NCBI GenBank assembly: GCA_008477525.1
Contig: SPDT01000013.1
Coordinates: 1,659,501-1,723,500 of the forward strand
Origin: Hypomyces perniciosus
Lineage: Eukaryota > Ascomycota > Sordariomycetes > Hypocreales > Hypocreaceae
Reading direction: 5' to 3'
DNA: 64,000 nt
Shown here piece after piece: positions 1 to 64,000 of the stretch; position 1 is the first letter of the stretch, and each line of letters starts with the position of its first letter. A program made the translations under genes and the position numbers. The notes beneath the pieces were generated by a model. It saw nothing but the letters and a program-made list of their open reading frames with translations, was not told the DNA's origin and ran no database searches.

Positions 1-36
1 GCAGGCTCATGCCTAGAACAGGTCTATAAAACAAAC

Positions 37-2166
37 TTAGGCAAAGTTACTCAAACTATTAAATACAGTAGACCACAATGTATCGTCAAAAATACCGTTG
101 CTGTCGTCTAATCCTGGGTAAGGAAGCGGCCATGAATCTGAGTCAAAAGGGCCGTCCAAGCCCATATCCTGATTCCCAGTACCCCCATTTATAGTACTGA
201 TAGCCTCTGGTTGCGTTGAAGCCGCCACGACAGTGCTAGAATTCACCATTTCCAATCCTAGGATTCCTTTGACAAAATGCGAATAGCCACAGGCTAGCAA
301 GCGCATTGTGGAGCATAAGCTGCCCACTATGTCCGTCTCTCGATCCTGATCAGAAAGATCTCGAGTCATGAGGTCGAGTTTCTTCAACAATTTGGCAACA
401 ATATTCAGGTAATCTGTTTCATTAACGATGGCCTGAACTTCCGATCTTTGGCTAGGGCTTAGGCGTCCTGGCGCCGGGACGTTGTGAACAACCTGCTTCA
501 AAAGTGCTGAGGCAGTCTTGGGAAGAGTTGCAAGGGCCGTACATAGCTGTGCCAATGTGAATACAGTAACCCGGGATAGTTCTGTATCCGGAATGCTTAG
601 AAAAGCGTTCATAAATTCCTTTGTTGGTCTTAAAAGGCTCCATAGCATTGATGTTCTGAAGGTGGAAGTTTCGAGAGTTTGCGTGGAGTCAAGTTTGGTT
701 ACCTCTGGCTGGCAGGAAATCCTTTCTCCGAGTACTACATCTCGGATACACATATCGATGTAGTGCATGTCGCAAAGAAGAGCATCCGCTACAAGATTGT
801 TAAGGCATTGTCGCCACTTGTCTACTCAAGAATGCCACTTACCAGTTGGCCTCGGATAGCTTGAAAACTCTTTATCTAGTGAGGCTCTGAAACTTTCCAT
901 TTCTCTCAAAAAAGGCCCAGTGATAACCTGGAGAAAAGTGTCTCCAAGAAATGAGCCCTCTGGATCCTTCAGGACGCCATAGCTGTTATTTACTCTCGAG
1001 ATAAATGACTGGACGAGAATAAACGGTGGAATCCATCTATCGGACAGATGCTCAGTTGATACGGCTAGGTGATCACAGTATTCCTCTATTCGCTTCGTGT
1101 GCTCCATTGCAGTCGGTCGGTGTATTGTTCTTGCTAGGCTACGAGACAACGGACAAGATATTAGCGTCTCAATGAACAGGAGTCTCTGAAACAGATATAT
1201 GACTTACCCTACTGAGAGCCAATACGCACCGAGCAGTGATCGCTGCTCATCTGAGCTCAAATTGGGCTTATGGTGCAGGCGTAAGTCATACACAATTGTC
1301 ATGCATAGATCCACAAGCAAGACAAGCTGTACATGACGCCTTTCGGCAGGGTAGCGATACCATGCAGACTTGACGAGAAGACCGCGGAGCAAGCCTAAAT
1401 TTCTCTCAGACCCCGCGATGATTCTCGAGGTGATATGATTCATAATTTCCTCTGCAAGAGGTTTTTGCAAGGGATGTGCTCTGGGGATTGTTGCTGCTAT
1501 AATGCAAAGGAAGAGGAAGGGCTCCTGTTTCTTGAGGAGAGCAGCAGTTTGATCAGGTCTGAGGACGACAAAGGGAAATTTCGGAACGAAGTGAGATCTG
1601 AACTGTTGGATTAGAGTATCGGCATCGTCTAAGCTCATTAAGCCTCGATCAATGATGTCAGGCCGGCCTTCCAATACAGGCTTTGCAGGTTCAGGGTGGT
1701 GGTGCAAATTGTCATTCGCTGCCATCAAATGGGCAGAATTCCTGGAACCGAGTTCAGAGGTATCAAAAATTGATACTGAGCCCATAGGTGGAATTCCAGC
1801 ATTGGAAGAAGAAGCAGATGCCACACTTTGGTTTCTCAGGATATTCCATTGTGTCATCAATTCACTGACCTTTTCCTCCAATGTATCGACTTGCCTAAAT
1901 CGTTACGCTCTAGGGTCAGTATTTTGATGTAAACAGACGCTTCCGTCTCATAATGTCAATAAAACCAGGTATCCAATCACTGACCGCTGACTATTCCGGG
2001 GCCTTCGCCTTCGTTCTGGCAAGTCGAGGTATACACATTGTTTGCCGAGGCGGGCACATCGCTCGCACATTTTCTCGGATTGCGGCGTGCACTTGGACTT
2101 TGCCTGCGTACATGTGACACACGCACGTCTCTTCACGCCGGGGTTTATTCCGGCCGGATTCATCAT
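37..2166 (-). CDS. Zn2Cys6 (fungal binuclear cluster) transcription factor, intact
   Basis: A nuclear DNA-binding regulator. Four exons read in frame: 2166-1985, 1894-1208, 1138-843 and 788-37, giving 638 aa. The Zn2Cys6 cluster lies near residues 17-45 (C-x2-C-x6-C-x7-C-x2-C-x6-C, from CVTCTQAK to KQCVYL). A heptad-like linker (VDTLEEKVSELMTQW) follows straight after the first intron, as is usual for dimerising members, and the rest resembles the middle homology region. The start is the first ATG of an ATGATG pair; the open frame upstream has no ATG. The last intron is 53 nt with a CTTAAC branch point. Its 5' end faces a short-chain dehydrogenase 380 bp away, so local regulation of that gene is a reasonable guess. 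The target is unknown. Confidence 0.85.
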
Positions 2167-2546
2167 CAATTGCGAAATACGCAGACCTGAGAGATGATCT
2201 TCGAAGCGGCTGATGGATGTGAGAGGAGGGAAACGGCCGGTCCGCGACCCAACGGACCTTAGCAATGTTAAGTACCCGTTCCTAGCTCACACAATCTTGA
2301 TGTGATTGGTCAACTCTGCTTATGAATGCGGTGGTGGGACCGGAGATCGGGGCTCCGGACCGGCCGGTCAGCGGAGCCTCCGCTTCATCGTGTGTCAGTT
2401 TGTAAGCTGAATGATACAATATGAGACTGATGCCGAGTATATAAAATCAAGACTCTTGTCGAGATGATGGCTGAAACAATTGCGACAAGAGTTCACGCAA
2501 ATCGACACACAGACAAAGACATCCTACCTTGACCAACAGTATAAAC
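2167..2546. promoter_or_regulatory. Divergent intergenic region between regulator and dehydrogenase
   Basis: 380 bp shared by two divergent genes. A short CGG-rich stretch (around 2336-2375, with paired CCGG and CGG triplets such as GGACCGGCCGG) is the kind of sequence Zn2Cys6 proteins bind, so self- and target-regulation from here is plausible. This is inference from the motif only. Confidence 0.4.
2438..2446 (+). promoter_or_regulatory. TATA box of the dehydrogenase gene
   Basis: TATATAAAA about 100 bp upstream of the ATG at 2547, a normal distance for a fungal TATA promoter. Confidence 0.55.
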
Positions 2547-3428
2547 ATGCCGTCATACGCTATCACTGGAGCCTCCATGGGCATTGGCCGCGAGTTCGTC
2601 CGGCAACTGGCCCAAACTCCATCCAATACCGTCTTGGCAATTGTTCGAGATCCCGAATCGCCAAAGATCAAAGAACTGTCTCAGCTCTACCCCAATATCC
2701 ACGTCATCAAGGGAAACGTGACGGATCCCAAGTCCATGCTCGACGCCGCAGCGGAGGCCAGCAAGATCCTTGACGGCAAGCTCGACGTGTTTATTCACAA
2801 CTCCAATGCTATCGACCAAGCCACGTTTGGGTACAATCCAACGCAGGTTCCTTTCGATGTTCAGGCAACAGAGCAGTTCTTCGACGCTCCAGTCCGTACC
2901 GCCATCTATGGTGGTCTATGGTCCACCAATGCCTTCCTCCCCTTAATTGAGAAGGGAACTGAGAAGAAGATTATCCACATATCTAGTGGAATGGCAGACC
3001 TGAATCTCATCAACAAAGTCGGCGTCAGTTACGCTCTAGCCTATGCAGTTGCGAAGGCTGGTATGAATGTCCAAGTAGCCAAATACGCTGCTGAGCTGGC
3101 CCCCAAGGGCATCAAAGTCTTGGCTCTCAGTCCTGGCTATGTGGATACATGGGAGGGACCTGGTAAGTGACAACGCCTATACGTCCCAACTCGTCATGTT
3201 CTCACTTTTTGAGCATCGGCTAATGCGCATGAAATAGGCCCGAAGCCTCAGGAGCTCGTAGCAGCCACGGAATTTTTGACGAAGCAGTTCCAAAGAGGTG
3301 ATCCCGAGTTTGAGGGGCAAATTCAGCCTGAACAAAGTATCAGGATGCAATTGCAAGTGATTGAGAGTTTGGATTTAGAGTTGAGTGGCTCGTTTTTGAG
3401 CCATCATGGTGTCTCGGACAGGTGGTAA
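2547..3428 (+). CDS. Short-chain dehydrogenase/reductase (SDR), intact
   Basis: NAD(P)-dependent oxidoreductase of the SDR superfamily, presumably cytosolic; substrate unknown. Two exons, 2547-3162 and 3238-3428, join in frame to 268 aa. The Rossmann glycine motif TGASMGIG is at residues 7-14, followed by an aspartate region (GNVTDP) and the catalytic pair of a YAVAK motif (Tyr-x3-Lys) with HISSG before it. The usual NNAG motif is changed to HNSNAI, as in the fungal sniffer/C-factor-like group. The intron has a GTAAGT donor. The ATG at 2547 is chosen because the frame upstream has no ATG. It is divergent from the Zn2Cys6 gene and convergent with the DUF2985 gene. Confidence 0.88.
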
Positions 3429-3696
3429 ATCTAAAGCTGGATAGAAGAGGGCATGCTTGCACTAAACCTCTATAGAGTTAGTTTGCTGCTGCTTATTATT
3501 AAATAGGCGCACAGAATAAGCTTATATTATAGTAGTAGTACGTACTCCGTACGGTGCATCACAAGGTGGATCGTGATCACTCAGCACCATTTGACATCTT
3601 GAACTCAGTTAATGTGCACCTTTTTCATGAAAATAATGTTCGTATTAAATCCGCCGTTATCAACGCAAGGTTTGCCCCTCATTAAAAATTACGATA

Positions 3697-5084
3697 TCAT
3701 AGCACCGTCTGCTCTTGTACTATTTTCACTTCTGGGCCTTCGATTTTCTTGACCTTCCGGCTCTCCCACCATGACATCAGACCCGCGAACATAGCAACAC
3801 CGCAACCCAAGGCGATGAAGGTGCCCGTCGCCCATGACTACATCATAGTGGTTAGTTATTGCGGTCATAGGCAGATGATACAAAAAAATCGAGACTGGAG
3901 GTGGCTGTTGTTGACTTACGGGTCGATCAATACGGTTATAGTGCCACATGAAAAAGCACAAGACAGCTTGTAGCAGCGTATTTAAAACCATCATCCAGAT
4001 AGTAAATCCTAGCTTCCAAACCGGCGTTGGCGGTGCAACTTGACCAGTGTATGTCGCCTTCACGGTCTCGTCATCTTGTGTCGCCCAGGCTGGCGGCCGA
4101 AACCATGACTTATTCTGCTCGGCCAGTTTCTTCATGGCAGCAGTGTCTCTGAAGTGAACAGCGCGCACGAACCAGTACAAATCGCGAAAGCGCCAAGGGG
4201 CCAGTCCAAATCCAGTGACGCAGAACAAGGCGTTGAGGATCTGACTGTCAATCTCAATCCAGATTTTTCGAGGGGAGTTGTCGTCATCCGCACTTGGGTG
4301 GTTCATAGCTGGGGCGGCTTTGAGGAGGAGGAAAAACAACATGGCCTATGGAGCGCGCAGGACATTGTTAGCAACACTGCATCGATATCAATGATGAGAT
4401 GCACGACTGCAACTCGCTGGAGTGAAACGTACTCCCCATGCCTGCAAATCCCCGTTAGTAGGTCCTAGAGTTCAATGGGGATAATTATTGGTGACGCACC
4501 ACGATGTTAAGACAATATATTGTGATGAGAAATCCCGACGGCGTAGTGAAGAATTTCCAAAAGGCTGCTAGGCCGTGCATAATTGTCGGTCCCCATTTTG
4601 CCTTGACGTGGTGGCCCTCATGATGCCTCTTGAACAAGCCATGGTGGTGGTGGTGGTGATGGTGCTTCTGCTTCTGCTTTTCATGGCCATTTAGGAGCTG
4701 TGTATCCGTTGCTGGCGGCACCTCTCGTACACATTCCTCATCAATTTGCAGTGGGACTCGGAGATCAACCGCAGGTGTTTTCTCAGAGCGAATACCGCTG
4801 GGGCCTGACCAAGTCTTCGATTTGGATTTTGATCCTACGAGCGCCAATTGGCCGGAATCCTCTTCCAGAGCAGCAAGACGCGCCGAGTGGCCTTGGGCGT
4901 TGAAGGTGATGTTGTTGCCGCCAAATTCGACGTCCCGAAGCTCAGTGAGGTTTGGGGCTTGTGCGATTGCCGTGCCAGCGGCCTGCCATATTCCCAGCTG
5001 GGGATTTGTGTTTATGACCGAAAGAGAGGCGCGTCTGGCGCGGCCAATAATGCCCGTATCGGCATCTGTTGTTGTCGTGGCCAT
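3697..5084 (-). CDS. DUF2985 family membrane protein with a 9-nt microexon
   Basis: Member of a fungal membrane protein family of unknown function (DUF2985). Exons are 5084-4500, 4441-4433 (only 9 nt, coding Ala-Trp-Gly), 4345-3920 and 3837-3697. All introns fall between codons, giving 386 aa. The conserved core follows in order: NIVAWG, a membrane segment (AMLFFLLLKAAPAM), FGLAPWRFRDLYW, a second segment (WMMVLNTLLQAVLCFFMW) and a last one (WATGTFIALGCGVAMFAG). The N-terminal third is soluble and low complexity, with a run of eight histidines near residues 135-145. An upstream ATG at 5147 would add a Ser-Pro repeat coded by a GAT/GGT tract; I prefer 5084. Function cannot be assigned. Confidence 0.8.
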
Positions 5085-5958
5085 TACGCGTGGTGATGAT
5101 GATGATGGTGATGGTGATGGTGATGGCGATGGCGATAAGTGAAGCAATTCACCCTTGCTTGCTCCGTATTATTTTCAGTCGGCTGAAAAAAAATCAGAGA
5201 TACGGAGTACAATATCACATTCGGATTTTGACGTAATTGTGTCCTCACTCTCCCCTCTTTGGCTGGTGGCAACAGGATTTCTCTGCTAGGACTTAGCGCT
5301 GACAGATCAGAGACAGGTTTTATGATAGTATTAGTACCGTAGTCCTGAGCAGGCAGGACAAGGCTCAACTGTTGTCACATCGGTCATTTGCTTCTTTAAA
5401 GGTCCGTCTAATCATACGGAGTGGCTTCCGCAAAAAGTCCGCCGTCCGTGTCCGACCGAGTCCGAAAGCCCGCCTGGTCAGTAAATCAGCAAAGCCGGGC
5501 TCGATCAAAATGCCGAGCCTGGTCCTGTGGAATTGCCGAAGCCCTGTAGCCTCGGCATACTGTGAATATGGATGGGCCACTCGGATCGCACTGCTATTGG
5601 ATGCTGCCTCAGATTCGTCCGTTAGCTGCTGCAAGGTGATATCACTCAACCTGTTGGTTCATCCTCTACGAACGGCTAGCGCGCCATTCAAGTGATTGCT
5701 CGTCTAGGGTTGTGCAATTTCACACGGACAAATGCCGAAGAGCCCGGAAGCAGTATTGTTCAAATGGCTAAGGCTGACGGAGTACGTGCGGATCCGACGG
5801 ACCGACCTTTGCCTTTGCCTTACCACATTCTGCTACGACTACTCCGTACTTACTACTACATGTTATGTTGCCATTGCCGCGAGAAATGTTCTTCTTCTCT
5901 CCAGCAGAACGTCGAGACGACATAATACCCCAGCTGCCACGAATCGCTTCGACTAAAC
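5085..5958. other. Divergent intergenic region, DUF2985 / glycosyltransferase
   Basis: About 870 bp between two divergent genes. It holds the microsatellite noted separately and copies of the motif TACGGAGTA/TACTCCGTA at 5201 and 5840. Short open frames here show no recognisable domain. No clear TATA box seen. Confidence 0.5.
5093..5139. repeat. GAT/GGTGAT trinucleotide microsatellite
   Basis: Imperfect tandem GAT and GGTGAT units immediately upstream of the preferred DUF2985 start. If the upstream ATG were used it would code a variable Ser-Pro/Ser stretch. Confidence 0.8.
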
Positions 5959-8749
5959 ATGCTTCTCAGCCGAACCCGATCCAACGCTCCCGGCCATATC
6001 GCCATTGACGATGGCTACAAGAAAGAGGTGACATCTGGCAGCGTGAGCTCTGATGGACGCTTCAAGCTGCTCTTCCGCCATGACACGCAGGGACTGGCGG
6101 ATTGGGCGCAGAATATTCAACGCTCGCTGAGGCAGCCACAGAGAGACCGTGGCATCCCTGCTGGAATCAAGGAGGACTCGGCCGACGGTCCCAAGCCGCG
6201 CCTCAATATCGCGATACACATTGTGGGCTCTCGTGGCGATGTCCAGCCCTTCATCCCAATCGCCCAAATGCTCTCAAAACCGCCATATGGCTATCGTGTG
6301 CGCATTTGCACACATCCCGCCTTCAAGGACTTCGTCGAGTCGCAGGGAATCGAATTCTTCAGCATCGGTGGCGATCCCGAGGCACTTATGGCATACATGG
6401 TCAAGAACCCCGGTTTGCTGCCCAACAGGAAGAGCGTCAAAGACGGTGATATTGGCAAGAGAAGGAGTGAGATGTGGGAGATCATCAACGGCTGCTGGCG
6501 AGGCTGCATCGAGGCAGGCAATGGAATGGGTGAGCCGATAAAGGCTGTCGATGTGCCCGCAGCCGAGGACTTGTTTCTTGCAGATGCCATCATCGCCAAT
6601 CCGCCCTCCATGGCGCACATTCACTGTGCTGAGAAGCTGGGAATCCCGCTACACATGGTTTTTACCATGCCATGGAGTCCAACCGAGTTTTTCGGGCATC
6701 CATTGGCCGCACTGAGCGGCGGCGCGGATCCTAGAACCGCCAATTATCTGTCTTTCGTCATGATGGAGCTGTTGACCTGGCAAGGGTTCGTTTACATGCT
6801 CCATATGTAGTACTTTGTTTGCTGATCTGGTTCGCTAACCGTTGCATCTCTTAGTCTCGGGGACTTGATTAACAAATTCCGCCGCCAGAAGCTTTTCCTC
6901 GATCCCATAAGTCCAATGTGGGGATTCCAGTTGCTCTCTCGCCTCCACGTCCCATTCAACTACCTCTGGTCCAGCTCGCTGATACCTAAGCCATCCGATT
7001 GGGGTTCACATATTAATATCACAGGGTTCTCCTTTCTACCTCTGGCCCATTCATATACGCCTCCACCGGATTTGACGGCGTTTCTTGAGAAGGGGCCTCC
7101 TCCCATCTACATCGGATTTGGATCCATTGTTGTTGATGACCCGGAAGCTCTTACACAGATGGTATTCAAGGCTGTCAAGATGGCGGGTGTCCGCGCTATC
7201 GTTTCCAAGGGTTGGAGTGGTGTCGGTGGCGAGGATAACATCTCTGACGACATATATCTCATTGGCAATTGCCCACACGACTGGCTCTTTGAACGTGTCT
7301 CGGCTGTCGTCCACCATGGCGGCGCCGGCACAACTGCCGCTGGTATCGCAGCTGGCCGTCCCACAGTCGTCGTCCCCTTCTTTGGCGACCAGCCGTTCTG
7401 GGGCCAGATGGTGGCGCGCTCCGGAGCCGGCCCAGAGCCGGTTCCATTCAAGGAAATGACGGCAGAGATTCTGGCCGCAAGCATAACATTTGCTTTACGG
7501 CCAGATGTTCAAGTAGCAGCTCGGGAGATGGCAAAGAATATTGCTCAAGAAAACGGTGCGGTGAATACAGCCGGAGACTTCCAAGAGCGCCTCGACGCCT
7601 ATCAGTTCCAATGCGACCTTTGCCCAGGAAGGCTAGCCTCGCATCGGCACAAGAAGACTGGTGCGCGTCTGAGCGGTTTTGCTGCGTGCTGCCTCGTCGA
7701 CAAGGGGCTTATACAACCGCACGAACTCAAGATTCTTAAACACCAGAGCTGGTATGTTGATGAAGGCGCCGAACACCCTCTCGTTGGTCTGGCAGCCGCC
7801 TTCACGGGCACTGTGTACGCCGTAGCCATAGCAACATCCGACTACTGGCACGCCTTGAAGAGACGGCCTCAAATGCCGGTGTCTGAAAGCAAAATTGCCA
7901 CACAACCGGAGCCACCAGCTATCACAGTTAGCGGAGCAGAGAACAACACCAACGGGCCAGCAAACGGGGCTGTTACACACCACGGTCCCTTGAAAAAAGT
8001 GATTGACCCTTGTACTTTTACTCCGAAAGAGATGGATGAATTTGCGAAGAAAGTAGCAAAGAAGTCTACCAAGTATACCAACGCAGATGACACCAAATGC
8101 CTCAAGAAACGGTCGACATTCCACGACAAGCAAAAAGCGGCCTGGCAAGCTCGGGAGCAAGGCCAACATGGCCGTGTCTTCTACATCACGCGCGCGACAG
8201 GTCGATACGGTGTTGAGCTCACCAAGGCTGGCCTTAAGGCGCCTGTCGCGTTCTTCTACAACATCGCGAATGGGTTCCATAACTACCCGTCTTACGGCTT
8301 CGCGGGGGTTGAGGTACGGCGCCGCGATCAAATTACTGGTTTGGGGAGCGGTATTAGGACTGCGGGCAAGGAGTTTACCCTAGGGATATGGGATGCGTTC
8401 AGTGGAATTGTTGTCCATCCTTACAAGAGTACCAGGGATGAGCATACCATAGGACTTGGGAAGGGTCTTTGGCGAGTTGGAAAGGGCTTTGTGTCCAACA
8501 TTGGTGCTGGTGAGTGGTTCCCCATCGTCATTCTTATAAACCGAGCAGATCGCTGACATTGTTGCAGCCGTTTTTGGCCTTCTAGGATACACACTCAAGG
8601 GAGTGGAGAAGGAGCTGCAGAAACACCATCTGACGAATACAAGAGCCGAGATTATCCTGATTAGGTTACGGCAGGGGATCGATGACTTTCGGCGAGCTAC
8701 GCCAGAGGAGAGAGAGGAGGTGGTGATGAGGTGGAATGCGCGCGCTTAG
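5959..8749 (+). CDS. GT1 family sterol/lipid glucosyltransferase-like protein
   Basis: Probable UDP-glucose-dependent glycosyltransferase acting on sterol or a similar lipid (GT1/GT28 superfamily, related to the catalytic part of sterol 3-beta-glucosyltransferases). Exons 5959-6785, 6855-8509 and 8568-8749 join to 887 aa. The N-terminal acceptor domain starts at about residue 84 with HIVGSRGDVQPF, the family's phosphate-loop hallmark. The donor domain carries the sugar-nucleotide signature HHGGAGTT near residue 428, followed by PTVVVPFFGDQPFWG. A roughly 400-residue C-terminal tail holds a Lys-rich segment and no motif I can name. The PH and GRAM domains of the autophagy-type Atg26 are not visible, so this is more likely a stand-alone paralogue. 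The first donor is GTTCGT; the last two joins are canonical. Confidence 0.85.
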
Positions 8750-8837
8750 CTGCGATAATGACCATACGAGTACGTTTCTGATGTAAATTGAGATCTAGAT
8801 GAAGGAAGTCTAGTTAGCGATAACCTGTGATATTTAT

Positions 8838-9099
8838 TGTTGGGTTGAGCAGGCCGGGGCCCTACCGCCTGTAAGCGCTAGGGAGCTCTTATCTCCTTTA
8901 TAAGGAGATACGAGCTGATATACACATCGCGTAAGCGATGTGTCAGACTGTGCAGACGCTTACAGCGCCTATATACCGCTTCTTCTTTGTATTAGCTATA
9001 TATATATAGCGAGGCCACTACGGTATATTCTCTTTTATAGAACTAAGCTTCGTTCATTCTCTCTCTATGCTCTACATAGCTGTGCCGCGCTCCGCCACA
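8838..9099 (+). mobile_element. Solo LTR (family 1, copy A), 262 bp
   Basis: Begins TGTTGGG and ends CCGCCACA (TG...CA), flanked on both sides by the 5-bp duplication TTTAT (8833-8837 and 9100-9104). It is homologous, in inverted orientation, to the LTR at 36580-44051; shared blocks include AGGCCGGGGCCCTACCGC and AGCTGTGCCGCGCTCCG. No internal retrotransposon sequence is present, so it is the product of LTR-LTR recombination. Confidence 0.85.
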
Positions 9100-11538
9100 T
9101 TTATGAAGTTTCATGACAATACCATATTCTCTTAATCTTTGCAATTCATGGGAATAGGTCAACATAAACGTCAGGAATGGCTGTTTCTGAGTCTGGTAGC
9201 ATCTGTAGACTGACTGGTAGCTGACCCTGGGCCTTGGCAGCTGGGGCATGTATGTATTCTTATCAAGTAGAGGCACTGACAATCCATCACATGCAAGCAC
9301 GATAACCCCACTGAGATGGAGAGAACGGAAAACAGTGTCCCCACGGAGTCTCCCGATATCCTGTGTTCCCGAGAAGTAACATCGGGGGGGAGGCTGGAGC
9401 CAACCCGTCGGTAGCGCATGGCAAACAGGGATACTTCCCCAGAGAACTCCACGAATTGAGGACCCAATTCGCTTATCGAGCAGCTATGTGCTTGAAACTG
9501 GCACGTTCTAACGCGCGTTACGGTGTTATACCCCATACTGACACCGACGATATGGCAAGATTGGTGTGCATCGGGCGGTCCCGACGGGGACTTTGCTTGG
9601 GAGAGGGGGATCTTTTGCGGGGGAGGAGACGCTTGGAGGAGATGGACTTTGGAGAGACGTCGGAGGTGGCCGACAATGTCCGGGGAAGAGGAAACGAGAG
9701 AGATAACGATAGACGATAAAGGACTGTCTGTCCGTTCGATTGCTACTACTACTTGTTGTCTAGGCGAGCTGCAGAGAGGCGCGCTCGTAGTTGATGATTT
9801 TCGGAGAAATTGTAGGTAATGATTAGCAAATCGCGGGCGTGGCTTGAGAGAACTTTTGCCAGTTGAGACAAAGAGTCTTGGACAAGGCAAAAGCGAGATT
9901 TGGGGAGAGAGAACATGTGACTTGGCGGGCTGGGCAGAAACGGCTGGACGCGGTTTGTATTAACACTATGAAATTGCTGTGGATAAGAGCAGGGCAGTAG
10001 ATATACATACGGAATCAGGATTGTGTCTTAACCTAGGTAGGTAATCGAAATCGAGAAAAGGACCTTTCCTGTGGTTGGCAACCGCCGACCATTGCCCAAC
10101 TAATACGGAGTACTACGGCTTTACGAAGTCTTGTACGAGTAATTGTAATAGATAACATCCCGTGTCAGCCGAGGCGGGAAGCCGAGAGAGTGGGTGGAGA
10201 ACCGAAAAATATGGTGTTCTGGGGTCTTTTCTTGACTCGTGTGTCGCGTGTCCCTCAACCCTCACACCCACCAGAATGGATGGTTCCCCCACATGCAGGC
10301 TGCCGCTCGTTCGATGGCGCGGCGGCATCAAAGGGACTTTCTTTGTGGTGCATGAAGAACATAGTATCTATCTCCTCTCCCTCTTCCAGCTATCTGGACT
10401 CTGGACTCTGGACTCTGGAGGTACTAATACTCCGTATTTCTTCCCTCGCAGGATTTCAGGTGCTAGTAGGTATACTCGTATCCGTTCTCTCGCCTCGCCT
10501 GATAAGCTCAACGCAAGTCAGCCGTCCCGAGGCTCGTGATGGATTTTGGGTTGTGGCTTTAGGGCAAATGCAGAAAAACGCTCCGAGGACCTCGGAGCCG
10601 GGAGCAGCAAAGGGCGTTATTATCCCAGTCTCTAATTGGTGCGATAGCCAACAAGGCCAAGCCACGCCCGGACTTGGACTTTGACATGCCATGAGCTAAA
10701 AGGCGCCACTATTTTGGAACTTTTTGTTTTGCACCAAGAGCCTGATTTGTGCGTACAAGGAGTACTACTACTACTACTACTATGCACTTCTACTCCTACA
10801 TATGTGCGAGCAGTCAGTGGAAAGAACAGAGCCAACGAGATAAGCAAGGAAGAGAGGGCTAGGCCCTTGAGTTTTTTTTTTTTTTCCTTTTCTTTCTGGA
10901 GCGTTGTCGGAACTGTAATCCTCTAGTAACCCTATCTGCTCCGAAGGTTGACCCCAGAGCGGAGCACTGTCTCTGGTGAGCCTGGCTTGGTGCGATTAGT
11001 CTAGCGGCATCGCCGACAGCCCGCAAGCCTAAAATATGGTGACCGTAATCAGACAGAGATACGGAGTAGTACTAGTAATATGGGAAACATGGTTGGGCGA
11101 TGGTCCATGTACAATGGATGCGTTGCACAAGCCTGTCCTGTCGGTGCCTTATCAAGAACCGCAGGACGGACAGGACAATACATACATAACACAGGACCCC
11201 TGAGGGTATGGTGTTGGCAGTGGGTATACATACATACGGGGTCAAAGTACATACCACTTTACATTTTCTGATCAGCTGGTCTATTGATTTTGGTAGTACT
11301 ACTCGACAATACACCAACGGATAAACCGAAGAGGTCAACAGGCAGCTTGTTTTGTGGTGGTGGTTGCACGAGTAGATGTAGTATGTGATATGGAGAAGAA
11401 GCCTTCCAGAACAGCCAGAAGAAAGCTTCGCGCGGGGGTGGCAACTTGCACCCGCAACACAATCCGACAATCTCGAAAATCTTGAAAATCTTTAGGGGGA
11501 GCCTGGGCCAGAAAGCTTGGATACAGACCGGGACAGGG

Positions 11539-11558
11539 GTGTGTGTGTGTGTGTGTGT
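11539..11558. repeat. GT dinucleotide microsatellite
   Basis: Ten uninterrupted GT units. Confidence 0.9.
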
Positions 11559-12016
11559 TTCTGCAAGGACAAGGGGGCCTGTGGTCAATAACACACAGAC
11601 TTTCATGTCTTGGCCTTATCTGTTCAGCTGCACTCGCATGACATGACAGAGGCCACAACTGATAGGACTGATAGCACATACGAGTATAACGGAGAATGGA
11701 CCAGACCGGGACTGGACTCATCAAGAGCTCTGAAGCTAAAGAGGCCGAGAAGATGGGGATAGAGTCAAATCACTGCTGTCAAAAGTCGTATCTAGCCTCG
11801 CTAGGCCTTGTAGGTAGATAAATACCCAGCGCCACTGATAAAGGCGGCGGCACTTTTTTTTTTTAACGCCTTTCGGTGAACGAATTGATTGGCGCAGAGA
11901 GTACAAAAGTGCCGCTCGGCAGAACTTTGGAGGTACTGGTACCTCACCCGGGGGTGCTTCGTACATTCATCTGAGTGAAGTAAAGTGAAGTGAAGTGTTG
12001 CGTACCTTATATATAA

Positions 12017-12019
<3 letters not shown>

Positions 12020-12057
<38 letters not shown>

Positions 12058-12058
12058 A
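12020..12058. repeat. CAA trinucleotide microsatellite
   Basis: About 13 perfect AAC/CAA units in the non-coding region upstream of the nucleoside transporter. Confidence 0.9.
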
Positions 12059-12691
12059 CAACCTTTGGTGCTGGGTAATGGAAGCGGTATCACTGCATTC
12101 TGTGCGTCTTCTTGACACCCACGGAACATGCAGTGACAGTTATACATATGTATGTATGCTACAGTTACAGGTTGGGGTACAGGTACAGGCACAGGCACAC
12201 GAGTATGTGCCACAGGCGGAGACTACAGGCCTAGCAAGGCTAGCCCCAGGCACTCCGTCCACTAAAACGTACCCCACCATTAGCGTTAGGCGGTTTCGGA
12301 GCTGCGATACCACTTCGGGTTGCTCTCGGCCTGCTTCTTCTCCATGCCTCTAATGCACAGCAAAATGATTGATTGACTGCGAAAAAACGGCGACGCCGCT
12401 GCTGAGCGCTGCGGGTACAAAAACTCGGCACGCTGACGCTGTGTTTCTCTCCTCGCCTTTTCTCTTCTTCTCCAGGATTTCCTTCGGTTGTCGTGCGTTC
12501 GTCCGTTCGATCCCATTCGGGCTTCCTCCCAGGCCAGCGCCCTCTGTCGTCTGACCTGCTCACCAAAAGCCGCGAGCCTCTGACTGCTGCTCAACTCGCG
12601 CGGGGCCATTGCTGCTCAAGAGGGATCTCTCCGTCTCTATTTTCTAGAACAGAACCGATATATCAAGAACAAGAACGAGGCTCCAGACGCA

Positions 12692-14727
12692 ATGGCAGAC
12701 TCCAAAGCGGCGCCCTATCGCGACGTCACGGATCGGGGCAGCATCCATCACAACACGGATCCTGCCCTCGAGCCCGCTCATCAGCACCGTCACGAGCATC
12801 TTCACCACTCGCCTCGCGTCGACGCTGCGGGCCACGACGATGCCGTCTATACAAAGGACACCACTGTCGACCCGACGCTTGTGCCTGCTCAGAACCATAG
12901 CCATGACCATCACCACATCGCAAAGGCCTCCGACACCACGCCGCCCGACTATAGCGATCACGAGAAGGCAGAGGCGGGTGTTGTGCGCGCTGCCGTTGGC
13001 TCGGACGATGCGGGCTCGCGCTCGCAGAGACGCCGCTTCGGGGTTGCCTATCGCCACTACCGCATCTTCATCCATATGTTCATCTTCCTGCTCTTCACGG
13101 GCTGGTGGATTGCGTCGCTGATCCTCCATCGCAACGACAAGAACTGGGTCGTCCCCTTTTTGCTGTATCTCGCCATCATCATCCGCCTGTTCTTCTTCCA
13201 TGTGTCCAGCCGCTACGTTTCCAACGCTATCAAGTTCGTCTGGAAGCACACGGCTGTGCGCATCCACGAAGCCCTCCCCCCCAAGCTGCGCACGCCTGCT
13301 GGCGCTTTCGTCGCCATTGGCACCGTCTGTATCGGCTCCTTCGCCTCCGAGGAGTTCGAGGACAACACGCGCGCGAACCGTGCCGTCAGTCTCTTTGGCA
13401 TGCTCGTCATCATCGGCGTCTTCTGGGCCACCAGCAAGAGCCGCAAGCACGTCAACTGGCGCACCGTCATTGGTGGCATGCTTGCTCAGTACATCATTGG
13501 CCTCTTCGTCCTGCGCACCACTGTCGGCTACGACATCTTCAAGTTCGTTGCTGACCGCGCTCACGACTTGCTTGGCTTCTCCCAGGATGGTGTCGCCTTC
13601 TTGACCACCCCCGATGTCGCCAAGACGCCCTGGTTCTTCTTTGGTGTCATTCCCGCCATCATCTTCTTCATCTCCCTCGTCCAGGTCCTCTACTTCATTG
13701 GCTTCCTGCAGTGGTTCATCCAAAAGGCTGCTACCTTCGTCTTCTGGGCTCTCAATGCCTCGGGTGCCGAGGCTATCGTCGCCGCTGCCACCCCCTTCAT
13801 TGGCCAGGGTGAATCTGCCATGCTGGTCCGTCCCTTTGTGCCTCACATGACCAAGGCCGAGATCCACCAGATCATGACTTGCGGTTTCGCTACCATCTCT
13901 GGTTCAGTCCTGGTGGGCTACATTGGCCTTGGTCTGAACGCCGAGGCCCTGGTCTCATCCTGCATCATGTCTATCCCTGCCTCTCTCGCCATCTCCAAGC
14001 TGCGCTACCCCGAGACCGAGGAGACTCTCACCGCCGGCCAGGTTGTCATCCCCGATGATGACGAGCACAAGGCCGAGAATGCTCTCCACGCCTTTGCTAA
14101 TGGCGCTTGGCTTGGTATCAAGATTGGCGGCACCATCATCGCCTCTCTGCTCTGCATTCTCGCCGCTGTTGGCCTGATCAACGGCCTTCTAACCTGGTGG
14201 GGTCGCTACATCAACATCAACGATCCCACCTTGACTCTCCAGACCATCCTCGCCTACGTCTGCTACCCTATTGCCTTCTTGTTGGGTGTACCTCGCAATG
14301 GTGATCTCTTCAAGGTTGCCAAGCTCATCGCCCAAAAGGTCATCACCGTAAGTGTCCCCCTGCTCTCTCTCATACCTCGCTCGCGTGTCATGATGCCTTG
14401 AATACCAAAATGTGATAATAACACATGTCCCTCCAGAACGAGTACAATGCCTTCAGCGCCCTTGCCAACGAACCTTACTACGCGACCCTCTCTCCCCGCT
14501 CTCAGCTCATCGCCACGTACGCTCTTTGCGGCTTCGGCAACATTGGTTCTCTGGGTATCCAGATCGGTATCCTTAGCCAGCTCGCCCCGTCCCGCGGTGG
14601 TGATGTTGCCAGGCTCGCCATCTCCGCGCTTATCTCTGGTGTCATGTCGACCTTGACCTCGGCCACCGTCGCCGGTCTGGTCGTCACCACACAGATTTCC
14701 AGCTTTGTCAGGGCGCCCCCTGCATAA
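12692..14727 (+). CDS. Concentrative nucleoside transporter (CNT family)
   Basis: Plasma-membrane cation-coupled nucleoside importer of the CNT (SLC28) family. Exons 12692-14347 and 14437-14727 join to 648 aa. About 120 hydrophilic N-terminal residues contain two His-rich patches (HQHRHEHLHH and NHSHDHHH), then membrane helices begin near residue 125. The CNT hallmarks are present: a gate-domain block around GQGESAMLVRPF, the helix motif GFATISGSVLVGYIGLG, and near the C-terminus ALCGFGNIGSLGIQIG, the conserved substrate-binding and structural segment. The single intron lies in the C-terminal third (GTAAGT...CAG) and the last 97 codons come from the second exon. Length is normal for fungal and animal CNTs. 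The His patches may bind metal; this is speculative. Confidence 0.92.
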
Positions 14728-15342
14728 GGAGCTTCTGTGCATGCATATATGTGATTCGATTTTGAGACGCGTTTGGCGAAGAGGAGTTATAATGGGTGAT
14801 GAGAAGTGCATACATATATATATACTATGTGCGAAACGTGCCATGTATAAAACGAGAGAAGGCTATTTTCTATTGTAATATGTGGTCATGAGAGAAACAG
14901 AAAGAGATGTAGAGAAGATACCCAGTATGAAGAGAAAGAAAAGAACTGCCTTTCATGACTGTTCACACATTTGGCCCTCGTCTCATTCTGCCTAACATGG
15001 CATCGCCTTGGCTGTCTATTTATGCTATTCCTAGGTGAAGACTCTAAGGACTGTTACAAGAATTCGATTAAAGTACCTAAGGTAGGTATGCTTAAATCCT
15101 TCACCTTGACTAGACAGAGTTGTACACCCCACATTCACCTTCTTCACCTTTACCTTCACCTTTACCTTCACCTTCACCTTTACCTTCACCTTCACCCCGC
15201 ACTGATGGCCCAACTCTCTCATTCACTTACCATCATCTTGACCTGCTTTCAACTATCTTCCTTCCTAGAGTTTCCCTATTTGTTCTAATTCTGAGTCTGT
15301 GGAGGAGAAAGAGAGAGGAGTCAATCGTTCGTGTAAGGAACC
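14728..15342. other. Intergenic region with TA-rich 3' flank and minisatellite
   Basis: Contains the 3' flank of the transporter (a CATATATATATAC tract around 14812-14825, polyadenylation-like TATAATG elements) and the pyrimidine minisatellite noted separately. No gene seen. Confidence 0.5.
15134..15196. repeat. Hexamer minisatellite (CTTCAC / CTTTAC)
   Basis: About ten tandem hexamers alternating CTTCAC and CTTTAC, some 150 bp upstream of the HRI1-like start. On the opposite strand it reads as a Lys-Val repeat, which is not a gene. Confidence 0.85.
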
Positions 15343-16145
15343 ATGGCTGGCATTTCTATTCGCAAATTCATCAAATGGCTCCCCAACAAGGCGAGTGAGC
15401 CGACATCAACGCTTGTTCTCACGTCCCCCGAGAGGCGATATGTTGATATACGGATTTTACTTCCTGATAATGGCAATGGCACTTTGAGTGAAGATGAAGG
15501 TAAGCAGCCTATTGCCTCTTTACCACCTCCTTCTTGGACTCCTGGACATAACCACAGGTGTTCCGACAGCATTCGAGGTTCCTCATCTAACAATTAATAG
15601 AGATCCTTTCCCTTGAGCATTTAGACTGGGCTATAGCCGGCACTTCATCCTCAACGACCTTCCCCGATGGCCACTCCCACTCCCGCTGGGCTCACTGGAT
15701 CGACTCACGCACTCTCGATGCAGAATCCGCCTCCGATGAAGGTGATATGTACCCTCAACCCGATGGTCTCACGCTCGAAAAGGGCAACATGATTAACCCC
15801 GCCACTGGCCAAGATACACAGTATGAGGAGCTGTGGTATGACCCCCCGCTGCCGGTTGATGTATCTTTTGCGGTGCTGCAGATGGAGGATGAGGGGAAAG
15901 GGAAACGGGGCACGTTTGTGAGGTTGGGAGAGTGGGCGCAGGTCCTGGTGAGGGATGGGGATGACGTTGTGGCAGAAAGATGGGAATATACAGCGGAAGG
16001 GGGGTGGAGGAGGAGGGTTCGAGTTGGAGGGGAGAGGGAGATGCCGTGTGAGAGAGTGTTGAAGGAGCAGGAGGTGCTTAGGATTGGGGACGAAATTACG
16101 GCTGGGGGTGATGTTTGGAGAGTGGTTGAAGTGGCGGATCTATGA
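15343..16145 (+). CDS. HRI1 family protein
   Basis: Small soluble protein of the HRI1 family, conserved in fungi; the yeast member interacts with the Sec72 translocon subunit but has no settled biochemical role. Exons 15343-15499 and 15601-16145 join to 233 aa. Family features are clear: an N-terminal segment SIRKFIKWLP followed by PTSTLVLTSP, the LDWAIAGTS block, HSRWAHWIDSRT, and the highly conserved DEGDMYPQPDGLTLEKG and INPATG segments. The two-domain beta-barrel length matches the family. The intron splits a Glu codon, and the start gives a good match from residue 4. The second half has unusually G-rich codon use (GGG, GAG). Confidence 0.85.
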
Positions 16146-16877
16146 GGATTGGGTTGATGTATAACAATTATCGCTACCAATTGCCATGGCACTCATTCCT
16201 TTCATCAACGAGAAACCTACAGTAGCATACGTAAAGAGAGCAACTGAGGAGAAACAACAGCAAGCTTTCCAGGACTGGTGGAATATATAGTCAACACGAC
16301 AAATACAGAGACTGCAGACTACAGGCTACCCCAAGACCAACGGAGGAGCTGAAAGAACTCGGGAGAACAGAGCTACACTGGATCATCGCAGCAAGGACGG
16401 GGCACGGAGACTTTTCCCGATGCCATGAACGATTAATAACTATAATAACTACGACGACGATGACAGCAACAACACCAATAACTAATAACCAACACACACA
16501 CCCCAAAGACATAACAGTCCACAAATAGAAACACAACAGAATAGAATAGGATTCACTACCCATAATGCTATACCACCCCCTAGGTTGTGTTTAACGCAGA
16601 AGTCTAGAGATAAGCCCAGCGCGTTGGCATTGATGATGGATTTCTGTCGAATGTATTATAGCTATTAGATAGACTCATGAAGCGCCTTATGCCCCATGTT
16701 AGGCGAAAGACTGCACTAAGCGGTTCACTGGCGTTAAATATACTCCTCTCTCTCTCCCATTCCTTTCACGCTCATCCATCCTTCCACTGTTCATCACGGC
16801 GTTACTCGAACCTCCTTCAACTCACTTGGCAGTCCTCTAATCACCCCCCTCTCACGCTTCTTCAACGGCACAGAGGG
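16146..16877. other. Intergenic region
   Basis: No gene recognised. It includes a degenerate AAC/ACG trinucleotide tract (16436-16480) and pyrimidine-rich sequence (16740-16850). Confidence 0.5.
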
Positions 16878-17990
16878 TCATTTCTCCAGCGCAGTCGCTT
16901 TATCCTCTTCATTCTTTATGTTCTTAACCACCTCCCTCTTCCTACTCCCTACCACCTTCCTCCTAACCTCATGGCCAAACATGGTCAATATCCCACCAAC
17001 CTTCCCCGTCTGCTCATCCAAAATACCCCTCATAGCAAACACGTTATTCGCAAAGAAGCTCTTCGCAACCCTCGAGGTGTAGTAATTCACCACCTCAAAG
17101 TCTTCCGGGAGATACCCCGCGTCAATATATGAGTACCGCTTAACACATTCCTCTGTGGATGAGTCTCGCGAAGAATATACCCAAACGCGTTGCATTGAGG
17201 CAGAGGTAGATTGTGAGAGGGCGCGGTATTCAAGTTTGCCGCTGCGGGGATGGAGATTGATGAATGTGAGCCCGGAGGTGAGTGGGATGGGATGCAAGAC
17301 TTTGTGGCTGCCGAAGCCGACGTCGACGAGGTAGCGGATGGTGTTTATAGTAACAATACTCACCATCTGAGTTCTGAGCTCACAAATCATGAGAGTCTCA
17401 ACCAAGTTCAAACAGATAAAGCAACTAGCAATGTCAGGAGCCAGCCGGAGGACTACGGAAGCAACGCCGTATCACGAGGGACTGTTAGGAGGAACGCCCG
17501 CACTAACAGAAGGTCACGGATGAAGGAGGCCAGCCTTCAGAGCATAAGGACTATAATAGGGGCCCTTTCCTCTTAAGAGGAAAGGGCAGAGATTAATACA
17601 GTCACTGCCTGCTCGCCTACCTCGTGCTCACCGCGCTCCAGACTCTATCACTCTCTTCCTGTGACCACCCACTCTTGACAAGCAACGCGGAACTCACAAT
17701 ACAGAGTATCGAGGTCTCGATTCAACTGCCCCTCAACAGTGTAGTACTGTGAATCCCAAAGCTCGAAGCATGCACCAAAGAAGGCGTTTAGCTCCATGCA
17801 ATACGCGCCCTTGCTCTCCACCACGATATTGTCAAAGAGGCCATCAGCGTGCGCGGTATTTGCGGTAGTGCGGACTAATAGACTCGAAGGGCGCGCGGGA
17901 GATTTGCCGCGCTTGTAGCTCGGTGAGGAGTTGGAGAGAATGGGAAGGGGAGGGGTGTTCGGATCGGGGGTAGGGGATGTACGTGATAGA
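16878..17990 (-). pseudogene. Broken arylamine N-acetyltransferase
   Basis: Remains of an NAT enzyme, which acetylates arylamines from acetyl-CoA through a Cys-His-Asp triad. N-terminal family sequence (LLTELQARQ...PFESISPHYRK) is read from about 17985 down. A frame change then leads to LFDNIVVESKGAYCMELN at about 17855-17785, which contains the catalytic Cys. A second frame change follows within the next helix (FFGA...LRALGF). After a scrambled stretch with stops (17450-17650), the frame from 17411 to 16878 contains YLVDVGFGS, holding the catalytic Asp region, and the C-terminal domain. No start ATG joins the first piece, and a stop precedes it. At least two frameshifts make it non-functional as it stands; introns could not rescue all breaks. 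Confidence 0.75.
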
Positions 17991-18833
17991 GACTTAAAGA
18001 TGACAATCTTAATTTTGTAATCAACTATAGATACTACTAGAGGTGGTATGTTGCGGGTAATTTTAAGCTTATTAAGTTAAGCTAAGAGAGAATGATAATA
18101 GTATCATAATTCCATGCCAGTAGAGTGGCTGAGAATTCATTAATAATCTATAAGTAGTTATAATTCCCGTAGTCTTACATAGTCTAACACCTTTGTTTCT
18201 TAGCTGCGTCAACAAGGATGTTGAGTCTCCATGATGACTATTCAGAAATGATGACTATTCAGAAAAGACCCCGGGTGGGTATCGCACTGCTCGGTGCTGC
18301 TGGCAGGTTTGACCCCGGACCGGCGGTTGAAGACATTGGAACTGACCCGGAAACCGAGCTGCTATTCATATGGTGGTGGGAAGGCTTTATGACTTGGAAT
18401 ATGCTAGAGTCTGGGCAAGTATGTTGGCATTTCGATTATGAAGTGAACTTAAGTTAAGGAGGATTACCGTTTAGTATGAGCCAGACGGCACACACAGTGG
18501 AAACTGGGTGGATCTACTTTCTTTCTGTTATTACTACTACTACGGAGTACTCTGTGCTACTCTCATTTTCTTAAGTTGGAGCACACTATTTAGCCGTCAA
18601 ATCCCGGAAACACGCCCTCTCGTATCGTTTACCGTGTGGAAAGTACGACATCAGGTGTTTATTTAGGTGGCAGAGTAGAAGCAAGAGGTTCAATTTACCC
18701 GTGAATCATTGGGCAGAACTGATAACTCGACAACCTCTATTCACGACTAAAGAAATGAGCAAAGAGCTAAATGATTTTCTCTAGTTACACCCTTGGAAAT
18801 TTAAGACTATGTAACTGAAGGTAAAGCATTTAT
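17991..18833. other. Intergenic region at the left edge of the terpenoid cluster
   Basis: No supportable gene; one 79-codon plus-strand open frame (18218-18457) has no homology I recognise. A tract of ACT units followed by TACGGAGTAC lies at 18532-18550, nearly the same as one at 21163-21181 on the other side of P450 A. Confidence 0.5.
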
Positions 18834-20828
18834 TTAAAGTTCACGTGGCGTTAACTGAAAAATTAGCTGTGGCTTCTGCCACGCAATATATGCCTTCTGG
18901 TCTCGCTCCCATACCATATCACGATTAACAATCTCAAAGTCAAAGTTCCATAGCAGCTTACTCATTACCAAACGCATTTCCATCCAGGCGAGGCTAAAGT
19001 ATTTGTTAGTTAGTCTATTGCTGATAGATCATAAGAGGGATGAAGACTCGACTAACTTTCTTCCGATACAGGAGCGTGGTCCCAGGAGAAAAGGCTGACT
19101 TTGTTCTCGGAGATCTTCACCGGATCTGTTTAGCCAGCGCTCGGGTTTAAACGACCATGCATCCGGGAAGTTGGCTTCGGAATGAGTCAACGTCCATGAA
19201 GGCACGGATATGTACGTCTTGGAAATGTCAGCAATGCTTTTCTTTGAGTTCACTTGATGGCGGCTCGTATCCATACATTGTCGGGAATATAGACACCACC
19301 AACCATGGCACCACCCTTAGGGGCGAGACGTGGAGGACCGATAGGAAGTGGGGGATAGAGTCGCAGGCCCTCTTCAACTACTGCCTGAAGATATGATAGT
19401 TTCTGGCAATTCAGGTACGTGATTTCCTGCTCATCGTGAAAACTACCTCGTATTTCTTGGGCAAGCTTTTTATAGGACTCGGGATGTTTGCTCAGGTAAT
19501 AGCAAATTCCCGACAGGGCTGTAGCAGTTGTATCACTTCCTGCTAGTCTGGTGCGTCGTCAGTCAACAGGTAATGGTGGGGAAACTCGGGGGTGTTACAC
19601 TATTGATGCCGCATGTGGAGACATTTCTTCTACCGAGATAGAATCGATTACGTCCTCCCGAGCCAGACAAGATATAAAGTCCTTTCTCTCGGCCTGAGAT
19701 TGCAATCGCCTATGTTACGGAACGTCTTAGACTAGTTGTGGTAGTGAGACAGAAGGGGAGAGCATACTTGGAAACCTTAGACCTCGCGTATGCCATATGC
19801 TGAACCCCCATTTGACGAAGACTGGCAGAAAGAAAGTAATGATACGTCTTATTGAGCAACGGGAAGCTTCGAATCGACCACGCAATGGCTAGAGCCTTCA
19901 CGCGACCGATAATCACTGAGATCTATTTGTTCGTCCGTCCTGCCAGGGAAACTTGATCAGCATGTTGGGAGATAGAGAAAAGAGATCTGTAGGGCGATAC
20001 CTTGCGATAAACATTGGAAGCTTTCCCCAAACGATAATTCGCCAACGACATCGAATGTGAGGAAATTGAACCAGGGGATGATATTGAAGGGACCAAGTTG
20101 TGCTTGTTGCTTGAGCTGGGTCATCAATTTGTCAACATATGTCTGTATGAGAGCTTCCTGTTCGGCCAACGCTCTGTCAGAGAAGGCATGTGATAGTAAA
20201 CGTCTCATTCGGGCATGTCGGCCGATGTCAATTGTGGTCACAATGCTTTCCGTTTGGCCAAGCGGACTCGAATATAGCCGCGGGTCCTTGATGAAGGTCT
20301 TGGCGGTTGGATGGTGGCCATAGACGTCTTTAAGGGCGGTGGGATGGATACACGAGAGCTCATTGGGACCGATTCGAATCGTTTCTCCTACGGTTAAACG
20401 AGATTAGCGAGGTTAAAACTATTGAAGGATAAGAGGTCAGCCCACCATATTTCTTGTGGAGTTTGTCTATCTTCTTATGATGATTCCCTGATGTCACAAG
20501 TCTGACTTTGTAAAGCTATGTGGTGTTGTATCTAATCAGCCAAATATGTTGTTCAGGTTTAGGTCTTTGACACGCACATTTGTGATTACTGCTAGTCGTG
20601 GCACTGGAAATTTTGCTAAGGGATGGAAGTAAAGCTGGTAGAGGATAGACCCGATGAAGTAGATAATAGTCTATAGTTTGGTGGTCTGTGTGAGACAACG
20701 CTTTCGAAGAAAAATACTCATCCAAGGTGTCAAGGTTATTAGAGACTGACTGCTTGACTACAAATCACCAGCGCAGTAGAGAGTCGGAATTCTACCAAGT
20801 TAGAATGTAGAAAAGACGCTGAAGACAT
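18834..20828 (-). CDS. Cytochrome P450 (A), intact, nine exons
   Basis: Membrane-anchored P450 monooxygenase, probably oxidising the cluster's terpene. Nine exons (20828-20751, 20670-20578, 20515-20446, 20387-20001, 19915-19768, 19709-19599, 19547-19277, 19217-19057, 18993-18834) join without a stop to 492 aa. An N-terminal hydrophobic anchor comes before the proline hinge YFHPLAKFPVP. The I-helix is LAGSDTTATAL, the K-helix ExxR is in EEGLRLYPP, the PERF-type motif is FKPERW, and the haem-binding loop is FLLGPRSCIGRN with the ligand Cys near residue 435. The end is LTPREL. Style resembles the CYP65/isotrichodermin-hydroxylase-like group (inference). The first exon (26 codons) is the least certain. 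It is divergent from P450 B. Confidence 0.85.
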
Positions 20829-21549
20829 TGTGTGTTTCGCCAACGATAATAAGGTGATGTGGCAAAAGGACCGCAACTGCGCACAAAACATAAATTCGTG
20901 CAATACAACCTTCATACTACGGTTTATAGCTTTGTCATAAGGTGGACAACATTGATGACTTGAAGCCTAGTTATTAAGCCGAGCCCAATGTTGAATGCTA
21001 ACCCAGTTTGTTCTATGAGGAATCTTGCAGAAAATGATGTTACCCTTACAGAAAAGATAAGCAGAGTATCCTCATTTACCGCTGTTTCACCCTTTGGCTG
21101 TGCCAAGGCACGGCCCATCCGATGACCCAAGCAAAATGCCGGTCATATAATCGATCGATTATTACTACTACTACGGAGTACTCCGTCCCTAGATAGTCTA
21201 TTATGATAGATGTACCAGCATTTGGCTCCTAGCTCGCTCGTATTTGAATAAACCATTACCGCATCACAGAGTATAAGTGGATCAAGGGACAAAGGTGCCT
21301 TGACCTTAACACAGTCAAAGGGATAATAACCCTCTATGGGGCTCGAGTAAGATGGGTCTATTAACGCGCCGATACAAGTAGGTTTATCCCTTGTCACCAC
21401 CTCCGTTGTGAAATGTGTTAATATTTGTACTCGTACACCGTATATAAGGCAGTAATCATTTAATCACTAGTGACTTCTGGAAGATCACTAGCCTGAAGAA
21501 AAAAGCCGAACCCCGAAAGACAGGCTTTCTTTCATTCCCCCATGAAAAA
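20829..21549. promoter_or_regulatory. Divergent promoter between P450 A and P450 B
   Basis: 720 bp between two divergent P450 genes. It contains TATATAAGG at 21441-21449, about 100 bp before the P450 B ATG, and an ACT-rich tract ending in the palindrome TACGGAGTACTCCGT at 21172-21186. Confidence 0.5.
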
Positions 21550-23153
21550 ATGACGACGATATTCCTGGGTGCCATCATTGGCCTTTGTCTTTGTATTGCT
21601 GCTTTCTCGCGATACTGGCGCATCAGACAAGTTCCTGGGCCCATCTTGGCAGCGCTGACGGACCTTTGGAGAATCTGTATTCAGTATCGGGGTTCCATTC
21701 TACCTAGTCTTCTGGACTTACACCGGCGATATGGAGGTATAGTGAGGATTGGCCCAAACACCATCAGCGTCAGCGATCCAAGCTACGTCAGTGTGATATA
21801 TTCGGACAAAGGGGAATATGTCAAGGTTAGTCAGAGTATGTCTCGGGCTGAATGTCAAGATTAGCATGACTGAAACCCTACAAACAGGCAGACTCATATG
21901 AGCCGATGAGGGTCTTTGTAAATGGCCAATCGGTTGGTAGTATCGTTGATATGCAGGACGAGGAGCAAAATCGAGCACTGAAACGAGCCATCGGTGGTGC
22001 ATTCACCACAAAGAGCCTGCTAGACTATGAGCCCGACGTGGACATAACTCTAGGGAAACTCCTCCAAAGGATCGGGCAAAATGAAACCTTCATTCTCCAT
22101 GATGTCTTGTAATTCTTCCAGCTAGACTTCCTCATGAGGATCGCATTCTCCGAGGAACCTGGTCATCTTCACCATGGAGCTGATGTCTACGGGCTCTCAC
22201 AGCTTACTCATAAGTGAATTTCCCACTGGTTCTCCTGGCAGAGCCTGCCGCAGCTGGAGCGCTTTATCTACCGCAACACAATCTGGGGGAAATGGCTGGC
22301 TCAACCATCAGAGTGGGCGAAGATGAGTAAAAGACGCTTCGATGCCCGCAAAGCCTCCCCGCAAGATTCAGGACGAAGGGATCTTTTGCAGAAATGCATT
22401 GATTACAGCGAAAAATACCCCAATGTCCTCAAGGCTCAAACGATAACCAGTGTAGTCAACTCCATCGTCTCAGCCGGCACCGACACTACATCTGGAGCAA
22501 TGACTACGATGCTATATTTTCTACAAAAAATCCCTCTTGTCTTAACTCACTAATGGAGGAACTCCATGACGCTCATCAGACTGGTAAACTGTCGATTCCT
22601 CCACGTTACACGGAGGTCAGTCACCTGCCATTCCTGGACGCCGTATTGAGAGAGGCTTTAAGGCTGAACCCAGCCCTGGCCATTCCCATGGAGAGAATCG
22701 TTCCCTCGTCAGGTTGTTACATCAACGGTACTTTCATCCCTGGAGGGACCGTTATTGGATGTCTCGCTATGGCTGTACACATGGATCGAGCATGCTTTGG
22801 CGAGGATGCAGCACACTTCCGACCGGAACGCTGGCTAAACCGATCTGACGAGGAACGCATTGCCATGGAAAAGGGCTTCCTTGGATGGAGTGCTGGAAGT
22901 AGAGTCTGCTTGGGTCGACATATTGCGGAACTCGAGATCAAAAAGGTGATCCCAACTCTGCTGATGATGTACAACGTAAGTCCCCGTCCTGCAGAAGGAT
23001 GACAAATTTACGGCTGATGGACATTACTAACTTGAACAGGTAAAACTGAACGACCCCGGTTTCACACTACCTTTCGTTGATGGCATCTTAGAGTATGCTT
23101 CGCATCCTATTTCTGTCACTTTCACTGCAAAGGTGGACGAAGGGTCCAATTAA
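21550..23153 (+). pseudogene. Cytochrome P450 (B), inactivated by two stops and a frameshift
   Basis: Remains of a third cluster P450. Segments are 21550-21825, 21888-22975 and 23040-23153, with normal GT-AG introns. All landmarks are recognisable: an N-terminal anchor followed by VPGPILAALTDLW, the I-helix SAGTDTTSGAM, ExxR in REALRLNP, FRPERW, and a haem loop SAGSRVCLGRH (with Trp where the consensus Phe sits). The reading frame is broken by TAA at 22110-22112, where alignment expects Gln, and TGA at 22215-22217, where Arg is likely. A one-base loss in an A-run at 22525-22530 puts the last 150 codons in another frame. Both stops are C-to-T changes. A sequencing error could explain the A-run but not the two stops. 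Confidence 0.85.
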
Positions 23154-23599
23154 AAGGGGAGTGGAACAGTATGTGGGACCTGTGCCTAGGGCTACACTAG
23201 TGTATAGAAGTCAATTTTAGGTGGTCTGTGTCTGTGCCCAAAAGATTAGAAAATTTTCTCACAGTAAGAAGAGCTCTGTTGTCAATGCAGAGAGTATAAC
23301 CAGGCTTAAATAGACTAAATTTAGAGAGGACAAATCCACACATGATCTAAGGTAGTTTCGGTTGACGGCACGGCAATAATAGTAGTACCCAGCTAGCAGA
23401 TAAACTAATGGTTTAGTCATTATGGTCGTTTTGTGGATTAATACCGTCCGTTACGTTACACAATGATTTACCAAATACTTAGGGGTCTGAAAGTCGACCA
23501 CTTTCTCGTGCATATGTTGTATTCATGGGGAGCAGTTAAACCGAACTTTGACATAAACCCGCCCATAGGGCACCCATCAACTATTCAGCCATAAATCGT
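23154..23599. other. Convergent intergenic region between P450 B and P450 C
   Basis: 446 bp of 3' flank for two convergent genes. No gene or repeat recognised. Confidence 0.5.
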
Positions 23600-25555
23600 C
23601 TACTGCGCAAATTTGCCCGTATCTGAAACTACCTTGATGCGAATTCCTGGACTGGCCGGACTAGGTTCACCCAGGAAACAATCCCGAACGTAGTCGATGT
23701 CACGTCCACGATATGTCTCAAAAAGCGCCAGGTCGAATCGGCAAAGGAGCGTCGCGAGGGTGATATACATCTCTGCATATGCAAAACTATCGAAAATCGT
23801 TAGATAAACACTTGAAACAGAATACGGGGGCCATCTTCCGTACTCCATGCCCTGACACATTCGGGTTCCCTTGCCAAATGCAACAAAGGAGCGGTTGGCT
23901 CGCTCAGTCGGGTTAAACCAACGTTCTGGGTCAAATTTCAGTGGGTGGGGATAAATAGTTGGATCGTGGAGAATGTCTGGATGGCTCATGCTAACAGGTG
24001 TCTAGGCAGAGCAGAGTTAGTGTCAAATAATTACTCGCATAGTCTAAAAGTTTATTGTGGCTCACCTGGGCTGGAATGACCCAGTTTTGATACGCAAGTT
24101 CTTTGTTTGACACTAGGGGCAATCTGGATGTTGTTACAGCCCTAAGTCGAAGAGACTCTCGGACAGAAGCCGCCTAGGATGTGCGATAAGTGTCAAGTCC
24201 AGTCATTTAGTGATTGGGAAGTCATCCTCACCAGCCATGGTAATTTTTCCAAGGTTCTCAGATCCGGCACTTGGTCATTATCACCCGCGGCTTCCAGTAT
24301 CTCACCCTGGACTTTCTGTAGAATCTCTGGATTTTCAAGAAGGTGGAAGATTGTATGAGCCAGGAGACGAGCAGTAGTTTCGCCTCCAGCGAATAGCATT
24401 GTTGCTCCTTCTTGCTGTAAACAAATTGCATTCTTTTCATGGGGTGGGAGTGAGCTTCGTTCAATTGCATGAAAGAGAGTTTTGGGTCGCTGCAGGCTAA
24501 TCTTGGCACCGGAATCGCTCTCAGGTTTCTGCGGTGGCTGGTGTTCTTTAGTTGAAATGTAGTCCGCGACCATGCTTGCCATTGTCTTGGTTCATGTCAG
24601 ATTCACATGAAGTTGAGTTGAATATTGAGAGGTCTCACCGTATGAACTCCAAGAAGTCTTGATACATCCGGCAACATGTGGGAAAGGAATGAGTGTGGTA
24701 ATGATCTCACAATAGCAAGAGTCCAAGGGAATTGCTTGATAAAAGGAGTTGCGGCAGCCACTGACTGCATAGCGTTTCTCCAGCTTTGAGCCGCACCAGG
24801 ATCACTCATCAAGTCAGACTCTTTATCGAATGCATAATGATAAAGAGTATCCGTGGTGAAAGCAAGTAAAACCGTGTCTAGTTGGACTGGCTTACCCTCT
24901 TCCAAGGACTCCTTGAATCTGCCCGCCAATTGATTAACGTGTTGTCGAATCAAACCCTCCCCGTCTGCAAGGAGAGCCCGTTTCGAGAACAAAGGTGCAT
25001 TGGCAGCCCTTCTCAAGCGATGGATATCATGTTCGATCGTCCCATGGCCTAAATGGCAACGAGTATTAGCTACACAGAATTCCTTAGCAAACAAAGGGTA
25101 GAAAGATGCTTACTTCCGAGGGGTAATCCCGCCATGCGAGCAGCGGGCGGATACTTGTCACGATGAGTTGGATTTGGGGCATAGAGAGTGTCCAGCCATA
25201 AAGGATCACGAATATGAATCTCATCTGGATTGATGCGAACAATAGGGCCTATACAATCTTTAATTATCGACAACCATGCGTGCATGTAGAAAGGATACAT
25301 ACCATACTGATCATGCATACGATCTATCTCTTTTGCAAATTGTCCCCCGGGACTCTTCAACAAGTCGTAGTAGCACTCGTACCATTTTGTGATTGTGGCC
25401 AATTTTGGCCCCGGAAATCGTGACAATGGGTGGAAAGCGAGACGGTAGATGACGACCCAACCTATCATCAAGCAAAATATGCCCAAGACATACAACGCTG
25501 CTTCCCGCAAAGTGACTGAGCATATATGCTCAATCACAATTGCCGTAGAGAGCAT
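23600..25555 (-). CDS. Cytochrome P450 (C), intact, seven exons
   Basis: P450 monooxygenase next in line to the terpene synthase, hence a likely tailoring oxidase. Exons 25555-25303, 25248-25114, 25048-24639, 24585-24232, 24173-24066, 24001-23844 and 23786-23600 join to 534 aa. An N-terminal anchor ([18 protein letters not shown]) is followed by [11 protein letters not shown], then the typical [15 protein letters not shown] block (C-helix), the I-helix [15 protein letters not shown], ExxR in RESLRLR, FDPERWF, and the haem loop [11 protein letters not shown]. Intron lengths are about 50-75 nt. The first intron is 54 nt and stays open in frame, so an unspliced read would look coding. Its 5' end points at the transposon block and, beyond it, at the divergent terpene synthase. 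Confidence 0.88.
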
Positions 25556-25786
25556 TTTGATAGCCTTCCTTTGCCAATCTGCTTTGTGTGTAGAAAGGCG
25601 GGAGGTTGTCAGAGTTCACACTATCGCGGGTTGTGTGCCTGACACTCTAGTCTGACAACCAGACTAGATATCAAGTCTCTGACGATCAGAATGGACAACT
25701 CTCTCCTGTAAAAAATTTTCCGCACTAGCAGCTGTTAGTAGCATGTTAGTTCAGGAGCTTTTACAGGCTACAAGAAGCAGCGCAAC

Positions 25787-25948
25787 TATCACGGCACCAA
25801 ACCTGCCCTCTAATAACTCATCAGCATTACATACGCCCTCACGTAATAACTTAGTCCTACACTTTTAAACCACATTCTTATAACTTCTTGCCTTATTTCA
25901 GGCATAATAAAGATATTACCTTAACCTGCTATTCTATATATTATAATA
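25787..25948 (+). repeat. Gypsy 5' LTR (162 bp)
   Basis: Starts TATCACGGCACC (an original TG is probably now TA) and ends ACTATAATA-like. It is directly preceded by GCAAC. It is the least AT-mutated of the three LTR copies. Confidence 0.8.
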
Positions 25949-26860
25949 CTTTATGTATTTTTATAATAACTGCGCTATTACCTTTAGCTTTTAAGTTTAT
26001 TTAAAAGAAATTAATAAAGTCGCTAAGAGCCTAGTTATAATACTATAAAAAGCCTTATATTTTATAAGAAATTTACTAATTTTTAACTATAGTAAAACTT
26101 TAAGCCTAACAGCCTATATCTTTATAGTAAAAAATATACTTTAATTTAATTCTTTAACCTATATTTAATTCTTTAGCTTATATTTAATTTAAAAATATTA
26201 AACTAAAAATATAAAATATAAAAAAAGACTTAATTAAAAAGTAAAATCTATTAAGTATTTCTATAAGTAATTTGATATTTATATTATTTTAAAAGCATAT
26301 AATAATAATTATAATTTAACTTTATAGCTTTAAATATTAAAATTTAAATAATCTTTTAATATTATTTTAATTGCTTTTAAAATAAAAAATTTAATTCTTA
26401 TATAATTTTAAAATGAAAAAATTTAAAAATATTATTATTATTATAAATATGAAGTTGATTTAATATAAAATTTAAAATTAAAGTAATATAATTAATAAAG
26501 TTATTAAAATTAAAAGTAATAATGTTTTAAAGTATTAAATTAATAACTTTAAAACTAAATGTAGTATTAAAAATAAAAATATAAAAACCTAAAAAAATAT
26601 ATAAATATATCTATATATATATAATATTACATAATAATATTTATAATTTAATATAACAAGTATTTAATTATATTATAATAAAAATAAAAAGTAATAAAAC
26701 CCTTATTAAATTTTTAAATTTATCATATAAAACTTTTAACCTTTTATAATCTATTATTTAAAAGTTTAATATTTATTATATAATAACTAAATTATTTTAA
26801 AACTTTATTATTAAATTTTGTAAATTAATAGCTTAAATTAATAAAATTAATATTTAAAAG

Positions 26861-29627
26861 AATAGTGCTATTTATATAGATAAAAATTGCTATTTATATA
26901 GATAGTCTGTGCGCCACCCACAAAAATCTCCCTATAGCTCTTTATACTCTGCAACTTAAACTATAGCAATAATACTATTACAGTAATATTATTAGCGCCG
27001 TTATAATAATAGATATCCCTGTTAACCTTTTATTAATTTAATCTGAAAAGATAACTGGCTTTAATTTTATTAAACGCCTTAATTTTAATAGTGAAAACTA
27101 TAGCCAGCTGCAGTTGCCTTTAAAGCTGCTAGATTTGCCTGAATTTAACTATGAAATCCTACTTCCACTATTATCTTTTTTATTTAATTCTTTTAGTAAC
27201 TTAATTTCTTTTTTACAGGATTTCTTTCTCAGTAGTAGCGCACCTATTATTATTAGGAATAGCTCCTCGCCTTACGAGGTAAACGGAACTATAATTAAGA
27301 TATACTATAACCTTTATTGCAATTATTTTAAAAAGCCGACTTTTATAAATATTAGTATATAAAAGCTATTAACGCAAAAGATTAACTGCCCCTTTAAATT
27401 AATAGCAATAGCGACAAAACGATTTAACTAAAAGTAATCTTATTGCATTAACTGCTATTTATATAATTACCCCTTATTTTTTAACCTTTTTGCCTATATT
27501 ATACATTATCAGCAAATTTAAAACTAGTGTATATTTAAGTGTAACCTCTTTAAGTATAAAGCACTTCCTGCCTATAAAATAACTAATATTATTAAAGATT
27601 TAAATCCTGCCAATTATATATTCTTTTATTAAAAAGATATTTATTATAACTGTTAAAAGATCTATAAAGAAGGTTTTAAGGGCTGTACAGCAATTTAAAT
27701 TTAGATTAAATACCTTTAAGATTGTTATTTTTATTACTATAATCAGTTTAGTCCTAATAATAAAATTAAAGGCGTTTTCTGGATATATCTATAGTATAAG
27801 ATAATATAGAAGCGGTTCCTTAAAGTATTAGGATTTAATAATATATATAAAACTAATAGATTTAATATATATCTATTCTAAGCAACTAGAATTACTAATG
27901 AGAAGTTTATCGCTAATTTTGCTTTTAGCTTTATTAATATAGAAAAGGAAGATGGCTTTTAATGGCTTTATAAGCAGTGAGATTTGCTCTGCACTGTAAT
28001 TGGCGCCCTAGCTTTAATTATTGCAATTATAGATAAAGAGCAGGCCTTTAAAAATACATTTAGGCGTGTTTTTCTGGATATATAATAGTAGCTTTATATA
28101 TATTATATTAATGCTAATATTAAAGCTAACATTAAATTATAGTAGAAGAAGCTAGGGAATAATAATAATAATATAGATAATAATAATGATAATAATGTTA
28201 TTGGCTGTAATGTAAGATAATGCTAAGTAAGGCATTTTAAGCTTTACTTTAACTAAGTGCAAGTATAGTTTTAATAGTATATATAAAGTATAGAAGCGCG
28301 TAATTTATATTGATAAGGAAGTTAATTTTAAGTTAATTTAGGCTGCGATAAGGTTAGTATATAATCGTATATAGGCATATATCTTATACTATATTTCTTG
28401 CAAATATATACCCTTTTAACTTTAATAGGCTTATTGCTATATTAAGCAATACTGCAATTTTAGCTAATAGGTTAATAGTTTAGTTAAAATAGCCTATAAG
28501 GATATAAAGATTTATTTAGTTTTAAATACTAGTAACCTTTTATATCTTTATATAATACTGCTATAAATAATTTAAAAGAAAAAGTAAGACTATATTTAGA
28601 AAGCTGCCTTTATATAGATGCATTAATATATTAATTTTATAATATAGTAATAGTAATTTAGCGAGATTGCAATATATATTAGTTATATAGCTATTAACCT
28701 CTTTACCTAGTAATATTAAATTACTGTTATTGCTTTACTTATATAAAGAGAGCTAAAGCTGCTTTAACTTTATTATAGCACTTTTATACAATAATATACT
28801 TTACTGTATAGTTATTTTATCTTTTAAAGGCTTGAAGCTACTGAGCCTTTAAATAAATATAATATATATCCGCGATAGTGGCTTATAAAGCTTTTAATAA
28901 GTCTGCTATTATTTTATATAGGGAATCCTATTAATAGTTATATGTATTAGGATCTAGATAAACTGCTCTTTTATATCTAAGACCTTAATATTATTTAAAA
29001 TCTTTATAAAAGACCCCGATTACTGAATAATAGGAAACTGCTTATGCCAGTTATACTTTAAGCTGTTAATAGTAGTAATAATAGTAGCGGGGATAGTATT
29101 AGTTTTATATAATAGATTTAATAGATTTAATAACCTTAATAGTTACAGTAATTATAGAGAGGATAAAGGCGACCTAAAGGGCGACCTAGGGGGTGACCGC
29201 CTAGATGCTAATTAGACTTTAATATTTAGCGAGCCCCTTTATAATTTAAGATAAATAGCTTTATTAGTTTATAGTAGATGCTATAAAGCTTTAGATTATT
29301 ATTTTAGCGTTTTAGGGGCTACAGAGGCTTGCGGGTCGCTAAAATATTGTAATAATAAAGCCGTATTTTAGCTATAGCTTTAGCTAGAATTAAAGAGGGG
29401 ATTAATGACATTATGCCAATTATATAGCCGGGAGAATAGTTAGCCTTTATATAGGTGGATAAAGGGGATAATGAAGATTTGTGATTTAAAGTAATCTGAT
29501 ATACTGTAAATAGCTGTTATTTAAAGAATTAAATTGTAGAGTGTAAGGAGCTATAGGGAGATTTTTGCAGGTGGCGCATAGACTATCTGTATAAATAGCA
29601 ATTTTTATCTGTATGAATAGCACTACT
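26861..29627 (+). mobile_element. Mutator-like element (MULE), full-size relic, 2.77 kb
   Basis: Terminal inverted repeats of about 95 bp. Left starts AATAGTGCTATTTATATAG and right, reversed, AGTAGTGCTATTCATACAG; both continue through GATAGTCT(G/A)TGCGCCACC to TCTCCCTATAGCTC. It is flanked by TATTTAAAA (26851-26859 and 29628-29636), a 9-bp duplication (10 bp with one G/A difference). Long TIRs, a 9-10-bp TSD and a MULE-type transposase inside agree. It is inserted in the gypsy element. Confidence 0.8.
27690..28170 (+). pseudogene. Degraded MULE transposase core
   Basis: One frame reads, with several stops, LGFNNIYKTNRFN, then ITNEKFIANFAF, IEKEDGF*WL, IIDKEQAFKN and FRRVFLD, ending near INANIKAN. 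This is the order of the MULE DDE domain: first catalytic Asp block in (D/N)NTYKTNRF, second Asp in TDKEQA, and the C-x2-H block. The first catalytic Asp position reads Asn (a G-to-A change), Trp codons read as stops, and the Cys-His positions are Tyr, all as RIP would produce. Confidence 0.7.
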
Positions 29628-30630
29628 TATTTAAAAAATTAATATTTTTTATTTTAATATATTTAAAAATATAATTATTACTTTTATTAATAAAAGTAAT
29701 AAACGTATAAGTAAAAATTATTTATTTATTTAAAGAACTGTTAATTAAAAAGTATATAATAATTTTAAAAAATAAATTTATTATATTAAATTTAAACGTA
29801 CTTGTAAATTTAGAAAAGTTAAATAGTAATTATATTAAGCAAAAAAGTTTACTTTAAAAGAAATTAAACCTTTTAAAGTATAAAAATATATAGAATTTTA
29901 TATAATTAAATATTATATTTTTTATTTTATAATATAAAAAAATATTAATAATTTTATAATTTATATTATTATCATGATAGTTAATATATAGTTAATATAT
30001 AGTTAATAATTATATAAAAAAATAAAAAGTTAATAGTATAAAACTTTAAATTTTATAGAAATATACTAATAGCTATATAAAATATAAAATATATTACAAT
30101 AATAATATTATGATACTTTAAAGTAAACTATATACTTTAAGTTAAAGTAAAAGTATATTAATATTATAAATTTTAATTTTTTAATTTTTATAATATTAAT
30201 ATTTTTTAGCTTAAAGAAATAATTTATTATACGATAAAAAACCTATTTTGATATTATATTAATAAACCTAACTTTATTAAAAAATTAATTACTTTTAATC
30301 ATGTACTTATTTATAAAGATATAACCTTTAATATAAAGAATTTCAAAAAAGTAATTTTTTAATAATATTATATTAAAAAGTATAACAAAATGTTAAAATA
30401 GTTTATAAACTTAATACCTTTATAAATATAATAGATTATTATTAATCATAAACTATTAATTTTAAATTATAAATAATAACTTATTATTTATTTATATTAT
30501 TTTATTTTTAAGATATTTATTAATAATTATATTAACTTTTATTAATAATAGCTATTTAATATAAAACTTTATAAATTAATACTTTCTTTAAAAGTTTTAA
30601 AATTTTAATATTATAATTATTTAAATTAAA

Positions 30631-31044
30631 AGTAATGCTATTCACACAGATAAAAATTGCTATTCGCACAGATAGTCTATACACCACCCGCGACAATCTC
30701 CCCGCAGCTCCGTACACTATATACCTAAAATACTACTACACTAATAGGTAGTACAACAATACATCAAATAACAGGTCTTCAGTATCCCTTCTATCTGCTC
30801 TATATAAAATCTCCCTAGGCCAACTAGTCTTCTAGCTGTATAGTCGCTACAATTTCACTAAACTCGTCTTTAATCCCTAGGTCACCCTTTCCCTCTCCCT
30901 GTGACTGCTGTATTGGTTATATAACTGTTGTATATATTGTGTAATATCAACTCTGTCTTTACTGCTGCTGCTATTAGAGATTTTTAGTAGCGCATAGACC
31001 ATCTATACGAACAGCAAACTTTATCTGTGTAAATAGCATTACTA
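30631..31044. mobile_element. Non-autonomous MULE, 414 bp (copy 2)
   Basis: Same TIR family as the 2.77-kb MULE: AGTAATGCTATTCACACAG, then GATAGTCTATACACCACC at the left and its inverted match at the right. Flanked by TAAATTAAA (30622-30630 and 31045-31053). The interior has no transposase and is much less AT-rich than the surrounding gypsy sequence. Confidence 0.8.
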
Positions 31045-32636
31045 TAAATTAAAAAGCTATATTTTAATTTATAATAAAATAATAGTATAGTTTATTAATT
31101 ATATAATTTTAAATATAAAAATATAAAAGTATAAAAAATTATATGGATTTTTTATTATTAATCTTTTAAATTAAAGCCCCTTATTTTTAAAAAGATTATA
31201 GCTATAATAATATAATTTTAATATGAACTAGCCTATATTAACAGTTACTTTTAATTTATAATATAATTTAATAAACTATTACTTTTAAACCTATACTGTA
31301 TTAATAATTCTTAATTTAATAATTATTTTACATAACATTAATATTTTAAATAAACCTTTAAAGTTAATATTTTATATTATTAATAAAAAGCAAAATAGAA
31401 TATAAAAGAGGATAAAAAAAAGGTTAAAAAGAAAATTAAGTGTTGAGCTTATATTAAAAATATATTAAAGGAAATAATGCTTTAATATAAAAAAAGGGAT
31501 TTATATATTAACTTTATATAAATATTAAAGTAAAATTATTACTATGTTTATTAATTTAATAACTATAAAGGATTCAAAATTAAAGTATCACTAATATTAA
31601 ATAAGCCTTTAATATTAATTTTAATAATATTTATGATTAATAAGTATTAATGTTTATATTAATAAAATTTAATGTAGTTTTTTAAATTAAATATATTAAT
31701 ATTTAAGCAACTTATACTAGTAATATTATATAAGTGATTTAATTTAATAATCATTTTAATAATTATTATAATATTATTTATTTAATATATAAAATTAATT
31801 GAAATGAATTTAATAAAGGAGATATAAAAGTAAAATTAAAATTAATATAAAATAATATTTAAAAGAAACTTTTTTATTAATTATAAAATAAAATTATTAA
31901 CTTTTCTTTATAATTAATAAATAAATTTCTTTTTAATAAATTATAAAATTAAACTTTTATTAAAGAAAAAACAATTATATTAAACAAACAATTTAATATT
32001 ATTACATAAACTTTAAATTATATAAAAATAATTAAATAAAAGCCTAATTCAAGGATTTATTAAATAGTTTTAATAAAATATATTATTTTTTTACTTTTCA
32101 TTATAAAATTGAAAAAAAGTATTTATATTTATTAAAGTTATTAAAGCTTTAATGATATTTGAATTTATTTAATTATGTAACAGGAATATTAATGATATAT
32201 ATAAAAAGTTATAAATTAATTAATCAATATAAACTTTTAAATTAATATTAAAAAATATAAATTAAAAATAATGAAATTAAAATAAACTTTTAAAGAAAAT
32301 AACTATAATTATAAATTAAAAGAAACCGTTAAACTTATATAAACCTTAATACTTTTAAGCTTTATAAATTTTTATTAATAGTTTATTAAAGACTTTTTTA
32401 ATATTTATAAACCTTTAAATAATTTATTAAAGAAAAATATATTATAGAATTAAATAAAGCTTTATATTACTGCATTTAACTATGTTAAAACTTAATTTAT
32501 AACTGCTTTAATCTTTACTTTTTGTAATTATAATAAAAGAATAATCTTAAAAATAAATACTTTAAATTAAATATTTAATAGTATTTCCTTTTAATATAAT
32601 AAACATAATATTTTGTAATTAATAATTTATTTTTTA

Positions 32637-32787
32637 TTAAAGTATTTATTTATTAAATATAATTATAAAATTTATAATAAAAACTTATTAATTATTATTA
32701 AATTATTAGAAAATAATACTTTAAACTTTAAAGTATAAAGAATAAATTTAAAATTATTATCAACTATAAAAACTTAAAATACTGTAT
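32637..32787 (+). pseudogene. Degraded gypsy RNase H segment
   Basis: The frame reads KYNYKIYNKNLLIIIKLLEN, then LKLLSTIKT*NTV after a stop. This matches the gypsy RNase H block NYxIYDKELLAII...LTDHKNLxYF, with Asp to Asn, His to Tyr or Ile type losses and stops. Confidence 0.65.
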
Positions 32788-34310
32788 AACTATTAGAGTA
32801 TTAAATTAAAAATAAATTAAAATAATAATTAATGAAAAAAAAGAAAGCTTTACACTTAAAAAACTGCTTTAATTTTTATATTTATATTAATATTATATAA
32901 AATATAAATAATAAAAGTTTATTTACTATAAGAATTAATATTTTCATTTTAAACTTAGAAGTATTAATTAATAAAATAATTAATAAAGTTTCTAAAATAT
33001 TAAATATAGTGAATATTATAATATAAGCGCTTTAAAGTTTAATTATTTAAGAATAATTTAAAAGTATTTAAAATAACTTAAAGGCGGTAATATAAGACTT
33101 TTAAATCGATAGTAATTAAATATATTATTAAAGATAACTTTAACTTTTATTAATAAATAAAATAAAGATATAAATAATATATTAAATATACTGTGTTAAA
33201 TTAAAAAGATATTTAAAATAAATAAAAATATTAAACTTTTTTAATTATATATATTAATAATTATAAATATTAATTAATTAATACTTTTATTAAAAGTTAT
33301 AATTGATATTCTTTAAAGAAAGTTAAATAAATCTACTTTTTTAAGATTTTTAAAACTAGTATTTATACTATTTTAAACTTAAAGTAATATTTTAATAAAT
33401 TATATTATATTATTACTTAATTATGATTAATAAAGTTTAATTTATAAGAATATCTTTATAATACTATATTATTTAATAGAAATATACTATTTTATTATGA
33501 TTTATATATTTAATATTAAAAAACTTATTAATATTTTTATTTTATATATTTATATTTTATATAAAGCTTTAAAAATAATTATATTCAATTAAAGTATTTA
33601 GTTTATATTTAAATTTAAAACGTAATTATTGTAATAGTTTAAAATCTACTTTAAATATTCTTTAGCCTATGATTTAAAAATTAATAATTAAATTAAATAA
33701 TTAAATATAAAGCTAACGTAATATTGTAGGAAGTTTATAAATTTGTATTAAAATAATTAAATATTTAAAATAATAAAAGTTTTATTATTTTCTACAAATT
33801 ATAGTTTCTACTTATATTTAAAAGTTAAGCCTTTTAACCTTTACCTGCTAAATTTAGTTACTGCTTAAAAGTAAAGTTTCTATAAAGTGAATACTATAGT
33901 TAAATATTTTAAATAAATCTTAAATTAATTAAAAGCCTTTATAGTATAATTAATTGTTTAATATAAAGCGATTGTTAATATATTAAAAAAAGATTTATAT
34001 TAATTTATAGTTAATAAAAAAGTTTACTTTAAGATTAAATACTTTGAAATAAATTATATATTAAAAGAAAAAGATAATAAATAGGTAAGCCTATATAAAA
34101 TTCTTAATATATACCTTTAAGTTTATTAACTTAAACTCTTTAACTATATTTATATTTTCTTTATATTTTATAACTCTTGTTTTAGATTATTAGTAGTTAA
34201 TAAAGTAGGCTAATATATATCTTTATTAAAATAAAATATTATAAATAAATAAAAGAATAAAAATATATAAAGCTACATCCTAAAAAGAGATAATAAAATA
34301 AATAAAGTAA

Positions 34311-34510
34311 TAAAAAAGTAGGAATTTAATAAAATCTTTAATTATTATAATAAAGATAGCCTATACTATTATATAGCCTAGAAATACTATATATTAAGCT
34401 AATAACCTGTGAAAGACTTAAAGGGATAAGATATGACTTTTTTAAAATATTATATAAAAAACCTTAATAAGCCTGGCCTGCTTGCCTAGGTTAAGAAAAG
34501 GAGGATAATT
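34311..34510 (+). pseudogene. Degraded integrase chromodomain (first tandem copy)
   Basis: With TAG where Trp is expected, the frame reads EFNKIFNYYNKDSLYYYIA, then KYY..., PVKDLKG and FLKYYIKN...KPG. This is the chromodomain order W-E-x-E-K-I-L-x10-YLVKWKGY...W-E-P...L. The second tandem unit holds the same domain near 35215-35410. Confidence 0.65.
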
Positions 34511-34632
34511 AATTAACTAAACCTGTAATATAATAGCCGTTTATAATAAAATTAAGATAATAAAAGGATTAAAATATATATAGTTTTAGAATAGCTATTT
34601 AAAGGTAAATAAAGTTTAAAAAGGGGGGGTAT

Positions 34633-34794
34633 TATTATAGCATTACGCCTATCCTTTAATAACTTATAAGTATTATATATATCCTTATATAATAACTTAA
34701 TGCTATACCTTTAAACAATATTTTTATAGCTTTTTACTTTATTTAAGGCATAGTAAAGATATTACCTTAACCTATTATTCTATATACTATAATA
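34633..34794 (+). repeat. Gypsy middle LTR (162 bp)
   Basis: Same length and sequence family as the outer LTRs. It is preceded by a G-run polypurine tract and followed by a second partial internal region. Confidence 0.8.
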
Positions 34795-35537
34795 AAAGTA
34801 AATACTATAGTTAAGTATTTTTAAGAAATCTTAAACTAATTAAAAGCCTTTATAATATAATTAATCGCTTAATATAAAGCTGCAGTTAATATATTAAAAA
34901 AGGACTTATATTCATTTATAGTTAGCGAAAGGGTATAATTAAAAATTAAATACTTTAAAATAAACTGCTTAATAAAAAAAGCGATAATAAATAAATAAAC
35001 TTATATAAAATCTTTAATATATATCTTTAAATTTATTAACTTAAACTCTTTAACTATATTTATATCTTTTTTATATTTTATAACTCTTCCTTTACACTAC
35101 TAATAGTTAATAAAGTAAATTAATAAATATACCTATTAAAATAAAATACTATTAATAAATAAAGAATAAGACTATATAGGGATAAATCCTTAAAAGAGAT
35201 AATAAAATAAATAAAATAATAGAAAAGTAAAAATTTAATAAAATCTTTTACTATAATAAAGATAGCCTATATTATTATATAGCCTAAAAATACTATACAC
35301 TAAGCTAATAACCTATAAAAGACTTAAAAAAATAAAACGCTGCGCTTTTAAAATACTATATAAAAACCTTCATAAGCCTGGCCTACCTACTTAAATTAAA
35401 AAGAGGAAGATAACTAATTAGCTGAACCTGCAATATAGTAGCCGTTTATAATAAAATTAATATAATAGGAGGATTAGAATATATATAGTCTTAAAATAGC
35501 TATTTTAAAGCAAATAAAGTTTAAAAGGGGGGGGTAT

Positions 35538-35699
35538 TATTACAGCACTAAACCTGCCCTTTAATAACTGATTAGTATTATATATGCCCTTATATAATAA
35601 CTTAGTCCTATACCTTTAAACTATATTCTTATAGCTTTTTGCCTTATTTAAGGCATAATAAAGATATTACCTTAACCCGCTATTCTATATACTATAATA
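35538..35699 (+). repeat. Gypsy 3' LTR (162 bp)
   Basis: Preceded by an eight-G polypurine tract and followed directly by the duplicated GCAAC. Confidence 0.8.
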
Positions 35700-36336
35700 G
35701 CAACAGCTATTAGGCTATCGCCAGCCTAACAGTTAAAAAATGCAGCAAAAGTATATTTAGAGAGTTAGCCTTACACTGTATTGCCTGCTTTAAACCACTG
35801 GATTTAAAGACTAAATAGCCTTAAAACTAGGCTGCTTTAGATATTAAATGCTGACAAAATCTATAGTAGGTTAAGGCTTTACTGCTTTTATTAATATCTG
35901 AAAAATAGTACTAATTGCGAGGGTTTTTCTCCTATTAAAAGAGGCTAACCCCTTTTTTTTAAGGGTTTTCCTATTTACTATAACTGCTCTTATATAGATC
36001 TTGGCTATAAAGGGATTTTAAAGGGTTATAGAGTATATAATTTAAGGTAAGGTTATAAAAGGAATTACTGGCTGGAAAAATCTTAGTTTTTCTAGGTATA
36101 TATTTATATTTATAGAGATATTTAATATAGGCTTTAGCCTATACTGCGGCTTTTGCTGCGCCTTTTAACCCGCTAATGGGAGTTAGGCTTAATAACTTTG
36201 CCTTTAAGACTATAAAATCTTAAATAGTGGTCAGATACTAGCCTAGGATGTCCTTTTGCCCTACTGGGATTAGTGGCCTTTGCCATAGGACATTAATTGC
36301 ATATCATCATCATCATCATCATCGATCAGAATGGAC

Positions 36337-36579
36337 TGTCAGAATAATCCTTGCATATTGCATCTTCTAATTCCCGGTACATTCGGGAAATAGCTTAGGG
36401 AGAAATGCCGAGGCCTCCTCTATGGCTAGTGCTTAGATCCCGCCCAGGAGGAGTAGCCTTACAGAAGTTGCAACTTATAAGTAAGGGCGTGAATCGGCTT
36501 AGATACTCGGATGGCCGGAGTGGATTACACAAAAGTCCTTGTTCAAGGATGATAATCTACGAGGTAATGAGGCAATAAG
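36337..36579. other. Surviving single-copy spacer between the two transposon nests
   Basis: 243 bp of normal base composition, uninterrupted on both sides by TSD-defined insertions. Together with 25556-25696 and 44057-44265 it would make up the original spacer between P450 C and the terpene synthase. Confidence 0.65.
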
Positions 36580-37889
36580 TGTAACGGAGCGCGGCACAGC
36601 TATGTGGAGCATAAAGAGAGTAAATGAAGCTTGATTCTATGAAAGAGAATATGCCGTAGTGGCACACATAGCTAACACAAAGAAGAAGCTGTGTGCAGGC
36701 GCTTTGTAAGCGTCTGCACAGTCTAACATATCGCTTACGCGATGTGTATGTCAGCTTGTATCTGCTTTGCAAGCAGATAAGAGCTCCCTAGCGCCAGTGT
36801 TGTGATTTTAGAAACTAAAACTAACTAGACCGACTTCTTCACTAACTAATTTAACTAATCGCGGCCCCACTAACGAACTAAACTAACTAGACCCACTGTA
36901 ATTTAGTAACGAAACTAACTAATCTAAAAATAGAAACTTTTTTATTGTATATTATATGATTATATAATTATATTAAAAATATATTAAAAATATATTAAAA
37001 ATGAATTACATATATGAAAATTATCTAAATATTAATATATTTTTTTATTATTACATAGTATTTTATATAATATTTTAAGTATTATATAAAAGTTAAAAAT
37101 TAAAAATTAAAAAATAATATTAAATTTGTTAAAAAATAAATGTATATTTTAATGTATATTAAATAAATTCTAGAAAAATCATATATAGTATAGAATATAT
37201 TTTAACTTTGATTTTGAAATTAAAAATAATAAATCTGTATTTAGAATACTATAAAATAGATTTATATTATGTAAATATAAATTTTCTTTTAATATTAATT
37301 TTTGAAAAAAAAAATATATATATTAATTTATATTAAATAAATCCTAGAAAAATCTTATTAAACGTTTCATAAATTCTGAATATTATACTAAGTTTAAAAA
37401 CAATAAACCTTTCTTTAAAATATATAAAAATAACCTAATATTATTTAAAAATAAATTTTCCTTTATTATTAATTGTTTAAAAATATAAATATATATTAAT
37501 TTAAATTAAATAAATCCTAAGAAAATATTATTAAATATATAATAAATTCTAATTATTATATTAAGTTTAAAAACAGTAAACCGTTATTTACAATATTTAG
37601 AAAAGTAATTTTATATTATTTTAATTTAAACTTTCTATTATTATTAAGTGTTTTAAAATATCTATATATATAACTTAAATAATATCAAATAAATCCTAGA
37701 AAAGTCTGATTAACTATGAAAAAATCATAATTATTATTCTAAGTTTAAAGATAATAAATCCTTATTTAAAGTATTAAAAATGGATTAATATTATTTAAAT
37801 TTAGATTTTCCTCTGCTATATTTTCTCTTTCGTTTATTTCTTTATTTAAATTTAATTTCTCTTTATTATTCATAATATTATTATAAAAT

Positions 37890-38075
37890 AATTTTAATTC
37901 TTTTAAATCCTTTGAATTTCTAATTCTTTAATACTATTAACTCTTTAATTAAATTTATATTTAAACGGTTTCTTGTATTAGTAATAATATTAAAACCTTA
38001 TAAAAACGCTCTTTTAATAAAAGCTTCTATACTAAGAATACCTAAATATTTCCTAGTTAAAATAGTTAAGTTAAA
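37890..38075 (-). pseudogene. Degraded hAT transposase C-terminal dimerisation domain
   Basis: The minus frame reads LTRKYLGILSIEA, then IKRAFL*GFNIITNTRNRLN, then IKELIVLKN and a stop. This matches the hAT dimerisation motif ARDYLxIPxTS...ERAFSxGxxIITDxRNRLxxxxIxxLxCLxxW, with Trp to stop and other transition-type changes. Confidence 0.7.
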
Positions 38076-39176
38076 AAAATCAATACTTCTTCTTTTCCAG
38101 TAATTTAAAATCGTTTCCTACATATATATATATTGTTAATAAAGAGTTATATTAAAATAAAAATGTATAAAAGTTATTTTTACCTTTTTATTGTTTAATA
38201 AAGGCTTTATTAAATATAAAGTATATTCATTTTCTTTAATTTCTTTATTAATAATAGCAATACTATTATTACTATAACTATTACTTTTCGTAATAGAATT
38301 ATATATATTGTCTATAATATTATTTAAATTATTAATATTATTTTCTATTTTAATACTATATAATTATTAGTAAATATTATATTTATATAATGTAAATAAC
38401 TTACTTATTATATTCTTCTATTAAAAGATCTTTAATACTAATTTCTAATCATTTATAATTTATATTATATAATATACTACTTTATTAAAAACGTTACATT
38501 TTATGTCTGGGATTTAATAAAATACTTAAAAAATAAGGTTTTAATTTATTAAATAAATTCTTATCTTTTTCTATTTTCTTAATTACAGGAACAGGAAAAT
38601 ACTTTTTAATTTTAAAATTCCTAAATTAATAGCTTTCTTTAAAAAAGATATAATATTCTTTATTTTCCTATAATAAATAATAAGTAGAATTCCAATAAGT
38701 AGAATTATCTATAATTTAATATTAATATATATATATATTATTAATAATTTTTAAAAAGAAATTTACTTAAAACAATAATAGTTTTTTTTACTATTATTAT
38801 TTATTTCATTATTATTTTTTCCTTTTACAATTCCCTTTTATAAAAGGCGTTTTCCTTTTATTGAATTTTTAATAATTTTAATATTTTTTCTTATTTTATT
38901 TAAAAGATCTATTATTAAATTAATAAATTAATATTAATATATAAATATCAATTATACCTCTAATCTCTTTATATTATTTAATAATATTTAAATTCTCTAT
39001 AGAATTAAAAGCATAATTTAGATTTAAAATATTATATAGTATATAATCTTCTTTTATAATATCTTTTTATTTATTTAACTTAATATGCAATAAACTAGAA
39101 ATATATACAGCTATAAAATTAATAATATATACTAAACAGTATATATATATTAGAGAATTAGAAATATTTTTATATT

Positions 39177-39604
39177 TGTCAGACCATAAATCCAGCAAAA
39201 GTAAAGCTCTATACAATCTGCATAGATAAGTGACCTTATATACTATGTGACACACCCCCCAGGTGCAATAGTCCAGATAGAGCGCCTGTATTCCCTGTAA
39301 TCCTATATAAAAGGGCAGGGCGCAGAGGACTTTTTTCCTGCTAACTTTTAACTACCATGGCTGCGGTGCCTAGATCTGGTTAAACTAGGACTTTCTTCGG
39401 CTTTATTTTAATTCCCCCGAATACATAGTCGGAACCCTAGTGTATTTTAATTCCTCCAGGACAGAATCAAACTTGCAACCTAGAGCTATGTCGGATAATT
39501 TCGCGCGAAACGATACCGGGCTTATAACTGTCAGACTATAAATCAAGCAAAAGTAAAGCTTTACACAATCTGTATAGATAAGTGACCTTATAGACTATAT
39601 AACA
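39177..39604. mobile_element. Miniature LTR retrotransposon (TRIM/SMART-like), 428 bp
   Basis: Two direct 76-bp repeats, 39177-39252 and 39529-39604, start TGTCAGAC and end in TGTGACA (left) or the mutated TATAACA (right). They enclose about 276 bp of non-coding, normally GC-composed sequence. The whole is flanked by ATATT (39172-39176 and 39605-39609). Tiny LTRs, a 5-bp TSD and no coding capacity fit a TRIM or fungal SMART. It is inserted within the hAT element. Confidence 0.8.
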
Positions 39605-40244
39605 ATATTTATAATATTTTAATAAATTTAAATAAAATATTCAATTATTAAAAGCATTATTAGTAGTAATACTATAAAGGTTAATTTAATAAAAATATAA
39701 AATATATAAATATATATAGTTTACCTTAAAATTCTATATAATTTTATAATATTATAAGATAATAATAAAGTTAAAAGGCTTTTAAATTAAAGATTTAGTA
39801 TAACTTTTTAAAGGTAAAGGCTTAAAACCTAAAAATAATTAATTCTATAAAATAGAAAATAAAGGTTTTTTAAAAGCAAATACCTATAAGTTTATAAATT
39901 AATTTAAAATTATTATTTATATAACTTATTCCAATTCCTAAATAAGAATCTTAAGTTAAAGAAACCTAAATATTAAAAGATATAAATATATAACTAATAG
40001 AATTAATATAGTTATTAATATCTAATATTAATATATTAAAATATTTTTTATATTTTTTCTAATATTAAATTTTTTATTTTCTAATAGTTTATAATATTAA
40101 AATATCTAGATTTAAAATATATATTAATCTATATAATTTTGCAATAAATAAATTATATACTATATATAAAATATATAGTTTAAGAATTAATATACCTATT
40201 ATAATAATTTAAAAGCTTTTTAAAACATTAAGAGTTTATAATAT

Positions 40245-40825
40245 TGTTAAAAAGGAGGGCTAAAAAGTAAAGATTTCAGTGTATTTGGGTAACCTTCCTA
40301 TTCTGGCTAGACCCGGAATTAGGCCCGACGCTAGGACCGAGTCCCTGGAGGAACTTTGGTGTAAGTCAGGAAATTTCTGTTATCTTCAACGATAACAATT
40401 GAGCTAGGACCAGCTACCCCGCCTACCCTAGACTCAATACAATGGCCACAATGGCTATTGTGAAAAATCTGACTAAAATGGTTTCCTGTTTGTATGGCCG
40501 TGAGTCGATTTGGACGATTTCCCATATAAATGAATTTTGCGGAAAATAGGAATGGGGCCACGAACCCAATTCTGCCGCCGCATTCCTATTGTCTAGTCGG
40601 AGGACTATTGTAGAAGACAAAGCTATTGTTCATACAATCACTTCTACACCAGCCGCACATCACTAGATATTCTATAGCTTTCTAGCTATTAGTTCAGTTA
40701 CAATTCAATTGTTCATCCATTGTTAACCCAACTAGACTCTCAGTCGTTTCCTCATTACTGCGTTGTATGCAGCTTCCTAGAAGCCATACATAAATGAGGT
40801 TCAGTATAACCTCGTTATTTTAACA
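40245..40825. mobile_element. Solo LTR (family 2), 581 bp
   Basis: Begins TGTTAAAA and ends TTTTAACA, flanked by AATAT (40240-40244 and 40826-40830). Its normal base composition stands out from the AT-rich hAT element around it, so it inserted later or was not subject to RIP. Short minus-strand open frames in it are not genes. Confidence 0.75.
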
Positions 40826-41388
40826 AATATTAAAAGAAAGTTTTTTTTATAATAAAATTTAAAATTTTAGTATTAGCTTTTTCTATATTAAATTGTATTA
40901 ATATATTATTTTAAGGTCTTTTTTTAATAGTTTTATATTTTTTTACAGGAATTATTTTCAATATTTAAATAATTGATTAATTATTTAAGATATTATGTTT
41001 TAATATAATAAGTATATTTAGATTAGATCCTAATCTATTATATATTAGTATTATTATATTAATAAATATAACGCTTAAATTTATAATATATAATTTAAGC
41101 TATTAATATAGCTTTTATTATTACTTTAAGAAGACTTAATAATAAAGCTTTCTTTCTTAAAAGAGGAATTTATAATAAATAATAAACATATTAATAAAAT
41201 AATAATATGTTTTTATAAAGACTTTAAATAAATAAGTATATATATATATATATATATATTTATATTTATCTTTATCTTTATTTGTTTAACAAAGATATTA
41301 TTTAAATAAAAATAACAAAAAATAAAAAGAAAGAAAGATAACTATTTATAATAAAATATTATAATATTATATTATTATATTATTATAG

Positions 41389-41856
41389 AGTAATGCTATT
41401 AGAACAGATAAAAAATGCTACTAGAACAGATAGTCCATGCGCACACACAGAAATTCTCCCAGCAACTTCCCTTAACATATAACTTACTCCTTTACTTTAT
41501 ACTCCATATATCGCGCTCAATTACAGCATATCCACAGCTAGCTATTCCAATATTATTATAGAGTATATTACTGTAAATAATAAGTCTTTAGCATATATTC
41601 TAGTAATTGTATAGGCGACTGCGGCTAGTCTTCAATTTCGCCATTAAAATCGAAAGAACCTCATTATCTGCAGTATCGCTATACTAGGCCAATAACAGGC
41701 TAATAGGAAATCTATCACAACATATAGAATTAGTGTTATTATTGTGATTGAAAGTGTTATAAAAGATCGAGGAATTGAAAGCTAGGAAGATTTCGGTGTA
41801 TACGCACAGACCATCTGTTCCAGTAGCAATTTTTGTCTGTTCCAACAGCATTACTT
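41389..41856. mobile_element. Non-autonomous MULE, about 467 bp (copy 3)
   Basis: TIRs AGTAATGCTATTAGAACAG...GATAGTCCATGCGC at the left, with an inverted match at the right. Flanked by TTATTATAG (41380-41388 and 41857-41865). Same family as 26861-29627 and 30631-31044, but inside the hAT element. Confidence 0.78.
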
Positions 41857-41986
41857 TTATTATAGTATTATAGTATTATAGCATTATAGTATTATAGTAT
41901 TATAGTATTATAGTATTATAGTATTATAGTATTATAGTATTATAGTATTATAGTATTATAGTATTATAGTATTATAGTATTATATT
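41857..41986. repeat. 8-bp tandem array (TATAGTAT)
   Basis: About 16 near-perfect 8-bp units starting in the right TSD of MULE copy 3. One unit carries GCAT instead of GTAT. Confidence 0.85.
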
Positions 41987-42979
41987 ATATTGTTATAGTA
42001 TAATATTATATTATTATTATAACATTATATTCTTATATTATAAAACATATATTCTTTATTAATTCCTTTTTTTTAAATTTTCAATATTATAACTATATAT
42101 ATATATATTTACATTTCAATGGATTTTATATATATTTAACTTTATTACCCTTATTTAAATACATTTAATTATAATAATCCTTTTATTTTAATAGCTCCTT
42201 ATAAATACCAACCACTTTTAAATAACTTATTATTTTATTTAATCGGATATATAAGTTATTTAAATCCTATTAAATTATATAATTATAATACATATAATAA
42301 AATTAATATTTTAGGCTTATTTATAGGCTTAGAATATTACTTTAATTAGAATAATTATGATTATTTAATTAAAGAATGAAATTTAATATTAAAATTCTTT
42401 TTTTCATTTATTGCTTTTAATATATTAAAAACTCCATTAAACCTTTTTTAATTTAATTATCTATTTAATCAAGTAAGTATATTTTCTCTCATTTAATTTA
42501 ATTTATTTTTTATTAGTATTTATATAATACTGTTTTTAAATTTAAATTTAAATTTAAATTCTTTTATTTTAATTAAATTATTGAAACATTATTTATATAT
42601 TTAAACATATTATATAATACTAATATTTTATAAAAATTCTATTTTTAGATTTCATTTATATTCTTAAGTATATTATATAATTATAATTATGAAGTCATTT
42701 ATATTAATAAAATTAAATACTTTTTAAAACTATTCTCTTTTACCCCTTACTTTATAATAAAGAAATGAAGAAAAATTCTGAAAGAACCCTATCTAATTAT
42801 TATTTATAATATAATTTATCAGAAATGTTTGGAATTATTTATAATTCTTTAAAATAAGAAAGCGTAAGAAAATCTATATAAACCCGAGTTTTTCCAGCTT
42901 TTAGTAACTAAATCTTTTCTTTTAATAATTTAAAATATTAGATTATGATTTATTTTAAAAAACTATTGCTTTTTTAGGA

Positions 42980-43510
42980 AAATGGATTCTTTATATCCTA
43001 ATCCTATTACAGAAAAACCCGAGTTTATTACTTAGTTAAACGCTTTTATTTCTTTTGAAATTCAATAAGCTTTTCCTTTACAGTAAAGTTTTTTATTATA
43101 TTATATTATTTTCATATTATATTATTAATAAAATTACTATATTAGGAAGCCCCTAATCCCTCTATTAAGCCAGATTTTAATATCTTTCTTAATAAATTCA
43201 ATCCTTTAAAAATCAATCCTTTTAACAATTTTGATCCTTCCCCTATAACTACTTAATATCCATTCAATTTTCTAAGCCCTTTTATTGTATTACCTATTAT
43301 AGTGAATATATTTTCCTTTTTGATTAATATTTATTTTAATGTTTAAATTTATTAGGAAACTTCTTCAAAAACCAAACCTCAAACCGAAATAAAGAAATTG
43401 GAAAAAAAGGGGAATAAAACTTTTAAATATAAAAATTGTAATAGGGTTTTTTTCAGTCGCAATAACTTAACTATGTATTTAAAAGTATATAATAGAATTT
43501 ATAAATAGTT
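42980..43510 (+). pseudogene. Degraded C2H2 zinc-finger gene inside the hAT element
   Basis: A plus-strand frame at 43422-43490 reads FKYKNCNRVFFSRNNL, then TMYLKVYNR. Spacing is exactly C-x2-C-x12-H-x3-H if three Tyr codons (43428, 43476, 43488) replace one Cys and two His. Each is a single RIP-type change (TGT to TAT, CAT to TAT). It is preceded by a candidate intron (from the GTGAATATATT donor at about 43301 to TTATTAG at 43361) and a Pro/Asn-rich segment (APNPSIKPDFN). It is opposite in strand to the transposase, so it may be a second gene carried by this hAT family. Low-complexity AT sequence makes the exons uncertain. Confidence 0.5.
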
Positions 43511-44056
43511 TAAATTTATAAATTCTTTTATAATAATATTTTATTTACTAACCTTTTTTATATATCTTAATAGTATATATATATTTATCTATATTTATCT
43601 ATATTTATATATACTTCTATATATTTATATAATACTTTTTAATAACTTAATAATATATTATATTTTAAAATTTTATACTATTTCATTTAACTTTATATTA
43701 ATCATATATATATTTATATATAACCTTTATTTTTCATCATTTATTTTAATTTTAATTTAATTTTTCAATACTTATAAATAATATTCCTAAAATTATATAA
43801 AAAATCCTCATATATATTTAAGATTTTTCTATATTATTTGTATATTTTAGTTAGTCTTAGTTACTAAGACCAACTAAAGAATTTATGGAGCGACCCACTA
43901 ACTAACTAAACTAACTAAAGGCCTAACTAATAACTAACTATACTAGGAAAAGTGGGCCTAGTTACTTAGTAACTAGAAACTAGGCCTAGTTAATTTCACA
44001 ACACTGCCTAGCGCTGATAAGCGGTAGGGCCCCGGCCTACTTAACCCAACAATAAG

Positions 44057-44265
44057 TTATTGGACCGAGGATATGAATACTATGCATTTGCTATCTTAAC
44101 TCTATATCAATCAGCTCGTTCGTCTAAGAAGCCTCGGTATACATGTATCAATAACTCCTGGATCACACAGCAGTCTTTGTGAACGTGGTATTCTACATCT
44201 CCCTGTTACTACTCCTGTGTCTACGACCAATCACATCTGATTTTATCATTAAATTATTCTTCAAA
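44057..44265 (+). promoter_or_regulatory. Residual promoter of the terpene synthase
   Basis: Only 209 bp remain between the transposon nest and the terpene synthase ATG. No clear TATA box. The rest of the original upstream region is displaced to 36337-36579 and 25556-25696. Confidence 0.5.
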
Positions 44266-45752
44266 ATGACGCAAGATTATAGCCAACGGGAGCAACTCCT
44301 GGCCAAAATCAGATCATGCTCGATCTCGGTTCCTAATATGCAGCCGGCTTTCACGAACTGGCCAGCTGCTGTTAATCCAGAGTACAAGAATCTAGTTCCC
44401 GTGATGGATGTCAGGATCGCCAGGTATGATGAGATGAATGAATATGGTCTTGACCAAAAACCTTTGAATACCTCGTGGCTAACATTTCTCTTGTGAAAAG
44501 CCTCTTTTCAGATCCAATCAAAGTAGCCAAGCTTCAGAGTTGTGATTTTGCCCTATTTGCGTCAACTTGGTGGCCCCGAGCGCCCTGGGATGAGCTACGG
44601 ATTCTGGCTTTTTTATCCTTGTGGCTCTTTGTGTGGGATGATGAGATCGATGAATCCACCGGAGCGCTGAGTGACAACTTTGAAGCCTCTCAACAATATC
44701 GACAAGATACCATTATTTATGTGATGCAGACGCTTGGATTGAGTCAAGAACTGGATTCCTATGTCCAGAGAAAGGTCTCAGGACCCCTGAATGCCATCAT
44801 CCGCAGTTTTGGTGTCATTGGTGAAGCATTGTTGAATGCGTACAATATTAGTAAGTTCCGCCTCGTTACTGTGGTTCTCTGATCTAACATGTTTTTAGAG
44901 CAGCGGAAGAGGTTCCTGAAAGAGATGGTGTTTTTTATGCAAATGTCGCAACTCGAGCAGCAGACGAGACTTGACGGTCGCATTCTTTCGCTAGAAGAGT
45001 ATTGGGAAATCCGGATGGGAACGAGTGCGGTGGGTGTGATTATGGCTGTGAATGAGTAAACACCCCCCCCCCCTTGCACTCCCTTGCCTCCTTGCATCCC
45101 TACATTGAAACGTACAACCGACTAATCAAAATTGAGCACAGATTCAGTGCAGGAGTCAGGATTCCTGACGCCATCATGGACCATCCAGAAATGAAAAAGA
45201 TTTGGGATGAATCCAATATCAACGTATCTATGTGCGTAGCGGAATGTGAATAAAAGTGGCCACTCACTTACAAACTCTATTATTTAGCGTTAACGACATT
45301 CTCTCATTAAGGAAGGAAATTGTAAGTCTGATATCTTGAAATCGTTATGCGTATCTATGCTAATTCATCTATCTCTAGGCTAAAGGTGCTATCGACAGCC
45401 TGATTCCTGTCCTTTGCACATACACGGAAACGCCACAGGACGCCATCGACAACGCATTGAAGTCCCTGGAAGAGTCCATTGACCGCTTTGAAACTGCTGC
45501 GGGAAGATTGCTAGACACTATTGAAGAGACTTCGACTGATAAATACAATACCTCTGAGTTCATTCAAGACTGTCGATACAACGGTTCCGGAAATCTCTAC
45601 TGGAGGTGAGTGCAATGGATTGTCTCTCTCTGTAATAGTACATCTTAATACTGTATGGAATCTAACGAGCTCAAAATAGCCTGCGTACGAAGCGGTATGG
45701 ATTGGACAGTGTCCTCAAGAACCCTGATGGTGGCTTTCTGCTGGAATTCTAG
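44266..45752 (+). CDS. Class I terpene synthase (sesquiterpene-type), intact
   Basis: Cyclises a prenyl diphosphate, most likely farnesyl diphosphate, after Mg2+-assisted loss of diphosphate; soluble. Seven exons (44266-44423, 44501-44850, 44899-45055, 45142-45231, 45288-45321, 45379-45605, 45680-45752) join to 362 aa. The aspartate-rich motif DDEID is at residues 99-103 after LWLFVW, the NSE triad NDILSLRKE at 254-262, and the RY pair at 344-345 in RTKRYGL. All are at normal spacing for fungal class I cyclases of the presilphiperfolanol-synthase-like group. The start ATG is the first in this frame after a stop. It faces the transposon block and P450 C. Product cannot be predicted from sequence. 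Confidence 0.92.
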
Positions 45753-47449
45753 TTAGTTACCCATAAGACGGGTGATTCCTCAAACCTATTTGGCTTGGCA
45801 TTGGGGTGGAGCATAGATTGTAGTATTGGCGTAATTTCGCACAATCACGCTCTATCAGGCATTCTAGTCTTGCGAACCAGCATGACAGAAGCGGTCCGTC
45901 TAGATCTGGTCAAGACAAAACATATGCATAGCAAATGCACCCGTTAGCTCCGAACAAGTGAATTGCGTAATTAAGACTGAATGCTGACTTGGGCTCGCTG
46001 ACAGTGGAAATCACGCAGACCGTGGCTTTGATCGTGGTAATATTTACCTCAAGGGCGTGGAAATAGATGTCACTAATAGTCCGCATAACGACACTCCTAA
46101 CGTCGTGGGTCCCATGGAAGCGAAGGGGATAAAAAATTGCATCATATCGTACGGAGTAGTACTCGTAGTTGGGCAACCTCGGGGTCTGTCACTCCCCGTG
46201 CCGTTTCCCGTGTGTAGTGGGTTCACGGGAGTTCGGACTGACAGTACTCCGTACTCCGTACAATTCCAAACAAAAGCCATAACCGTGGGTACACAGTCGC
46301 TCGTATTCTGAAACCAATCAGGTCGCCACGCTATTATTGATGCCATGGATTCCTTCCGTGCCTCACTCGGGGAATTAATGTAAGACTATCGTACACGACG
46401 AAGTAGTACGGAGTACATACTACTAGTAGTAGTCTGTGTTGTGGTCGTTGACAATACAGCCAGATCTTCATGGGCTTAGCAAGACTGTCAATACGATAAG
46501 AAAGCAATAATAGTAGCTGAGATCAATTACCGAGTGGGGCAGAAGGTAAGCACATAAGCAGTGATTAAGTGGAGATGGTTAAAGTAGTGTAAGCTTAATA
46601 ATAACCTACTAAGGTAGTCTAATAGGGAAGCAAAAATTCAAAGGCTAAGACTCAGGATGCATACTAGGCAGTCAAGGTATTAGAGACAAAGATAGAGACA
46701 GCTGAGTTTTAAAGATACATAGTACGAGAACCAAGCAATAAGTAAAGCCGACACGGTCTCTACTCTTCATTACCTAGGGGGGAGTGGATATAATAAATAT
46801 CGGTTTAATACGAGTATACTACCTGTAATCTTTAGTCTTGAGAGATAAATAAGTCTATGGAATTAATAATAAGTTTCAAAAGCACAGGCGAGGTGGCATT
46901 GTGGCTGCAGATCCGATCGTCGTCGATTCCTACGAGTAAGAATTGCCGGGGATGAAGATCCATGTGATGTCTGACCCCCCCACAGTCATCTGCTCAAATT
47001 TTGAGTGCGATCGTTATGGCTTACTAATTGATAGCACTGTATAATATTACTAAAAGGAAATGTTTTCTAAATCTAAGTGTCTTCGGATACAACAGTTAGC
47101 ATTAAACGGTGACCATAGTGTATAAAGCAAAGCCTGGGTTCCATATGAGGAGAATAGCAAGGCTATTCTATTAGTATACGGAGCACAGCAAGGATTATAC
47201 GTGTACGTACTAGCAAAACTAACTCTCTCTCTTAATATACCGAAACAGCAGTTTTATCGGATTATTGATTAGTAAGATACTGGTTAGTTATGTAGTTGCC
47301 TGGTGGATCCCAATCAACCAATGTCCGTCCTGTAGTTACGACAGTCATTCAGGGATAATAGTGTAGACCGGCGTTAGTCTTGACCCCTTTTTAGTTGACC
47401 ACTAGATAAAGGCCAGCCATTTGCCGGTCAGATGATGACAAATAGTCAG
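45753..47449. other. Non-coding stretch downstream of the terpene synthase
   Basis: About 1.7 kb with many stops in all frames and no domain. TACGGAGTA/TACTCCGTA motifs cluster here (46150, 46245, 46252, 46407). No gene supported. Confidence 0.5.
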
Positions 47450-47451
47450 TA

Positions 47452-47648
47452 CACCCCACAAGGATCAAATAGTGCCACGAAGTACAAGCCCCACAGTGGC
47501 GAGAGATCATCACCTAGTTTTAATACATATATTATCATATTATTGAAGTATTGCCCTTATAAAATTATATGGAAAGTACTTGGCATTTAAGCCAATCAAA
47601 TGCTCTGTATGAATGTATTTTATGGCACTATTTGATCCTTGTAGGGTG
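47452..47648. mobile_element. MITE-like element with about 28-bp inverted repeats
   Basis: Left end CACCCCACAAGGATCAAATA (continuing GTGCCA) and right end its inverted copy with one C/T difference, about 200 bp apart. The inverted repeats are flanked by TA on both sides (47450-47451, 47649-47650), as for Tc1/mariner-derived MITEs. The interior is AT-rich and non-coding. Confidence 0.65.
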
Positions 47649-47799
47649 TATTGCAGCAAACCTCAAACCTCATTCAAACTTACTACTTGGGTTTACACAA
47701 TATTCCCCTGTGCTGTATTACATGTTCCATCAACTCATTCTTTCGCAGGATAAGCAGGTACACAAAAATACCGTCTCGCAAAGACCTTGAGCACGAAAG

Positions 47800-48360
47800 A
47801 TGACGTACTCCCAAGCGGAACGGGTGTCGACTGACACGGTGATCTCGCTGCACTTTCTGGATGATGACGAGGTTTTTCGTGCAAGCATTCTTGACACGAC
47901 GTAGCTATTCAATGATGTTCTAGACACAAAGAAGCTTCATGATTCGCTCTGGAGGCTTCTGGAGAGAGGAAATTGGAGGAAGTTGGGTGGTAGATTACGG
48001 ATGAATGTAAGAATAAAGAACCCTCCGAAGATGCAATAGCTCTTATGAGTTAGATTTCCAATGATAGAAAGCTGTTAATCATTTTTCGCTCCATTAGACT
48101 TTCGGAAAACTTGAATACCATATTCCGATCTCCTTCGATGAGAATCGTCCTCCCTTTGCTTACACGCACAAACACTTTGCAACCAAGGTTGAGGAACATC
48201 CTGTTGGCTCCAAATTTCCGACGCCAACCTTGTGTCCATCGATTGCTGGCGACCCTACAGATCTGCGATCGCTGTCTCGAGCTCCAGACACTCCAACGTC
48301 GATTGAACACTTCCTTTACTCCGATCGTCCTCTGCTAGCTGTGAGAATCATAACTCTTGC
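47800..48360 (+). pseudogene. Truncated acyltransferase (fungal transferase family) relic
   Basis: N-terminal third of a fungal acyl-CoA-dependent transferase of the kind found in secondary-metabolite clusters. Exon 47800-48006 reads HFLDDDEVFRASILDTT, then an in-frame TAG (47902-47904), then LFNDVLDTKKLHDSLWRLLE and GNWRKLGGRLRMN. After an intron (48007-48097) the frame continues with GKLEYHIPISFDENRPPFAY and TSIEHFLYSDRPLLAV. From about 48345 the similarity is lost in T-runs, and no HxxxD catalytic motif follows. It is therefore non-functional: one stop plus loss of the catalytic part. Position next to the terpene synthase suggests it once acylated the product. Confidence 0.65.
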
Positions 48361-49158
48361 ATTTTTTTTTATCATAGCCCCAACACTTGGTAGCTTTTTT
48401 TTCGTAGCATATGGCCAATTTCCTGGGATGCCTAACCTGCAATGTTTCATTCGGACCGAAGGTTGTGTCAACCGTAAAAGCAACATCACCTATGGCGGAC
48501 ACTTCTATAATTGTCTGGCAGCATGTGGACTCGTGGCTCGAGCCATGGAGAAGTAAGAATCTCCAAGGAGTGGACAGGCCTCTAGAAACCCCGACTTCGG
48601 TGCAGAGAGCCAAAAAAAAAAGAACAAAATTGAACAGGAAAAGAAAGACGGATGTCGTCTATTGCTTAATTCGTGGTGATCGATGCCTTTTTGACGCCGT
48701 CGTTGAGAGGAATCCTTCACGTTCAGCCCCTGACATGCTATACTTTCTCTTGAAGCCTCATAATTAAAATAAATTCTGTTGTATTGAAAAAAAAACACGA
48801 GAGCTAACGACTGCCAAAGTCCGAAACCTCTCCAGCAAGCGGCGCTAAAAGTCTGGACAATTGAATCTTGAATGGGAGAAGGGTCAATCGCAGCGCTGTG
48901 ACAACAGAACAAGTATGAATATAGTGGACGTCTTCATAGGAAGTGCTCTCCGCATTATATATCAATTTATAATCCATGTTTAAGATGTACATCTTGGGTT
49001 CTCTAAATCTGTGCAAAACTAGTACTTCGTATTGACTTGGAACGAACTGTGTTTAGTACTGCTACTATGCTAATGCAATGACCAGACTCTGAGCTGAGAA
49101 ATACGAAGCAACTTATCCTCGGCTTCGGTATTTTCGAATCAGACCTCCTTGCCGAATA
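48361..49158. other. Spacer between acyltransferase relic and transporter
   Basis: Contains T- and A-runs and short open frames with no domain. It may include unrecognisable decayed acyltransferase sequence. Confidence 0.4.
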
Positions 49159-51026
49159 TTAATTGACGGTAAACCTGCTTCGCTTCCGAAGCTTCTCGCC
49201 ATAGAGGAACAGATACCAGAACCCAATGACGCCGAAGATGCTCAATCCGCCAAGCAAACTGCAGCCCTTTCCAACTCCCAAATTGGCGTAAAGAGGGCGT
49301 CCGAAAAGAATAGCTGCGGCTGCAAATGCGCTTCGCAGGGCATCGTTTGCTGCAAACAGGCTGGCGGAGTACTGTGTATAACTGCACGGCAGATAGATGA
49401 AGATTCCGAGACCAACGACGAAAGAACAGCCGCAGTAAACGACAATGCCGAGAGTAGGAACTGGCCATGGAACAGATGCGCGTGCGGCCCAGCCAAATAG
49501 GAACATGCCAATAGGAATCCCAAATACACCGACGAGACCCGGACGAAGGAACCTTTCCTGGACATCGAAGGTACCTAGCTGATCAAAGCGCTTCTGAGCG
49601 AACAATCGGTACCATGCGCAATACCATATAGTACCAATGGCGCAAGCAATGAGCACGCAAAGGAACACGGCTGATGTCTCACCAAGGTTCATACCGTACA
49701 TCTTGGGATACACGAGCGGAAAGACCTCGAAGAACGAGTAGTAGATGCCGTATGTGAGTGCCGTCTAGAAAACAAGCGTCTTAGTGGAACTGTAACTTCA
49801 TCAATGAAATGGGCTAACTAACATAGAAGTTCACAAACGCAATTGCCGGGTCTTTAATTGTGATTTCGAATGGCTTCACTAGCGCAAGCTGGATAAGCTG
49901 GCCTCGAGTCAGATGCTGGCCAGTCCGAGCTATCGATGAGACATATCCGGGATTGCCAGTCTCATTTCGCAATCGTTGTGCTTTGCAGTGCAGTAATGTG
50001 GGCGCAGAAGTCTCGGGGAGGAAGACGAATAATAAGGCTAGGACAATAGCTGAGAGCCAGACCATTTCCCACATGGACCATCGCCAACTGTTTATTGTCA
50101 GATCTATTGCCGAATGATGAATTGGTAAATAAGACGTCAAAACTCACTTCTTGACTGCCACGGTGAACCCAGACAGCAATGGACCGAGCGCCGGACCAGC
50201 ATACATGGCGCCGGACCAAGCTGCCAAAGGATATGGTATTCGTGTGACAGGAAACTGCCGGTATTTTGGTCAATAATGGGAGCAAAACGCGAGCTTGACA
50301 CCAACGTACCATGTCGCTGAGCGAGGCAGCTCCAGTGGCCAGACAAGGACTGCCAAAGAAGCCTTGCAGGAATCGGATGACGAGAAACCCGGCAAAGTTC
50401 TGCACGACGGCAGAGACGACGAGCAAGACAAGGAAGATGACAAAAGTAACGATGTATATGGGATTTCGGCCGATGTGGGGAACCTCACTTAGAGGGGAGA
50501 ACAGAAGTGGACCAAGACCATCTATCATCACTCCTATGTGAGAACATGGACGGACACGGACGGTTGTTGGCAAGGTGGCGATGATACTTACATCCCAGAA
50601 CGTAGAGGGCCAATCCAAGAGACGCGACAGTCCCCGAAACATGGAACTCATCCATCACCTGTCTGTATGACCAAGAATATTAGCCTCCTTTTAATACTCT
50701 GTGCCGCGATCGATGTGTGGAAAAGAGGTAGGGCAACTCACTCTTCGCTCGGGACGTAGATAGATGACCCGCAGTAGACCGTAAACGTGTATATGCTGTA
50801 ACCGAAACTGTCAGTGTAAAGAAACAATAACAGGATTCCCCAAGGGTCTCAATACCATATCAAAGAAGCCACGAATGCCTTCCTCCAGAGCGACCAGTTC
50901 TGTGGGTTTTCGGGGTCATTGTCAGAGTTCCTTGAATGCCTTCGTCAGTAACCAGCCATGCAGTAGCGATGGAACTACAAGGTGGTCTTCACCAGCCAAC
51001 TTCGATTCTGGTCTCTGCATCTCCAT
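49159..51026 (-). CDS. MFS transporter (DHA1-type), intact, eight exons
   Basis: Proton-coupled drug/metabolite exporter in the plasma membrane, the likely efflux pump for the cluster product. Exons 51026-51001, 50930-50856, 50795-50742, 50662-50592, 50521-50310, 50254-50148, 50087-49823 and 49764-49159 join in frame to 471 aa. The DHA1 family start DPENPQNWSLWRKAF precedes the first helix. The loop GPLLFSPLSEVPHIGRNP is the loop 2-3 signature, and RFLQGFFGSPCLATG matches helix 4-5. FLPETSAPTLL and a helix-7 start (YGIYYSFFEVFPLVY) follow. The first exon (8 codons, donor GTTGGC) is the weakest call. The ATG lies only 2 bp after the stop of the truncated regulator upstream, so it may lack its own promoter. 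Confidence 0.82.
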
Positions 51027-51028
51027 CT

Positions 51029-51610
51029 TTACTTCGTCTTGTTGGCGATGAACTCGGCGGCGTTCGAGATGAATCGGTCATCTCTCCAGCGGTATTTGGA
51101 TCTGTTTCTTTTGGATCGTTTTATAAGCTTATAAAACGATCCGATATATTCCATGACGCTGATCAGGGCTCGAAGGGTAGGCGATTCGACAGCAGATGCG
51201 TCTAGCCTCGCTTGAACTGCTGCGCGTGGGAGAAAAAATGGATGGCTCGGATGAAAATACTCAAAATAGAGATCTAAAGGAGTTTGTTCTAAGTGTACCA
51301 CAGGCTCAATGACCGATAAGAGGGATGGTGACACACATGGCTCTGAGCTGGCTGATCCACCATCCCCTGCGTGAGATATTGTTTCGGAGGGAGTTAGTAT
51401 CTCCTGGGAATTGAGCGCGACAGCACGCCTCTGAGATTTCCAAGCGGAGAGAGATCTATGTTTCCCACTTCTGCGTGATTCGGGGTATGAACACGATTTT
51501 GACAACGATCGACAGCGGGCGCAGATAGGACGACTCGCATCACACTTCAGGTGTTGTTTGCGACACGTCAGACATGCCAGCGAGACTCTCGGGGTCGTGC
51601 GATGCTCCAT
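51029..51610 (-). CDS. Truncated Zn2Cys6 regulator (DNA-binding part only)
   Basis: 193 codons with a perfect Zn2Cys6 cluster at residues 13-40 (CLTCRKQHLKC...CARCRSLSKSC) and the start of the fungal regulatory region (LDLYFEYFHPSHPFFLP). Members of this family usually run to 500 residues or more, whereas this frame stops soon after. Beyond residue 155 it reads through a 30-bp perfect palindrome into a charged tail (RNRSKYRWRDDRF) and ends 2 bp before the MFS ATG. Most of the activation and regulatory domain is missing, probably through a deletion. If expressed it could only act as a DNA-binding fragment. It is likely the former cluster regulator. Confidence 0.7.
   Translation of the reverse strand: MEHRTTPRVSLACLTCRKQHLKCDASRPICARCRSLSKSCSYPESRRSGKHRSLSAWKSQRRAVALNSQEILTPSETISHAGDGGSASSEPCVSPSLLSVIEPVVHLEQTPLDLYFEYFHPSHPFFLPRAAVQARLDASAVESPTLRALISVMEYIGSFYKLIKRSKRNRSKYRWRDDRFISNAAEFIANKTK
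51113..51142. repeat. 30-bp perfect palindrome
   Basis: Half-site GGATCGTTTTATAAG followed at once by its reverse complement, centred on a HindIII site (51127/51128). It lies in the tail of the truncated regulator frame. Confidence 0.95.
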
Positions 51611-52628
51611 AGCATGGAACAGACGATCAAAGATATGGAAAGGCGATTATGTTGGGTATAACTTCTCCAAGCTGAAGCCGATTTCTCCGTAACACCGAGT
51701 CGCGACAATGGTGGAGTTACTGGTCACATGATCTGGAGCATGACGAATATTAGGCTTGGCAAAATTTCCTCAAAAGTAGGCCTCAATTCGGTGGTTTAAA
51801 CTAATAAAATAAGATAAAACTTGTGCGATATGGAGTAAATCCCATTCATATGTTCCATAGTTATGGAGAAGAGCATTTGGAGGAGTGCTGACTGTGGATC
51901 TTTATACGTACCATCTAGATAGGTTTCCTCGAGTCATGTACGTGCTCACATGACTAGAGCCAACCCACGTGCTCCTCCTATCTATCTATATTCGAGAGAC
52001 TTTGCTGGAGCTCTCTCCAAGCATGAATGTGATGATAACCTACAGTAAGCTCTGGCATGCTCGTGAATCACACGAAAGGGTGGGCTGTTGAGATTTCGCC
52101 GCGACGTGGTCTTGTTAGTTCTCTGCATGAAACTCTTCATATTGTAGTACAAAATGGCGTTTTATTTTGCTCAAATCCACCAAGAGTCAGTCCCTGTTTT
52201 GGGAGTTTTGGTAGTCCAGCGTGAATGGTGTGCTACTAGAGTCTAGAGGATTCGGTATTAGGACGATACGAAAGGCCCTGGTCTGCCGTTGCCCTGTGAG
52301 TGCCAGCCAGGCTAGATCCAGATTAATTGGGTGTCAGTTTGAATTGGGTATTATGTCTCTGAGACACCCGAAACTATCATAGGTAGGCCCTTATAACCAC
52401 TGTAAGGAACTGTTACTATAAGGAAGAAGGCCGCATCACGGCCCCACTCCGCAAACTGCCACGGCCCCACCCCGCTCTGCATTCAATCTTACCTACCTTC
52501 ATACGGAGGGAGTGTTTGTTCTACTATTCCTTAGTTTTGATTAGATATTATATCTCAACATTGTTAGCATATTAAGGAGCGTGAGTTCGGACGTGATTTG
52601 TTATTATATAAACTCTCCTGTCATCATA
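51611..52628. other. Intergenic region upstream of the truncated regulator
   Basis: About 1 kb without a gene. No repeat or promoter element could be assigned with confidence. Confidence 0.5.
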
Positions 52629-53376
52629 ATGAGCTTCTTCAGTCCGCCAGGAATCCCCGAGTCTGCTCTGAAGCAGTTTGTATACGAAAATGGAGAGGAC
52701 GAAGGAAATCAGTTCGAGGATGACTTGGACGTTCTTCGGGCGTACTCGATGATGACAGTGACTGAAGATCCCGAAGTTTTCGAGATGCACTCTCTTGTTC
52801 AATTCTGTACACAACGTTGGATCTTGGTGGAATCGTTCGATCGTATGCAGCATTTGAAGAGGAAATTTCTGCAGGTAATGAATCGCCTGTATCCAGCATC
52901 TAGCAAGTATGAGGATTGGGGCCAATGCGACAAGTTGGGCCCTCATATTGAATCAATTATTGGAGAGAAGCCGGATGAAAATGACGCCAATATCGCCATG
53001 TGCTGAGCCGAATTAGCTTATAAGGTCGGACGGTATTGGAGAGAGATGGGGAAGTACAACGAGGCAGAAGAAGTTTCTCAGCGGTTAATAGCGGGAGAGG
53101 AGAGGGTAGGTATATGGGAAGGAAGACCAAGAAACCTTGAAGACCGTAAGGCGCCTTGCGCTGCTCTACAGCAAGCAAAATCGAGAGGAGGAGGCAGCTC
53201 CGCTCTACGAGAGGGCCATAAGCGGGTTCAAGAATGCCCTTGGATCAGATCATTGGCTCACCCAGAAATGCATCGAGGAGTGCCATTACTTCTGCAAGGG
53301 AACGGCAAAAAACACAGAGGATTCATGCCTGCTGGCCGAGGAAATAGGGTCAAACACCCAGCAGTCGCAGGAATGA
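52629..53376 (+). pseudogene. Fragment of an NLR/TPR-type (STAND) protein
   Basis: Resembles the linker and first tetratricopeptide repeats of fungal NB-ARC-TPR proteins: MSFFSPPGIPESALKQF, FEDDLDVLRAYSMMTV, then EVFEMHSLVQFCTQRW and KRKFLQVMNRLYP, followed by TPR-like GKYNEAEEVSQRLIAGEERV. A TGA (53004-53006) stands where the family has Trp (WAEL). A frame change near 53105-53130 moves the next repeat (RRLALLYSKQNREEEAAPLY) to another frame. The nucleotide-binding domain is absent upstream. It is a decayed fragment of an incompatibility/immunity-type gene. Confidence 0.7.
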
Positions 53377-53421
53377 TGGATGAGAGCATTGGTGAGGAAG
53401 CTATTTCCATAGTTTAGGTAG

Positions 53422-53921
53422 TTTACTCGGGTAGTTTTAGTACTATCTAAAGGCCTGCTTACCCGGAACACTTGCCAATTTTCTACCATTTTATGGTCTT
53501 TATCTGATTCAGTAAGCATCCTTATATTACCCTAAGGTATTCAGAGATGATGATTGGGTGATTTATTTACTCCTATAGGGCTCTGATATAAACATTCGTA
53601 GATACTGTTGTACCTATGTGTGCCCATTTCAAACACCAACCCTTGCCATGAGAAGATATTCACTATCAACAAGATAATGATGCTTATGAAGTAAAACACG
53701 ACACACATAAGTCAAAACATGCTCCGAATACTTCTCATTCTACTATCAAAGGCCCCCCCTAAAAGAACACCAAAACGCCTAGGCCAAATGCATTTTGTTC
53801 CTCATTCAATGCCTTTTATGAACACAAGTAGCACTATTTACCCTTCCTTGTCCAACCTTTTTCTTCACCCTTCTTCCATCATCATGATACATTATAGGCA
53901 TACAGCATGCAATGCCTGCTT
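53422..53921. other. 3' flank of VPS13
   Basis: About 500 bp with no gene. It contains the presumed polyadenylation region of VPS13 on the minus strand. Confidence 0.4.
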
Positions 53922-56900
53922 TCATCGCTCACCACCTCTGTATCTCCTGTTAAACTCCTCCACGGCCACACCTAGCATCTTGTACAGGAATCCCCTCTCG
54001 CTACCGCCTCCCACGGGAATGAACGGTCCGTTAGCCCCATCCCTCAGCGTCAAACTGATGCCTGTTCTCTCCTTTGCAATTGTTTGGATGTCCTTCAGCG
54101 GCACGTCCCACTCACTAGTCAGTCGTCGCGACCGGATGAGGAGAATGCGCGCGAAGGTCACCATGACAACCATGTCTTCCTTGGGTAGTTCAAGGTGGCC
54201 GATGTACTGCTCATCAAAGTATCTGCCGTTGTCTACCTGCTTCAGCCAGTACTGTCCGAGGGCCTCTCGCGGGTTAAATGGTCGGACAATGCCGTCATTG
54301 GGAATGAAACGCGGGTATCGTGTACGCTCCAGTTCAGCCCCATCAAAGACAGTCGTGGTATTGCGGATGCCTTCACTAACGTTACTGGCCATGTCCAGCA
54401 CGCCAACAGCTGGTTTAGTTGCCAATCCGAGGACACCTTTGCCGACACCCTTGAAGAATCCCAGGGCGCCCTCTTGCTCAGCACCTTCAAGTGGTTTGAG
54501 TGCCAGGCCACCTACGCCAGAGAAAACACTGGTAACCAGACTGTTGGCACCGGCCGCAACACCGTACAGGGCATGCTTTGGTCGATTTCGCGCCTTTGCA
54601 ATACGTCTTCGGTCCTGGAACTGTTTGTCCATAGACGCCGCCGCGAGTCCCTTGCTTAGACTGCCCGTAAATTTAGAGAAGCTGTCGGAGAATCCAAATA
54701 CGGTCTTTTTGGCGAATGATGCCGCACCCTTGGCAATACCCATGCCAAACTCTTCCGGTCTATCGGAGAGGATGAGTCCTTGGTAAGGCTCGTAAAAGAT
54801 GTCCGTCACACCAGACGAGATGTTGTTGAACAAGCCAACAGGATTACCGAGGAAATCTGCAGATCCGAGGATCTTGTGGATCTGATACATGACCTCTTGA
54901 CTGTAGTGGTTCGAGATGTTCTGTATGAGCACTTGTGTTGACACTCGAACATTCTCGAGCATCAAAGCGTTGAACCGCACCGGAGCGTCATTCACATTGC
55001 CGATGGCCATCGTCATGACGTTTAGGAAGAACATGATGGGGTTGTGCGTCGATGTCTTGTCCTCGGCATTGATCCGCTCTGTTCTCATGAAGCTGAGATC
55101 GACTTGCATAGGCTGGATGTTCAGAACCTCAAAGTAAATATCTTGGCCTGACTGCTGCTGACTCGGTTCGGGAATGTCCAAGTCTTCATCGCAGAGTTTG
55201 CCCTCTTGATCCACCATCGTCCAGCTCGCACCTGGAACATTGGAAAAGTCAAGGAGCGCAAATACAAAGTCCTCGTCGAGGTCGATAGTCATCTGCTGCA
55301 ACAAAATCGTAGCATACTTGATGTATAGTACGCCGTAGGAGTCATCCTTCACCCGACTGACCATCACATGCAACGAAGGGTGGGCTTCGACCTCCTGCAC
55401 TTTTTGCGGCACTACACTCGGATACAGCACCATCGGGAACAGTCCTCCGTATAACTGATTGTCAATCTGCATCCATTTCACCGCCAATGATACGGTTTGA
55501 ATCAATGGCGAGTCAATGAGGCGGAACTGTACATCTTTGAACGTGATGTATGCTAATTCCTTCAGCTGCGCGTTGATCAACGAAATACCAACCCCCGACA
55601 GCCTGAGCTGTGCCACAAACGTCGCTCCAGTGTTTTGGTCTTTGACTTCGAAAGCCTCAGGACCAGTGTTGGTCCTCGATAATGCTCTCTGCTTGTACAT
55701 ACTCTGGCTAGGGCGGAAGTTGCTCAAAATCAGAGTCTGCGTTGGGCCATCCGCGGCAACATTAATGTCAATGATCTTCTGTTGTCCGGTAGGGCTGATA
55801 AATTTCATCGGAAATTGATTACCGATCTCTGCCAGCTTGACATGTCGCTCCTTGCTGCCCGTAGCGATAACGATCTCTCGGAACTTAGCTGCTGGGAAGT
55901 CCCACGCATACGGCATGATGCTTCTAGGCGGCAGGCGGTATCGAATAGGCTTCCAACCACTTCGGTCCTCAATATCATCCTCCTCGACGTTCGGGTTGGC
56001 CTGATAGAAGGTGAATTCCGTGTCGCTTTCGTTGCGCATAGAATACGGCCAGTTCTTGGTCTCGAGACTGAAATGCAGGAAGACGGTTGAGTCCTCTAGT
56101 AGAATCTCCGCTCTGATTAGTCTTTGGCGTTGACCTGCCTTGGCAATCTTGACGTGTGTGGTGCCAATGTCGGCAATGTTGAAAGGCGAAGTCCACTGAT
56201 TGTTGACCCCGGGGAAGCACAGGCAAAGTTGCTTCACTGCTGACTTCTGCATAAAATGCAGTGGTTGCAGTGCTCCAGGCTTGAGGGTCATGAAACCTGA
56301 CGAGCTAGACTCCCGGATGAGAATCTCCTCGTCGAGCTTATTTTCGAGCACAAATCGCGGTGCAAGGGTAACAACTTTTGTCATCTTGTACTTCCCCTCT
56401 CCCGATTTGACCGTGATCCCTATTTGTATCTCTTTACTCTTGGATGAAGAATTGAGAACAACCTCAGATGTGCTACCAATAGCATCGAAACTCTGAGGTT
56501 TGCTCCATTCAGAGTCTGCCACCTTCAGTAATGCTCGATTCTGTCTGTCATCGTTCCCAAACGAGAACATGAATGGCAAAGCTTTTGGCCGGTCTTGGTC
56601 CGAAGTGTCGATCAAAGGGAACTGTCCTGCTGCTGCTCGCGCCTGCTGTAGGAAGCTCTTCGCTCGAACCGTCAGGTCCAGTCCAGTCTTGTTGAGGATC
56701 ACATAAGGGCTGTAGACGGTAACCTTGAATGCACCACCGCTGTTCGGGATCTTGAAGTAGTGCAGATTGAGAATGAGAGAGAGTCCCTGGTCATCCTTGA
56801 CAATGATGCGATTCTCCTTGCGGAAGTCTTCGTTGGTGCCAGCGTTAATGATTGCAAAGTCACTCGGCTTGAAGACAGTGTCTTGCATGTCGATGTTGAG

Positions 56901-59900
56901 AAGCAGCAGATGAGACAGCTCGACAACGTGGACAGGACTCACGCCACCCTTGCGCAGGAAATTTGACCAGTCCTTTTTGGTGTTCTTGTCGTAGATTCTA
57001 TACTTGAAATCGTACGGCAAGAGATTTTCAAGAGTAACCGGGGCGGAGAGTTTGATCTTCATGTACGGGTAAGACCTGGGAGGTGTGGTCAGAAACATCC
57101 AATAATAGAGCACGCAGATTCATCACTCACTTGGTTATCGGGTTCGACTTGTCGAACTCGGCATGCGCTTGGAAGTAAAAAGGATCACCAGTATCTCCCT
57201 TGCAGACCAGCTGCCTCGTCGGACGCTTCATCAGATCCTTCCACCAAAGTTGCTCGCCGCTCCATTGATATCCAAATCCACTATCTGGTCGCACAAGAGC
57301 CCTCTTTTCATACACGGCTCCAACTGGCGCGGGCCGTGAGTCACCGGGGGCAATCTTCTCAATCTTGAGCAAGTGGCCTTCCTGGGCATCGTACACACCG
57401 AGCTCCACAGGAATTTCGGTAGCATTCTCAATTACGAGGGGAGAACGGAGAGTGACATACTTCACATTGTCAGATCCAAGACTAACCTCAACACAAAGTC
57501 GGTGCAAGACGTTGTTAGTCTTGGGACGGAGGCCGTATAAGAACTCGCCCTCTCGGTTCAAGCGCACATTCTTGATCGTGTCGAACCCGCTGGCCTCAAG
57601 CTGGATGCTAACGTCGTTTTGATGGGATTCGGTGAGAATATTCTCTCGCATCTTCTCCCAGCGCTCGAAGCTCCACGGGGCCTCCATCCCATCTTCAAGA
57701 CGCATAGTAATGGGCTCCTCACTTGTGGAACTCTTAGAGTGGACCACAGCGTCAAATCCTGTGTAATTCCTTATGCGGTACGGTGCTTCAACTCCACGAG
57801 GCTTATCAAGGACGTTTTCTGCTGTTGTCAAGAAGTCGAATGACTTCGAGGCCAGGGCAATGGTAGCGGTCGTTACGGTGATGTCAAATGTCTTCTTTGA
57901 TACCACATCAACCGAGAGCAAACCCGACGTTGGATCTTTTGCTACACCAAAGCCCACTTGCCACGGCTCCAGGAGGGGCTCCCAGCTTGACTTTGAGAAA
58001 TTGTACACGTTCGAATACATGCCGACGGCTGCCTCTGCCTTCAAATTTGATGTCCAGTTTTCGGCTGTAGCAGTGAAGTTCTTGACCCCAATGTCAAGAA
58101 TGGGGAGTTCATGGAGATCTCCAATCAGCACGATTCGAACACCGTCAACTGTTGCAGAGAGCTCCTCGTGTTTCGCGGGGGTAATAGGCTTCTGGGCTGG
58201 CACAACCGCTTTTGTATGCGACGTAGCAATCGTCTTCAACCCACTCGTCTTTCCTGTTGTCGAGGGTCCTCGCCCACTGGACGTCCTGGGTCTTGCCTTG
58301 GCAGCCCGCAGTTGTTTCGCTTTTTGCTCGGCAGCTGACTCTTCTGAATCTTTGGTGTCACCACCGGATAATTCTCCTGCCCTGCCGATGATCTGAACGG
58401 CGAGCAAAATGTCTCTCAAAGAAAGTCGCAAAATCAGTGGCTCAATCTCGATGTGAATATTCGTCGAATTTGGTCGTGAAGTATCCATGCTCATCTGGAT
58501 AGAAAAGTCGTCGATGATCCTCAGTCGAGAGGTTTCGAACTTGTCCATACGACATAAATACATTCCAATCTGGGAAATCTGGAATGTAAGGGCATGTTGT
58601 TGTGAAAGTAGCACCTGGCGAATCCCCAAGACAATTGCTTCTGAGCTTGGGCTCAGGGGGTTGGCAATAAGAATGACTTGGGCATCGACAAGGTTCACTC
58701 GGAAAGCTACGCTCATTGCCGGTTGAGCATTTTGCTTAGCCTCTCCATTACCCACACTTGACGAACCTCGTCGCTGAGAACTCAGCGACTGTGAGCCCGT
58801 GGACTGTCGCTGCGATGGTGCCGTATTAAAGGCCACCTGCATGGAGTCCGTATCAGATTCTTCGACACTCTCCGATAGGCTTTCAGTATCGATGGGACTC
58901 GCTTCATCAGCCGTTAGCCCCTCGGTGGCGAATTTCTGGATGGCAAAGAGATAATCCAGAGCGAAAATCACTCGCGGACTGTCGATTGTCGCCATTGCGA
59001 TAAGACTGCGCTCCTGGCCACCGGACATGGTTATACTGGCCATCAGTTGCTGGGCATCATTATTAGAAGAGGTCATTATTCGCCGATACTTGTTGGTCTC
59101 TCTAGGCCGGCTGTCGTAGATGGTGAACGAACGAACGAGAAGTTCTGCTTCCAATGAGCCATCGGACAACATTCTCGTCTTTACCTTTGTACCATCAAGA
59201 GAGAACCGAGAAAGACTACAGGCAACTATGTCGTTGACAGGTCCATCTTCCGGCGCCATGATGAGCTCCAGACCCACGGTATTTGCCTGGAATACAAAAT
59301 CCAGTTTTGTCCACGTGTTTTGAAGAGAGCCCAGCTCTGGAGAAAGATCGACAAGAGGCTGTTTCTCGCTATATTGGTCATCGGATGGCACAGCCTTAGC
59401 GCGCTCCAACGTTTGGTCATCGACGAGTCGCTCGGCCTCCTCGTTTGCGTCACCATCGCCAGCGAACGCGGCTGGAACAGATTTGGAGATGTCCATCAAG
59501 AATTTGAGCTGATGTTGGGTCACTCGAAGCTTAATATCGGACACATTCCCTTCAACTTCCGTTTCAGGTCGCTTCCTGCCGTCCTTGTGCTCTGCGTGAA
59601 TAATATGGAACCCAAGGTCAACATGGTCGATCATCTCCAATTCTTCCGATTGGTTGTCATCATAGTAGAGGTCTGATGTGAGGCGAATGTTCCTGATGCC
59701 CGCAGAGATTTTCATGGCAATGTCAGCATCTTGACCGTCGTCGAGTGGCACGAACTTATTTTGTGCGTATATTTCACCTAGGTATGCCGTGATCAGATCA
59801 CGCTTGGAGCGACCAGGGACGACTGAACGGGGGAAGATGACGATGGGTGTATTAACCACAATGTCGAACTTGATCTTGCTCGGACTTTGCTGTATTTGAC

Positions 59901-62900
59901 TCGCCCTGTTGACGGCGGCTTGTCGCGCAGCATTATACAGAGCCTGCATTTTCCCAAATTTGACTAGAAAGTCGATGATCTTTCGGAACGGCTCTTCCAC
60001 GAAATTGACCCTAACGGATCCAGCTCGAAGGAATATCGAGCTGTCATATCCAGGATACGCCTTTGGGTTTCCCGAATCAAACGTTTCGTAACGAAAGTCC
60101 GCAAGATCGTCACCCTGGATAGTCACCAGCTTACGAAGGTGAGAGTCCTCTGAAACTCCGAGGTTGACATCGTCAATAAGGGAGAGGTCACCCAACTTGG
60201 CAAAGATGCGCATAGTCTTGCCGCGGAGGAAGATGCCTGCGTCTGCATGGTTGAAAGAGAGCGTTGCCAGCTTAATACCATCGTTGTTGAGAATGAGTCG
60301 AATACTCTTCAAGTCGACCTTGACTCGGATTGAGCCTGCATTTGCGTTCTGTCTCAATTCTACAAGGGCATCTCCATTCGGAACATCATTTTCAGAATCG
60401 CTGATCTCTGCGACAGTAATATGGCCATCCTGGTCGTCGTTATTGTTGTTGGTAAATGTGACGAGGATAAAGTCTAGCAGCGTGAGGAGCGTTTTCCGAG
60501 TAACAACCAAGTTGATGGTCGAGATAGCGGCAGTAACGTTGGTTTCGATCCCATCGTACTTGGACATGAACTCTGGAGACAGCTGATTCACCTTGACGAA
60601 TTTGACAAGAACAAGGCTCCGGCCGGCTTGTAGGTCTTCACGGTCGCCTGAGGAGAGAATAGACTTGAACTCAGCCGGCGGGTTGTCAACAAAGTCGTCC
60701 ATAGTCACAGATCCAAGGGACAGCTCAGCAGCCATGTCATAAGGCCGAGTATAGAAGGAGAGATCGAACCGCTCCGCCACTAGCTCGACAAGTAGAACAT
60801 CGGGCCTGACCTTGTCCTGGTCACTGCGATAAAGCGAGCCCTTCAGAGTATCGACCTTGAAGTTGAACTCGAAGCTACGCTGCTGTATCTTGAGCTGCTG
60901 GCCATCGGCTCCATCGGAAGCATCTTCGAAATCGTCATCATCATCATCGACATCGTCTAGGATAACTGCGGTTTGGGTTTGCAGGAATGGAAAAGGAACG
61001 GACTGCCGCCGGTCGCGCTGTGACTTGCGTTGTGACTTGCGTTGTGACTTCTCAGATGTTGATACGTTGCTCAACAGCCGCGGGCGTGATAACTGTCTAC
61101 TTCGAATGATTGGTGCCTGCTCCAACTCAGGTTTGCCGAACTTTGGGATGGCGACATCAATTATCTGCATCAGGTTTTTATACTTGGAGTCGGAGACAGT
61201 TGCATGTAGCATCGGTAGGTGACCCGAGACCTTCAACTTGGTGAGATTCGGTGCTTTAGGCAATATTGATGTTTCCACAACGAAATCGACATTAATCTGC
61301 TCCACCACATGCAGTTGTGACCCGCCACCTTTGTCGTCCAAATGCAACTTGGCATCCTCGATTGACGGGCCGATGAGCACCTGAGTGGAACTGAGCTTGA
61401 CGATAAATTTGTCGTACATGGCTGACTCGAGCCTCTTGAAGTCATCATCATTGTATGATTGTCGTTGTTTGGCTTGGATTTCCTTCAAAGTGTCTTGGTC
61501 GACCAACTGACTGTTGACGTGGATATGACCAGCATCCACAACCAGGCACGTCGAATGCTCTGTAGTAATGCTTACCGGCACAATAATGAGCGGCGCCTGA
61601 AGATCCAGCTCAGCGTTGATGGTTTTATGCTCTTCCAGAGCGAATTCCAAGCCTGCTCGGGTCTGCTCCCGAAGGCCTTCGACTGTGGCACCAGCAGTTT
61701 CCATCAACGCAGTGATTGATTCCATGTGCCTTTCGGGTGGCCTGAAGAAATCGACAACCCCCACGACAAAGTTTGGATTCCAGACGACCTCTAAGGGTTT
61801 CAACTTGCCAACGACTGCAATATCACCTTCTCGTTCAATGGGGTTCTTTTCAATCTCGAATTCGAAGAAGGGCTCGTCAGTCTCGTTCTCAAGGTCCTTC
61901 AGAGATATTCTCTTCCTTCTCTTCGCTGTGGGGGCATCCTTGACACGGACAATCTCGGGATAGAGACTATCAGGTGTTGTGCCATCGTTGACTCTCAGAC
62001 CCCCAAGGCTCATACTAGCTAGTATAGAGTCTTTCCTTTGCAGAGCTTTGGCTTTGAACACATCAAAATGCAGACTCAGGAGATCCATGGGATTGTGGTG
62101 AGGACTCTTCTTGAGGGTGAAGCTACCAGTGCTTAGTGACGTCTCAATGCACATCTGGACTGCTTCACGAGGGACATCCACAGACTCAGTCAGGGCGGCT
62201 TTTTCATCCCAGTCGATCATCTCGTAAAGCTCCTTTCGCTGCTCTTCTGTCATCTGTATGTTTTCCTCGTTCTCCTCAACTGTACCCGTTGGCTTTGAGC
62301 CCCACATCCAGGCAAGCCAGCCCTGCTGGTCTTGTTGCTGGGGTTGCCTCCTCAAGGCCAGCGCGTTCTCCTTCTTCAACTGATTGCGGGCTAATGAGCG
62401 CCAGAATCTGAGGTCCTGATAGCCAAGCTTGCACTCCAGCTTCTCAAGGTCATCGATCTCCTCAGGGGTCATCTGCTGCTGTTGCTTCTTCTTTTTGAAG
62501 AGTTCAATGTACCGCCTGCGATCATCTCGGCGCTCCTTGAAATAAGCCCAAGACCACTTGCGATTTCTGTCGTGAATTTTGCCCAGCACTGCGTTGACTG
62601 CAAATTGTAACCAGGCGCGGGGGTCTTCCTTTACTGCAATACCTTTTGGCTTCAATGCTTTATACTCCTGGTGACGAATGAAGTAATGGAAGAGGTCGAC
62701 CATCATCAGCGCATCGCGATATTGGTCATCGTCCAAGACAACGCCGATCTCTTCAAACAAGAGGTTAGCTTTAAACTTGGGCACGTTAACATCGTCCGCT
62801 TTGTCAAGCTCGATCTTCGCCTGTCCATTGACAGGCTTGAGGATAAACTGATGATTTGCGGCGGATGTGCGCGCTTTGCCGACCATGCTCTTAAACTTCT

Positions 62901-63630
62901 CGACCATCTCTTCATGAGACATTATCTCTTGCGATGGGCTCGTAGCCTCGCGGCCAGTGCCGAATAGGTCTGTATCCGTATTCCAGTACACGGCCAGGGC
63001 TCCAAGAGTCGCCAGCTTGTGCGTAACAGTGGACGACTCTTGTATGAAGGTCGGTTTCCATTGGCCATCGGTGCTGACTGCGCTGAACTCTTCGAGTGTG
63101 AGTCCGAGGGCGAACGGGTGACCCGGGGCGGAGATGGAGTCTTCGTAGCGGATATGGATGTTCTTGACGGTAATCTGGACATTGTCGGCGATCTTGGTGG
63201 CAAGGCTCTGGGCAAAGCTCTGGTTCTTCTTTTGCTCTTCCTGGCTCATGCCTGCTCGGTTCCTTTCCTTAAGCAGCTCGGCACTTTCCAGCTTCTCCAT
63301 CTTCAGTCGTTGCCTCCTGCGCTGTTCCTCCTCTTCATCGTATTCAGCCTCTTCTTTGGGACTGGCGAGTAGGTAGACATCTTCAATGAAGACTCTGACA
63401 GGCGCCCCACGGATGTTGGACCAGGGGATTATAAGTGTGAGTTCGCCCAAGTGGCCCTCTACGACGTTGATAGGAAGCTTCAGCTGGTCGAGGGCCTCAC
63501 GTCGGAGCTCGAGGTTGCGAAGCTTCACATCGCCAGACCAGATGCCAACCTTGAGCTGTGTAGGGTCGAAGTTCTTGACATACATGCCCAAGAAGCGGTT
63601 GAGCAGGCCGGCGACGAGTCCTTCCAACAT
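53922..63630 (-). CDS. VPS13: Vacuolar protein sorting-associated protein 13 (bridge-like lipid transfer protein)
   Basis: Giant lipid-transfer protein that bridges membranes at organelle contact sites and serves vacuolar sorting, mitochondrial lipid supply and prospore membrane growth. Two exons, 63630-57131 and 57075-53922, separated by a 55-nt intron, join to 3217 aa, the normal family size. The chorein N-terminal domain is perfect (LEGLVAGLLNRFLGMYVKNF, then LKVGIWSGDVKLRNLELR). A long repeating beta-groove region follows, then the SHR-BD/VAB region with its conserved segments around residues 1950-2600 (DAVVHSKSS..., PYAWDFPAAKFREIV). The C-terminal end has the VPS13_C block (GGLALKPLEGAEQEGALGF) and a PH-like domain (SEWDVPLKDIQTIAKERTG). 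Low-complexity acidic and Ser-rich linkers lie in between. It is a housekeeping gene marking the right border of the cluster. Confidence 0.96.
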
Positions 63631-64000
63631 ATTGGCGGTGTTGGTGCCGTAACCCTGGCGGGGAGAAACGAGGGTTGGAGCCGCGTTGTGAGGATCTACT
63701 GGGGGGACATTGGTGGTGACTGGAGAGTCGGGCTACGCACAGCAGCTGTGCCCGCCAGTTGCTTCTCTGTCGGTCGGTCGATTCGAACTGAAGCCGTAAC
63801 TGCAATCGCAGCCGTTGTCGCTGGGCGTATGGCGTATGGCGTATGGCGGATGGCGAGGTGGAGAGATTGGGTAGAATTGGGTCTCGTGGGGTTTCGACTG
63901 CAGGAACTGGGCAGTCTGAGGAGGGGAAGAGAGGGGGGAGGCGAAAAAGTGATAACGTAAACTATTCGATACGAAGAAACGGGCGTCTTGAATCCGGTTC
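63631..64000 (-). promoter_or_regulatory. VPS13 upstream region
   Basis: 370 bp of 5' flank; no TATA box seen. It contains a short tandem of GTATGGC units (63826-63850). Confidence 0.4.

Follow-up and report, generated by a model that had tools for sequence, protein, structure and literature searches.

The effects of transposon islands between co-regulated genes in fungal metabolite clusters have usually been studied between strains, with the whole genetic background differing. Furthermore, single-copy DNA beside repeats mutated by RIP is known to acquire changes of the C-to-T type with a bias towards CpA (RIP leakage). The botrydial cluster of Botrytis cinerea is reportedly split by AT-rich transposon relics, and we know of no empty site for it within the same genome. 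In the melanin cluster of Zymoseptoria tritici, transposons lying upstream of the regulator gene Zmr1 form an island that lowers expression (PMC6047131). In Fusarium poae, genes are duplicated between core and supernumerary chromosomes, including the sesquiterpene cyclase STC4 at 98% (PMC4994206, PMC8102738).

Here we describe a terpene cluster in a window of 64,000 nt from a contig of Hypomyces perniciosus that we call C14; coordinates without a prefix refer to this window, and those beginning ‘C9:’ to a second contig of the same genome. VPS13 from this genome finds its best match in Trichoderma ceciliae, at 78%, in keeping with a Hypocreaceae-like fungus. The first-pass annotation had claimed that three pieces totalling about 593 bp, lying between two divergent genes, once formed a bidirectional promoter that transposons expanded about 30-fold, and that target-site duplications (TSDs) mark the boundaries. 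It further suggested that co-regulation of the two genes might have been lost, or that both might now be silenced or conditioned by AT-rich heterochromatin. An empty site in a related strain or species, joining the three pieces at single TSD copies, had been set beforehand as the check, and C9 provides such a site within the same genome. Window 18132-50167 is duplicated at C9:1049328-1068613 in equal order and orientation, minus two transposon blocks, with 98.56% identity over 13,331 aligned bp; the divergence of 1.44% is even across coding and non-coding segments. On C9, an unbroken intergenic region of 595 bp lies between the P450 C and terpene synthase genes, bounded by the same start codons as in the window (minus strand, 1060252; plus strand, 1060848). 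In the window, this region survives as 25556-25696, 36337-36579 and 44057-44265 (141 + 243 + 209 = 593 bp), pieces which are joined on C9, and the whole has grown to 18,710 bp, a 31.6-fold expansion. The 14-bp TSD 1, CGATCAGAATGGAC, occurs in the window at 25683 and 36323 only and as a single copy at C9:1060382-1060395 (110 kb of C9 examined). Similarly, the 5-bp TSD 2, ATAAG, is found in the window at 36575-36579 and 44052-44056 and is single at the C9 homologue. With this natural empty site available in the genome itself, splitting of a compact divergent intergenic region by insertion at two sites can be regarded as demonstrated at the level of sequence. That part of the earlier claim stands; the designation as a bidirectional promoter is putative, being what divergent ATGs at short distance (595 bp on C9) by themselves suggest. 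As C9 carries the cluster without these interruptions, the compact putative promoter is still present in the organism.

It could be argued that C9 is an assembly artefact, either a second haplotype or a chimaera, and the one point in favour of this is the similarity between C9 and the window itself. However, the flanks differ on both sides, C9 (1.36 Mb) carries telomere repeats at both ends, and tested window flanks are single copy, for which reason we reject a doubled assembly or a second haplotype and regard an artefact as very improbable. Tandem telomere repeats of at least two units were absent from 1005-1115 kb of C9. Among the matches listed, none of 193 kinase, RRM and tRNA loci lies on C9, where 6 would be expected (P=0.0023); ARAGORN found no tRNA in 110 kb of C9, too small a sample to count alone. 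As a separate, small and core-gene-poor chromosome, C9 looks accessory-like and is possibly dispensable. The idea that C9 is free of RIP was unsupported, as it holds an AT-rich relative of the window retrotransposon at C9:1101556-1103559.

The first of the two blocks follows promoter piece 1 on the P450 side (25556-25696, 141 bp, homologous to C9:1060253-1060395), which ends in the left copy of TSD 1 (25683-25696). The first-pass annotation had described this block, which measures 10.6 kb, as a LINE-like shell, and this description had to be given up. The outer parts of the block, 25697-25786 and 35700-36322 (both on the plus strand, the latter ending in a (CAT)n tail and followed by the right TSD 1 copy at 36323-36336), are contiguous in 8/8 other genomic copies examined, as about 690-725 bp, and the 9.9 kb between them is a separate insertion. 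A LINE identity was rejected because the 5' and 3' ends form one element of about 720 bp elsewhere. Most of these copies have CAT- or ATT-type tails, and inspection by eye picks out TSDs in at least 6 of the 8. The short length, the simple-repeat 3' tail and a TSD within the range of 10-15 bp point to a SINE-like, non-autonomous, target-primed element of about 720 bp. The DNA inside it (25787-35699, plus strand) appears to be a RIP-decayed LTR retrotransposon, with direct terminal repeats of 162 bp each (25787-25948 and 35538-35699), a 5-bp TSD, GCAAC (25782-25786 and 35700-35704), and a GC content of 0.147 when the element nested within it is excluded. That nested element is a TIR DNA transposon with approximate limits of 26860 and 29628 and inverted-repeat arms at 26840-26959 and 29529-29648; related copies lack it, skipping from about 26860-26874 to about 29628. 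The 3' part of the retrotransposon also contains a tandem duplication of about 905 bp (33884-35699, plus strand).

The second block had been described as a nest of LTR and hAT elements with a 5-bp TSD. The LTR, the hAT and the ATAAG duplication were all found, and the arrangement is corrected to a solo LTR containing the hAT. The solo LTR lies on the plus strand in two parts, 36580-36794 and 44015-44051, the latter abutting the second ATAAG copy; it is a single LTR with TG..CA ends and a 5-bp TSD, and with the hAT removed it aligns to 4 other genomic copies at 75-88%. Between its parts, 36795-44006 has the 8-bp TSD and short TIR of a hAT-type DNA transposon: the TSD, CCTAGCGC, is present at 36787 (the last eight positions of the 5' LTR part, 36787-36794) and at 44007, and the TIR is CAGTGTTGTGA. 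This element is AT-rich (GC 0.191) and contains repeats at 40239-40821 and 174-bp repeats at 37123-37819. Promoter piece 3, on the synthase side, follows at 44057-44265 (209 bp).

Between the two blocks lies promoter piece 2 (36337-36579, 243 bp), and its mutations differ from those in the rest of the duplicate. Relative to C9, the window sequence of this piece carries GC-to-AT changes at 11 of its 119 GC sites, against 60 of 5,978 elsewhere (p=9.4e-8), and no 243-bp stretch elsewhere has more than 5 such changes. The ratio of GC-to-AT to reverse changes is 11:1 in the middle piece, a direction polarised by C9 and not by an outgroup, compared with 60:60 elsewhere (p=0.006). Furthermore, 7 of the 11 changes are in CpA context (p=0.02). 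The outer promoter pieces, with change directions of 1:2 and 2:0, have no clear RIP excess. The RIP indices and low GC of the long elements indicate that these were probably mutated by RIP, and the genome contains two PF00145 methyltransferase genes, as expected for RID and DIM-2. Directional, CpA-preferring change of the C-to-T type beside RIPped repeats, amounting to 11 changes in all, fits RIP leakage from the flanking elements, with RIP as the probable cause. RIP across the entire duplicate was rejected on the 60:60 direction outside the middle piece. Separately, the RID-like PF00145 gene has an in-frame TAG; loss of RIP through this codon was considered and dropped, as relatives suggest that it is edited or otherwise tolerated. 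A young hAT family is also present in the genome in at least 40 near-identical copies.

The genes on either side remain open, in agreement with the earlier reading of their frames. The P450 C gene (23600-25555, minus strand, start codon at 25555) has a computed model of 7 exons and 525 aa (PF00067, E=3e-50); compared exon by exon, across an intronic insertion on C9, its exons are stop-free in both copies, which differ synonymously at 5 codons and nonsynonymously at 8. The terpene synthase gene (44266-45752, plus strand; computed model of 7 exons and 362 aa; PF19086, E=6e-32) contains the motifs DDEID and NDILSLRKE, and is likewise open in both copies, with 6 synonymous and 3 nonsynonymous differences. 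A 142-aa piece of it weakly matches presilphiperfolan-8-beta-ol synthase (E=3e-4), and scores against NCBIfam equivalogs were far below the cut-offs, naming no product. Damage to the two copies of the cluster is reciprocal. The C14 copy has lost most of its acyltransferase gene, of which a remnant persists at 47800-48354 (plus strand) and the remainder is present at C9:1064595-1066802. The C9 copy has lost the start of the MFS-like transporter gene, ending within its third exon, and carries in a P450 intron a young hAT, distinct from that of the window, with a transposase domain (PF05699, E=2.5e-14). In the window, the transporter gene is complete (49159-50655, minus strand; 417-aa model), with an MFS_1 score of 27.6 bits, under the Pfam cut-off.

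We propose that the cluster, present on C14 and, truncated, on C9, goes back to a common ancestor with a divergent intergenic region of about 595 bp. On C14, as the sequence shows, the SINE-like element arrived by target-primed integration (14-bp TSD), followed by an LTR retrotransposon within it (5-bp TSD) and the TIR element within that. Separately, an LTR element inserted 243 bp away (5-bp TSD), was reduced to a solo LTR and received the hAT (8-bp TSD). The long elements were mutated, and mutation spilled into the 243-bp island, with RIP as the probable cause of both. The C14 genes would thereby keep only their proximal 141 bp (P450 C) and 209 bp (synthase), and a shared upstream element, now mutated, would lie about 10.6 kb from P450 C and about 7.5 kb from the synthase. 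As this element would be both distant and mutated, joint activation may be weakened on C14, with the compact promoter retained on C9. Taken as a whole, this account of nested insertions at two sites, RIP spillover and weakened joint activation, in which the regulatory part is inferred, is in our judgement probably correct. As to candidate regulator sites, no dyad of the Zn-cluster type was common to the cluster promoters, and no site in the middle piece was proven; TCTGACA and a shared 12-mer count only as leads picked out after the fact.

Two other outcomes deserve consideration. The insertions may have had little effect, the proximal 141 and 209 bp being sufficient, the C14 genes expressed and the blocks passive baggage. 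The open synthase with its 6 synonymous and 3 nonsynonymous differences and the stop-free exons of P450 C would agree with this; on the other side, deletion of most of the acyltransferase in the C14 copy indicates that parts are being lost, and the middle piece is mutated, although neither of these demonstrates a loss of expression. We consider this outcome possible but rather unlikely. Still more doubtful, though worth stating, is a divided pathway: the acyltransferase survives on C9 only, the complete transporter and a neighbouring Zn-cluster gene on C14 only, and the synthase and oxidase that both copies share have one compact and one split promoter, such that the final product might need both chromosomes. 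If so, it would vanish in part upon loss of C9.

The locus also presents a puzzle of timing: RIP struck the inserts, with mutations probably spreading from them into the promoter, yet the 19-kb duplicate is untouched. One reading, to which we give about an even chance, derives the C9 copy from a different lineage, as an allele free of transposons that entered this genome through a cross or by transfer of a chromosome once RIP had last acted. This would account together for the empty site, the even divergence of 1.44% and the unRIPped duplicate; furthermore, the at least 40 near-identical copies of the young hAT family imply no effective RIP lately. However, no donor lineage was seen. Somewhat less probable is that the duplication came first and both copies shared a nucleus while the C14 inserts were RIPped, an accessory location having spared the cluster. 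The accessory look of C9 favours this, as does the precedent of F. poae, in which duplicates shared by core and accessory chromosomes have escaped RIP, among them a sesquiterpene cyclase at 98% (PMC4994206, PMC8102738). Against it, C9 holds the AT-rich relative of the window retrotransposon and is thus not RIP-free, and the 19-kb segment is far over the RIP length limit, yet the direction of change outside the middle piece is 60:60.

In summary, the kinds of event described here are already known, and the value lies in their combination: the occupied and the empty promoter share a nucleus, in front of genes that are 98.6% identical and distinguishable by SNPs. Cis effects could therefore be read from a single RNA sample. 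As in F. poae, secondary-metabolite genes are duplicated between core and accessory-like chromosomes without RIP of the duplicates, and young transposons are frequent on the small chromosome. Unlike that system as described, the duplicate is a block of several cluster genes, with reciprocal losses and with both promoter states, occupied and empty, in one genome; in addition, C9 is not RIP-free and its accessory status is putative. As at Zmr1 in Z. tritici, transposons have inserted into the regulatory DNA of a biosynthetic cluster; whereas that case concerns the upstream DNA of a regulator gene, compared between strains, the present case concerns the intergenic region of divergent enzyme genes, twice split and known from sequence. 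The probable RIP leakage is here restricted to the 243 bp of promoter sequence that the two blocks enclose. Finally, RIPped transposon relics break up a terpene cluster here, as they reportedly do in the botrydial case, although in another fungus and beside another synthase.

The first-pass annotation had proposed that nested transposons split a bidirectional promoter of about 593 bp between P450 C and the terpene synthase, and on rechecking the sequence we recovered its three intergenic pieces (25556-25696, 36337-36579 and 44057-44265) and the target-site duplications flanking the two insert blocks (14 and 5 bp). All three pieces recur, adjacent and in the same order, on C9, a contig of the same genome with a second copy of the gene group in which this stretch is uninterrupted. 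There, the sequence crosses the 14-bp and 5-bp targets, each in single copy (duplications being read from the overlaps of match ends), and the intergenic distance is 595 bp versus 593 bp, inserts removed, on C14, the contig containing the window (G000:C14:1659501-1723500).

The genome (44.0 Mb, 23 contigs) appears to be that of a Hypocreaceae-like fungus, judging from the VPS13 stretch at the right end of the window (best match Trichoderma ceciliae, 78% identical). The gene group, at about 18-52 kb, comprises P450 A (-), P450 B (+), P450 C (-), a class I terpene synthase (+, PF19086), an acyltransferase remnant (+), an MFS-like gene (-) and a Zn-cluster gene, and per-kb GC drops to 10-38% across about 26-44 kb. 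Another divergent pair, P450 A with P450 B, is separated by no more than about 0.9 kb (20.4-21.4 kb). A ~250-bp repeat at 17432-17681, with more than 20 further genomic copies (75-92%), sits between two halves of an N-acetyltransferase gene.

The insert left of the middle piece had been described as a 10.6-kb LINE-like shell, a reading we reject. Its 5' 90 bp and 3' ~620 bp form a single unit of ~690-725 bp in the eight other genomic copies examined (loci retrieved with the 3' end), most with CAT/ATT-type tails and at least six with their own target duplications, visible by eye; these features mark the shell as a probable short SINE-like element. Inside it lies a 9.9-kb LTR retrotransposon (162-bp terminal repeats, TSD GCAAC), which itself contains a TIR element about 2.8 kb long. 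To the right of the middle piece, a 252-bp LTR with TG..CA ends is interrupted by a 7.2-kb hAT (8-bp TSD); without the hAT, it aligns end to end with four other genomic copies (75-88%). Another member of this LTR family lies at 8833-9094, in reverse orientation. Both the retrotransposon (GC 0.147) and the hAT (0.191) are AT-rich with RIP-like indices, whereas this does not hold for the short LTR (0.475).

By BLAST, window 18132-50167 matches C9:1049328-1068613 with order kept, at 98.56% identity (192 differences in 13,331 aligned bases). Apart from repeats and the last 69 bases, no second copy of the flanks tested (55000-57000 and 12500-18200) was found, which rules out a doubled assembly and argues for a segmental duplication. 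Synonymous and nonsynonymous codon differences number 6 and 3 in the terpene synthase, 5 and 9 in P450 B, and 5 and 8 in P450 C. Damage to the two copies is reciprocal. At 48354/48355 the window lacks 2.2 kb present on C9, where an open frame spans the equivalent junction and, in the portion lying in this extra DNA, matches PF02458; most of the acyltransferase gene has therefore been lost from the window copy. The C9 copy breaks off in exon 3 of the MFS-like gene and carries a 3.4-kb hAT (8-bp TSD, transposase PF05699) at the equivalent of 24600-24605, within one of the introns of the P450 C model.

The middle piece has 11 GC-to-AT changes on the window side versus one on the C9 side in 243 positions; beyond it there are 60 on each side in 13,088 positions, and any other 243-bp stretch has at most five (Fisher tests: p=9.4e-8 comparing how often GC sites are changed, p=0.006 comparing direction). 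Seven of the 11 are in CpA (background 0.298, p=0.02). The outer pieces, at 1:2 and 2:0, limit the effect to the island between the blocks, and we read it as probable RIP leakage. The C14 inserts would thus have been RIPped in place, and they postdate the separation of the two cluster copies. At the level of sequence, C14 has two insertion sites, nesting and a mutated middle piece, and C9 has the empty site and a second, intact intergenic region; the annotation's observation stands, and its interpretation is partly supported. The intergenic region may be a bidirectional promoter, and separation and mutation of its pieces may have weakened joint control on C14. TCTGACA occurs three times in the 593 bp and 12 times in the whole window, and the 12-mer TTGTCAGAGTTC is found both on the P450 C side and between the MFS-like and Zn-cluster genes; these motifs (25606, 25651, 36337, 50919) are a post hoc candidate regulator site.

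C9 is a telomere-to-telomere contig of 1.36 Mb, with 23 CCCTAA in its first 600 bases and 28 TTAGGG units in its last 600. Among the matches listed, none of 193 kinase, RRM and tRNA loci is on C9 (6.0 expected by length, P=0.0023; 136 kinase matches at 100 loci, 86 RRM matches at 55 loci and 38 of 62 tRNAs kept), and the young hAT family of the P450 C insert, with a 783-aa transposase frame at C9:1056224-1058572 (L019:1224-3572), has six of its 39 other listed copies there (P=0.0012); C9 is therefore accessory-like. Elsewhere, tRNA matches at G000:C8:4331-17023 mirror the spacing on the mitochondrial-like C17, and C2 has one tRNA match per about 2.9 kb. A GC-rich OrsD and DEAD-helicase gene with in-frame stops (C9:1044421-1049030), which we take to resemble telomere-linked helicases, ends about 300 bp short of the C9 cluster copy, on its left side.

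The 40 copies listed for the young hAT (at least 40 in the genome) are all about 100% identical, which points to a recent burst and to no effective RIP on this family lately. The gene for the RID-like methyltransferase that RIP requires carries a single in-frame TAG (L061; G000:C3:1350235-1351107, minus strand). Among 120 listed relatives, 61 have an FSGAGG-type motif, and 52 of these have Trp at the same distance; Trp is present in Cladobotryum and Escovopsis, while all eight motif-bearing Trichoderma entries listed are predicted proteins without this stretch, with differing gaps, as if a stop were there too. The F. graminearum rid orthologue is reported to belong to the genes whose UAG is changed to UGG by A-to-I editing in perithecia (PMC4817773). 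A conserved edited stop, tying RIP to the sexual stage, is thus a candidate explanation.

The puzzle is that RIP probably struck the C14 inserts in place but spared the 19-kb segment of C9 and its partner on C14. The pair may have escaped because one member is accessory, as is reported for Fusarium poae (PMC4994206, PMC8102738). Here, however, C9 is not RIP-free, since C9:1101556-1103559 is an AT-rich relative of the window retrotransposon, and for this reason we lean slightly towards the C9 copy being an allele free of transposons whose arrival postdates the last RIP. Expression of a cluster regulator in Zymoseptoria tritici is reported to be lowered by an island of transposons upstream of it (PMC6047131); this makes weakened joint control on C14 a reasonable inference. 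The value of the present locus lies in having both states of the putative promoter inside one nucleus, while each kind of event involved is already known, be it a transposon island inside a metabolite cluster, RIP leakage or a core-accessory duplicate.
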